64,000 bases of DNA from Paramacrobiotus metropolitanus (Eukaryota > Tardigrada > Eutardigrada > Parachela > Macrobiotidae), in assembly GCF_019649055.1 (NCBI RefSeq), contig NW_026570257.1, forward strand, positions 868,001 to 932,000. Direction: 5' to 3'. A program made the translations under genes and the position numbers. Shown piece by piece: positions 1 through 64,000 of the stretch. The notes below the pieces were generated by a model. That model worked only from the letters and a program-made list of their open reading frames with translations, made no database searches and was not told where the DNA came from. The first letter of the stretch is position 1; each line of letters starts with the position of its first letter.

Positions 1-254
1 ACCACAATACAAATCATAACATTGCCCAGGAATCCAATGAAGAATATAATACTGTGCAGGATTGTGCCGATGATGCGGTAGGGCAGCGGAAACATGGTAG
101 CACGCGGTGCCGGATAGAATGTCCCATTCCGCATCACACCGCCGCCTGCTGAGGCGTTAAGCAGTGCCGCCGAATACAGCGCGTACGGTGCCGGAAACGT
201 GGTGTTGATAATTAATTTATCCGTCCATTCCGCTGGCATCCCTAGCGGCTCCAT
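1..254 (-). CDS. Class A GPCR, first coding exon (partial, runs off the window)
   Basis: On the minus strand an ATG at 254 opens a frame that stays open to the window edge (84 full codons). The first ~57 residues are an extracellular-type N-terminus with N-glycosylation sequons (NTT, NAS, NGT). A hydrophobic helix follows at about residues 60-84 and ends in the TM1 signature GFLGNVMICIVV, which carries the GNxxV motif of rhodopsin-family receptors. No signal peptide is evident, as is usual for this class. The rest of the receptor lies left of the window, so the ligand class cannot be judged; a peptide or amine receptor is possible. The start is the first ATG of the frame, and the glycosylation sites follow it directly. 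It does not look like a close paralogue of the GPCRs at 59-63 kb. Confidence 0.75.
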   Translation of the reverse strand, partial: MEPLGMPAEWTDKLIINTTFPAPYALYSAALLNASAGGGVMRNGTFYPAPRATMFPLPYRIIGTILHSIIFFIGFLGNVMICIV

Positions 255-3200
255 TTTATTCCGGCCAAACCTAACAGTCAATCGCGGTCCGGTATGTGCA
301 GCAGCTTACTTTGATGGCGGAGAAATCAGCTGGAAAGAAATGATGCACTTTGCCGTCGGGTCTCTGGTTGTGCGCGTCCTATTAAGAACGCCGCGCACGG
401 CCCTTACATAATGGAATAAGAGTTTGTAGAGTAAACTTTCTTAATAGACTGACGTCAGGGCGTTAGATGTATCTGCGGTTAAGCGGATGGATGAAAAAAT
501 TGCTCCCAATTCCCGTAGTATAAAGGGGAGCGGGCGGAAAAAAGGCGAGCAATTAGTCTTGATAGTCGATTATATTTTTATAAATTCCCTGAAGCTCAGC
601 GGATGAACAAAGGCCGCTATTCCCATTCTGAAGATTTTTCTAGTTCAGGTTTCCGTAGTTGTAGAAGTATATCATGCGCTGTTCCGCTTAACCGACTGCC
701 ACTTTCCGAACATAAAATGTACAGGAAAACAGTAATCGACATTTTTAATTAATTACCAAATAATGCTTAATAAGTAACTATAAAAAATTTAAACTGTGAA
801 TAATTTTATAATCAGCTACGTTGCACAAAGATCACAGTTTTGGCTGCCGAAAGGAGAAAACAAAATTTCAGATATATACTCGCAGATTCTTATACACGCA
901 TTCCGTTGCGTCAAACATTAAAAATTATTTACCAAAAATTTTCTGCATCAAATCAAAAATAGTTTTAAACATTATTTTAAATAATGTAATTTGTAACGAA
1001 TGTTTTAAGACAAAGAAAAACTAAACGGAGATGCACTACTGTCTGCTCACCCTTCACAGGCATTTGCTCCCCTCAAAATTAAAGGTTAACGAAATTAAAT
1101 TCTGTAACTGTTTACACTGGTTATCGCACCATCATTCCGACCCCGTTACAAAATGTCGTTAATTCAATGGCGACACAATCGATGCCGGCGATATCTGTAT
1201 TGACCCTGGGTGGAATATAATAATAGGGATTTTTTTGTTAAAAGCGCTGACATATGGAGCGGGATATTGAGGGTCCTCAAGTGTGCCCTTAGCGGTTAGC
1301 GATACATAATGCTCATGCCGGCTATTATAATGGAAATGGGCGCTACTTCAGTTGACCCAACATTTAGCTTGAACACACTGCTAAATCCATTGACTACACG
1401 TTTTCCTAATCCCAAGTACCGGATCACAACAGCCGATAACTGTCTGATAAATATCACGCATCCATGCATTTTTCATGTGGCGTTTACTTTGCCATTGAAA
1501 ATGATCTGTGAAACATTTCCCATACATTGCATTATGTGCCTCACCTGTTTATTTATGTATTTGCTTCCGGACAATAAAACACGGATGCGGTCCTAATATT
1601 ACACAACAGCTGGCTAACTAGACTCTGTTGATTTATATACACATAATTCCAATAAAGGAGCAGCAGTATGTTCCATGTATCGTTCGATATTTCGTAAACG
1701 CTCAGACTTTTTATTATAATTTTTTCGTCGTAATGACGCTGTAGACTGTCAGGTGTATACAATACACAATTACACATGAATTTCAGTGAAACTGCAGAAG
1801 TAAACACCTTTTTAAGGCGATAAGTTTTGCTGATTCAGAGCAGTACAGATACAAATTGTAGTCATAAAAGAAGACATCATTTTTATGATCCAGAAAATAC
1901 ATAACTCAAATACGTAAATATTGTTACAAAACCTCGCACACTGATATTATTATAATAACATGTACAATATTGTTGTGCCGGTAAAACACTCCTACTTGCA
2001 GATCTACATGCGTAACACAGAATGCCTTTAAATTACGTAGCTTTAATTAACGTACTCTATATATACGCAAATACATAGATTCCTTACCGTAAGGTTGCTC
2101 AAATTTGGACGAATTAAAAAACACGTAAGAAATGTATCCAACATGTACAGATAAAAACATCAACACTGGTCAAATCCGGGAAGATTCAAGATGTCGACTA
2201 CCGACCGCAGTGCAACCGGTCCCGATCGTCACTTGCCAAATCCACACAACACAACACCCAATTTACGCCAGTGCGCTAATTTCAGCCGGACCGCTGCTCC
2301 CAACCCACGACGGCCGACATTGTGCCGATCACGTTTCGCATTTGCCACACCGGTGTGTGATTGTCACGTTAGGATATCCTTTTGCGTATAATATCCGCAA
2401 AAGGGTTTTTTAAGAATGAACCGCTGCAGCTCCTGCCCCTCGCCGCGCTACCACGTAATCCACCCGACCCGTGTACGTGCGCACCGGTTTCCATACGCGT
2501 GACGTACTGGCCCCGAAGCCCCGCCCCCTCAATCGCGCGGCCGTCGGTTAACTGCCGCACAGCTGACTGATTGCCGTACGGTTCTTATAGCATCGACAAT
2601 TTTTCAAGCGTAACACAAATTGTCATGTCTATAACACTACGTTGTTAGCCGGCGGGTGTATATATGCATATAATGTACTATAGACACACTACTAGCAAAT
2701 GATCCCGCGGATGAGTATCCAGGGGGGAATCGCGGAAAGGAAGTGGAGAATCTCTTAAAACACCATTACCGAGCGGCTCCGGAAGTCGTTGATGGGGATA
2801 CAAGTCAAGCGCCGCTGCCGATTGTGCGTATAATGTGAGTTGGGTGAGTAATGAGCGATGGGAGATGGATAGCCGGACTAATCGGCTGACGGCGGCGCCC
2901 CGGCTTGGAGTCTTGGACAGGTGTTTAGGACGCTCGTTGCGGTGCAGCGCTACGCAGTAGTGGGCTAAGTGAAATGGATGATCATGGGATGAGGATGCGA
3001 TTAGTTGTTGTATATGCTGCGGCAGCGTCCGCATACAACGGTACATGTACTTGAAAAACTGTCGGAAACTACTTTCCATAAGGAAGTCGAGAAATTGAGG
3101 AGAACATTGTACTCGTAAAATATGCATCATGTGAATGCGGTGCATCTTATCATTTGTATCCACCCATTATTATCGAAAATAATTTTACCGCTCAAACGGG

Positions 3201-4427
3201 ACTTTACTCGTAAGTCGTTGAGGAAAAAGGATGTGCTTAAAAAGTTATTAAACTTACAGAATTAAAAGAGTTTTCCGAACTGCCTCCACTTCCGGCACAT
3301 CGACTTAATCCAATTACTGTTTTTTGTAAAATTAAGGATGTTTCAGTTAAGTATTGCGAATTAACACATATTAAAAACTTGCAGCAGTACATGGATAACA
3401 GACGGAACACGATGACGAATACTGAAAACGGGAAAACTCTAGCTAAGAAGTTAAAACATGTGATAAGTAAAAGAGGTTTTATGTAAGCAGTTGTTTCTGC
3501 ACATCTGCATAAAAGCGCGTACAGGAAAAAATGAAAAAATCTGTAAAAATCTATGCAATTGTCCAGCATTGTAACTGCACGACACAAGTACAGTACTACC
3601 CAACACCTTATTTAAACTTATTTAAATTATCTGCAAAAATACTATACCGCAAACATAGATAAAACTACTGTATGTATACAAAGTATACAAATAAACAAAT
3701 TACGACAAAACACTGTAATGCGAAAGCATTTTAGGAGATGGCTGCGTAACGGGATCAGTGTGTTTTACCTGCCCGATGTTTTTCTTGGCCTAGAGTGCTG
3801 TACTCTGTAGTACAGTACCTGCAAAGATTTCGACAATATACAGCAAGCAACACCGACAAAGACAGCAGCTAGTTTACACTTTATCGACAAATTGTACTCA
3901 TAGTAGTGTTAACCAGTGCATAAACAAAAACATATTAATATATAATTATATCAAAATTAAATTCTGGAGTACAAAAAAATTTTACTAGATTTTTTTGCCG
4001 GTGTATATCTGGTCCATATCCGTCATTTATCGTACTTATTCAAAATGCTTCCTTGACGTTTTTGTATTGGTCAGTTCGGCGAGATGATCGTATAGTCGAA
4101 TAGGCTTCAAATTTAATTTATAATGCTGTTTTGGTTTATCATGTAATCACGTAACACCATTATAAGTGCTTCGTTATCCTTTATCTTTATTTACTCTGTT
4201 AAAACCGGACTATCTGCCGTATTCTGCTTTATATTCCACATCAGCCGGTCTGTTATTAGTGGTCTCAGTCGGCCTTTCTGGTAGCGATGTAATACTCGTA
4301 CAAATAGAATGAAAAAACGGCATTGCCCGTTTACGTGTAGGAACAGACGCACTTGGAGCTAGTAAGAAACGACGTGCGAACACTTCTTCAAGGCCATACT
4401 AACCGTTCTGCAGCAAAACTGTTGCCA
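255..4427. other. Intergenic stretch, no supported gene
   Basis: Mostly AT-rich sequence with short chance reading frames. A CpG-rich patch at about 2180-2600 contains a GC box (ccccgccccctc near 2519-2530) and could be a promoter for a minus-strand gene such as the GPCR on the left; this is a guess. A 161-codon minus frame at 2678-3163 was considered and not accepted. Nothing else is recognisable. Confidence 0.6.
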
Positions 4428-5098
4428 TTAAAAACCACCGCTAAGGTAGCCACCGTTTGCAACAACACCCTTTTTCCCTGTGGCCTTCCTTGCAGTAGCA
4501 CGAGGAGCAGCGGGCTGGGCCGCCAAGATCTGCGGGGCTCCGACGCCGGGTGGGACGTAGCTAGCCGGGGGCGTGTCAAAGAGCGGCTGGTCAGTGTACA
4601 GGCGCGAGTTAGCAAAATCCTCATAAGCAGAGAATCTGCAGAAGAAAATAAAAATCAATTCAAGCGCTAAGATTAAAAAATCAGATTATTAATAATTAAA
4701 AAAAGAACAAGCTGCAAATAATTTGAAATAAGAGAATGTGAAAAACGAGCCTACCGTTGGCAGTCGACGTTGAAGAAGTAGTCGCAGATGAGGGTGACCT
4801 GGTTGAAGACGGTGCTGTTGACGCAGAGGTAACTGGTCTGGTTGCCGTTGATGTCGCAGCGGTGGAAGACTTGGCACTGGGCCTCCGTGTCGGCGTAGAA
4901 TCCCGGCTGCTTCTTGCTTTGACAGCTGAATCCCGTCTGCGGGATGGTGTTGTAGTTGGGGTACTGGTTGGCGTCCCGGTTGGCCAGGATGGCCTGCACT
5001 TCCGCCGCGTTCAGCGCCGGCTTCAACAGGTCCCACACGAATTGCTGCTGGCCGGCCACACACGCGGCCAGGCACACGAAGACGACGGCTTTCATCAT
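4428..5098 (-). CDS. CPAP1-type secreted chitin-binding protein, copy A
   Basis: Two exons: 4755-5098 and 4428-4635, with a 119-bp GT-AG intron; 183 residues. Residues 1-16 (MMKAVVFVCLAACVAG) look like a signal peptide. One type-14 chitin-binding (peritrophin-A) domain follows, with six cysteines at about 59, 75, 81, 92, 105 and 113; the spacing C-x15-C-x5-C-x10-C-x12-C-x7-C fits the family. Proteins with one such domain form the CPAP1 cuticle group, so it probably acts in cuticle matrix binding chitin. The intron splits an Arg codon just after the last cysteine. Exon 2 encodes a Pro/Ala/Lys-rich tail ending GGYLSGGF. Its intron, exon 2 and 3' end differ from copies B-D, while exon 1 is almost identical to theirs. 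A TATA box lies 87 bp upstream of the ATG. Confidence 0.9.
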
Positions 5099-5184
5099 TT
5101 TGTAGGTTAGGGTGTAAGTATCGGTATAATCGATGAAAAACAGAGCTGCGACAAATGGTTCAATAAAGTGTAACAATTCCCTAG

Positions 5185-5283
5185 TTTTTATAATAGGCGG
5201 CGTCGTTTTGCTCCAGGGCGACATTACCAGTGAAGTAAAGGAAACCGGTCCAGAGAACACTTGGCGACGGCATGTTCGATATT
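5185..5283 (-). promoter_or_regulatory. Promoter of CPAP1 copy A
   Basis: A TATAAAAA box at 5185-5192 (minus strand) lies 87 bp upstream of the ATG. About 75 bp further up, at 5263-5283, is an element reading AATATCGAACATGCCGTCGC on the minus strand. It recurs upstream of copies B and C at a similar distance, so it is a candidate regulatory site, though shared ancestry alone could explain it. Confidence 0.6.
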
Positions 5284-5304
5284 ATTCCTCATTCCTCTGC
5301 TTAG

Positions 5305-7124
5305 GTGTGCCTATTGCACAGAAATTACAAAATTAATTCAGTAAAATTTCTGGCGCAAAAACACTCTTCATATTTGGAATAGGCAAGTATTTGGTGGTGG
5401 AGTCAAATCAGAAGTGTCCCAGACGATCTACTGGATAAAGTTTTGTTTTTTTCGTTCATCACTGAAACCAATACTGGTATACGTAGTTTAGGTTTTAAAA
5501 TTGCTAGTTTCACCAGGCTGGTGGAGTCCAAAATTGTTTGAAATGAATAATTAATTGAACAACCACCATGAATATTTAATTGTACAGTATACTTCTAAAT
5601 CTATCTAGAAAGTGCTCGTATTAGTACAGCAAGCTCATCTATATGCGACACGGGTTATCCGCAATTCGTACTTCCACAGTTCCGGCTAGACAAAATTCGA
5701 CACACTGATAACTGTATTCCATTGCCATTTTTTGAACGATTTTTATGTACACTATACTTTGTGTTTGAGCATATTCTTGTATGAAAATCACATAAATACA
5801 AAGTAATTTCAAAATTCCCGCGTTTTTTGGCAGGTAATTTTTGCTACATAATCTGTGATTACGGTTACGCAGTACTTCATTAGGGACCAGTGGTTTCTCT
5901 CTCTTACTGTCTGTACGTATTAGCGGAATCCAAGTGTCCCACCGCACAGCTACCGCTTACATGAGGCAAGTAAAAACTTTCAGTTCAAAATGATATTTCG
6001 TGGAGTGGTTTGTATGAGGGTTGAAATCATGCTTTCGCGATTTCCTGCTTCATTCTTCATTTCACTTTCATTTCATAATATTGTACCAGAAGGAGTGTGA
6101 GTGTCTTTTCAAAAACCGGGATTTCCCTATGGAAATTTCAGAATAAAAACGAATTTGTTTTTTGGTATGGTTGTACTGACCATCATTTGCCGGCGGTGAC
6201 CCGTGTGGCCGCTGGCACCTAGCCAACTGAGTACCGACAGTCTTACCCTTTAGTAGGAAAACCTTTAATTCTATAATAATTCTGCTAACGGCAATTAACT
6301 GAAGTCACGTGATAGCGTTTTTCAGTCAGTTTTCGCTATTACTGTATTGTAAATATGTGCGAACTTTAAGAATATAATTATTAATCGGTTCCGCTCAGGA
6401 TCTTAAAATTTTAAATTAGGGCAATGTTGTCTTATTAAGTCAACCTAATTAATTTCCGTGAAAATTGAAGCTGACTTCGCTGAATGTCCTGCGGCACATG
6501 CAGACATGTGTACACGTGCGGCCTAGCGAAGGAAATCGAAAGTTATGTAGTTATCAATCAACTGCGAGTTTCGGTTGATGTGCGGTTAGGCGCTCCGCCA
6601 CATTTTTTTATTGTCTCTTCCGTTGGTAATTTTTAACGTGACTGTCTGCCTCTATGTACGAGTAGTTGTAACTTGTAAGAGGCAGTAACTGGGGCAAATT
6701 TAACCAGCGTTTCTTTTTTGCGTTTAGCACATAGGTAGTATAAATATTATAAAAATGATAAATCTTAATATAAGTTTAAAACAGTACCGGTAGTAAGTCT
6801 CTGGATATATAAACGAGAATCGTGAATTATAATAAAAAAAAGCGCCTTGAAAACAAAATGCATACTTCATGGTAAATAAAATAAAGCAACGGAATAAGTA
6901 CATTATTAGTAGTGAACACAGATAACAAGATATTTGTAGAAGGCAAATGCCCTTTTTAAAACCAGCCATAGAAATCAGAAACTGAGACGAACAATTTATT
7001 TCGTGAGCATTTTTGTCTTTGTTTCTACAACTGCGAGTTGCATTCTGTCAAAATAAAGCAATTTTCTATTTGGCTATGAGGAGTGTTTCTGTGCCAGGAA
7101 TTTGTTTAATGAGACTAACAACAG
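5305..7124. other. Spacer between divergent CPAP1 copies A and B
   Basis: No gene seen. A fragment at about 6105-6200 (ttcaaaaaccgggatttccc and flanks) is repeated in reverse complement near 9150-9230. Confidence 0.6.
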
Positions 7125-7142
7125 GCACACCTAAAGAAGGAA

Positions 7143-7242
7143 GAATATCGAACACGCCGTCGCCAAGTGTTCTTTTGACCGGTTTGCTTAACTTCACTGA
7201 TAATGTCGCCCTGGAGCAAAACGACGCCGCCTATTATAAAAA
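7143..7242 (+). promoter_or_regulatory. Promoter of CPAP1 copy B
   Basis: The shared element AATATCGAACACGCCGTCGC at about 7144-7163 and a TATAAAAA box at 7235-7242. The region down to the ATG at 7329 is nearly identical to the copy A promoter in inverse orientation. Confidence 0.6.
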
Positions 7243-7328
7243 CTAGGGAATTGTTACACTTTATTGAACCATTTGTCGCAGCTCTGTTTTTCATCGATTA
7301 TACCGATACTTACACCCTAACCTACAAA

Positions 7329-7967
7329 ATGATGAAAGCCGTCGTCTTCGTGTGCCTGGCCGCGTGTGGCCGGCCAGCAGCAATTCGTGGGACCTGTTGA
7401 AGCCGGCGCTGAACGCGGCGGAAGTGCAGGCCATCCTGGCCAACCGGGACGCCAACCAGTACCCCAACTACAACACCATCCCGCAGACGGGATTCAGCTG
7501 TCAGAGCAAGAAGCAGCCGGGATTCTACGCCGACACGGAGGCCCAGTGCCAAGTCTTCCACCGCTGCGACATCAACGGCAACCAGACCAGTTACCTCTGC
7601 GTCAACAGCACCGTCTTCAACCAGGTCACCCTCATCTGCGACTACTTCTTCAACGTCGACTGCCAACGGTAAGCTAATTAATTACATTCCCTTTTACCAG
7701 ATTATTAGCAGTTTATCCCATTTGATTAATTATTAACAATCTGGATTACTTAATATTAGCGCTAGAACTGACATTAATTTTTTCTGCAGATTCTCTGCCT
7801 ATGAGAACTTTGCCAACTCCCGCCTGTACACTGACCAGCCCCTCTTCGACACGCCCCCTGCTGACTACGTTCCCCCCGGAGTTGGAGCCCCCCAAATCCT
7901 GGCCGCTCAACCTGTTGCTCCCAAGAGGGCGGCAGCTGGAAAGAAGGGCGCTAACGGCCGCAAGTAA
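7329..7967 (+). pseudogene. CPAP1 copy B, broken by two 2-bp losses in exon 1
   Basis: The layout matches copies A, C and D: exon 1 at 7329-7668, intron 7669-7789, exon 2 at 7790-7967. Exon 1 is 340 nt against 344 nt in the intact copies. One TG is missing in the GTGTGG run at about 7364-7369 and another in the CGTGGG at about 7386-7391, so the frame stops soon after the signal peptide. The six cysteine codons of the domain are otherwise intact further on. The 5' part (promoter, start of exon 1) matches copy A, whereas the intron matches copy C and the 3' end resembles copy D, so it is a mosaic. Because both losses are single TG units, a consensus-sequence error cannot be excluded and the gene may be functional in the animal. 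Confidence 0.82.
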
Positions 7968-8112
7968 ATGTTGCGAGGAATTGAAGGACAGACAACAAGC
8001 GATTCTGTAATACAATTCGAAATACATGACGAAAATAACAACAATGCAACTCAAAATGTTCCTAACCAAAACGCCGCACTGCCTGTTGGCTGGCAATTTG
8101 TATTCCAACCAA

Positions 8113-8118
8113 AATAAA
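8113..8118 (+). terminator. Polyadenylation signal of CPAP1 copy B
   Basis: AATAAA about 145 bp after the stop codon, in a 3' UTR segment shared with copy D. Confidence 0.6.
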
Positions 8119-9017
8119 TGCTCGTGGACACCAAAAATAATTTTGGGGTTAGAATAAAATAAATTAGTGGCTTATAGTGGCTATAGAGTTATATAAGGGC
8201 GGGGTCTGTGAAGAAGGGCAAGCGCATTAAGTGATGAAAGCAAATGTTTACTAGTAATCTTAGCCTCCCAGAAACGTATTAGCGCCCGCAGTACATTTCG
8301 TACATGCGCAGTACATTTCGTACCTCCTGCTTGATGCAGTGACCTCGAACGATCGACATCTTGTTTGATATTGTGATTTCGTTTCAAAGCGAATTTATAT
8401 ATGTAATATTGCAGAATTTTAACATGATGAAAATTGACGTTTGTGAATGAATCTGTTTGAGGTCCAAGAGAGGAATTTTTTAACAGAATCGAAATAAGTA
8501 TCCAAATAATGAAGCATACCACGAGCCAGAGTTATAATGCCACATACATTGTAAATTTTTATACTAAAATAAAAAGAAACGTAAAAATTATACGGGCGGA
8601 AGCGCAGGTTTTTAAAAATTTCTAGTTTTATCCATCAGTCAGCCATTAGTTTTGTAAAGTTTTTCCACCAAGCAGTCCACAAGATTAATTATTCAGTCCG
8701 CACTCTGCACCGACTCGTACAATGACAAAATCAGTTAGTTGATGTAGAAAATAAAACCTGTTATTATTATTGTTTTATTATCTCCCTGGAGCATACAACC
8801 CATTCATGAAACGTTCATAATGACACTGTAGTTGTTAAAGGCCATTGCTTTTCTAGTCGTAATAACTGGGGATAGTGTCTGCTAATACTAATAACTATGT
8901 CCCCAATTTGGATTGCTATGACGGGATTAAAAAAATGATATTAATAGAATAATGTGCCTTCTACAGAAAATAATAATCATTACTCTGCTGCAAGTCGGAC
9001 GTACTGTCACGTACTGT

Positions 9018-9083
9018 CATAATATTACTAAACACAGTACTGTCAGTACTGTCACATATTACTGTCAGTTTAGTAATATTATG
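9018..9083. repeat. Small inverted-repeat (MITE-like) element
   Basis: 16-bp perfect terminal inverted repeats (cataatattactaaac at 9018-9033, gtttagtaatattatg at 9068-9083) enclose about 34 bp rich in the word AGTACTGTCA. GTACTGT flanks both sides (9011-9017 and 9084-9090), which could be a target duplication or part of that word repeat. Similar ends occur at 59751-59827. Confidence 0.45.
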
Positions 9084-9939
9084 GTACTGTACATGTAATC
9101 ATATGTTTGTCATGCTAATGACTGTTTGTGCCGAATGATGTCATCGGCGGTCAGCGCCGAGTGCACCAAACCAAAAAATTTCTTTTTAACTTTCCATCGG
9201 GAAATCCCGGTTTTTGAAAAGAAACTCACTTCGGGTGCTGGGCGGCGTGGGCGCTACAGTAGATGTGCAGGCTACGGTAGTTTCAGCGCAGGGTATAATA
9301 TGTACTTCCAGATATCTGCGCTTGTACTGCACAACATCTTAAACTATTTTGTGGCAAATTATCTACTAAAGCCCAGTGAGGACAGTCAATGTGACACAGT
9401 TTGTCAATCTGGAATTCCAGGGAAGGACAAAGAGAATTCTACATATGTAAGTCGTAGTCGTTCCCATGTAGCAGTTGTTAAGCTATTGTTGGTTTTCAAC
9501 AGATATCAATCAATACTTCTACTAAAAAACGTATTGCACTCGATCAACCAACCGGTTTTTCGCCTGTACTTCGCTATCGTTTTAACGATTGTTTTACGTA
9601 TGAAAATTACGTTTTGCACTTTACAGTATTATCACACATGTTTCCTGTTGCCGTTCATACTCGTGATTTCGGCTCGCTGAACTCTCCGTTATTTGCATAC
9701 TCCGTCAACTTTAATCGGTTGGTGTGAAATTCCCGTCTTGAACCTCAGTCGGTTAAAGCTATTCACCAACAGCAATTTTCGTAACGCTGCATGACAAATC
9801 GACAGCCACGAATCAGTGCGGTGCTTTGTTTAGGAACATTCTGCAGTAATTTGTCTCCAAACGAGAATCATGCTGACAATGGATGCCCTTATAACATTTT
9901 CATTGGAGATCCTCTTCTTCAGAAGGGCGGTTGCCCGGT

Positions 9940-10555
9940 CTATCCCCTTCCGCTCTTGAGCGCAACAGGCTTAACAGCCAGGATTTGGGGAGCTCCAACT
10001 CCGGGAGGAATGTAGTCAGCAGGGGGCGTGTCGAAGAGGGGCTGGTCAGTGTACAAGCGGGAGTTGGCAAAGTTCTCATAGGCAGAGAATCTACAGAAAA
10101 AATTAATGTCAGTTCTAGCGCTAATATTAAGTAATCCAGATTGTTAATAATTAATCAAATGGGATAAACTGCTAATAATCTGGTAAAAGGGAATGTAATT
10201 AATTAGCTTACCGTTGGCAGTCGACGTTGAAGAAGTAGTCGCAGATGAGGGTGACCTGGTTGAAGACGGTGCTGTTGACGCAGAGGTAACTGGTCTGGTT
10301 GCCGTTGATGTCGCAGCGGTGGAAGACTTGGCACTGGGCCTCCGTGTCGGCGTAGAATCCCGGCTGCTTCTTGCTCTGACAGCTGAATCCCGTCTGCGGG
10401 ATGGTGTTGTAGTTGGGGTACTGGTTGGCGTCCCGGTTGGCCAGGATGGCCTGCACTTCCGCCGCGTTCAGCGCCGGCTTCAACAGGTCCCACACGAATT
10501 GCTGCTGAGCAGCCACACACGCGACCAGGCACACGAAGGCGACGGCTTTCATCAT
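9940..10555 (-). CDS. CPAP1-type secreted chitin-binding protein, copy C
   Basis: Exons 10212-10555 and 9940-10090 with a 121-bp intron; 164 residues. The signal peptide is MMKAVAFVCLVACVAA, followed by the same single six-cysteine chitin-binding domain as copies A and D. The intron splits the Arg codon after the sixth cysteine. Exon 2 encodes the FSAYENFANSRLYTDQ segment shared with copies B and D, but its tail is shorter and ends KSGRG. The intron is essentially the same as in copy B apart from a CTGTAG instead of CTGCAG acceptor. A secreted cuticle chitin binder is the likely role. It is convergent with copy B and has its own TATA box. Confidence 0.9.
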
Positions 10556-10639
10556 TTTGTAGGTTAGGGTGGAAATAGGATTATCGATGAAAAACAAAAG
10601 CTGTCGCAAATGGTATAACAATGTGTATCAGGTGCTTAG

Positions 10640-10728
10640 TTTTATACGAAGTGTATAAGTCGGGTTGCTTCGGGGCGAAAGTTATATGAAGCAGAGCAAA
10701 CCGGTCAGCGACAGCGTGTTCGATATTC
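10640..10728 (-). promoter_or_regulatory. Promoter of CPAP1 copy C
   Basis: TATAAAA on the minus strand at 10640-10646 and the shared element GAATATCGAACACGCTGTCG at about 10709-10728. Confidence 0.55.
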
Positions 10729-11117
10729 TTCCTTCTTTAGGTGTGTCTACTGTCTATTCTAATTCATTAAAATTGCTGGCACGGAAACTTTTCTCATAAT
10801 CGATTTGTTAATTAAATGCTTTATCGTGTCCGCATAAGCTGCATGAAATTATTTCAAACATTAACATTAAAATTCAAATCAGTCACTAGGTTCGAAAACT
10901 ACGAAAACTACGAAAAGCACTGCATTCTGCGGTATTCCAGCAGACTAGTCCATGTGACGACAACTCAAGAAAAATATCAGAGCAATTGTCCAAAACCAAA
11001 GATTAAATACACTTCCGAAAGACAAATCAAAACAATTATTTTTTTTAAAACACGAGATTCAAAGGAAGGAATGGCTCATATCATAAAAAGCTAAAAGCCA
11101 AAGTGTAGCTTTACAGT
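10729..11117. other. Intergenic, copy C promoter to TATDN2-like 3' end
   Basis: AT-rich; nothing recognised beyond the upstream flank of copy C. Confidence 0.5.
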
Positions 11118-14100
11118 TTAGGGCAACTTGTAAATTCTCTTCGTGTTTTCGTAAGTGCGTTCAGCGACCATTTCAACGGGAAGATTCTTTAATTCCGCGA
11201 TGATTTTGGCAGTGGCCAATGCCAATCCTAAAACATGAATAATTTCTGCGAAACTTGATGCTTAAAGATCATCTACTGTATTATTAAAACAAAATCTGTT
11301 TGATTTTCAAAAAATGATTTTATAAATCTACCTAATGGTAAGTGAAAGTACGAGTAAAATATAAAATTAGTAAAACAGTAAACAGAATTACAGAGAGATA
11401 AGGATATTAAGAATGACAGCCGGCTTCCGACAAACTTATGCGCTGTTGCATAATCTTACCTCCAGGCACTGACAACTGATTTTGATTTGGTGCGCGAGGG
11501 AAATTCGTCATCTACAGTGATAAAAAATGACATGTAAACACTGTACCAGCGAATTTAGCGCTAATATAGTCTAAACGCTGTAATACGAGTTAAAACAGTT
11601 TTCAACACATGTTTCTTACTGAAAAAAATTCAAAAAAACCAACCGGTGTGTCGTTTTGTGTAAAAACAACAATGCTGGGTAAAAGTACACTGTGTAAAAC
11701 CAACAATGCGAATGTAGCTTCTCCGCGTTATTCCACAATGATAAAAACCTTTTCAAAAATCGAATAGGTGATAATTGTTGTTTTTCACACAAACTTGACA
11801 GGAGATTAATTATCAAATATTCTTATGTGGAAACAGACAGGAAGTATTAGCAAATTTTTATTGTAAAAAAATTCCAGAATATGAAAAACCTCCCAGTACA
11901 GCTACACGACACCGACCTGAGCGGGCAGGAAGTACGGTGCGTCAGTCTCCAGCACAACGCGATCCAAAGGCACACTCTGGATGACATTGCTCAACTTCGT
12001 GTCCTTAGAGTAGTCCAGGGGAACAAAGCCCAGCACCACGTTAGGGAAGTAGTCCATATACCGGATCGCTGCAAAGTAGTCGCTCCGGAAGCAATGCCGA
12101 TGCACCGGCCAATTGTGCGGCAAACGCTATAAATTATCACCAATAGAAAGACGAAAAACATTCGAAAAAAATTCCACTGAACACCAGATTTAAGTACACA
12201 GTAATTTAACGCCAAAAAAATGAAAACAACAGAATACACTGGAAAATCAGTGTCATTATTGCTCAGTGTTCTGTAATCAATACTAACAAAATCAGTAATA
12301 TTTTAATCCTTAATCAACTCTTAAAGTAATAAGGATCACTAGACACGGTGATGGTTAATTTTGCGCATACAAAACGCTGACCAAAGTGCAGTTCATTTCT
12401 TATACAGGATAGTACAGAGTTCTATACTCTGTACATTGTGATGTCTCCAAGTACGGGCTAATACTTTAATAAGTATTACCGTTTTACGACTAGTACAAGA
12501 TAACAACTAAATGAGAAGTACAACATCTAAAGACACAGCAACAGGAAATAACGCACAGTTGCTAAGTCATCGTTTGTATCGCGACTTTCACGATATGCCA
12601 ATAATCTCGTGATATGCAAATATACCACAATCGTCCCCAACTTCTAAAAGAAGTTACTACGTCAGAATATTACAGAATATCATACGGTTCTCGAGTATTA
12701 TCGTCATAAGTACTGAAAACCGCATTAGTCTGCTTCTGTCGACATTTGCGTTGGATGTGTCCTTTCTGACCACATCGATTGCAAATACTGTTTCTGTGGA
12801 AGCAGTCATCCGTGGAATGCTTTTCTGATCCGCAGCGTTCACAGGGATCCGCCCTTCCTCTGTTTCTTCCTTTCGTCACCTTCAAAACTTCGGCGCCTTC
12901 ACCTTTTGCTTCTTCTAGTCCAGTCTCATGTTTGATGGCACTCTCCAGTGCTTCTTCGAAGGTCAACAGATCCTTCGACATTAAATGGCGACGCGTCGAC
13001 TCCTTCGCAGCTCCCGCCACGAAAACGGCCAGCAACATCTCGTCCAGAATTGTTGCAGGAAATGCACACGAAATCGTCTTGTCTCTGAGACGATTCGCAT
13101 ATTCCACCAATGTTTCCCCATCCTTTTGCTTCGTGTGGAAAAAAACTGTGCCCTTTCCGTATGTTTGAAGGTGAACTTCGTGTAGGCTGTATCCAGCCTT
13201 TTCAGCAGGTCATCCACCTTATAGATGCGGGGATCCTGAGGCACACAGAGGAAACCAGGGTCTCAAATGGACGGGTTTCAAACTTTCCAGTAGCAGAAGG
13301 CCATGCTTGGAATCCGGTAACTCCGTCAACTGCAGGAAGTTCTTGAATCGGATCTTCCACGCCAACCAATTCATGGTCGCAGGGTCAAACTTAGTCATTA
13401 CAAACGCGTTCGTACTCTTGGTAGCCATCTCACCAACACGAGAATGCTTCACGTACACCAGTAGCTACTGTTCAAATCCTATCACGCCAATTGTGATGTC
13501 TCCAAGTACGGGCTAATACTTTAATAAGTATTACCGTTTTACGACTAGTACAAGATAACAACTAAATGAGAAGTACAACATCTAAAGACACAGCAACAGG
13601 AAATAACGCACAGTTGCTAAGTCATCGTTTGTATCGCGACTTTCACGATATGCCAATAATCTCGTGATATGCAAATATACCACATACATGTAGTACAAAA
13701 TTCTATATACTTATACAGGATTGTTTCCAAAAAAACCCGCGTATATAAAAAATATATACCTCTTTCAGGATGTCGAAACATTCCTTTTCCGCTTGACATG
13801 CACTATCAGCTCCGTCCTGCCGGCAATGAATTACCACCGGCAGATCCCACCGTCGTGCCATGTCCAGTTGCTCTTTGAACACTCGACGTTGGATCACCTT
13901 CTTATCATCGCCTCTGCAAAAGAATACAATTCTCATGATACCGGCTACGTAATGACAGTGTAAGTTGTCATATTTTTTCCGGGAAAGTTTATTATCCTCA
14001 TTACCAGGAAAATTTATTATCTTTTTAGGTTATGGATTTTTTTAAATTAACGATTATTTCCTTCCACACCACTGTTAGTCCAATTACGGGAGCTTTAGGG

Positions 14101-17100
14101 TTCGCTTCGCCGTAAAGTACTTCCAAAACAACACTGTCTGTTTATTAACAGAAAAGATCGCAGAATTAATTAACAACATAAAATACATTTTCCAAAAATA
14201 TGTCCCAGTTTCCTGCTCTCCAGGAGGGAACTGCAATGTAGCATAAAAACAACAGAATCCTTTCCACAAAATACTATGTACAGTATACTGTGATTAAATA
14301 ATCAAAATTTCAAAACACGAAATGTTTTATTATTATATTTTATTATCATTATTACTGTTAAATGTCTTTTCATGTTTCTTATCGTCATTATCAAATATGA
14401 TTTTCCATCGATCTAAATGCAAGAAACAACGTCGGCCAGCGCTTCACAAAGCACTGGCAATTAAAGATACGCAGACGCAGTCGGGCTGAAAATTAATCAA
14501 CGTTGCAGACAATAAGAACATTTGGCGTAACGCCAAACCGCATATCAAGCAGAAAACAGCAATTAATTTATAACAAACAGCTTCCAATTTCCTCGCTAGA
14601 CCACACGTTTGAACTTGTCATTCGTCGCGAGAAATTCAACGAAGTCAGCTCCACTTACACGGAAAACGTTATTCTGAAGAACGCAGCTGCGCCAACACCA
14701 AATAAAAATGCCGAATCTCAAGCGAACCAAACCAATAATTATATGGTAATTTTGAGTTTCCCGCATATTACACAACACTAACTAACAACACATAATCACA
14801 TACAAATAACGTTTTTACTCGTATATTTACAGACCTTATAGATAGTGCAAAGGTTCAGCATAAATCGTAGCTTTTTTCCGTGCGTAAATTTCTAGCTATT
14901 ACGTAATTTCAAATTAATAACATATAACAGCTGTTCCTCAAAAATTTGGAAACTGCTGGAAAGAAACAAATCGGCGAAACAGAAAACACGCACAAAACAT
15001 TGGCAAAGAAATCCAAAATGCAGAAAACTCAGAAAAAATAAAGTTTAATCAAGGAAAAAACAATACGATCAGTCTAAACTGCCATTAACTATCAAACACA
15101 AGCAATAATTGGTAAAATGTATTCTTCTCGAAAGAAGTGTACAGCCTAGAAGGTAACATTATCGCAGCATCGCATCAAACAGAGCGAATCACACAATAAA
15201 AATACACCAGAAAAAAATATTTTATTTTCCGTATTAGCCGTATATCAGAAATACTGTATAAATTAATTTTCTAGTAGCCTGCCTGGTAAGATATCTCCTT
15301 AATGGAGTCTGGCTACTGCAGAGCGATAATGATGAAAAAAAGTAGAAAAAGCACGTACCTGTTCCGGTTGTCAAAATCCAAACCGCACTCTCCCAGCGCC
15401 ACCAACCGGTTCCCCGCCCGCAGATCCGTCATTACCCGCTCCAAGGCCGCCTTGAGACTGTCATTCCACTCGCCGACAAAATGCGGATGACAGCCGGCCG
15501 TGAACCACAGCTCCCCCTCCGTCCCCTCCACCAGCCGCTTCCGCCACGTGTCAAACGACGTCAGGTACTGCGGCGCGCAGAACACCTGGATGGCGCCGCC
15601 GTACGACGGCGGATACGCCTGCGGGAAGGCCAGCCGAATATCCCCGTACGTCTGCACCGTCCGGTCGCCCAGTTTACTCAGGAAGAAACACAAATGGGTG
15701 TGGGCGTCGATAAATTTGGCATTCCCGGGCAGGGGGTCCTGGAAGAGGGCGTGGTAGGGGCCCAGGCCGATGGTGCCGCCGGCGGAGGCGGAATGGTCCG
15801 TGGGCGCGTCCATATCGAAGCGAATGCGCTCCCGCGGGCGGGGATTGGAGTCCGGGCGGGTGGGCGTCTCGCAACATCCATCCGGTGGAGACTGCCTCTG
15901 TGCACTGGAGAGACATATCATCTTTATTAGGAAAGCATAAGATTTGTGTTCCGAACAATCAGGCAGAGCAGGACTCACATGGATATGAGTCATATGACTA
16001 AATAATTACAGTACGTGCAAATATATCAACGTAATATCTATACTTCTATGTACTTATTTAATTTGTTTAAATTTAATTTATTTTAATTTCTTCCAACTTA
16101 ATTATAGCAAACCAAAATGATTGAATACTACGACATACTATATTATTATTTAAAAAAGTCGTGATAACTTTTCGAATGCGTTTTGTGGTTCCATTTGTCG
16201 GCTGCTGTCGAATATTTTTCGGAATGAAAGTCTTAACTGTGCTTATTTTTTGCGAACACAAAAGTACTTGTAAATTTCTATAAATCTGATGTTATAACTG
16301 CCAATTTAGTTTTATTTTATCACAAGTTCTAATGTGTGGATATTATTTAAGTGACACATAACACATAAACTGATAAAAGTGTACCGATTCAAAACTCCAG
16401 TTTCTATAATTTTGTAAATTCAATAAACTGTTCACACTCATGTGAATAAAAATACAAATTAAACATCAAACACTATTCGCCGACCGGTGTTCTTCGCGTT
16501 CAAGTTTCTTGACTACTGTATAAAAATTAAAATTAATATTCCCGGAGACACTGTATTTAGAAGCGTACCATTAATTAGACACTTCTCTAAGGAGGAGCCC
16601 TCCTCCAGCAGCAAATGACAAAAATATGCACAAGAAACGTTCGACAGGTGTTCGTGATTTACTGGAAAAACTGGCAATAAGCAAGTCAGCAAATCAATAA
16701 TTATTAAGCTATGAGGAAACCATGAACCGGCATAATAAAATTCTGCAGGTTACGTAACACCACCGACGTCGGTGCGTGCATTCCTGTTACCTATTTGCAG
16801 AAAACAAAATCAGGCCATCTGGGCAAAACGCTAATTGAATTCCACTGCCGTCAAGTGGAGAATCAGTTCACTGTGCCAATATTCTCAAATCTTAGTCATT
16901 GAAACACCTTCCGATCCCGCGGGCAAACCGCATTATGCCGGTCCAGGTGCAGGTCGCATACTAACCCATACTTTTCAAAAATACTTGATCACGCCCAACC
17001 ATCGTGTAAAAACCGATTGTCTGTTATAATTAAGCGTTATGCAATCTCTGCTTGAAGCCCACTGTCTGCTTGCATAAACGAAGTATAAAAAGAAACTTCG

Positions 17101-19012
17101 CCCAGCCTAATTTTGTAGTGCACTTTGCTTCGGCTTTTAAAAATTTTTTTCAAATTAACTTAAGCCCAAATAACCCGTAAAAATGATGAAAGCCGTCGCC
17201 TTCGTGTGCCTGGTCGCGTGTGTGGCTGCGCAGCAGCAGTTCGTGTGGGACCTGTTGAAGCCGGCGCTGAACGCGGCGGAAGTGCAGGCCATCCTGGCCA
17301 ACCGGGACGCCAACCAGTACCCCAACTACAACACCATCCCGCAGACGGGATTCAGCTGTCAGAGCAAGAAGCAGCCGGGATTCTACGCCGACACGGAGGC
17401 CCAGTGCCAAGTCTTCCACCGCTGCGACATCAACGGCAACCAGACCAGTTACCTCTGCGTCAACAGCACCGTCTTCAACCAGGTCACCCTCATCTGCGAC
17501 TACTTCTTCAACGTCGACTGCCAACGGTAAGCTCCTTTTTTTCGCATTCTTTTATTCCAGATTATTAGCAGTTATCCCATTTACTAACTATTACTTAATA
17601 ATCTGGATTTCTGAATATTAGCGCTAGAACTGACATTAATTATTTTCTGCAGATTCTCTGCCTATGAGAACTTTGCCAACTCCCGCCTGTACACTGACCA
17701 GCCCCTCTTCGACACGCCCCCTGCTGACTACGTTCCCCCCGGAGTTGGAGCCCCCCAAATCCTCGCCGCTCAACCTGTTGCTCCCAAGAGGGCGGCGGCG
17801 GGAAAGAAGGGCGCTAACGGCCGCAAGTAAAAACTTCAAGGAAATCGAACGACAGATATCTAATGAATTCCGTTTACGAATGAATTAATACAACTTGAAA
17901 TGTTCCTAACCAAAGCGCCGCACTGCCTGTTGGCTGGCAATTTATATTCCAACCAAAATAAATGCTCGTGGAATTAAATAAATTCTGAGGCTCGAATAAA
18001 ACAAAGTAATGGCTTGTTATGGTTGAAGTATAAATAGACAAACATAGAAGCAAATGTAAAAAAATTCAACACACCTAAATCGACACTTGTACTTGTACAC
18101 CCCTTACCTAAAAAAATTAAAACAATACTTACTATGGAAGAAACACCCAAAACAGGAGATACTGTGGTCTGTGGAAGTTCATTTTGGTTCACCCATCACA
18201 CATCACATCGCTAGAAGTATGCCTGGCTAGCGTCAGCTATTAAGATTTAAATCCATTTCTTTCGAACCGGTTTTTGCTTCGCCATGTACAACTACAGACT
18301 GATTGCAAGTGTAAACATCCACAGTGAAAACAGTATAAAACGTCATTTCCTGAATATTACTGTATTTATAGCAACTACGCTCATGGTCAGAGGAAAGAAT
18401 CAGAATTCCGTATTCATAAATGATTTTCTGGGATATACTGGAACAGGCTATATACTCGTAAGTTAAAAACCAGTCAAACATTTAATAATTTAAGAATTTA
18501 CGACCCTAAGGAAACCTAAAAATTTATAACGATAAAATTAATACCAAGTTACCAACCAAGTAACCAAGTTACAAGAACAAGTACCTTTCAATATCACATC
18601 AACAACAAATTTTATTGATAAACATGAGTTGCATAAATTGATAAATATTAGCAAAATCAATAATTTACCACAATCATTAATTTTTTTATTTTTTATAATA
18701 AATCATAAACGGCAATATGCAGGATTGCAGATGAAAGAAATTTTGCGAAACTCACGACAGCTGGAAATTTACTTACCTTTTCTGCTCTTTCAACCGTTTG
18801 AGTAAGGCAAATTTCTCAGACTGCGTCATGTTCTCCATGTTTGGCACAACGAACCCTTCCACTTTTCCCGGGGTTTTCGGGGGTGTCTCGATCTCGATGT
18901 CCGCAGGTTCCGCACTGATGACAGCCTGTGCGGGGGGAGCGCGGCTGCGCTTCCGATGGCGATTCCCCGAGGAACGCGGATTCCTTTGCATGCCTCCTCC
19001 TCGTGATGCCAT
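11118..19012 (-). CDS. TATDN2: TatD-family metal-dependent deoxyribonuclease, TATDN2-like
   Basis: Six exons, transcribed right to left: 18777-19012, 15359-15904, 13760-13913, 11917-12126, 11460-11511, 11118-11227. All junctions are GT-AG with matching phases and give 435 residues. Residues 1 to ~125 are basic and low-complexity; the TatD barrel follows. Metal and catalytic motifs are all present in order: DAHTHL, ALGECGLDFD, VIHCR, VHRHCF and ETDAPYFLP. The 52-nt exon and the last exon supply the C-terminal LALATAKIIAEL helix and the NTKRIY end, which resemble the human TATDN2 C-terminus. TatD proteins are metal-dependent 3'-5' exonucleases or endonucleases of DNA and RNA processing. The start ATG sits in GCAGAAATGGC. 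The third intron contains an LTR element and the first contains CPAP1 copy D on the other strand. Confidence 0.87.
12437..12629 (-). repeat. 3' LTR of the gag-only element
   Basis: 193 bp, identical by eye to 13492-13684. Just inside it, the minus strand carries a purine-rich AGAAGTTGGGGACGA that could be the polypurine tract. Confidence 0.9.
12670..13428 (-). pseudogene. Gag-like protein with two CCHC zinc knuckles, frame broken twice
   Basis: It starts at the ATG at 13428 (MATKSTNAFV) and ends at a stop at 12670. Two CCHC knuckles of the form C-x2-C-x4-H-x4-C (CERCGSEKHSTDDC and CNRCGQKGHIQRKC) sit near the C-terminus, typical of Ty3/Gypsy-type gag nucleocapsids. The reading frame changes twice. 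One change is near 13242-13247, in a short TG run (CA on the plus strand); the other is in a run of seven T (plus-strand A7 at 13139-13145). Both are slippage-prone sites, so either real decay or consensus error is possible. The protein would coat element RNA in a virus-like particle. There is no pol region. Confidence 0.8.
13471..13489 (-). promoter_or_regulatory. tRNA primer-binding site of the LTR element
   Basis: Two bases inside the 5' LTR the minus strand reads TGGCGTGATAGGATTTGAA. This is complementary to a tRNA 3' end with the terminal CCA and the TTCAAATC T-loop, a textbook first-strand primer site. The tRNA identity is not determined. Confidence 0.8.
13492..13684 (-). repeat. 5' LTR of the gag-only element
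   Basis: 193 bp, identical to 12437-12629. It is the upstream LTR in element orientation because the primer site and the gag start follow it. Confidence 0.9.
13914..15358. other. TATDN2-like intron 2, nothing recognised
   Basis: AT-rich intron with no coding or repeat signal that I can support. Confidence 0.5.
17084..17091 (+). promoter_or_regulatory. TATA box of CPAP1 copy D
   Basis: TATAAAAA 92 bp upstream of the ATG. The AATATCGAACAYGC element of copies A-C is absent here, so copy D may be regulated differently. Confidence 0.55.
17183..17830 (+). CDS. CPAP1-type secreted chitin-binding protein, copy D (nested in a TATDN2-like intron)
   Basis: Exons 17183-17526 and 17653-17830 with a 126-bp intron; 173 residues. 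The signal peptide MMKAVAFVCLVACVAA is followed by one CBM14 domain with the same six cysteines and spacing as copies A and C. Exon 2 encodes the FSAYENFANSRLYTDQ segment and a basic tail ending KKGANGRK. The gene lies wholly inside the first intron of the TATDN2-like gene on the opposite strand. Its exon 1 is nearly base-identical to those of copies A-C from codon 23 onward, while its promoter is unrelated, which suggests conversion or duplication into a new regulatory setting. An AATAAA signal follows the stop. Confidence 0.92.
17957..17962 (+). terminator. Polyadenylation signal of CPAP1 copy D
   Basis: AATAAA 127 bp after the stop, in a 3' UTR segment (ggctggcaattt..aaataaatgctcgtgg) shared with copy B. 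Confidence 0.6.
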
Positions 19013-20352
19013 TTCTGCCAGCAAGCAACCCGTCAGGTTTCGATGAGTTGGTGTCCGTATAGCTGTGAAAGACAGCCGCGTTTAAATTTGCCTTGAATCA
19101 AATGAATGATTAATCAAGGACCTCGTACTTAAATCTGAAATTCGGATTTATAAAACAGAAATGACAATATGGTGGAATATCTGGAATCCATTCATGGATG
19201 CAGGATGAGAAAAAAACTCACAAAAAGAGACGGTAGAGTCGGGTAGAGTCGGTAGACGAAGGAAAGGAAACGAGGAAACCAAGAACACGCTTGAGCACGC
19301 AATACGATAAAAATACCCAGGAAGGAGTCGCCCGTTGGAGGGCGCCTTGTCCATAAAAAATGTTGCTTTAAAACTGTAACTTGCAAAGCAATTTGTACCG
19401 GCATGAAATTTTATTTCAAAATTAACACGTACCGCCCGCCGGTACAGTACGTAGTCGATATTCCGAATCATAATAATTATGATTATGATTGTTATTCCAT
19501 TTCCAGTCAGACCCATAATAATCACTGCGAAGACCCGGAATCAAAAAGATGTTTCCTATTTGAAAAATTCAAAAAGAGGCCATTTAACCTTCTGATCTGT
19601 ACGACGTGTACTCGTACTAGAGCAGGAATTCAAAACGATAACTAATAATTCAATATGCAAATAGAAGTTAATAAAAAATAAAATGTATTTATTTAAAGTT
19701 GAAAAAATAGAAGCTAGCGTTAGTTAAATTTCGATATTATATGGAACAGTAAAATTGTGCAAGGAGGTTTTTTAAGAACATTTTCCTGGTGTTTCGCATC
19801 CTGTCGCCGAAGCATCGCAGACGCGAGTAATTGTCACAGCTTTTGCTGGAAGATGCACTGTACTTCATGAGCTTTTTCTAAAATTCGACCTTTGTTGGTT
19901 TTATTTAGAAACTGTTCCTCACCAGTCAGCTTCCTGGTGATTTTCAACAAAACACAAAACATCCTTCCCGTTTATCCTCTGCATCGTAAGGCAACATCCA
20001 CGTGTCACCCGCATATCAATAAATGTTCCTAGAAGGCTAGTACAGCAACTTAACCGCATTTCCTTGTGGTATCTCGACACTGCTTAATGCTCTGGCGCAA
20101 AACCTCCACATTACGCCCTTTGCGTCTGGACTGCCGTGACCCGGCGATGTAAGTTTGAGTGAATTTGTATGTCAGAGTTACACCCCGAACTAATGGCTTC
20201 CAGTTTATCCACATCTCCACACTCTTTTGTCACATTCGATTTAGGCTAAGGCGAATCCGCACGAAACTCGCAATAATATCAACGGCAAATTTTTATTCAC
20301 AATCTAGCGCACGCAAATTATTAGTAACTTAATCGGAATGCCTGGTAGTTTG

Positions 20353-20953
20353 CACTTACTGTTCTGACATGTGGTAAATGACAAACGGCTCTTTTTCAAT
20401 TTCTGCCACCGTCGGCTCGGACACGGAATCGAAAAACGTACTGGCCAGTAAGTACGTTTTCCGATGCGGCATTTTGCCGCACTCAGTTTCTCTGCTCGTT
20501 TTTTCGTCGCTGGACAATCGGACGCTGGGACACTTCGTTTTGAGGATATATCGCTATGAGACATCACGTAGCAAGACGTCCGATCGTGGACAGTTCCTCT
20601 TGAGATTCTCAAAGCATGCGACAATTCCCCGCAAAACAATTCAACGCGCTCAGTTTTCCCAGGGTTTTTTCTAAGGTTTTCTTAAATTTTCTTAGGTTTT
20701 CTTTTGTTTCTTTTAATTTCTTAGCTATAATACGAGTATATTCGTTCTCTGCAGTGCTTTGGCAAGTCAGATGAATTTTTTGTCTGGTAAGCGAAATGTC
20801 CATTGACCAACCGCAGCCGGCGCAGCGCGGCGAGATGACCTTGCGGCCAAAAATTGCGTCTAAATGTCCGGTGAGTCTGCGACTATCTGTAATTGTTCTC
20901 GGCGAAAATGTGCGGTGCCTCGGTGTCCCGCCGCATGGAGGGAAACAAATCAA
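20353..20953 (-). other. Possible transposase-derived or hypothetical coding fragment (BED-like finger)
   Basis: A minus-strand frame at 20609-20953 contains CAGCGWSMDISLTRQKIHLTC. This fits the C-x2-C...H-x4-C pattern of BED fingers found in hAT transposases and their host derivatives. It is followed by a Lys/Glu-rich stretch. A second protein-like frame at about 20353-20472 (MPHRKTYLLASTFFDS, then acidic) ends near a GTAAGT donor. There is no complete gene model and no catalytic domain, so this may be a relic or part of a small host gene. Confidence 0.25.
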
Positions 20954-21848
20954 GCAAAGCTTATTGACACTTAAACTTTAAAGCATCGTTAAACTAAGAT
21001 CCGGCCTTATTATTTGAACATTAAATTTAGCATCTTGAAGATTGTCTAATAATTTCCGCCTCGAATGCGACCGCAAAAAGCCCGCAGTTTGTGGGCATCC
21101 ATTTACTGCCGCACGCACGGTAGCAGAATTTCGGATTTGTTATTCCGTTAATATCAGCTTTATTATCAGCAGTGCAGGTAGGTACACACGAATGGATTTC
21201 GTATTTCCTTACAATTACCGTTACTTGTATTGCCTTCTGGCTGTTCTCGTGTAGATTCTGCCAGGCATCGTGGCTTATGGATGAATGTGGCCTTCTAACT
21301 TTAGAACTTACTGTGCCGGATACTGCCAAACGCCGTACATCTATACCAAATGTTAGTGTTAATTTTTACGCATAATTGACAAGAATGTATTGCCGAGTAA
21401 AAACAACATTTATTGATAAATACTCTTGTTCTATCAAGGAACAAGATTTATAATATAACTACAACAAAAGCTGAGACATCGAGATCCCGAACATACAAAA
21501 AAAACTGTAAATGCCATTAGATTTAGCCTGTTGAGAAACTGTGTCACATGCGTTTTATTTCTTAAAAAATTATTTAAACCCGTTCCACCGATGCCGGTTC
21601 CGGCAAAACTGGCTTCAGTAAAGCTTTCAAGGTGACCTTGAGAATAACAGCCGTGCCTGTTGAATATAACATTTATCAAAGTATAAAGTATGTACTATAA
21701 TAAATTTGTAATTATTTCATTTTCAAACATGCTGAATTTTAATAGCCGGATTGCTGTAAATCAAACTGCAATGTTCAAATGCCTAAAACGAAAACTCTGA
21801 TTTCCGAACCATGTTTGAATTAGCCCAGGTTTCGAAGGGAACAAAATC

Positions 21849-22104
21849 CAGTGACCAAAATTGCATGTTGAGTAAGTGACCTAGCTACCACCACTGTCCA
21901 GTGAACAAAACAAAATCGCTAGAGTAGGTGAGTGATGACCGAGCTATAAATCCCTAGGAGAACAAAGTCGCTAGGTGAGTGAGTGGCCGAGCTACCACCA
22001 CTGTCCAGTGAACAAAACTGCTAGGCGAGTGAGTGACCGAGCTGCCACCACTGTCCAGCGAAGAAATTGATAGGTAAGTGGGTGACCGAGCGAAACTCCC
22101 TGCC
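21849..22104. repeat. Degenerate minisatellite, about five ~50-bp units
   Basis: Units share GAGTGACCGAGCTACCACC, then CACTGTCCAGTGAACAAAA and a CTAGG step. I can align five copies of 47-60 bp with substitutions and small indels. No coding role is apparent. Confidence 0.7.
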
Positions 22105-22369
22105 TACTAAAGTTTTACAATAACTGCTAAGGCAGTCAGTGATTTTACTAACGAATTAAATGGTATTATTTGAATCAAAGCGGCCGTGGATCACAAGAAA
22201 CGCGGAGGCGCAGCCGAAGCTGTTTCTTGTAACAGCTATTACAAGTTGTTTCATGTAGGGTGCTCCTGAGCATTTTCTTACATTCGATGATGGTTCGTTC
22301 GTTTGGAATCCGCGTGTACTGTATCATAAAAGTATCTGTAAAGTAAGATATCAAAGCGGTCTGCCGGAA

Positions 22370-22693
22370 GACTACGACATGACAAACAGCGAATTCTCGC
22401 TTGAAGTCAGCCGGTTTCCCTTCGAATGGAACCAAAAGGTCTATCCGTGAAAGATAAAAGGCCGGATGATCACCTTATTCTGTGGAAGCGCGGAAAACCG
22501 TTGGCGGTGGATGTTACCTGTGGACACGCTGGCGGCCTCATATCGACCGCACTTCCGTGAATATAATGTCGGCGCGGCAACTGTAGCGAAGCATGTGCAG
22601 CCAAGGTACGATTTCGTTGGTGCAGCCATGTACGGATATACGGAACTAATAGTGGATGTTGGAAACTATTGCGACTTACTGGACGATTTTTAA
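22370..22693 (+). pseudogene. Decayed C-terminal tail of a LINE-like retrotransposon protein
   Basis: The frame starting at 22426 reads MEPKGLSVKDKRPDDH, then WKRGKPLAVDVTC, and continues after a frame change at about 22519-22523 as DTLAASYRPHFREYNVGAA. The pattern RPD..-PW.RG..L..D.TC.DTLA.S is a tail seen downstream of reverse transcriptase in many metazoan non-LTR element proteins. The better-framed copy at the window end keeps TGTGTGG where this one has TGTGG. There is no reverse transcriptase domain upstream, so it is a 5'-truncated relic. Confidence 0.6.
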
Positions 22694-25428
22694 GCAGCAA
22701 ATACAACTGTGAAATGTACGATCCCCGATCAAGATAGCATAGAAGTGTTTCTGTTATAAATGCTTTTTCGTTTTGGTACATAGTTTGTACTCGTATCATG
22801 ATACTTATTAAAGGTTCAAGGCCACAGATATCAAAGCACAATACGCTATATCACTGAGTACACGAATTACAAATACGAGTACAATCCTTTCCATTATACG
22901 AAAGTGTAGCCGGGTGTAATGTAAGTATAGTATAGCATCTTCTTTCTGGCGGGAATGTTATCAGACGAATTGTTTCCAGTCTCAACTTCCTAAGGCCCCA
23001 AACGTTTCGAAGCCCAGCGGACACATCAACACTTTGTAGTCCTAGACTCTTAGCTATAATTTTCAATAATTCACGAAAGTTGTATAGTATCTGTGGGTCC
23101 TTGATTTACTATAGGAAACATACTAATTGATGTCGCCGAAATCGCAGGCTTTTCAGTGTGACCTTCGCAATTGCTTTCATTTCACATGCTGACGCCGTGC
23201 TCGCACTGGTTACGCTACTGGCCTTCAGAACAGGCTGCTGTTCTGAACAGCAACTCGTGGCTCATGCATTTGTAGGGATTTGAGTGGAATAAGACGTGAT
23301 TCTTGCCCTTGACGTTCCTGATGTTTTAGAAATCCTTTCCCGAATTGGGTTCATTCTTGACTGCTAGTTCTTAGTGAGACACAAAATTTCTTCCAAGGAC
23401 GGAAGGACACAAAGTTTATGCATCCATAAAGGCGTTCTTTGAGGACCGTTAACGCGGGGAATGACAAATGTGTTAAGGTGTCACGTACATGGTTGGTGAG
23501 ACTAAAAATTTGCAGCGATCGTCCAGAGTGGCGTTTTTCAAACAGGGAAACTACTGCGGTGCTGGAGGCTGTCAGGTCATTCCGATCCGCACCAAAACTT
23601 TCCTGTAATTGTGAGAATATACTACTCGAGTAATGTTATTGATATTGATATGAGTCTATTTTACATTTCCTTGAGCTGTTACAAAATGGTAAATTCAGTT
23701 TCGTTATACGGTATAACGCGCAAGTAGGCAATAATAACGTTTTTTTATTACCAGCAGTCATAGAATACACTGTTTCAGATTTTGTTGCTGTATCTGTACG
23801 TCATGCGTGCCATCAAAACGCCTTTTTTAGCAGGCTAGTCATACGTATACTGGTTTTGTCTTACTAGACCAAACTTCAGTTCGAGTACTTCATAAATCGT
23901 GCACCGGCCGACTGCGGACCACTAATCACATGGCACACACCAACAACAGCATCGCAGCCTGTAATAATCACACAACATACTTGCCTGTACATTACCAAAG
24001 ATCTTCTAACAGCTAACAAAATTAATACAAAGTGCTGTGCGAGTATGCGACGCTCCTTATACTTCTACGGAAAACTGTAAACTTTATGTGTTCAAACCGG
24101 CAAATACAAATGATACTTTTTTTGTGCCACATGTAGATCGCTCTCTGATTCTGCCTTTTAGATTCTTGACGGCATCGCTTGCAGAAATTCAAGGTTTCGT
24201 AACTTTTTGTTTGGTTTGTCTGCACAGGGTGCGTACCATATCTTTTAAAGCTGTACATTGTGCCGCTCTTCAATCCATGATTACATAGAATGAATTGCGG
24301 TTAACAGCGACTGAGATTGTTCGATGAGAACCTCCACGATGCAGATCAGCTAACACAGCTGTGAACCATCAGAAAGAAAAGGGAAGACTACCTACCGGAT
24401 ATTTAGAAACAACAGGCTGTGAGTCATCGTGTGATTTCTTTCAGAATGAAACCGCTCCGTGCGCCAAACTTTCATAAAGACATCAGAAGTACATACAGGC
24501 TTCGCAGCTTTTCTTTACAGACCGGATTGCTCAGACTTCAGAGTACCAGACTTTAGTCCTTTGACCAACTTGTCATGAATAATGATACGCTCTGGTGACC
24601 TTTGTCTATCTCCTTTTGCCCGCTCTTTGAAAAGACGCCTAATTTACTGCACTCGAACTCGGGAGGTAAAGTGCGGGGCGCAATCCTGCTCCACGCAAAA
24701 GTTATATGCGCATGCACCCGTGAAATTACTATCGAAAATAAGCACCAGCAGACACGAAAATGTTCCTCGATGTTTATGACCGAATGCGGTAAGAGGAAAT
24801 ACGAAATATCTAATATGCTAACAATTGCAACATTTCTTGTTTGTTGGTTTCTATAGATTTTTATCAGAAACCGCTACGTAGCAGTCAGACTGCCCCATCT
24901 CCGCCAAATATTCAGATGTCCATGTTTGTATTCTTCAATATGCATACGTACGGGTATGAGACACTTGTGATAACTCATTCGGGAATGTTGTCTCTTTTTA
25001 AATGTTCACTTTTCTTTCTGGTGTTTTACAGCTGTATTAGCTGATCGGTATTCCAGTTCTTGGATGTCTCATGGTTATGGAACAATCTCAGCCGATGTTA
25101 AATGCAATTGATTCTAGTGAACTGAAAAGCGGCAGAACTGCATGAAGGCACATGTTCCTGTCAGGGTCAGATATTTTTTGACCGCACAACAACCCCGACA
25201 AATGATGCTGTTTAACGCGCCGTGGCAGCAAATGACTGTAAGATTGTTCGCGTGCAGCTGTACGACTAACATTGAAGCTGGAGTGAGGCTGTATGACTGA
25301 AAACGAAGTCTGCAAATCGTTGGAATATTTATGTAATTTTCTCCCGCATTCGTACTGTATCAAATTTTTTACACCTGCAAAGTGGGGCACGTGTACTACT
25401 TGAACTTATCCGAGTATTGATTCAAAAG

Positions 25429-25434
25429 TTTATT
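25429..25434 (-). terminator. Polyadenylation signal of the large disordered-protein gene
   Basis: AATAAA on the minus strand, about 90 bp downstream of the stop at 25523. Confidence 0.55.
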
Positions 25435-25522
25435 GGTCACATAGAAAAATAAGCAGAAAATTAAGAACAAAACGCTGTGATGCAGCGGTTGCGCTGCAGT
25501 TAAGGTGAAATAAATTATGACC

Positions 25523-28500
25523 TTAGGATTGTCCATCTTCTGGTACAATATTCGTGCTCGTGGCGTAGTACTGCATGAGGTCCTTGATAAAGTAGGTCTC
25601 CATCGTCTCGGCGGGCAGCGCCACCACAGAGGGGAACCCTTGGAACTGTACAGCAAAGCCGGTAAAGCCCGCATCATCCCCCGCACACTTAATACTTTCA
25701 ACAATCAGATTCCCATACGGCGTCACTTGCAGTTTCTCATAGGATTCATGTAGGATGGGTTGCGACATAATGTCACCCATGGTGACACTGACCGCACGAC
25801 CGACATTCTGCAGCCAGGCGGGCGGCGGCGGCGTGGCAACCGTCACGGCTTCCTGCAGACACACGGCGTCGGTAACGTAGTGGCGCACCTGCTGCACACA
25901 GTGGGCGCGGGTCGCTGTCTCCTGGTTAATCAGCGGTACGGCTAAGGTGGATGCGAAAGACATAGTATCGGGAGCGTACACTGCATCAGCGTAACAGAGC
26001 GGTTTGGTCCGTTTACGAGGAAGCCTGCTGCTGCGCTGCATATCCGTGCGCTGGGGACACTGCAATTCGGCGGGGTCAGAGCGTGTGTTAGTAGTGCGGA
26101 AGTGTGTGTGGTTGGAATTACCCTTATTCCGCGGCAGAGGATTACGCCGGTCCTGGCGCCGAATCGGGTCGTAGCGCAGACGTTGAATGCGTTTCCTGTC
26201 CTGACGCGGATGCGCGAACGGCGACATTGAGCGATTATGCTTGTTGTAGAACATGGGTCGAGCGTTCTCCGATACGTCTTTCTCCATCCGCCGAAAGTTT
26301 TCCAGACGTTTGTAGGGTGGTTCGTGGTGCTTGAAAATCTTGTCGGTAATTTCAGCAGTGATGGGTGGTGTGGTAGGAGTGGGTAGCAACGGTGGGCGGG
26401 GTGCAGACAGCGTCTTAATGTGCTCCGTTATCGACTCTGTGGAACTGTCATAAGCGACCGCTGGTAGCGGCTTTTCGCTGGATTTCAACGGCGGTCCGAA
26501 TCTCGATACGAATTTCCGCTTGGCTTGCAATTCAGCCGAAATGGCTGGATTTTCTTCATTTTTATTAACCACTTCAGTTGCTTCTTCGGGCACGTGCGGC
26601 TGCGTGGCGTCATTAGCATCTAACAACTGTAAAAGTGTCGATGAAAACTGTAATGATATATCCGAACTCCCCGCCGTGTCGGCGTTCAGATTCTCAGCGA
26701 TGGGAACGCGGTTATCGCTTTCCGGTTCAACTTCCACCACCGGTGCCTTGACCACGGGTTCATCTTTCATGCTATCCGATGGTTTTTCCGTTATGCTCCC
26801 CAGCAGAGCATTAATTTCCGTATCGGTCTCCAATGCAGTTTCACCGGCCTCCGGAATCGATATTAAAACCGGTTCGGCGCTTTCTAGATCGACCGAGGTA
26901 TCCATGATGGAGCTCGTCTCGCTCTGCATATCAATTTCGGCGCCCAAGAGAACGGTTTCGTACCGGTTGAACTCGTAGGCCGGGGCAACGGCCAGGGGCT
27001 GATCGATCGTGGTGTCGTGCGTGTCGTCCGTCGGCCCCTCAGCGGTGTCGGCGGGTCGTCCACCGTCCAGCGATATCGACACTTTGTGGGCGGCATCATC
27101 GATGGATTCGACTGCGATCTCCAGTTTACCAGCTTCCTCATCCTCTTCGTCATCGGAGATGGAGGATTTTGTAGCGGATTCCGTGGGGGAGGAGGGGAGA
27201 AGCGCGCTGGCGCTAGATGTGTCAGCGCTGGATAAGGTCGTCTGTAAAGCAGCGCAACAATATAGGCCAGGTATTTAATCAGGCAAAACATCAGAGGAAA
27301 AAAAGGTCAAAAAAGGCTTAATAAACTAGTCACTTATGTTAACTGTCTTATGGAGTGGATTCAGAGGGACGCAGGAATTCGGGTATTGCGACACACGACA
27401 CGTCCCTTTTCTAGTGGTCTCTCTGTTGCAGTTGTGTGTGTATGTGTGTGAATTGGTATAAATTGGGAAATGTTAAAGGCTAACATGTCACTTGCTGCGT
27501 AAAAATTTTTCTGTTTTTGTTGTCTTGTGATGGCTTGGGCAGTTTCCGGCCATGATCGGCATAACTGCCCAAATGAAGTAAATTCCGAGCCCACCTTTGG
27601 AGTTCTCGCGTGGCGTGTAGGAGCAATGTATATGTACAGCATACCGATACAAGCAGATCGAGCGCAACAAAGGAAAAAACGTTCGTTCTTTGGTGCTTTC
27701 TTAGCTTATACCATCTACAGCAAAAATGTGATTTTTGATAAGAGCAATAACAAGGCCGATGTACTAGTGTTCAGTTAGTACTCGTAATTATACAGTAGAT
27801 CAGTTAACCATCTAACAAACGCTGGATTGCGACCTTTGCAGTGCAACAACCAACGATTCTAATCAGTTTTTTCGTTCACTGCGCTACTGAAGAAGAATTT
27901 GCCATTAGGTTACGCCCTGCCCTGTGCGATCGGTAAACTTGTGACAGAGCGCATTCAACGCAATAATAGAAATTTAACCAAAAATCTAATTTTAGATATT
28001 CGTAATAAATTATAATGACTAGAAATTCCGATCGAAACGGTAATTAGAAACGATGACCAATGCCACATAGTGTGCATAGTCGCTTAGCTTATACAATAAC
28101 TGTAAGACTGCTCAACAGCCGTTACACATACCTCCATGATATCAGTTGCATTAGGGTATTCGCCAATGCTGATTTTCTCCGTGGCGGGATACTTGGCGTC
28201 CGTATACAGCGCTTCCGTGTGGATTTCATCAAGAGATTCTCGATGGTGTCGACTACTACTGCCAAAGAGCGAATGCATTCCAACGGTCAGGCCAGTGTCG
28301 CTTTTGTCAACCGATTGCGGACTGTCCGGGAATTCATACGGATCGCGAAAGATGGCCGACTGACGTCGGCCAAACAGCGTATCGGGTTCGGGTGACCAGA
28401 AGCTGTCGCGCACCTTGCGTTTCTTCGGCCGCTCATGATCCCAACCCGTTGGTTTGCGACGCTTTGCACGTCTGTTTGACGGGGTGTGTTGTTTGATTTT

Positions 28501-31500
28501 AATTGTAATTTTTTGAGTGTCGTTTTCTAAAATAAACAGGAATTGCGTAAAATGCTGAACATTCTGCGCTCACAAATGAACTACCTGATGGCACAATTTC
28601 ATAGTCAGGAGACCGAGATTGTGACCGTTTCCGTATTCCTTCAGCGAATTTGTCTGATTTAGCTGAAACGAGGAAACGGTTTCATACAGAGCGAAAGCGT
28701 ATGGTGCGTATTTCGAATTACCTGATTTGCGGAAGCGGTCCAGCAGTTTATGCTGATACGTTCCTGCATCGTCGGTAAATGTCGCTTCCTGTAATAAATT
28801 AGCAACATAAATTTGACCGACATCATACGATTGTGCAACATCACCAAACAATTAGCCAGACAGTAAACATTCGACGAACAATAGGCTTTTTTAATCTGTT
28901 TAATCTGGAGTTCTAAGCAGTACCAACTTTCGACTCACCTTGTGATTGCCCAGCTGACAACTGGATACATTCTTATCATCTGTAATTCTTAACGGTGGTA
29001 TATCGTTGATATCGATATCGCTTATCGTATCGCCGCTATCCGTTACACTATCATCCGAAGTTTCCGGTATGGACACAATACCAAACGAGCCATCTTCCAT
29101 GGCAACCAAGAACAAGGCGCTTCCATTCAGCGCTTCCGCATCGACTGCCAGTTCCATAATATCATCGTAGTTATCGGCTTCCGTTTTTACCGCGCTCCCC
29201 ACGAATTCGGGGGTGAAGATGTGCCCGATGTTCGCCGGCAACGGCATCCCGAAACTCATACACTGGGATTTGGAAGACATCCAGCGCGCACTGTCGAACT
29301 CAGGCAGCGCCTCCGGCATCTCCATTTCCGAGACGGAGTTAGAGCTGCGCAGGGACCGCGACCGGCCGATCACCATTTTCAGCGGTTTCGGTGTGGCGCG
29401 AACCGGCGTATGCGAGCGCCGACGGATCTCCGGTCGTTCGGCATTAATAACCGACGTCGCGCGGGACGCGTTGCGACTCTGCGCGGGGCTCTTGCGCTGG
29501 CTGAGCTCTTGCTCCAGGGCGCGCTGGACATATTGAGCGGCCGCTGGCGGCAGAAACGGTGAAATGGTCGGCAGACCCGAATACGGGCAGTGCGTGGAAA
29601 ACGGTTTCCGGCTTTGAATCAGCGGAGTACCGGGTTGTTTTTTCTTTGGACGCTTAAATGTGATATGGCTGCGAGCGCGCTTGCGTTTCTTTTTTATGTT
29701 AATACGGCGCTCGCGAGGGGCGTTCCATACTACAGGCGACAATGGATTGCCGGGATGGACCGTCGTGAAGGCCGGTTTCTTTTCTTTCTTATTGAGTTCG
29801 GTAGAGCAGAGTTCTTTGAGTGACCTTACACGATACGATGGTGATACGCTGGTATCCAGCAAAACTGGTTCCGCAGCGGAATCAGGCAACACGTTCATAC
29901 AGCACCGATCGGCAATAACCGAGATTCGGTCAATCGTGCAGTTTGTACGGGATGATGACAACGGCTGAATCTCCCGCTGTAAAACTGGCGTTGCAGTTCG
30001 AACTGTCTGTGGGTCAGCGGGTTTCTCGTCGTCCGTTTTCCTCGAGGGAAGAGGGATTTCCACACTGTCCGTGTCATCGTCAGAAATGTCCGCACTGTTT
30101 TCATCGTTTTCAGAAAATTCCGCATCCGATGGCGTAGTACTGTACGCTTTTGTCGCACGTCTTTTCTTCGTTTTCTTCTTAAACTCCGTATGTGTTACAG
30201 ACGAGTTGTGACCTAAAGGTACGATAAATACACAGCTAGTTACAGATACCTAATCACATAAGACGTTAGTGTAAGCATGCACGGGCGACACGAAGGTTAG
30301 TGAAAACGTGCACACGAATGGGGTGGGGGTTAGATTGTTACTGGAGGGTTAGTGTTATTAAGACGGGTGTACACCATTCATGCCGAACATGGGGCTCACC
30401 CTTACGTATAGTACGGCGGTGTCGCCGTGTCGTCTTCGTGCGTGCGTGTGCGTGGCGTGCAGGTGTTCTCAGTGTCTTACCCTTGCCCAGCCCGATCTGC
30501 TGTTCGATGTTCTCATCAATCATACTCTGGATGATGGAGCTGGACGAAGAGGCATGACGGCGTTTGACGATGGAATACAGATCCAGCGGAACGTCGTCCA
30601 TGATCAGGGCCTGTCCCCAACCGTCCGATGACAAAGTGGGCATTGTCTCCTTGACTTTGGGTGCCGCGGGTGCAGCTAGAGAAACTGGCACAGCCGGTAC
30701 AGTTTCCGTGATAACGTTTGACGAGGCAGGCACATGTCGTTGAGAGGATAAGGATTGTGGCTCTTTTATCGGCTGTACGTTAAAAACTTCGTCGTCAGAA
30801 ATCGGCTCTATGATTGGCTGCGCAATGTCAATGTCTGACGTCACAATAGGCGACATCTCTGACGTGGACGCAGTGTTGGCTGCATCCTGGTCTTCATGTG
30901 ACGCAGCATTAGTGATCGCCACAATTTCAGGTAAATTTTCAATAGACGTCATCGCGCGGATCTCGGTGTCAAAAGCGTTTTGCTGCATGGGATTTTCCGT
31001 GAACACAACTGTTTCTGGCACAGAGATATCATTGGACGTTTCAGGTAAGGCATCTGTCGTATTTTTCAGAGTTTCAGAAGTCAATTCCGGTAATATTGTA
31101 GCAAGAGGTTCTGTTGCCTTAAGTTCTGGTGTAATAGCATTGTCTGTATTCGGTTCTCCAGAAACCGGTAAAACTTCCGCATTGCGTGGCACAACTTCAG
31201 TTGCATCAGGCGATTTCTTGTCAATAGTGTCCACAGTTTCGATTTGGGGTGACTGAGTACGCATTGGTGTCACCGGTTTGGGTTCGGGTGGTTGGATGCT
31301 TTTCACCGCTTCGGTTTTTGATGATTGGAAGCTTTTATCCGTTTCAGGTTCCGGTGATTGGACACTAGTCGCAACGTAGTCAAAACGCTGTGTAGATGGC
31401 ACCTCTGGTTCTGTCTGCAGCTCCATTAGTGAACGTGCGTAAGTTTTCTTCCAGTCAGGTACCGTCGGAGGCTTTACACTAACTGGAGAAACAGGCTTTA

Positions 31501-32824
31501 CACTGATCGGTGACACGCTGCGGATCGGTGCAGGCTCTCCAAACTGTAGAGCGTCCATCCGCGACGAACCCCAGCTCGGTTCGACGTGTTCGGTCCGTCG
31601 CTCTGCGATTCTATCCAGTTGCGCTTGTAGTCTGTGGGCTTTGTAATCGGTGTTGAATCTACGATCTTCTCTGGAAGTGAAGATTTCTTGGCTATAATGC
31701 TGTGGTTCGACAAAGGTCACTTCAGGTGAACGTGTTCTATCAGTAAACGACACTTCAGAAATGCGGGCTATTTCACCAAGACACACGTCAGGGATTCGGG
31801 GGTTCTCAGTAAACGACATGGAAGAAGTTCGCACTCTTTCCACAGAGGACACTTCGGGAGTTCTCACTCTTTCAACGAAAAACGCTTCTGGAGTGCGCGC
31901 TCGTTCACTGATCCGCTTCTTCAATGGAGCAGTGCTGTAATTCGAGGCAACCGTGACGGGATTCACCTTTTTGAGCAATTCCATCTGCTCGTTACTTCTT
32001 TGTTCGTTATATTGAGCCTGCAAGATCAGTTCCGCCACGGTCCGATTTGACCGTTCGGTTCGCTTCGGTTTTTCTACGGGGAGCCGGGTGGACTGAATGA
32101 TGGAAGACACCGTTGTCGTTGGCTGTCGCTGGGCTACCGCAGAAGGCTGCCCGAAGTTTCTGGATACCGGTGCATTCCGCACAGGTACCGAGTTATCCGA
32201 TAGGAGCGCGTGCAGTTGTGGACACTTTTCCGTACTGGTGCTCACGACGTCAGGGGACCGTGCCGCTCGTAGCAGATTGTAGTTATTCCTCTCGCGTTCC
32301 TCATCCAAACTGGCCCGAATGACGGTCTCCATTAACGCACCCGCGGTGCCGCTGTCACGCCTCTGCGGCGGCGACGACGACGGGAAGTGCAACTGGATTA
32401 GAGACGCGACCGTGGTTGTGGCGCGTGGTCGGGGCGTGTACGTCGATGCGGTCTTCTTCTGACCGGTCAGTGGAACATACTCAGCAATCGGCACCGCCGG
32501 TGTTACGATTTCCGGAACGGGGTGCGCTGAGTAGTGCTTGTGGAGAGGATGGCCCATGTCTTGCTTGGGCGAATGGGATTGGGTTTTGGGGGAGGATGTT
32601 GGCGGGGCGAGCGGCTGGTGGCTGTTGCGCAGGAGCCCCGCCAAGGTGGGGTGGCGCACCTCCGCCGTAGGGTAGCTGAGAGGCACGCATGGTGTCTCGG
32701 GCACTTTGGGGATGGGAAGCGGTGTGGGTTTGAATGCTGAATTGGTGTGCACTATCACAGATTTACGGGGACTGACGGGAGGAGAGAGATAGCGCTCACC
32801 GGACGGCTGCATTCCGGCTAGCAT
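25523..32824 (-). CDS. Large intrinsically disordered, probably nuclear protein (unrecognised family)
   Basis: Six exons, right to left: 30481-32824, 28939-30212, 28722-28788, 28585-28662, 28132-28526, 25523-27241. All junctions are GT-AG and phases match at each step, giving about 1,958 residues; introns of 58, 59, 150, 268 and 890 bp. The start is the first ATG (32824) after an in-frame TGA. The sequence is rich in Pro, Ser, Thr and acidic residues, with many SP/TP sites. Features are six 11-residue repeats (about residues 308-373), basic clusters including FKRPKKKQPG and a classical nuclear signal RPKKRKV in the fifth exon, and a C-terminal ~170 residues that look more ordered (YGNLIVESIKCAGDD). 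I see no SANT, zinc finger or catalytic domain. LMETVI resembles a corepressor-type [LI]xx[VI]I motif, which is only suggestive. A chromatin or transcription scaffold is possible. Confidence 0.8.
27242..28131. other. Last intron of the large disordered-protein gene
   Basis: 890 bp, AT-rich, with a short GT-rich tract near 27435-27452. No gene seen. Confidence 0.5.
31706..31903 (-). repeat. Six coding 33-bp repeats (11 residues each)
   Basis: In the first exon the protein repeats an 11-residue unit six times: RARTPEAFFVE, RVRTPEVSSVE, RVRTSSMSFTE, NPRIPDVCLGE, IARISEVSFTD, RTRSPEVTFVE. The TP/SP sites in four of the six units are proline-directed kinase-type sites. Confidence 0.85.
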
Positions 32825-33935
32825 ACCGGCGCAGATGAATCAGTCAGAATATGTATCTGCAAATTATACACAGTTTCACCTTGAAGTTGGTAGGACGCAC
32901 CACATGTTTGGTGGATGTACCTTTACTAATCGTAAGAGTAAAGAGCTTCAGTTTAACACTGATAAAAATTATGGTATTTGCATTTCGCAAGCTGAAGAGG
33001 CGCCTGATAAGAAGCGGCAAAGGTGACAAACACAAGTATCAGAAAACTTGAGATAAGCGATTTGACAAGCAAACAAATAGCTCAAAGGATATGGTTGATC
33101 AGAAGGATGTAACAGTGCAGTGCTGATTGTGAAATAATATTTTTATGTAATAACGATGAATATGCCGGAATGTTTCTAGTAAATCAGCGTATTCATCATA
33201 CAATTCGCCATACTCTGCTACTCAAACACAAACAGTCAACCAACCGTTAATCCGCTCCCAGATCAGTATGACAAAGCCATTCTTGAGAATCAGACAGGCG
33301 GAACCATAGCACGAAATAGTTATGCACGAGAACGAAGTAATACAACTCTAGCATTAGAAGTGAATACACTCTAGAATTAAAATAATTATGGAAATCGCAA
33401 AGTTACAACGGTAGTTTCGCAATCGCGGTTATTAGCAGGCAATGCATGTAGAAAAAGTTCATACAAGACAAACATACTGCTGAGTGTTGACCATGTGGAC
33501 GCTCTCGATATGTGTAATTGGTACGTCTTGACGGCAACTCAAAACACACGAGCTAAAGCATGCTGTAGCACGATTGCTGTTGAGAAGCCATGGCAATAAC
33601 ACTCATAAAACCAACACCTCAGCAACATTTTCCGCCTTCCGTGTATGGATTTGTATCAATCAGAAAAACGCCATGTCAACGTATGCGTTTTGCTGTTACA
33701 TTTATCGCATGACGATGTTGTTTGACAAGTTCCGGAAAGTTGTATCAACTTGAAAAGTAGAATACACTGTGTCACTGTGAACGGGAATAGCCGGAATAAC
33801 TGCAGCTGCAAGCAGCGGAAGACCACCCTATTCCGGTAAAAGGTCGCGTAAAAAAGGCAGCGTGTCTGACGCGCGCGCCAAACGGGATGCGATGACAGTA
33901 TTTTAGTGAGCAATATAGTCGGGAGCGGTCCATGA

Positions 33936-33976
33936 CTCCCTCTCTCCCACCCTCTCTTGCTCTCTCTCTCTCTCCC
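33936..33976. repeat. CT-rich microsatellite
   Basis: Imperfect ctccctctctcccaccctctctt followed by an uninterrupted (tc)n run. Confidence 0.8.
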
Positions 33977-35894
33977 AAATTAAATCAACAACATGAGCAC
34001 GATCATTCCTCGGTTTGACGTCAGTACCGCTCTCGTTCTCGGTTTCACGCTATTTTGCAGCTTTGACCCGGCATATTCTACGTAAAAAGCAGCTGAACAT
34101 ACACGTAAAGCTTTATGTCGTCAAACTCAAGGAAATTTGATTAACCTTATGGATTACGAAGTTGATTGGACCGTTAGTTCTGAGGTACTAGTGAAAGGCG
34201 ACCATTGAAGTCGGTTTCCAAACTACCAACTTCGGTAGGTACACCCTTCCCATTTTATTCGCTTTAAAACGAACTCAAGTATCTGCTTGCAAGCTGCGTT
34301 TTTGTACCACGATGAAAGGACATCCACTGTAGTTTAGTTGTGCAGGTACCCGCGAAGGTTATGAGCTTGTAACCTTAGTATATAACCTACTCGATGAATC
34401 GGTACTTGGGAGCGATGTATGCTATTAGTAGCCTATTGCCGAAGTCGGTTCCCTGCAGACTGGTCTAATTCTCTCACGAGCTGAGAGCGATTCATAATGT
34501 CGTTACCATACTTAACAATCCCATTAAGAATCTGTCTGGGTAACGCCTTAATTCTGGATGAGGCACACACCCCTGCGGTTAGTCTATAACCCGCTAATTA
34601 TGTGGGTTACCGTGTGAAGCAGGCTTGGTTAATGCCGTATAAAAGATTATAGGTGCACCTTGACGAGACACCTTATAACCTTCATTATGCACAGAATTGT
34701 AGCGTTTGATTGTGCTACTTTTCGTACACCTTCATTTTCGGAAAATCGATAGCAATTAGGTTTAATTGATCTCGATTGTATCAGACATTAAAATCTGTTA
34801 CAGTCAATCACGGGACGACTTTTATCGTTATGCCAAATAGCCGGTTTTCGCAAGGTCTTACAATCTGGGTTGCAATCAAGTTATCAAGCATCAGCAATCT
34901 GCTTTATACATGTTATAAATATAATCATTATTTATTATGCAAAATCAGTTTACTGATGTTAATAATATAAACGGGAACTGTGATGCAATGCGCTTTTCTG
35001 AATTACACTCCTACAACGATGTGCGTTAATGGTCCAAACATGTAGCTAAGTTTACTTCATTAAATAAGATTAACATCAAACTGAATTAGCGCAACATTAA
35101 GCACTTACATACATGTTTGCCGTCTTCCGTGCGATAAGAAAGAACGTCTCACATGAAATGGGAATTAAGCAAACGCAAGTAAACACACCTAACTATGATT
35201 TACGGTACATCAAAGTGCAAAAATAGCCCGGAACTGCATCGAAAACTAGTTCTGCGGGATCATCACGATGAGTCAACATCGTGGTAAGCGCCATAAATTG
35301 CTAAAGTACTTTGCGCCCGAGTTTATTACTTGGTAATGTTTATTGCATGATACAGCAGCGCCTATGGTATCGCGCCGGCTGCGCAGAAAAAGCGTTGCTG
35401 TATCTATACTATCGATTCTTGTAAAGTCTGTCATTTTAAATAGTAGTAACATCGTTCCGTGAACGTTTCGCATAAGTTAGTGAGACAACTCATAGGTAGT
35501 ACACGTGTACCTTACATCAAGTGGACTTCATAAAGGCTCTTCACGCCGGGAACTTTGCTGCTTGACGTGGTATTAAAGTGAGTAAAAAAAAGTTGAGCAA
35601 CATATTGATCGAAGAGCAGCGCTTTCAGTTAATCGATAACAGCTTTAAGAAAGTAAGTACTGATATTATTGTATGCAGTGTATCGGCGGCGGCAACTTTT
35701 GCATTACAGTTTGCTACCCATCGGCAAATAAAAAGAAGAGAGAAGAAAATATCTGTTGGCTCGACTTAGTGAGCAGATAAGCCGCGTGTTAGTTTACGTA
35801 ACCTACAGTATGCACTGCCGTTCCAAAAATGCACACAAAGTCGCAAACACCCCGGACTAAAGTGCTTCCGCAATCACATGCTGTGTACATACAG

Positions 35895-36110
35895 ATATAC
35901 TTGGGAAAGTTTTTGGCACTGCCCGTAATTACTGTGTGCAAGCCGGTGAAGTACACTTACCAAAAATCGTACAAAACTTACTGGATTCCAGTCAGTTGCA
36001 CGGTTAGCAGCGCACATGGATTAAATCACGAAGAAGAGGAGAAAACTTCAAATGTAGATGAACCGGCACAGACGTTTAAACAATCTATAGCAAAATCTTT
36101 GGTCGATTGA
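35895..36110 (+). CDS. Possible terminal coding exon of unknown gene
   Basis: After a catacag acceptor the frame reads IYLGKFLALPVITVCKPVK, then TYQKSYKTYWIPVSCTVSS and an acidic EEEEK segment, ending in TGA at 36110. Composition is protein-like and two cysteines bracket an aromatic core. A possible upstream exon at about 35580-35651 ends in GTAAGT (IDNSFKK before the donor). Family unknown; a secreted or extracellular peptide is one option and chance is another. Confidence 0.22.
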   Translation: MYLGKFLALPVITVCKPVKYTYQKSYKTYWIPVSCTVSSAHGLNHEEEEKTSNVDEPAQTFKQSIAKSLVD

Positions 36111-38709
36111 TAATTCTTGGGACATATCACGCTAAACAAGGCTGCTTAGCTGACAACTTTCCGTACAATACAGTTTTAGAAGAGCGACACTCAGCAGTTT
36201 TTGAAAAACGCTATCCTTGCACATCCTGCCAGAATGTATCGTACATTCAAGTGTATTTTCTTTCGTGTTGTCACACCATCGTTACCGGTCTATGATCATC
36301 ACACAGCCTACTCGCACAAGGACTCACCAAATATACACCCCCCAAGCGGTCGTTATTGATTTTTCCCCTGAGCCATGCTGGTTTTCATGGAATTATGCTT
36401 AGTAATTATCCGACGCTGCACTCAGCCCACTCGTATGGGTATGTGGTGTGTGTGTGTGACTAAATAACAACATATTCGACTGGAAATGCCAAGCCGTTGT
36501 GTGTGTGCGTTGGAACTCGGTGTACGGACCAGTTTCGCAAGGTTCCATGAATTCAAGTCCTGTGCTACTTTGCCGCTGCTCTTAATTCTCATCATATGAC
36601 ACATAACTGTAACGCGCCCCACATTGTAAAATGCAAACTTTAGTCTTGATTGAACCAGTTTGTAAATCGATAGGGATCAGCGTGGTTGTTTACTCGTTTT
36701 CTCTGAAAATTTTACCAAGATAACCACTCCTAAAGGAAAGTATTGTAAAACAGCTTTCCGCAAACTGATTACCAGCGATTACACATTTCTGGATGATGAA
36801 ACACATAAAACGCTGATAATAACCCGTACCGAGCCCTTGATCGGCATAATTCACTAGCACGGCGTTTATGGGGAAACTACCATCATTAACACTGCCTAGC
36901 AGCTGTTGTTTTCGAATTTGGTAGTTTCTCTCTGGGTTATTCCATACCGCCACCGGCGTAAATCGGGAATCAATCAAAATTACAAAAAGTTGCACTACTG
37001 GAAATGTGGATTGTGCAGAGTCGAAGACCACATAGTTAGGAATTCCCCCAACACAGTTTTTTCGGCTCGCTGGTTACACTGCGCAGAGACATTGAAGAGA
37101 CTAGTTTCTTCCCGTACGGGAACGTTTGTCGACATGCTGACACACTCTCGGAAGCTATTGCACCAAGCCGACCTTCCAATCCTCAATTTCTTTCTAGGAA
37201 CCAGCAAGGGTTCGTCAATGACGACCTTTCGCTGACGCACGATGCGTGTTTGTCTGCAGAAGGACTTTGCATACAGACTACACTCTGGCAGCCACGACCC
37301 TCCAAGCAGTAATCAATAGCTGAACCAGATGTTCCAGGCTAATGCGTGGCACCTGATCTATTTTTAAAATGTAATACCTTTGCGTGATCCCCGTTGCGCA
37401 CCAAACGATGTGAGAACGTGCATCGTTAAGATGACATCGGCTAAAGAAGCCCTAAAGCCGCTTGCTTTTGTTTATTTGATAAACATGACCTTTGCACTGA
37501 AAGAAGACTGTTTGGCTTTAATGAGGACATTTCGCATCGAACTGATTCTGAGGAAAGCTCCCAAGGGAGTTGCTGCAGAATTATGCTTAGATGCTTGGGA
37601 ACATAACAAATAATCATTCTCCGGTAGCGTCCCGGGGCGTTAGGGAAATTACTGCAGACGATGTAGAGGAACAAAAAGAATACAGTTAAATTATTTGAGT
37701 ACCACAAGCGCGATCAGTCCTCATTCGATCGAGTGGATCAAATTCTTTGAACCATCTGACTTTTCCTGCATGAAAGACAGCAAAGTCAAACTTCTCGTGT
37801 CTGGTTAGAGCGAGCGGCGAAACCGAATATTTAAAAGAAACTACTTGTAGGTGTTTCTGAATATCCCACAACTGCACACAAAACAGAACTATCAAAAGTT
37901 TTGTGCGCAAATAGTTACTGCTTCCAGAGCTTGAGGAATCTTACCCGTACATCAAGTCCTCTCAGTGCACACCGTAAAGTGCTCTGTAATTGTTTTTTTC
38001 GCTTGTAGTATGTAGATGCGTGCAAAGTTATGGATGTTCTGCATCTTAAAAGAACCCAGAGAGTTCCTTTAACTTAAAGAAAGCTTAAAACCCAAGTTTG
38101 TTTGGCTGGTTTTTAAACCAAAATCGCATTTAACTTTAAAAAAACAGGACACTTTACGGCGTGCAGCGAGAGGTATTATTGTTTTACTGTGAATTTGCGC
38201 AGAGTAGCGTTAGGCTTTGTTTTTGCTGGTGCGCCTGAAAGAACTGAATGGAAATGAACTGGTCGTCTGCTTTCCTGCTTTTTGCAACATAAAGAAATAA
38301 GGAACCTCCGTTATTGTGCAATTATGTGATGACGTCCACGGTTTTTGCTTTAACGGTCTGAAGAGCTCGTGGGAGACGTATAATTGAATTTATACTTCAG
38401 AATTAAGGATAATCAGCAATTATTAGCTTTTCAAAGGTCACCAGTACACCTTTGACTTTGACGTGTGTACTGGGTATAATGGCCTTACAAGTTATTTTGG
38501 GCACTACATGCGCTTGCTTTGTCAGGTGAACCATCACCCAATTGGTTCGTAATACTTTGAAAACCGTTATGCTGTCCCCAGTGCCAATACCAGCACCGCC
38601 ACCTGTCACCCTAACCTTCGTTTCGGTTTCCTCGCATGTCTCTCTCATCTTGTCGCAACTGCTTCACCAAAGTACCTTGATGGTTCGTCAACTCTTTTGA
38701 ACCTTTATG

Positions 38710-38752
38710 AACTGCAAAGGCATGTTCACTACGCGAACATGCCTTTGCAGTT
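38710..38752. repeat. Perfect 18-bp hairpin with a 7-nt loop
   Basis: aactgcaaaggcatgttc (38710-38727), loop actacgc, gaacatgcctttgcagtt (38735-38752). Both arms pair perfectly and pairing stops beyond them. It is too short and perfect for a usual microRNA precursor. Confidence 0.6.
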
Positions 38753-41700
38753 TGCATTGAAGCAGATATCCAGGAACACCTCACAATGAGAACCAGAATA
38801 TTTGATAACGGTATTAAACAGCGAGAGGCTAGAGCACTGCTACATATCCCAGAAATACGTTATTTAGCCGTTTCACCATCAAAGTATAACTAAGTATAAC
38901 ATCAAAGTTACGAGGTACGTCAGCGTGAAGCGCATTTCTGTGTATAGCAGTATACCTTCCAGACTAAGCATAATTACAATTCATTCCGGTATAAAAGCTG
39001 CCTCTTAAGCCTCCTTAAAAGATCAAGGCTCCATTAAAAGTCTCAGGTGTCGCATAATTTGCAGTACTTTCGCAAACTATACGGTACGTACCACAATTAT
39101 GCTGCTAAATTTAGGATAATAGTAGTGCCACCCTGTTAACTTCATGCACCCAGTTATTTTTCTATAGCGCGTGTTGTTGTCATCATAAAGACGATGCCTG
39201 ACATGACCGGTATGTTCGACAACACTGACACCTTAATAAATACCTCGTCCTCAATATAGCTGCTAGTAACAAGCAGGAAGATCCGAGCTTGGCGCTTCGT
39301 TTATCTAAAGACCGCTAAATATACTAACAGCTATTTGATAGTCCACGTACCTTTCCAGTCCGTAGGTGTACCATAATCCTCTAAATTTACATACCCTTGT
39401 ACAGTATGCCCTTTATTAAGTCCTTCAGATTTAGAATACAATAGCATGCCCGTTGCCCTTTGCTCTTTAACTAGGACTGTAGACCTCGTGATAATTTGAA
39501 ATTTTCTTACGATCGACGGTTGCAAAAATCAGATTGGGCCAAACGCTTGGGGTGCGTGAAAGAACTGCATTATACTCGTTTGATAGAATTACTAAACTGC
39601 TTTCCTGAAACCAGGAAATGTTTACAGAAGCACACACCTGCCAGCAAAGAAATGCGTTCTACCTGAGCTTTTCACCGTTTCCTTGAGCAGAATAAAGGAA
39701 AGGTAGAAGAAGTAGATAGTTAATTTGAATGCCTCTGTAAACCTGTTTTTTTTAAGTTTCAGTAAGGTTCCAGTCTGCTCGTTTGTCAATCTGTACGTAT
39801 GACAGCAGTTATTAGAAGGACGAAGACTGCAATTTGTGCAGTTCCGGCCTTGCTGGTGTTCAGAGTGTTCGGGCGCTTTTCAGGTTGTCGTAAATAAGAG
39901 TTTTCTCACAATTTTATCATTACTTAGCCATCGTTATCTATCAGTAACCGATCAGCATAAACAAGGATCGTAGAAACCTTTAATCAAGATACCGGCTTCC
40001 TGTTTCTCACTCAATCATCTTACTTAACAAGTGTACACCTTGCTGATAAATCTGGCACTTACGATTTTATCATTTGCACATATCTTTTCTTCTTATCTTA
40101 CTTTTCTAATTTCACTATTCTTTGTATTTTGCGTTAGTACCGCAGCAGTAACTGCGCGAACTCCAAGTGTACGGACCCAATATTATGGTAATATTAGTCT
40201 TTAACCTGCACACTCTAATCGTAACAACTGTGACACAACACGAGCACGTAATCCGTCCGTTCATATAAATAACTACGAAATTTTGTTATGATCAATTTGT
40301 CCGCTCGGAGAGGCTGATGGCCTTACAATGGCTGAACTCAGATTAACTTTAGGAAAAGGCTTATTAACTGTCAAACGCAACCTTTTATCTTGTGGTCTGC
40401 TATTGCAGTTACAAGGTACTGCCATTTGTGCAAACGTAATGTAGCAGTTTTAGCAGAGACATAAACTCGCTGGAAGTTCATCGCAGCATGACTGGACAAA
40501 AACATAGCAATATACCGATCATCGTGTGTACGCTATTTTTACGGTTACTCGACAGTTATTTGATTACACATTACACAGCGGTTTTTGTATCCAATCTTTA
40601 CACCTGGCAGCCAGCGCTACATCTTGCTGCTTTCTATGCTATACAAAAGAATCGTGTATTATCGCAACTGTTCTTAAAAAGTGCGTAAGAAAAACAGGTT
40701 TGATGGAAGTTGCTCGCTCCAGCTCATACTGCCGGGGTGAGCGACTAGAGTAGAAAGCCCCAAAGATCAATAAAAGTAAGTATAAACGATGCACTGCGCT
40801 TAAGTACACAAAAGTCTTCATGGATTGACGGTTGTCATAACGGGCACTGTGTTAAACAGGGGAAAACGGAATTGCCTGTCTTATCTAGACCACAGCACAA
40901 AATTACTCTGTCTTCTCCGCAGTATTGCATTAACGCTTCAGTTCACCATGTGGCAGGTTAACGTGTGTTGGCCCACATTTGCCGTAAGGCCCGTAACATT
41001 TACACACTGGAAAGTGGAGCAGTGAGAAGACATCGCTATACTGTACATACAAATATAATACTGCAATCTAGTCCAGGTAATCAGATTCCCAACCACTGTT
41101 TTTAAACCAGTTACTAATGTACACTAGAGAATTGCCTATGTATTGCAATCTACCGGTAGATGATTAATAAGTAAACATCACATGTCACCCGTCAGATATA
41201 TAGCTGCAGCAAAAATTAAGCCGGTTGTTGTAACTGTGTTGAGTGTGCGCGCCCGTTCATCGCGATTGCATTGACAGTACAGCGGCGCATTAACCCTGAG
41301 CCGTCAGTCAGAGTAAGACAACATACCCCATACCGGCATCATGTTATGTGGAGCAGTGTGCAGGAGAAAAAACACACAATAGACAATTATGATTATACGA
41401 TACGCATCGTACAAGGTAATCAGGTGACACTAGTGTCCACATGCACATAACTCGCTTACCTTACACGTAAGCGATGCGGTCCACGTTGTTGTATTGTTGG
41501 CAGTTGGCTGGAAATTGACAAGGAAATTCTTTTGCCGTAGTTATATGGCTGCGGTGTTTGTTGTCCAGGCAAATCTGCAAAATGTAGACGAACGTCGATG
41601 ATCTGGCACATATGTAAGAGCTGAGCTGGCAGCTTTATAGTCATATGTGTGTATCGAAATCGTTGGAGAATAGTTTATCGCGGTTAGATAAGACTTTCCC

Positions 41701-42484
41701 CTGACTACACACTGCACAACAGAGCCGCTAACCAATCGCCGATTGGTTGACGTGTGCGTGCGTTTACGAGTGCGGTTGGTGTGAGCGTGGCAGAAGGCCG
41801 GCCCGCAGACTAAAGTCGAAAAGTGCGAACCGACATTTCTCGATTCGGACAGGCTGGTGTGTGTGTTTGTGTATGAGCTGAGAGTGATTCGCACAACGCA
41901 CGAGTTAACATGCGCCGGTTGCATGCAGATTCTCGTAAATGGAGCGGGAGAGAGCAAGCAAAAAAATCAATCGTACTTGCGCAATAACAGGTTTCCCCGC
42001 GAGTCACCGCACCCAGCGAGTCAATCCGGCACACATCCGTTGCGGTTCACTGGGACCCACGGTTATCGAGGCGGCAGTTAAAGTTCAGTGCAAAATCTAC
42101 GTTAAAGACACGAAAATTTTCGGTGGCTGAGGCCAGAGCACCGTGCACAAGCCATTCCTTGTGCGCTGATTGCAAATCGCCCGCAGATACGTAGATTTGA
42201 CAACGATACCGGCTAGGAACATAATCACCGCGCAGACACGCTAGGCGGTGTAGTTTAACTAATAAGACGGCAGTTGGCTGTGCGATGCTCATGGGTATAC
42301 AGTAAATAAGCGCGCTCATGTATCCGCTCTATGTAAGAGAAGTGCGCACACTGCGCATGGACGACGGAAAAGAGCACATACACACGCACACAGAGCCGGT
42401 AGTGGGCCGTTATATTTTCATGCCGATTGCCGACCTATATTCAATGCGGCACAGTTGAACGCCGGCCGCGCGCAGTCGCTGCCG

Positions 42485-42720
42485 ATGCCACACAACAACG
42501 AGTCTGATCGATCAGTGCAAACTTTCACCCCGTTGCCAGCCACGCTGGCTACTAATGCGCGCCGAGCAACTGGCCAGCCTCTCGAAACACTGAGCGATGA
42601 AAGTATGATGAACTTCAGCCTGAACACTCTCTATTGCAAACAGTGGAACAGCAGCCAACGGCTGGAATGTCCCCACAGCATCCTTTTCAATCACAGCACA
42701 CGATATCTCAAGTTGAGCTT
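42485..42720 (+). CDS. Possible first coding exon of unknown gene
   Basis: In a patch richer in CpG than its surroundings, an ATG at 42485 starts MPHNNESDRSVQTFTP and continues through MNFSLNTLYCKQWNSS with several NxS/T sequons. It resembles an extracellular N-terminus. The frame stays open to about 42919 but loses protein-like character after about 42720. No clear donor or downstream exon was found. Confidence 0.22.
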
Positions 42721-45700
42721 AGATAGAAAGGGTCCCTGCTTTTGCGTAGGAGTACGTAACCGAGATCGACGATCCTCGGCTGGCGTTTCGCATTCGTTGC
42801 GAATCGCGTTACGGTGCCTTACCCGGATGCCGAAAGCCGGCTTCGAATTAGCTACGCTAAGGGTTACACAAGTACTTTATAGTTCATATTACATTTGCTC
42901 ACGACGAAACACTCCATAAACATCACAACGAAACATCCCAAACAAAACATTGCATTTGCTCGCGACGAAACATGCCCTAATCAAACAGAGACGATACTGC
43001 TGCAACCGTTTCATAAGCGTTTCCAGCAGAAACTATCCCGTTTGAGGCAGTATCGAAAGACGTTGCTATTCGTGTGTGTTGGACGTGAGCCTCATCTTTA
43101 ATTACTAAACACTCACCCTACATCCTGATTCAGGAGAATATCGATCAGGGAGCTCCTTTCTCATCGGTGCACGACATTTCGAATTCTTTGCACAAATACC
43201 CTCTACACAAATACCGCTGTGAAAGCCCCAACACAATACCCTGTTATTAATCAGCCTGTCTCAAAACTTCCTTCGATTGAAGAAAATCAACTTGTGGCCA
43301 AGAAAGCCTGATCGATGACAATCATTCATACATGGGTGTGCCTGTTCAAAGTCATTCAGGTTACGCTGAATTTTCTCAGGCTAAACAGTCATCCACCGTA
43401 TTAACAGTGTGGAAGATGACAACTGTACCATGGTGTCTTGTTCATTACATTGCTAATGAACCATGATCGAGAGATACTCGTACTACACTACCAGTCAATC
43501 CTACTCCAAGGTCAACACCGCTGACTAAGGGAACCGGCTGCCATTAACACCATTGCGTGCTGTGTGTTATTTCAGTTTTACTGCTTAGTGCTAACAACGC
43601 TCGTTCAAAATTTACGGTGCATATTTTGTTACTTTGCTGCTTTCCACCTGGCTGTGCCAAGAATGACTTCTATACCATGCCCCCACCGGTACAGTAAATG
43701 GCCGGCGTACAATGTTCTCTCATCAGCGGTCAATAGCAGCGCGTTAACAATGCACTTCATATTATCGGCCATCCGTCCGGGCCCAGAAAAAACGCAGACT
43801 TACCAGATGAAAAACAAGCGAAAAGTACCGCAGCCAGTTCCATATCAGGAAACCGGTTTTATTTCCGCCTTCAAGAGAATTTTCTCGTTCAACAACACCA
43901 ACTCTTCAAAGTGCCATTGAGCATGATGGTTGTTGTTGCCATCTGTGTTGAATAACCTGTCTACCGGGCTCATTGGTTCATGTATCATAAATTGCAGCTA
44001 GCTGGCTTGCTTGATGGGTAAATCGTTCCCTGTAGGCTTGCAGATTCAGCGATACACCTGGTACCTGCATGGGCTGTTTGCTCTAGGTCATATGGAATAT
44101 CATATATCATTCGCCAAGTAAACAATTAGCAAAGGCTGCTTGAATATTCTAGGCACTTATTCGTTAACTAATTGTCCGATTTGGAACAGTTAGTTACAGT
44201 GAGATAACACTATCGTTGCTTATCATGGTTAATTACATAATGCCGATAAAAGAAGCCTAAATTGATAATTATGTTTCTGCATTATTAGGCATTGTGTTAG
44301 ACTGCAACGTGCGTTAAACGGTGAATTCTCGTGATTTCTTAAGAAAATGTTGCTCTCATTTTACGTAACAAAGCTCTACATTCGCCGGCAAAACGCAGAG
44401 CACACACTGTACGTGAATTCCGGTTACAGTTATTAGCGCTGTTCAATGAACAGTAAGCCGATTAAGGGCCGTTTAAACTTTAAATACGGCAGACGTCTGC
44501 CAAAGGTCATCAAAACAGACTAACAGATTGTACTGGAGTGCAACTAACCTGTAGCAACACTTCTTCCGGACTGAAAACGGATAATTATGATTCTATAAAG
44601 CCTGAGCCAATTAAAATAAAGCACAAAAGCATTAATTTTAAGGCTATCACGTACAAACATCTCTGGATTTCACTGGCCACACGAGAGCCGTAATTTCTTA
44701 ACCCTACAAGACGTTCAGCAACAAAATCAGCCCATCTTGCAACAAAAACGACTTTGATGAGAAGTCTCCAGTCGTGATAGTCCTAATTAATGCACGCTGG
44801 TTGCCGCATATACTGCATCGCTTACTTTCGCGAGACAAGAGAACCTTTAAGCGCCGGTAATAATCGATCGATAAGATTGCTCAAAGCCCCGGATGCGCTA
44901 ACACAACACACGGCATCTGGTATCCTGTGGCACATTTTCGTGATCCTGCTAGTTAATCTTAATAACCGGGTCAGAGGCGCGCGTACTCGCTCTATGGGAT
45001 TGCATCTTCGGCCCGGTCGTGGATTTTAATGATAATTGGATCTGTTCGATCGATGCGCATGGTTTTACGATGGTGAGATGGCAGTTTTATTCGTTCCCCA
45101 AGAGCGCCATCGCGTGCGCACCCAGTCCTTGTTTGCGTGAGTGGAATATTAGCGGCTTGCTTATTGCTTTGCGCTCCATAATTATAAGGGGATAAAAGCC
45201 AGGCGCATGTTTCGAAGCAAAAATGGAAGTGCCCCAAAAACGCGGTATGATACCGCTTCGGGACACCGGTACCGTACTGATTCGCACGAAAGTTGCAGCT
45301 GCTGCTTTTTATGCGATCCATATTGGTACCGAAAAGAGACTTACGAATATACACCCAAGTTTCAAATTGTTCTACCGTGTAATTCAACACGATTCCCGAA
45401 ATGCGCGAGGGAAACTAGTTAAACAAGATGGCACTCGAGTTTTAGTAGTCTTGACACTTAAGAAACTTCTGTTGAAATCCAGTTCAAGGCCCCCATCTTT
45501 AAGGAGCATACGTACTATTCGGCTTCGTAGGATTTCTTAAAGTTTGGTTTAAACGGCTCCGAACCAATTCGCTGTTTCAATTCACGGATTATTTGTTATT
45601 TGTTCATGCAAGATTTTGCACATTTCAACGAGTTCGCAATTTCCACAAGGTTTTTAAACCAGTTCTCTGTATATCTTAGAGAAAGCCTTGTCCTTCCACT

Positions 45701-48451
45701 GTAAGCGTCGAATTGGCACGCACCACAGATGCTTAAAATTGTTACAGTCTTATTGCGAAAGTCCGTTATGACCAGATATGCTTACGAGAACGTTATTTGC
45801 ATTTCTATTTGTCGGTATGTACCGCACCGCAATGGGTGATGCTCATGTACCAGACTTGATTAGTTATTTTTAACTGTTGAACTTGACATGAGTTATTTTG
45901 AGTTATCGAGTTTACGAAGAGTTATAATTATCCTCGTAACTGTGATTTGTAAATCGGTACCCAAACAACTGAATTCCTAAGTTTTTTGGGTTAGCGAGTT
46001 ACGCTACCCAAAAAAAAAACGGATCTTATGAAAACACCTCTATTTTACATGCTAGCTTTACGCGCCGTAGAACTCAAAACTCGGTGTACTTGCATGAAAC
46101 ATCTACCCAGGTCGGATGAGTACTAAAGCACAGATCGGTAAAAAACGCTTAGTCGACACTTTTCTACGTTCGCAAGGGCGAAAGAAAGTCCGTTATAGCC
46201 GCTGTTAACTAGTATAAGTTACATGAACCCCTACTAGCTAGTATGGTATATGGCGTATGCTGCTGTTATGCAATCGACAAAAAAACGGTACCGGCAGCTG
46301 AGTTAATCGCCCACCCAAGCATTGCTTTTTGGCATTGCATAACGTTAGTGTGTGCTATTTCTCAGGTGTAAGCAGATAATACAAATCGGTAGCCGCTGTT
46401 TCATCACATGATCCATATACAAACTTCGAGTAATTTGCAGCTCATGCACAAATAAGTTAAGGATGTTTGTGCGAAGCCGAAGAATTACCCCCGGGCTTTG
46501 GCAATTAATAATAACTGCAAATTGCTACATTCGGATCATAAAAGTATGCGTCCTAAGGGCTTTTTAAATTAGGCCTTTGTGCTATATCTTACATCCAAAC
46601 TTTGTCCTTACGCGATAATAAAACGCTATCTATCGGCTTCCTGTTGACGAGGAAAGAGCAATACGACTTTCTAATAAGACCCTTTAAGTGACGCCATTTC
46701 CTTCCTTATTCATATCTGTAGCGCATATTTATCACTGTGAGATTATCGATAGGAGTTCTCTCGATCTGTAATAAGACCCTTCAGTGAGAAATAAAAAATT
46801 TTTTACTATCCATTTCATCAGTGTTTTTGAAGTTTTTGATTCTATCGTCTGAATTGTCGGGAAATTTCAAGCTTTTCTAGTTTTGATTAGTAGTTTATAG
46901 AATTTAATGAATGTTTCTCGCATTTTAGTTTTGTAGATCAAAGGCTAAAGAGAATTAGCAATCAGATTACTGGATACCTTGAAGAGACGAGGAAATTGTT
47001 AGCTACACTGGTGTATTTTGTTGTCGGCAAAAAACACTGGCACCTGCAGTTAGTGTTTATGAGCTACTGATTGGCAAAGTTGTGGTGTTATGATTTATTT
47101 AATCATCAGCGCTCATCCGGGATTCGGTGTGTTTATGACTGATTATTTTTACTTGTGTACAACATACTTCCCACCCCGGCCTACCGACAAACTTCTTATA
47201 GCGGTTTATAACTGGTTATTACGTAATCCACACGCCAGCGAACGGACAGCAGCTGCTGCAACATACCCGGAAGTTATGAGCATGTGTTTGAAAAAGCCGA
47301 GTTCGATAAACTCGGGAACGATCCCGCAACTATGCATAACGGGTATACAGTGCGGTATATGCCTGTTTATCGTACCATATGGTAACGAACGCTTCTCTTA
47401 ACCCGTCTTTCATAACATCTGTTAACTCAAATCAACCGCTATTTGCCGATGAACGTTGTAAAGAGCGTTACCGGTATCTTCGCTTTAATTACTTTGACGA
47501 GGTGAATGTGCTACATTATATATTCATTTTCCACTCACCTCGGTTTTTCTCTTTGCGTCGTCGTCCTACTTGATGTACACATCAGAGAAGAGAACCTGAA
47601 AACATAAACACTTTCTACCAGTACACGAAATAAATGCAAAATAATATGATCGCGTTAGATTGAAGTGTCTCTTTCCTGGTTACACATACAAATAGGCAGG
47701 TAATGGCACTGTACTACCTGTTGTATCTATCGAGCACTGCATGACCGCTTTTTCATTGCCGACGGCGGAAAGAGACTTGGTTGAGAGTGTGTGTAAATGT
47801 GTATGTATCGATATGCGCGTGTTATTAGTCTGACATACTTTCCGGGCACAAGCACGATGCGATGGAGCGGCCTATAGCTGCACGTTCAAGTGGGCCGGCA
47901 CAGCATGACAAGGATTAAGTAAAAAGCTAATTTTCTACAGATCGATCGGAAAACGGAATTGATTACGGTCTCGTATAATATAAGTATAATATTGTAGCCA
48001 AAAGAATTGTGTGTGTACACTCACCAAGTTGCACTCACTGATTGGCAGCGACGCCATGGCACGGAAACGAGCGGACTATCAAATTTCCCAGCCACCGCCG
48101 GTTTTTATGATCGGCTTTAAAACTCGAATGACCGCTTGCTATGCTAGACGTGGCGCTGTGTTATACGTTACTGTTACCGAGACAGATACAAGCTGTCCCT
48201 TTCAATCAGAATAATCAAAAAATTGCTACATCCAGAAGGCATAAATATTGCTACGGTAAACAAGGTAAAAGCATTAACCATGACTGTGTGGCAAAAGTAG
48301 CGTGGAATACCGATATCGTAGGTTACGCAGTTTATACCCTATGCTCGCGTATTTGCATAACCATTAGCTTGGTAATCCGTGAACCGTGAGCTTTTTGTGC
48401 CGTGTCATACGATCGCCGCTGCACTGATTGGTGTGCGTTGATACATGCAGT

Positions 48452-48501
48452 ATTAGTAAGGGCGAACGGATGATTGCATTAGTAAGGGCGAACGGATGAT
48501 T
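48452..48501. repeat. 26-bp tandem duplication
   Basis: attagtaagggcgaacggat plus gattgc occurs twice in a row, the second copy incomplete at its end. Confidence 0.8.
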
Positions 48502-51500
48502 AGGCAGTCAACCTTTGTTTATTGCATCAGCTACCGCGGCGCAGCTGACATCTTCCCTATTCCGTCGCATAAAACCATCTATCTGATAAAACAGCGTAAA
48601 ACTATCTTATCAATGGCTATCGCTGTTTGCGACCTGGCACACCTCTTCCTGCTTTTGTGTTTGTGACGATTAAATAGACGTAACGGTTTTATTTTAATCA
48701 GGTCAGCCGCCCGCCGCCATCAGCGGTATTGGCTGAGTACACATTCTGCGATATAAATGGTGACTTTTACACTGTTCCCTGCTGGCAATATTTACTGTCA
48801 CAAACACGCACGAACCAGCCCCTAAACAATGTGAACGGGGCGTAATATGAGACTGTGAGTAGCGTTTCCCGTAGATTAGTTAACATCAAGTACCGTATCT
48901 GAGAAGCAGCACTGAGAATTTGAGAAATCTATTTCACGTTCCCGTTCACGTTCAGTATGATTGGAAAATGGATCAAAAGTTTGCACCAGATAGCATTAAA
49001 TAATACAAATCAGCAAATAATGGTACAGTATTTGCTCTAGGTAGTCATCCCAGTCCTCGGTCGCCCACCTGCTGCCGAATCACATTAACAACACGTCGTA
49101 TCAACAGTAAGTTCGCGGTAGAATCCGACCAACAGATGATCCTTACCTTAAGAGACGATCCTTAATAACAAATGATCCTCACCAGAAACCCTAGGGTATC
49201 TTGTAACCTTTCAAATCTACAAACCAAGAACGTTATGCGTCGCGAACCAATGCAGACGGCATGAACGTTTCTGGTCCTTCTAAACAATTCACACATTTCA
49301 CAGTGCCATCTAGACAACGGTTTCTGTGAAACACGCATGCATAATCAAGAAATTAGAGGAAAAGTATAAATCAGCACTCTTATTTGAACATCAAAACTGA
49401 CCATCCACTTACCTTGTTGTTCGGGGATGACTTCCGGTTAGTCTTGAACTTTGGTTGTTTATCCTCTATACCGTCAGCCAGCTCACTCTCATACAACAGG
49501 GGGTATTATGCAGTGTTACCAACAGGCTGCTGCAGACAACAGTTATACAATAAAACACCCGCATCAGGGGATGGTACTGCTTCTCTCGGTAACCGGAAAG
49601 CCACGTCGCTCCCCTTGTTATTCATTTGCCATCTGTTCCAGCTTCAGATAAGCGCCGTGAACGATGTTTACGACGTACCTGTATTTGCTCAAGCAGGAAT
49701 GTCTACGCTCATAAATTAAGAGAAGACCGTTTTCTCGTAGTAACTCCCTTTTGCTAACAAATCGAATAGCGCTTCTTATCTGGTTCATACAATCATGTCA
49801 AATCTCTCCTTAAGGCTTAAGAGTACAGTGCGCTAGTATGCTAGGCCTCTGGCTTCCGCATCACCAGTACTGCAAAAGGTTCAAATTAAATGAACTGGCG
49901 GTATGAGATGCGCTTTGAAAATGTAGCATGTGGCATCTGTAATACAGTATATACTAAACAACGTTAAAGGGATTGAAGCCCGCATACCTTGGCATTAAAA
50001 AAGCGTTCATTTAGATGCTCTAATAGTCAGCTGGTGCAACAAACTGATCCTGAGAACTTTTTAACATCGGTTTAACGTCACCTTTACTTCCATGCACAGT
50101 TAAGGAAAGGATATAATATTATATAAGACACCCTTCGAGGTAGGTCTGGTAATACGTGAATAGTAAAATCATACTTTATGGATATTGTATTTGTACGTCA
50201 AAGCACACATCAGCTACCCTACGGTGTTTGAGGAGTACATAAGAGTACAATTACATACATTTCAAGGAGCTTGTTGCAAAGCGGATTTGAGTGATGTATA
50301 GTACCCTGTAGGTATTTTCTCGACATTCAGGGTTTGCACTACCGAAATCCCATAGGATTTTTATCACGTGATTTTTTTCAGGTAAGATTGCGGAGTAGTG
50401 AGTGCTATAAAAGACAAACAGCATCAAAAAACCGCGCTCGGCTCTATCGTATTTTGAATTTGTATTATCATCCGCTAAACGTTAGAATATGTAAAGTTAA
50501 AAGGCCATACCAAAGTTGTATAGTGCTTGCAGTATCAGGACCACATTCTGAAAAATCATTTCCACTAATTTTGATATAGTAAAGCCGGAGCTCAGTTCCA
50601 TGATATCTACTCGTCCGCTTTCTAAAACGCGATCGTGGGTGGAGTGAGATTAGATTGCGTAATCATTTGTTTGTCAGCCTGGGAATCCGTTACAAATTTA
50701 AATTATGCCAGTAAGACGGCAGTGCAGTAATTCGCTGTCACTACCATGCACCCAAGGTCTAACGTGAAGGACATTTGGGCCGCTTTAGAATCTCGGTTGT
50801 CGTGCCCGAGAGAGTCACAGCAGTGGATGAGATAGGATTAAAAAAGAGCCACAAAAATCTCGCAGGTCATCTTTGCTGGCAGTATGACAGGTTGGTGAAT
50901 ATGTGCTCCAGCCAAACGTTTTGGCTGGTACTCGTACAGACTCTGTAGTAAATTCATAACAACTGACTCAGTGCGCTTTAAGCGGTGCCCCTGTGCGAAC
51001 TAGCCATACTGCGACAGTGACCTTTAGACAAAAAACTTTCCCATCCAAAAGCGCAAGTTTGTCGTTTGCGATAGCGTGCATCTTGAGTAAAGATCTATGC
51101 AATTAAAAGTCTTCATTTTCTTGTGGATTTGAACATGGGTTTACACCCATGAACCCCTTTTTTCCATGATGCCCGCTCAACAATGCTGCCGTCCATGTAC
51201 AGCTCTGTGACTAGGTCATCAGTGCCAAACCATAATTAATTCTCTAGCTAGACTTTATCAGTTACCGGCAATCAGGCACTAATTTAACTGCGGAATTTAA
51301 GTGTTTGAATCTCCGTGCCGTGGTTATTACGCGCAAGGCATCGTGAACGCTGACAAAAGTCGATTAAACAGTTTTATCGTCAATATGTAGTTTTATAACT
51401 CCCAGTACACAAGTGAAACGCGAGATTCTGAATTAACGAAGTCTTTCTTTATATTCGCTTTCACTTTCACGCTGTTTGATTGAAATGACAGCGGATCGTC

Positions 51501-51655
51501 AACAACGTATAGGTCCATATAAGCGCACGAGCATGGCCGCCAGCAACCATTCGAACACAACTTAGCCAGTGTAGGTAGCAACGAGAGACGCCAAAGCGGC
51601 ACGTGTATCACAAAGTCTTTGCAAACGCATTAACGAAAAGTATTCCATAACGCTT

Positions 51656-52613
51656 TTATTCAGCTTTGGCCTTGCTCTTCTTGTTCTTCTTGGGTTTTTT
51701 GGGTTCGGCAGATGCAGAGCCCTTTGCAGATCCGCCGGTCGACTGTGCGGCGACGGCACCGGTGGAGGCCATGACGTAATCGGGCTCATCATCCAACAGC
51801 ACGGCTCCCTCGACATACAGGCGGGAGTTGGTGTAGTCGTAGAAAGAGCGGGCTTGCGAGCAGTCAATGTTGAACCACCAATCGCAGATCAAGGTGATCT
51901 GGTTGAACAGCTGTAAATAATACGGTCTGATTAAAGAATGGTATTTCTTTGCCGGTAAATTCAATGTCAGCTCAATCTTATCTTGCTTTCAAACACTTTG
52001 CGGTGCTGCGTTCGAATCGTTAATTAAGGTTAGATAATACTTTGATTAAGCCTTGAAGATACATTTTAAGATCCATAGACTGAATGCTTAATTGGATGAA
52101 TAAAGCAGCTGATTAAGAAGATGTTGACTTACGGTCATATTGGGGCACAGGTAGCTGGTCAAGTTTCCATTGACGTCACAACGATCGAAAGCCTGACATT
52201 TGCCCTCGCCATCGTTAGCATAAAAACCTGGCTTGACTGAGGCACAGTCAACGTTGGCTTTGGGAATGGTGGCAATGAGAGGGAAATCCTGACCGGGCTT
52301 AACATTCAGCCACAGCTCCTGGATTTGGTCAACGCTCAAAGCCTTGTTGGCGCCTCCTCGCAACTTATCCAAAGCTGAGAATACTTTAGGGTTTTGATCA
52401 CTGGCGCGTTTATCCTGGAATAAATCCCCGATTAGGAGAATCCCGAAGATAGTACGGAAAGTTTTCATCAACTTAACATCGAAAAAATTAATTACGGTGA
52501 TCGCTACTAGCCAGGTTGCCCTTTATGCTTAGTACAGCCCTGGGTTGATCACTTACCAAGGTTCGGGCGCTGCAAGCAGCCACGAAGAGAGCGAATACGA
52601 TAGCGGATTTCAT
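51656..52613 (-). CDS. CPAP1-type secreted chitin-binding protein, divergent copy E
   Basis: Three exons, right to left: 52557-52613, 52133-52414, 51656-51910, all phase 0 with GT-AG ends; 197 residues. Exon 1 encodes a signal peptide (MKSAIVFALFVAACSA). The CBM14 domain has cysteines at about 76, 92, 98, 109, 122 and 130, with exactly the same spacing as copies A-D. The N-terminal pre-domain (LSVDQIQELWLNV) and post-domain (YDYTNSRLY) are recognisably related to copies A-D. The tail is Ala/Ser-rich and ends in a Lys-rich stretch (PKKPKKNKKSK). Intron positions differ: one follows the signal peptide and one lies between cysteines 4 and 5, while the post-domain intron of A-D is absent. The AATAAA signal at 51655-51660 overlaps the stop codon. 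Confidence 0.9.
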
Positions 52614-53392
52614 GGTGCTTTACTGGCTTGAGAAACAGTGGAAATACAAGAGCAAATGCAAGTTATGCAACTAATGGCTTGATGATTTCTCGCCAACCGA
52701 AATGTACGTTATATACCTGGTACTTTTTGCGATAGAGTGACAGAAGCTGGCCATGCTTAACTCGTCTTCTGGCATCAATACCGGTACGCCGAAGATCAAG
52801 AACGGCCGTGATACAGCAGATTAATGACATCAATTAAGCGTTGGCATTGTAGCAGAAGACTGTTTATGCTGTTGTTCTACATAATTCAAAGATGCGGAAA
52901 GCGACAATGCTGATTGTCGCGACACTTCTTTGTCCGAATGGCTCGCTAATGTGATAAATTGTTATTAATTATGTTGAAACAAGTGTGCAAATTCATGCTG
53001 TGCTAAGGCCGAGAACTGTGCGTGTATCTAATTAATGATCAATGACCACTGTTTCTTGAGTTGTGATTTATGAAAGTTAAGTAATACTACTCGGATCAAG
53101 GGACATTTCGCTAATGCAAAGTATGTGCGTACCGCGTAACATACAGAGAAAAAAAAATTAACAAAACTGCGAATTGTTCATGCACACTAAAAGAGAATCT
53201 GCTGTATTTGGTACTTGTAGAAATAAAGTGGAATGATTAATATTGTGTTTTAACCCTTAGGGTTAAGTTGGCACACGGGGTTCTCTTTCTTGTATTTCCA
53301 CAGAAATCTTTTATAACTTGAAAGGGCAAGAGCGTGATGTTTTTTGCGGGTAATGTTCTATATAGTCGATGAGATACCAATTAGCATTGTAA
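52614..53392. other. Intergenic, copy E promoter side to the retrotransposon
   Basis: No gene. A TATATACC sequence near 52710-52717 in plus orientation does not suit copy E clearly; no TATA box could be assigned. Confidence 0.5.
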
Positions 53393-53562
53393 AATTACCG
53401 AGATTATCTATCGGTTTTCATTACAGTCAGAATCTACAAAGTACCAAGCTTCAGCTGCTAAGCGTACAGATTAGCTCACAGGCAGCAATCACAGTGTGTG
53501 CTCACTGCTCATCATGCAATATTTACCTAGTTTGTTTATTAACTTTTATCAACCTGCAAGAT
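53393..53562 (+). repeat. Left terminal direct repeat of the recombinase retrotransposon
   Basis: 170 bp starting aattaccgagattatctatc; three mismatches to the right copy. Confidence 0.92.
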
Positions 53563-53598
53563 CGCTACTTCCAGTTGTTAAATTTTTCTCTCGAATTT

Positions 53599-53644
53599 TA
53601 GAATTTACGGTAGCGTTAGCGCTAGAATTTACGGTAGCGTTAGC
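53599..53644 (+). repeat. Two 22-24-bp tandem units just before ORF1
   Basis: tagaatttacggtagcgtta plus gc is repeated, and the second copy abuts the ORF1 ATG. It may belong to the element's leader or be a duplicated initiation context. Confidence 0.75.
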
Positions 53645-54868
53645 ATGGCGCCTCCAGCCACGCTTACTAAGTCTCAGCTGAAGAATCGGTATGGAACGGT
53701 CACCCTGATGCGTTCCCTTTGTGCACAACTTGGACTCAGCCAAGCGGGGAAAAAGAATGACCTGATCACTCGCCTTTATGCACATTATGGGATCGCAACA
53801 CCGCCACCAACTGGCACCGGAAACCTCATCGACGACGTCGCGCCGGAAGAAACCGACAGCATGACCATCGATGAACTGAAAAGCGCCTTGATGCTTTCCG
53901 AGGCTACCGTGACCCAGTTGAAGGATGCCGGCTTCACCGGAACCGATGACATTTTGGCCTTGGCCAAATCCTCCACTTTCCCCGACAATCTGACCTTCAT
54001 GATCCTCATCCGTGACCGAGCCGTAATTGAGGGCTACCTCATCGACAACACAACTGAGATCCCGGACAGCGCGTCAGTCGCATCGGCATCCACTGCAACC
54101 GAAGGAGCAACAACGCGCAGACAAGCAAGTCCACCACGTCCCGCAAGTCCTTCCCGTTCCCGAAGCAGTCGGCACCGGAATCATCGGAAAGCAGGTGAGG
54201 GCAATTGTGACAGCAGTGACAGTGAATCTGATGTAAAATCGCACAGTCGCCGAAAATCTAATCGTGACTACTTAAAAAATTTGTTTACGAGCGCGGAAAG
54301 GTTACCATTTCCGTTTAAAATCGCGTATAAAGCTTCCGTCAGTAAGAAACGTGATTTACTGGCTACAGATCTTTCATTTGATGAGCTAATTTTGAACAGT
54401 TTAACGATTGCGAACACGTTAGCGGAAGAAGTTGAAGGTGATCATGCAGTGACCATACAAGAATACTTGCAGTACATTGAATTTTTGGTATCAATGCGCA
54501 TAAATTTCAAAGAAGAAGCGGTAATTCAGTTTGATGATGACTTTAGAAGGGCAGCAAAACGCCAGGGGTTTTCGTTGTTTAACGAAAGTAAGCGCTCGGT
54601 AATTGGGGCTAAATACTTTAATTCCGGTAATTGTCGAAATAATAACGGGCCTTCTTCGTCAAACAGTGGTGACTCACGTAATAACAGTCGGCTTTTTCGC
54701 GGGAACAATAGGGATGCCCAGCATCCCAGATACCGCTTTGCATGCTGCTTCTTCTGGCAGGATGACAAATGCGCAAAACCGCCCGGCAAGTGTTCCTTCG
54801 AACACGTTTGCGGCCACTGCGGTGCGCGACAGCATCAAGGCCGGAACTGCACAGCAGTCCGGCAGTGA
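53645..54868 (+). CDS. Retrotransposon ORF1: nucleocapsid-like protein with SAP-like N-terminus
   Basis: 407 residues from ATG 53645. Residues ~8-50 (SQLKNRYGTVTLMRSLCAQL, then GLSQAGKKNDLITRLYAHYG) resemble a SAP DNA-binding motif. A Ser/Arg-rich linker follows at about 155-190. The last ~40 residues hold Cys/His clusters: a CCCH-like segment, then the knuckle CGHCGARQHQGRNC (C-x2-C-x4-H-x4-C). It probably binds element RNA and perhaps DNA or chromatin. The TGA stop is followed one base later by the ORF2 ATG. Confidence 0.85.
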   Translation: MAPPATLTKSQLKNRYGTVTLMRSLCAQLGLSQAGKKNDLITRLYAHYGIATPPPTGTGNLIDDVAPEETDSMTIDELKSALMLSEATVTQLKDAGFTGTDDILALAKSSTFPDNLTFMILIRDRAVIEGYLIDNTTEIPDSASVASASTATEGATTRRQASPPRPASPSRSRSSRHRNHRKAGEGNCDSSDSESDVKSHSRRKSNRDYLKNLFTSAERLPFPFKIAYKASVSKKRDLLATDLSFDELILNSLTIANTLAEEVEGDHAVTIQEYLQYIEFLVSMRINFKEEAVIQFDDDFRRAAKRQGFSLFNESKRSVIGAKYFNSGNCRNNNGPSSSNSGDSRNNSRLFRGNNRDAQHPRYRFACCFFWQDDKCAKPPGKCSFEHVCGHCGARQHQGRNCTAVRQ

Positions 54869-54869
54869 A

Positions 54870-56702
54870 ATGGCTGAAATTAGTTTTTGTGTTGAAATCG
54901 ATACCAATGTTTGTAAATTACTTAAATTTGGAAATTATGTTATTTTGGTATCGGTTGACATTTTAAATCGTTGCGAATTAACAAAAAAATTGGAATTTTG
55001 GGTTAATGAATTGTATGGTTCTGACCCGGACTCAGATTTTCTGCTGACAGGCATTGCGCAAGGGTTCCGGTTAGTTGGAGATGACACTGTTGTATCTCCG
55101 GCTGACTGTACTAATTACAGAAGTGCACTTAGCGCAGAAAATAAACCCTTGGTGGATGAACTGTTCGCAGAAGAGCTGAATCTGGGCCGTATTACAAAGC
55201 AGACTGCAAAACCAATCCGGGTTCAGGCCATAGGAGCTGTTCCAAAAAAGGGTAGTATTATTCCTAGGCCAATAACCGACTGCAGTCGACCTTTCGATTG
55301 TTCATTAAATTCTTTCATTGTTACAGAAAATTTTTCGTTCCAAAGCATTGATGATGCAGTTTTACTGAGTTCTCGCGATTGCTTTTATGCTGTGGTTGAT
55401 ATACAGTCAGCATATCGTTGGGTGCCAATCTATCCTCCTCACAGGCAGTTCCAAGGGTTTAGATGGGGTTTTGGAAGTTCAGCTGAAGAGTTTTATATTG
55501 ACAATTTTTTGTGCTTTGGTCTTTCAAATGCACCAGGGATTTTTGACCGCATTTCTAGAGCAATCGTGAGAATGTTGCAAAAAAGAAATATTATCGTTGT
55601 TGCATATCTTGATGATTTTTTAATTATTGCCTTTAGTTTTGAAGAATGCCTGAACGCGCAAAATATTTTAACTGAATTATTATATAGTTTAGGATTTCGT
55701 GTTAAATCAGAAAAAATCGTTAGTCCATCTAAACGCGTAACGTTCTTGGGCATAATTATTGATTCTGAATTAGAACGACTAGAAATACCAGCTGATAAAT
55801 TGATTAAATTAGCGGACTTGGCCCAGTTTCACTCCCAAAAAGCGAAAATAACGAAACGAGAACTCCAAGTATTGGTTGGTCACATGTCCTTTGCGTCAAA
55901 AGCAGTTTACGGTGCGCGTACTTTCACGCGCATTTTCATTGATGCCCTAACAAAGTTAAGAAAGCCGACTGATCATGCGCGAGTTACTCAAGTTTTACGT
56001 GCGGAACTTATGTGGTGGATTGAGCTTGCACCTAAGGTCACTGGGCTCTGTCCATCCCCGTTTGGTTGTGTTTGGCCGGAAATAACTATCTGCACTGATG
56101 CCTCTCTGGCCGGGTTTGGCGCAACTTCCCAAAACATGTGGCTAACTGGCTTATGGGAAGATGGTTTAGGGCACAGAATACCTGATGTTTTCGAAATAAA
56201 CCGAATTCCGGCCCCTTATTTGAAACCGAGTTTAAAACGTAATATTAATTTTCTTGAATTGGTAGCGGCATGCTTGCCGCTGCTAGTGTGGGCACCTCTG
56301 TTCAATGGGTGCCGTGTTGTTGTGCTTTCGGACAACACCCAAACAGTGTCCTTCCTAAGCCGAGGTACAACAAAAAACGTTGATGCTTTGGAATGGTTAA
56401 AATTGGTTTTTGAAATGTCGTTAAAATTTAATTTTCGTATCAGCTCACGTCATTACTCTGGTGTAAATAACGTAATAGCTGACTCGTTAAGCAGGCTGTC
56501 TGAAGGGATTGAGTTCGAAAGGCGTTTTTTCCAAAATTTTGTTGGTCCTTTTCCAGGTTTTAAAATAAATAAGTCTTCCCTTTGTAGCTATCCCCATGAC
56601 AAGTCTCCGACAGAAACTGCGGGCGTTGCAACTGAATTCTCTGGCAGAAAGTTCGAAACGCACGCAAAAATCGCAGTGGGATCAATTCAAAAAATTTTGT
56701 AA
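54870..56702 (+). CDS. Retrotransposon ORF2: reverse transcriptase and RNase H
   Basis: 610 residues from ATG 54870, one base after the ORF1 stop. The frame is open back to 54603 inside ORF1, so expression by frameshift is an alternative to reinitiation. Reverse transcriptase signatures are IPRPITDCSRPFDCS, AVVDIQSAYRWVPI and the catalytic box YLDD (about residues 246-249), followed by VTFLGIIIDSE. RNase H shows ICTDASLAGFGA (Asp ~410), NFLELVAA, LSDNTQTV and NNVIADSLSRL, giving the D-E-D-D set. This layout is typical of DIRS-class elements. It ends 107 nt inside ORF3 in another frame. Confidence 0.92.
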   Translation: MAEISFCVEIDTNVCKLLKFGNYVILVSVDILNRCELTKKLEFWVNELYGSDPDSDFLLTGIAQGFRLVGDDTVVSPADCTNYRSALSAENKPLVDELFAEELNLGRITKQTAKPIRVQAIGAVPKKGSIIPRPITDCSRPFDCSLNSFIVTENFSFQSIDDAVLLSSRDCFYAVVDIQSAYRWVPIYPPHRQFQGFRWGFGSSAEEFYIDNFLCFGLSNAPGIFDRISRAIVRMLQKRNIIVVAYLDDFLIIAFSFEECLNAQNILTELLYSLGFRVKSEKIVSPSKRVTFLGIIIDSELERLEIPADKLIKLADLAQFHSQKAKITKRELQVLVGHMSFASKAVYGARTFTRIFIDALTKLRKPTDHARVTQVLRAELMWWIELAPKVTGLCPSPFGCVWPEITICTDASLAGFGATSQNMWLTGLWEDGLGHRIPDVFEINRIPAPYLKPSLKRNINFLELVAACLPLLVWAPLFNGCRVVVLSDNTQTVSFLSRGTTKNVDALEWLKLVFEMSLKFNFRISSRHYSGVNNVIADSLSRLSEGIEFERRFFQNFVGPFPGFKINKSSLCSYPHDKSPTETAGVATEFSGRKFETHAKIAVGSIQKIL

Positions 56703-57561
56703 TTTATATAGGCTGCAAGCTCTGCCTGCCTCGGTGCAGACGGTATGTTTGTATATAGCCTATCTTGCCGAGCGCTCCATTGAGTATACGACTGTTGTAA
56801 ATTACGTAGCAAGTCTTGTATCACTGCATCACCTCGAAAACTTGTATCCGCCTGATCTAAATCATTTTTCGATTAAACAAGCTCTTGCGGGAGTACAGCG
56901 AACAAGAGAAGAACTGCCGTTTAGATGTGAACCGATATTACCTCATCATCTTCTTAAAATTTACGAATCTTTGAAGTTTGTGAAAAGGTACATGCGTAAA
57001 ACATTCTGGGCAGGATGTCTCGTCGCTTTTTACTCTCTAGCACGTAGCTCGAATTTGTTTGGCAGTAAAAATTGGCGCACAACAGTGAAATGTGCCGATG
57101 TTATGTTTACAGAACCGGGCATTGTTTTGTCGTTACCAGTTCTTAAAAATAATCGTTTTAAAAATGCTCGTGTTAAAGTTTCTCTGCCAAAGGTCACAGA
57201 CAATCCGACGCTGTGTCCAGTCAAAGCCATAAAAAGCGTGATACGGGAAACAAATGCGTCTGGGTCTGATGAATTATTATCGTACAAGCACCATAACGTA
57301 ATAAAGGTCATGTCTGCTAACAGGTTTAACAGCTTACTACGGAAGACCTTACGTTGTGCCGGTATTCCCCCCGCCAAGTTTTCCGTTCATTCGTTTCGGC
57401 GGGGCGGTGCGACCTTTGCGGCCACCGTGGGTGTATCCGCAGAGGCGCTAAAAGTTCAAGGTAACTGGCGCAGTAATTGTTTTGAACGTTACATCTCCTG
57501 CGATGAGCAAATTCGGAAATCATTTGCCACTGCTGTTGCCGCTGCCATCTCCTGTTCCTGA
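56596..57561 (+). CDS. Retrotransposon ORF3: tyrosine recombinase
   Basis: 321 residues from ATG 56596, in the +1 frame relative to ORF2 and overlapping its end by 107 nt. Catalytic residues of the lambda-integrase fold are visible: Arg at ~150 (LARSSNLFG), the HSFRRGG box with His ~265 and Arg ~268, a GNW segment, and the nucleophile Tyr at ~299 (FERYI). An N-terminal SAM-like core-binding half precedes it. It should insert a circular DNA copy of the element by site-specific recombination, explaining the lack of target duplication. It ends TGA at 57561. Confidence 0.92.
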   Translation: MTSLRQKLRALQLNSLAESSKRTQKSQWDQFKKFCNLYRLQALPASVQTVCLYIAYLAERSIEYTTVVNYVASLVSLHHLENLYPPDLNHFSIKQALAGVQRTREELPFRCEPILPHHLLKIYESLKFVKRYMRKTFWAGCLVAFYSLARSSNLFGSKNWRTTVKCADVMFTEPGIVLSLPVLKNNRFKNARVKVSLPKVTDNPTLCPVKAIKSVIRETNASGSDELLSYKHHNVIKVMSANRFNSLLRKTLRCAGIPPAKFSVHSFRRGGATFAATVGVSAEALKVQGNWRSNCFERYISCDEQIRKSFATAVAAAISCS

Positions 57562-57743
57562 GCTGTTCCAGAGCCGTGTTTGGATGTTTGGGATGTGAGC
57601 CGCGAAGCGACCCTGTTTTTTCATGTTTTAAGTTGTGTTGTGAATGTTTGCTCGGAAAATTGTTATGGCAGTGATCTGCTCAATGTAATATTAATAAATG
57701 CCCATGTTTCGCGTGTTGTCAATTGGCTGTTAACAAACAAAAT

Positions 57744-57913
57744 AATTACCGAGATTATCTATCGGTTTTCATTACAGTTAGAATCTACAAAGTACCAAGC
57801 TTCAGCTGCTAAGCGTACAGATTAGCTCACAGGCAGCAATCACAGTGTGTGCTCACTGCTCATCATGCAATATTTACCTAGTTTGTTTATTAGCTTTTAT
57901 CAACCGGCAAGAT
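57744..57913 (+). repeat. Right terminal direct repeat of the recombinase retrotransposon
   Basis: 170 bp, same orientation as 53393-53562 with three substitutions. About 180 bp of non-coding sequence separates it from ORF3. Confidence 0.92.
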
Positions 57914-59212
57914 AATTTTGTACGGTAATGGGTGCTGCAGACGTGTACGTGTCTGAACGGCATTACATGCTCAGAACTTTTACCAGATGTTTAATGGTCG
58001 CACCGTTTTAAAGTGGCAATAGTGACGTCATTCTTCCCCGATAATTTTCAGGGTGTTCAAATCATTTGGGTAAAATGATGAAAATCCGCATCCTACCATA
58101 CTGTAAAGACCTGCGCAGAAAATTGCGGTTTGTATTACAGATAAAGCCTGTAAACGGGAAAAAATTACATTAGGATACACCGCATATGGTAATCATACTC
58201 TTACACGTAAAAGAAGAGAATGTGCAGTCCTATTGGTACGAGAAAAGTTGGCCACAGCGGTACTGAACCGAAATAGGAGACAGTTAGTGGTTTGCAGCGA
58301 AGGTACAGAGGTATTTTAACTCGGACACTTAATGCAGTGCGTGCTGCAGCGATTCTTTTACGTTTCGACAGGTCACTACACTACGGATGGAAAAGCACTA
58401 CTATTTCATGAAGCTAAAATTGCATGCTGTGGTGTCAGTAAACAATCAGCTGTGAGCAATTTCGTTTCCGGTGTAAGAAAATAACACATTTCCTCTAATT
58501 ATTCAAGGAAGAATAACTTAAGCTAAACAGCTCAAGGCACCAATGCGTAAATTTGAGCGGACACCATTTTCCAGATACAGTCTGACATTTCAGGAAACTC
58601 CTGAGACGTCAGACGCATATTTCTGTGTGGAGAGCAGAAAAGATCACGCCATGTAGCGGGAAATTCCATACTATTTCCGTGACGGCATGGTTAAATGGTG
58701 CATAATTTCAGTGCAAAGAAAATATCAACACATTAATTCAGTTTCCGGCACAAACCCAGTGTGAGCTTGCATTAGGATGTTGAACTGAAACTTGTTACGG
58801 TAGAAAACAGCACGCACAAAGCAGCCATGCAGTTAACAGCAGTGACATGTAAGACTGTATTAGAGCCCCGGTCAGATTTAGGCGGCAATTTCCTGGACGC
58901 AGGTGCAACGGCCCATGGGAAATGTGTTTATACACTTTGCTAATTGGTATTGACAGCAGAGTGTATCGCCAGTTTCGCGGATAAGAGGCTTACGTGCCTG
59001 CAGACAAAGCGGATAAAACGGGAGACCGTTTCATCACTACAGGGGTTACAATCTTTCATACGTAAACATATTCCCATTATTTCTTGTGCCCCAGATTTAA
59101 ACTGTTGTTAGAGTTTTTCTGCGCAAAAATACTTATGTACACAAGTTTTCATCAGTTAGCAGCATAAAAACGTCAGCACGTTTCACCAGTAGTGCTTGAC
59201 CTTTTACCCAAA
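57914..59212. other. Intergenic, retrotransposon to first GPCR
   Basis: No gene or clear repeat. It must contain the promoter and 5' UTR of the GPCR that starts at 59213, but no TATA box stands out. Confidence 0.5.
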
Positions 59213-60598
59213 ATGACTACGAATAATTACACTGAATACCTGCTGACGAACAGAAATCATAATGCCGGTTTATTGCTCCTACCGGCGAAGAATATTACGC
59301 TGTCCCATCCCGTCGGTTCATCAGTGAGTCTAATCAGTCTGACAGCTGCCACGGTTCTCCTTAACTTCGGCGTGCTGATAATTCTCTTCGTAGAAAAACA
59401 TCTTCGCACGCCTTTCAACGTGTACATCATTGTACTTTTGTCTAGTAATATTTTGTATGTGGGGCTTAATAACATCCTGATGGTTTTGGCCCCCCATGGA
59501 CATTGGTGGATAGGCGGCCAGGCGTGCACTCTGAGAATTTACTGCCGATATATTGTTGTCACCATAACGATTCACAGTCACGTTTTAATCAGCATTAACC
59601 GTGCGTGGGCGTTGTTCTGGCCGATATCGTACAGACACCATCATACGACGACCGTCGCATGGCTTTTAAGTTTAGGCATGGTGATGTACGTCCATGTTTG
59701 CCAGCTTCCTGCATTAATATTGGGTAAGTTAAGTACCCGCAGTCTTACACCGTAATATTACTAAACAAACGTTAGTAATCTATGCGGGTATTCACTACTG
59801 TGTTTAGTGTTTTTTAGTAATATTACGATCGTACTTCGTACATATTATATGAACTATTTTTTGCTCATGTGCTTGACATTTATTGCTAATGAAGTACTTC
59901 GTTATCAAAACGTTAAAACGAGTACCATCCTGCAGATCTTTAAGATAATACAGACAGCAGCAAAAATTTACGAATGGTTTCAAGTCAGTTTATAGGAGTT
60001 CACATAGAACCTAGAAACTTATTTTTTAGATGGTCTTTATTATCGAGTTTCCACGGAAAAGGACTGCCGGTTTAATAGCAAAGCACAGAATGCATGGGCC
60101 ACGTTTTCGACAGTCTGGGTTTTCGATATGCCCAAAGTGTTCATCCTAGTATGCTATCCCTTCCTACTATGGAAATTTATTCATGTCCGCCGACGACCAG
60201 TGCCCGCTGACAAACGAGTGGCTGACGCTCGACGATCGATGGATCTTTTAAAAAGGCGGGACACCGTGGTGCGACCTTTTGTTCTGCTGACCATGTTTAC
60301 GGCAAGCGCGGCCGTCTGTTGGATACCCATCATGGTGTACTACATCTTGGCTGATCTTGTAGCATCATACAAATCCGACACCTTGGAGACAGCACTGATT
60401 CTTCTGTACTCCATTCAGCCCGTCCTGGACCCGGTATTCTTCTGCCTCGGCGTTAGCAACCTGCATAATTACATTGTTGTATTCTGCCAGACGAAATTCG
60501 GCATCCGTAAACTGTCTACTTCCAACCTCCGGAAAACCAGGAGCGAGTGCGAAATGGATATTCAGTTTATTGGAAAGCGTAATCTATCACAAGGATGA
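59213..60598 (+). CDS. Orphan class A-like GPCR, receptor 1
   Basis: Two exons, 59213-59723 and 60030-60598 (phase 1, GT-AG), 359 residues. The N-terminus has sequons NYT and NIT. Seven hydrophobic helices can be placed: TM1 from about residue 43 (LISLTAATVLLNFGVL), then TM2 after EKHLRTPFNVY. TM3 is preceded by the conserved Cys (QACTL), and the ECL2 Cys lies just after the splice junction. TM6 contains CWIP, and TM7 reads LLYSIQPVLDPVFF in place of NPxxY. The TM3 end reads NRAW instead of DRY. It is probably a plasma-membrane receptor with unknown ligand. Its first exon is clearly paralogous to receptor 2 at 62698. ATG 59213 is the first in a sensible N-terminus. Confidence 0.87.
59751..59827. 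repeat. Small inverted-repeat (MITE-like) element in a GPCR intron
   Basis: 13-bp perfect ends cgtaatattacta and tagtaatattacg with about 51 bp between, inside the intron of receptor 1. The ends match those of the element at 9018-9083 (taatattactaaac). Confidence 0.45.
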
Positions 60599-62697
60599 GA
60601 TTTTGAGTACAGTGTTTTTGTAAACAGACAAACATTAGCAGCTCTGATATCGGTTTTTGCAAGCACAGTAATATCGTATTACGCGTCTACTATGGAAATA
60701 CTGCATCAACCACGTACTATACAATACAACTGCGTATATTATTGAAAATACAAAATCCCGCAGTCTTTAATACGGTATGATTTACATATGCGATATGCGC
60801 GTAGTGCTATCTACGAGAGTAGTCTCGGAGCTTTCCGTTTTGTCATTGTTGCAAACACAAATTTGATTAGAACACAATTAAGAAAAAATAAAAACATCAT
60901 AAAAATCCAATTAATAGAGCTTTGGGTGCTTATTCTAAACAGATAATACCTAATGCGCATTTGGTATTCCAGGCAGTTTGTGTTAATGGAGATGCATAGT
61001 ATGTACTATGTACGCTGCATGTTCCGACAAACACCTGTAGTACCTGCTACTCGTTCTATACAGAGCAAACTTAATTCACGCCACCGATGGGGTCGACAAT
61101 GCTTTCCTTACTGCAATTAAAAAAAGGTCACAATCGAGATCATACTCGTAGTATAGATCGCTGGATGTCTCAAAATGGTCGATATAAAGCCAATTATTTC
61201 GCCAGCTCCAACACAAAAATAACGATGTCCTGATGCTACTCCTGAGCTTATAGCTTTACAATGTCCTCCTTCCTGTGATCGTACTCTAAAAATTATGGAC
61301 GAGACTGGATAGGAATCTGTCCGACAGCGCCTTCCCTTCGTTAGTTTCCGATTATTTCACACCAGATTTCTTACGTTGACGCACCTGATCTGGCGGAAGC
61401 TTGAATAAGATTAGAGCAATTGCATCCGCCAGCGTAGGAAATCCAACGCAAGCGCCGTGCGTACTTTAATTCAGCCGACACCACGGAAATAGCTTGAACA
61501 GATCTCACGGCCTCACGGCTTATGACCTCATGGCTGTATCAAGTTATTACCGCTACAGAAATCTCTCTAAAAATTTTGTATGATATTGTATCCGGAAACT
61601 GATACAATGGTACTGCACAGGACGATCGTTATTATTATTACAGCAAAGATTTATTATTATCATGCGACTACAGAACGCGGCAATAGTATAGCAGCCGATG
61701 CAATTGACCTATCCGAGTATGGCAGTTGAGAGTACAGCTGATTTAGTGCACACTGCACAGTTTTCCTTGTCATGTGCCTATTATATTTTTGTCTTATAGT
61801 ACGCTGTATCGGCAGTCGGCACTGCCTCTAACAAATAAATGCGAAGCAAATAAGAGTTCTGTCATATTTTGTGCAAGTGCACACTCAAGCACCAAAGCAT
61901 TAAATTTTCAGAGCGGCACGCGATGATACGATACAAATGATATGAGAAAAATAAAAGACAAGATTTTTCCCGGTTCTCCGTGCATGTGACTATGACTCAT
62001 ACTGAAAACTTTATGACAATTTCACTATAGAGGACATCCACGGATTGCTGACCTATCTCTCCTTCTTGATTCTAATTGCAGCCCCGTATCCACCTCACGT
62101 ATTACAGTGTAAGAAATGATAAAATCATTCTGTACATAAATCCTTAAAAATTAACGAGTTTTGTCCCTCGCGAATGATGACCGGGCATATCCATCGGAAA
62201 TGAACGGAAATTTTAGGGCATCCAGTACATTGCTATGCCGCCAATGGCTGTGTGTTTGTGGCGTGATACAAAGTACGTCATTTCTTTTCTTCGACTTCTC
62301 TTAAGAAATGCGAAGTTGTGGCGTGTTGTACCATGAATACTCGTACGGATTCATGACACCGGGAGTTCTAAAGGTTACAATGTTTTCGACTGACGGTTAG
62401 GCAGATGGGATGCGCTTTACAATTTCCTTTTCCATGTTAGTTGTCCACCGTTATACGGTTATACGTGGAATTTCTAAGCCTACTCGCTCATTTTGTTATC
62501 AGACTTTTAACTTTTTAAGAAACATTGAATAACATTGCGAGTGTTTTTAATCGTTGCATTTCTCTTGATCTTGGACAAACTGCTGAAGATTTGATGAATT
62601 GATGATACAGTATGTACTGCTTGTTCCCGGTAATGCGCAGGCTGTTCTAAGCTTATGTGGATGTCTGGTATTACCTTGTGGAACTGCATGTCTAAAC
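60599..62697. other. Intergenic between paralogous GPCRs
   Basis: Contains AATAAA at 60887-60892, a plausible signal for receptor 1. Otherwise AT-rich, with no gene seen. Confidence 0.5.
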
Positions 62698-63223
62698 ATG
62701 GAAATTAAGTACGCAGACATTTCTTCACCTGTCCGTTACATTTATTACAATACAACGCTGCTGTCAACGACGAAGAATGCTTCAGTACTGCGGTCTGCTT
62801 CCGTTTCTAATTTTGTCTCAACGGCAACGCTCACCGGTATGACAGCGGTGACGCTCTTATTAAACATCGGGGTACTCCTTGCTCTTCTTCTAGAAAAACA
62901 CCTCCGAACGCCATTCAATGTCTACGTTATCGTACTTTGCATAAGCAACATTCTGTACGTCGGTTTTAATAATGTACTAATGATCGTTGCGCCATACGGT
63001 AATTGGTGGTTAGGCGATCCGGTGTGTACGTTGCTAGTTTATTGTCGAAATGTTATTGTCGCCATAACGCTCTATAGTCACTTACTGATTAGCACCAATC
63101 GCGCCTGGTCTCTGTTTTTGCCCATATCCTACAAGGCGCGCCATACAGCGACGGTGGCATGGATTCTTTGCCTCGGAATGGTGGTTTATGTCCACTTATG
63201 CCAACTACCTGGAGTTGTTCTCG
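62698..63223 (+). CDS. Orphan class A-like GPCR, receptor 2, first coding exon
   Basis: From ATG 62698 (MEIKYADISS) to a GTGAGG donor after 63223, phase 1 as in receptor 1; 175 codons covering the N-terminus to TM4. It parallels receptor 1 closely: EKHLRTPFNVYVIVLC, NWWLGDPVCTL, STNRAWSLFLPISY, MVVYVHLCQLPG. In-frame ATGs upstream (from 62602) are possible, but the chosen one gives an N-terminus of similar length to receptor 1. No matching second exon (ECL2 to TM7) is found up to 64000. It may lie beyond the window, or the gene may be interrupted, since a LINE tail begins at about 63819. Confidence 0.78.
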
Positions 63224-63818
63224 GTGAGGAACAGTGTTGATGTAAAAAAGTAGGATCAACATGTACTTCTAGAAACTGTGCCTTTTAAACCGTTTTCTAA
63301 TGCATGCTTCTACAGTCACGATCAGCTGGTACGGACACATTATGGATTGATAATTTTTCATTAATATCATGTACAAGCTTGTATAAAACAATAATTATCA
63401 TGTAATCGATTTTTGAGGTATTGTCATGCGAACAACGCGAAGAAGACCGAGTCTCTGATGTCCGGTGCGCGAACCTGTATTGCGAAAATGTTCGGGAATG
63501 CGAAGAACGTCAAATTACGTAACAATTGTGATCTCGTATTCATTTTTGTGATTTTTACGTCCTTCTTTTACTGAACACTTCTGTATCTGATAATACAGGC
63601 TAATCCTGTATTTTACCATTTTTGTTTCGGGCACTTTTACAATATGAATTCGCGAAACGGACACCAGAGACAAGGTATTCTCGGTGGTGTTCACATTAGA
63701 AAACCGCTTTCGTAGCCATGAGGCCCATGACCCATGATCAGTTGGTACAAGCGATGTATGCTATGGATAATAAACTAACATCGAAATGATTTTCTAATAG
63801 CTTTTCCAAGAATCGTAA
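63224..63818. other. Intron or intergenic downstream of receptor 2 exon 1
   Basis: No recognisable exon 2. A ttctacag at about 63308-63315 would run into a stop within a dozen codons. Confidence 0.5.
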
Positions 63819-64000
63819 AGAGTCATCAGCAGAGAGTTCGCTCGCGCGCTAACGACGAGGGGTTTCCCTGCCAGAATGGAACCGAAGGGACTGGCCATAG
63901 TAGGCAGTAAAAGACCAGACGTTGTTACGCTTATCCCATGGGAGCGTGGTAAGCCACTAGCAATAGACGTGACGTGTGTGGACACTCTGGCAACTTCATA
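63819..64000 (+). pseudogene. LINE-like protein C-terminal tail, truncated by the window end
   Basis: An open frame after a TAA at 63816-63818 reads RGFPARMEPKGL, then KRPDVVTLIPWERGKPLAID and CVDTLATS, up to the last base. It is the same tail as at 22370-22693 but without that copy's frame change. No reverse transcriptase lies upstream, so it is a 5'-truncated insertion. Confidence 0.6.

Follow-up and report, generated by a model that had tools for sequence, protein, structure and literature searches.

Four closely related two-exon genes in a 64,000-nt window of the Paramacrobiotus metropolitanus genome (the whole stretch of DNA analysed; GC 43.1%), each encoding a single CBM14 domain and here called copies A to D, very probably undergo interlocus (ectopic) gene conversion among themselves, with tracts that overlap on exon 1. 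This explanation is strongly supported by two observations: the scarcity of silent differences in exon 1, and the changing nearest relative of copy B along its length. The core of exon 1 that all four copies share is best understood as the place where several conversion tracts overlap, rather than as a module targeted in its own right. Hence an earlier note on this DNA, which ascribed the pattern to ongoing gene conversion of the chitin-binding module, is supported as regards conversion, but not as regards a process confined to, or aimed at, one exon. That conversion may be ongoing is suggested by the near-zero silent divergence.

Organisation of the cluster

The four genes alternate in orientation (-,+,-,+), such that each neighbouring pair constitutes an inverted repeat, with their ATG codons at positions 5098 (A, -), 7329 (B, +), 10555 (C, -) and 17183 (D, +) of the window (Table 1). 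A fifth, diverged single-CBM14 gene, E, has introns in positions other than those of A-D, and returned one CBM_14 match (E=3.1e-10) when two of its exons were used as the query; it served as the outgroup for comparisons of A-D. The earlier note was silent on gene E, and on the frameshift in copy B described below. Whole-copy assembly duplication was rejected as the origin of the cluster, as the flanks, introns and tails differ between the copies.

Table 1. Exons of the four clustered genes, the outgroup gene E, and the best low-divergence segment for each pair of copies (segment limits relative to the ATG; substitutions counted, gaps left out)
Feature	Position	Strand	Substitutions/sites	Remarks
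Copy A exon 1	4755..5098	-		344 nt; signal-peptide stretch and CBM14 core
Copy A exon 2	4428..4635	-		diverged tail, ending ...GGYLSGGF; coordinates by eye
Copy B exon 1	7329..7668	+		340 nt; frame-shifted as assembled
Copy B exon 2	7790..7967	+		coordinates by eye and alignment
Copy C exon 1	10212..10555	-
Copy C exon 2	9940..10090	-		shortened tail ...PVALKSGRG; coordinates by eye and alignment
Copy D exon 1	17183..17526	+
Copy D exon 2	17653..17830	+		coordinates by eye and alignment
Gene E	51656..52613	-		fifth, diverged single-CBM14 gene; limits and exons by eye
A-B segment	-128 to +346; A 4752..5226 (-), B 7201..7671 (+)		1/471	promoter, exon 1 and 3 nt of intron
A-C segment	-16 to +346		6/363
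A-D segment	+57 to +346; D 17240..17529 (+)		1/290	within exon 1 except for 3 nt of intron
B-C segment	-16 to +574; B 7313..7903 (+), C 9977..10571 (-)		10/591	exon 1, intron and most of exon 2
B-D segment	exon 1 into exon 2		29/608	includes the diverged 5' half of the intron
C-D segment	exon 1 into exon 2		29/579	includes the diverged 5' half of the intron

The reading frames of A, C and D comprise a signal-peptide-like stretch, one CBM14 domain and a short tail. The translated N-terminus of each of these three copies is visibly hydrophobic, with the frame broken in B. A hybrid query joining exon 1 of A to exon 2 of B gave a single Pfam CBM_14 match at residues 59-113 (E=2.1e-9), and the top match in a search of the PDB was a chitinase (E=0.0012). 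The cuticular proteins analogous to peritrophins that contain one such domain are termed CPAP1. Consistent with this class, the hybrid protein has one domain and, past residue 21, six cysteines, at residues 59, 75, 81, 92, 105 and 113. The products of A-D are probably secreted, and their predicted domain suggests that they bind chitin in the cuticle or the lining of the gut.

Silent sites in the exon 1 core

Within the exon 1 core, defined as positions 64-343 of copy A (280 nt), a single site (1/280) distinguishes A from each of the other three copies, which are identical to one another (0/280). The sole difference, CAA/CAG, is private to A and lies in mid-core, at alignment column 647. Hence both the near-identity of exon 1, extending to silent sites, and the single CAAAGC/CAGAGC difference were correctly identified in the earlier note.

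Silent divergence in the core (92 codons) was compared with that in exon 2 (41 codons) using Nei-Gojobori counts. Between A and B, C and D respectively, dS was 0.018 in the core in each case, and 1.12, 1.33 and 1.13 in exon 2 (Fisher p values for the contrast of 1.7e-9, 3.4e-10 and 1.7e-9). The core value amounts to approximately 1.6% of the exon 2 value (0.018/1.12), meaning the last homogenisation was recent relative to the split of the A tail. The B-C and C-D comparisons each gave a core dS of 0, with exon 2 values of 0.18 and 0.23 (p of 0.0046 and 0.0015). For B-D, the core dS was likewise 0, and that of exon 2 was 0.033, corresponding to one silent difference, such that the contrast was not significant (p of 0.36). 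Silent divergence was thus significantly lower in the core than in exon 2 in five of the six pairs, B-D being the exception; this pair alone would fit a recent duplication of the downstream half of the gene, which counts against conversion.

In principle, the silent sites of exon 1 could be held in place without any conversion, whether by strong purifying selection, by biased codon usage, or by a coding or RNA element that overlaps the exon. GC3 is 0.91-0.92 in the core, where several amino acids are represented by one codon only, and two further open frames run through exon 1 of copy A, although high GC3 alone can produce such frames. Yet this codon usage leaves ample room for divergence: when the core codons were shuffled synonymously 10,000 times, the mean was 24.6 differences and the minimum 10, as against the 0-1 observed. 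As each of the 10,000 shuffles gave at least 10 differences, codon bias is no explanation for the identity of the core. Nor are the silent sites of exon 1 frozen over the long term, as codon choice matches between E and A at only 22 of the 46 residues that they share in this exon (Met and Trp excluded); the equivalent counts are 8 of 21 for exon 2, and 30 of 67 over both. Furthermore, the dS of exon 2 between A and each other copy exceeds 1, and selection acting on exon 1 would leave the near-identical A-B promoter and B-C intron unexplained. We therefore regard an origin through selection or codon bias as extremely improbable.

The GC3 of the core also exceeds that of exon 2 (0.61-0.73) and of gene E (0.63). 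GC-biased gene conversion as the cause of this high value is suggestive only, because a nearby TatD-like exon has a GC3 of 0.83.

Low-divergence segments differ between pairs

Divergence is uneven along all six pairs of copies. The log-likelihood ratios of the best segments (Table 1) are 66.9-89.8, as against a permutation maximum of 11.0 (100 permutations per pair), though this test detects uneven divergence, and by itself does not separate conversion from coding constraint. The uniform divergence across exon 1, intron and exon 2 that the earlier note had named as grounds for refutation is absent. The downstream limit of identity is sharp: the last identical column is 814 (3 nt inside the intron) in the three pairs involving A, and 818 (7 nt inside it) in B-D and C-D.

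The earlier note had also described identity confined to one exon, and in this respect it was mistaken. The A-B segment takes in the promoter, while that of B-C encompasses the intron and exon 2; only the A-C and A-D segments are closely bounded by exon 1 on both sides. Its accompanying statement that introns, tails and promoters diverge is accurate for particular copies. The intron of A differs strongly from those of B-D (divergence of 0.23-0.24), as does its exon 2 (0.17-0.21 over the first 132 nt); C has a different C-terminus and a shortened tail; and D has a different promoter, with the 150 nt upstream of its ATG diverging by 0.49-0.52 from the other copies and its upstream region being poorly alignable. 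Differences in exon 2 private to a single copy number 19 in A, seven in C and one in D. However, the statement fails for the promoters of A and B (3/150 differences at -150..-1, or 0.020), the introns of B and C (1/121) and exon 2 of B and D (1/132 over its first 132 nt). By comparison, A-C and B-C each diverge by 0.241 at -150..-1, and the introns of all pairs other than B-C by 0.18-0.24, with indels.

Further upstream, at -300..-151, similar distances separate A, B and C from one another (0.285 for A-B, 0.308 for A-C and 0.298 for B-C). Given this equidistance, the divergence of only 0.020 between A and B at -150..-1 is as expected of an A-B tract, rather than of an older shared ancestry of these two copies. 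Against an abrupt tract end, the A-B segment begins gradually on its 5' side, with sliding divergence falling stepwise from 0.31 to 0 over columns 180-340; within this region, at columns 221-280, B resembles C, and A differs from both, largely through indels.

Copy B is a mosaic

The nearest relative of B is A upstream, C in the intron, and D in exon 2. At sites where the copies divide two against two, AB/CD accounts for 16 of 20 upstream, with three AC/BD and one AD/BC; for all four in the signal-peptide stretch; AD/BC for all nine in the intron; and AC/BD for the single such site in exon 2. The claim that exon 1 is homogenised across all four copies hence applies to the core, but not to the signal-peptide stretch, where every two-two site separates A and B from C and D.

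Over the 161 polymorphic columns of the four-copy alignment, the longest shared runs, of 77 (AB), 38 (BC) and 28 (BD) columns, were unreached in 10,000 permutations, although the barely alignable upstream region of D could inflate the AB run of 77. The AC and CD runs, of 8 (p of 0.047) and 7 (p of 0.037) columns, were both weak, and the A-D run of 2 showed no excess in the four-copy test (p of 0.997). With A, B and C only, the AB (35) and BC (28) runs were again unreached, and AC had a run of 4 (p of 0.008). For B, C and D, compared from the start codon onwards, BC (23) was unreached, with BD at 6 (p of 0.0035) and CD at 4 (p of 0.0003). With A, B and D, BD (24) was unreached, with AB at 6 (p of 0.005) and AD at 2 (p of 0.72). 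In all these comparisons, the pairs among four related sequences are non-independent, such that one event may be counted several times. The segments support mutually incompatible topologies, with sharp 3' edges at the donor, both of which are hallmarks of conversion.

The main rival account of this mosaic is ectopic crossover within exon 1: recent duplications, combined with at least one such crossover, would have built B from A-, C- and D-like parts, with each event inverting the stretch between two copies and re-pairing promoters with tails. The alternating orientations, which make neighbours inverted repeats, and the shifting nearest relative of B both favour such events. However, the changes of partner along B require several of them, and the near-zero silent divergence of the core amid old flanks (exon 2 of A having a dS above 1) calls for recent transfer among all four copies, rather than one reshuffle. 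We consider crossover in this role unlikely, while noting that it is compatible with conversion, and that both can operate together.

Copy B also differs in its reading frame. In the signal-peptide stretch, it carries two deletions of 2 nt each relative to A, C and D (columns 503-504 and 528-529), both in GTGTG contexts and separated by 23 bases. Its translation as assembled consists of 23 residues followed by a stop codon, and the stretch open in the frame of the core has no ATG ahead of the core. The splice-site dinucleotides and the frame of exon 2 are intact. Two readings are available: B became a pseudogene very recently, or the deletions are errors in the consensus.

Errors of this second kind would be in keeping with a broader assembly artefact, in which polishing with multi-mapping reads levelled exon 1, the GTGTG contexts of the two deletions being ones in which consensus errors may arise. 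Three features argue otherwise: the identity extends as far as the unique sequence on both sides, where spanning reads would anchor and levelling should be weakest; the private CAA of A is retained in mid-core, where levelling should peak; and the low-divergence segments vary by pair. Levelling during assembly is accordingly a very unlikely source of the pattern.

A proposed model of overlapping conversion tracts

Interlocus gene conversion could generate these observations as follows. The four tandem, alternately inverted copies would swap sequence through repeated ectopic conversion, in tracts of approximately 0.3-0.6 kb that differ in their ends, yet all cover exon 1. For each pair, identity outside the core would then be set by where the last tract stopped. 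The sharp 3' edge at the donor would be most simply homology-limited, making exon-specific machinery unnecessary: exons would stay alike under protein constraint, while introns already approximately 18-24% apart, with indels, would block extension. As all intron pairs except B-C are separated by this degree of divergence, heteroduplex extension would be expected to stop there. The events are probably non-crossover conversions, and we infer that declining homology is what fixes the edge. The sharp donor edge also raised the possibility of cDNA-mediated (retro-) conversion, in which edges would be expected to fall at splice sites; this was rejected because exon 2 is not co-homogenised with exon 1, and because the B-C segment contains the intron.

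A more speculative extension, which we consider doubtful, is that recombination centres on the shared exon 1 as a hub, with conversions keeping one chitin-binding module uniform, and crossovers within the exon inverting the segments between copies to re-pair promoters and tails, B possibly serving mainly as a sequence donor. Were this the case, expression pattern and C-terminus would be reassorted around a constant domain.

Relation to known systems

The process itself is already known, and A-D adds a case from the CBM14 family. According to the excerpted text of PMC2793513, concerted evolution of Drosophila Ccp84Aa and Ccp84Ab occurs mainly around the chitin-binding R&R domain, with both coding ends diverged, although tracts occasionally reach up- and downstream; in D. 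persimilis, the excerpts describe an inversion whose breakpoints coincide with repetitive sequence. The tardigrade cluster resembles these CPR-family genes, as there described, in comprising linked paralogues with low divergence centred on a chitin-binding domain. It differs in that the Ccp84A domain is the R&R consensus rather than CBM14, and in that the evidence in those excerpts includes orthologues from several species. They also associate Ccp84A with coding-sequence repeats.

The excerpts of PMC3924832 similarly report concerted evolution of closely linked inverted paralogues in the palindromic Hsp70 and Amylase pairs of Drosophila, with homogenisation in Amylase confined to the coding sequence, and flanks evolving independently. 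A-D are likewise closely linked inverted paralogues that show concerted evolution; unlike the pairs in those excerpts, there are four copies, in alternating orientation, the segment common to all of them is part of the coding sequence, and some pairs are alike in promoter or intron. A further comparison is with the Hsp82 genes of Anopheles albimanus, beside which exon 1 is the limit in only some pairs of A-D. A search for relatives of the cluster yielded 46 pattern stretches in viral_contigs and 187 in genome_contigs, none of which was confirmed; among the matches listed from open-licence papers, no title concerned the A-D cluster.

The cluster provides a clean, small example in which coding constraint and homology-limited conversion would together hold one domain uniform even as regulation and tails diverge. 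It suggests that homogenisation that looks 'exon-limited' can arise where several longer tracts overlap. Gene trees of exon 1 from such clusters would mislead, and testing pair by pair is best.

Other features of the window

Between copies C and D, on the minus strand, lies an exon of a TatD-family nuclease (15313-16005; PF01026, E=1.1e-9). By eye, the same gene contains a small LTR retrotransposon (12432-13689), probably in an intron. This element has two identical 193-nt repeats (12437-12629 and 13492-13684), TG...CA ends and an apparent 5-nt target duplication, TACAT; its minus-strand, gag-like ORF has two CCHC knuckles by eye and no Pfam match.

A second retroelement, at 53393-57913, encodes a reverse transcriptase (RVT_1, E=4.9e-16) and is flanked by 170-nt direct repeats that are 98% identical. 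Its downstream ORF, with no Pfam match, presumably resembles a tyrosine recombinase, and the element is possibly DIRS/Ngaro-like. Two pairs of inverted, apparently noncoding repeats, 6453-6649/14471-14665 (73% identical) and 6097-6147/9179-9229 (88%), are perhaps small transposons. Finally, rhodopsin-type receptor sequence at 59168-63240, which may resemble tardigrade receptors, falls into three ORF pieces (7tm_1, E=5.4e-14, 2.1e-7 and 8.8e-14), which probably represent two tandem genes.
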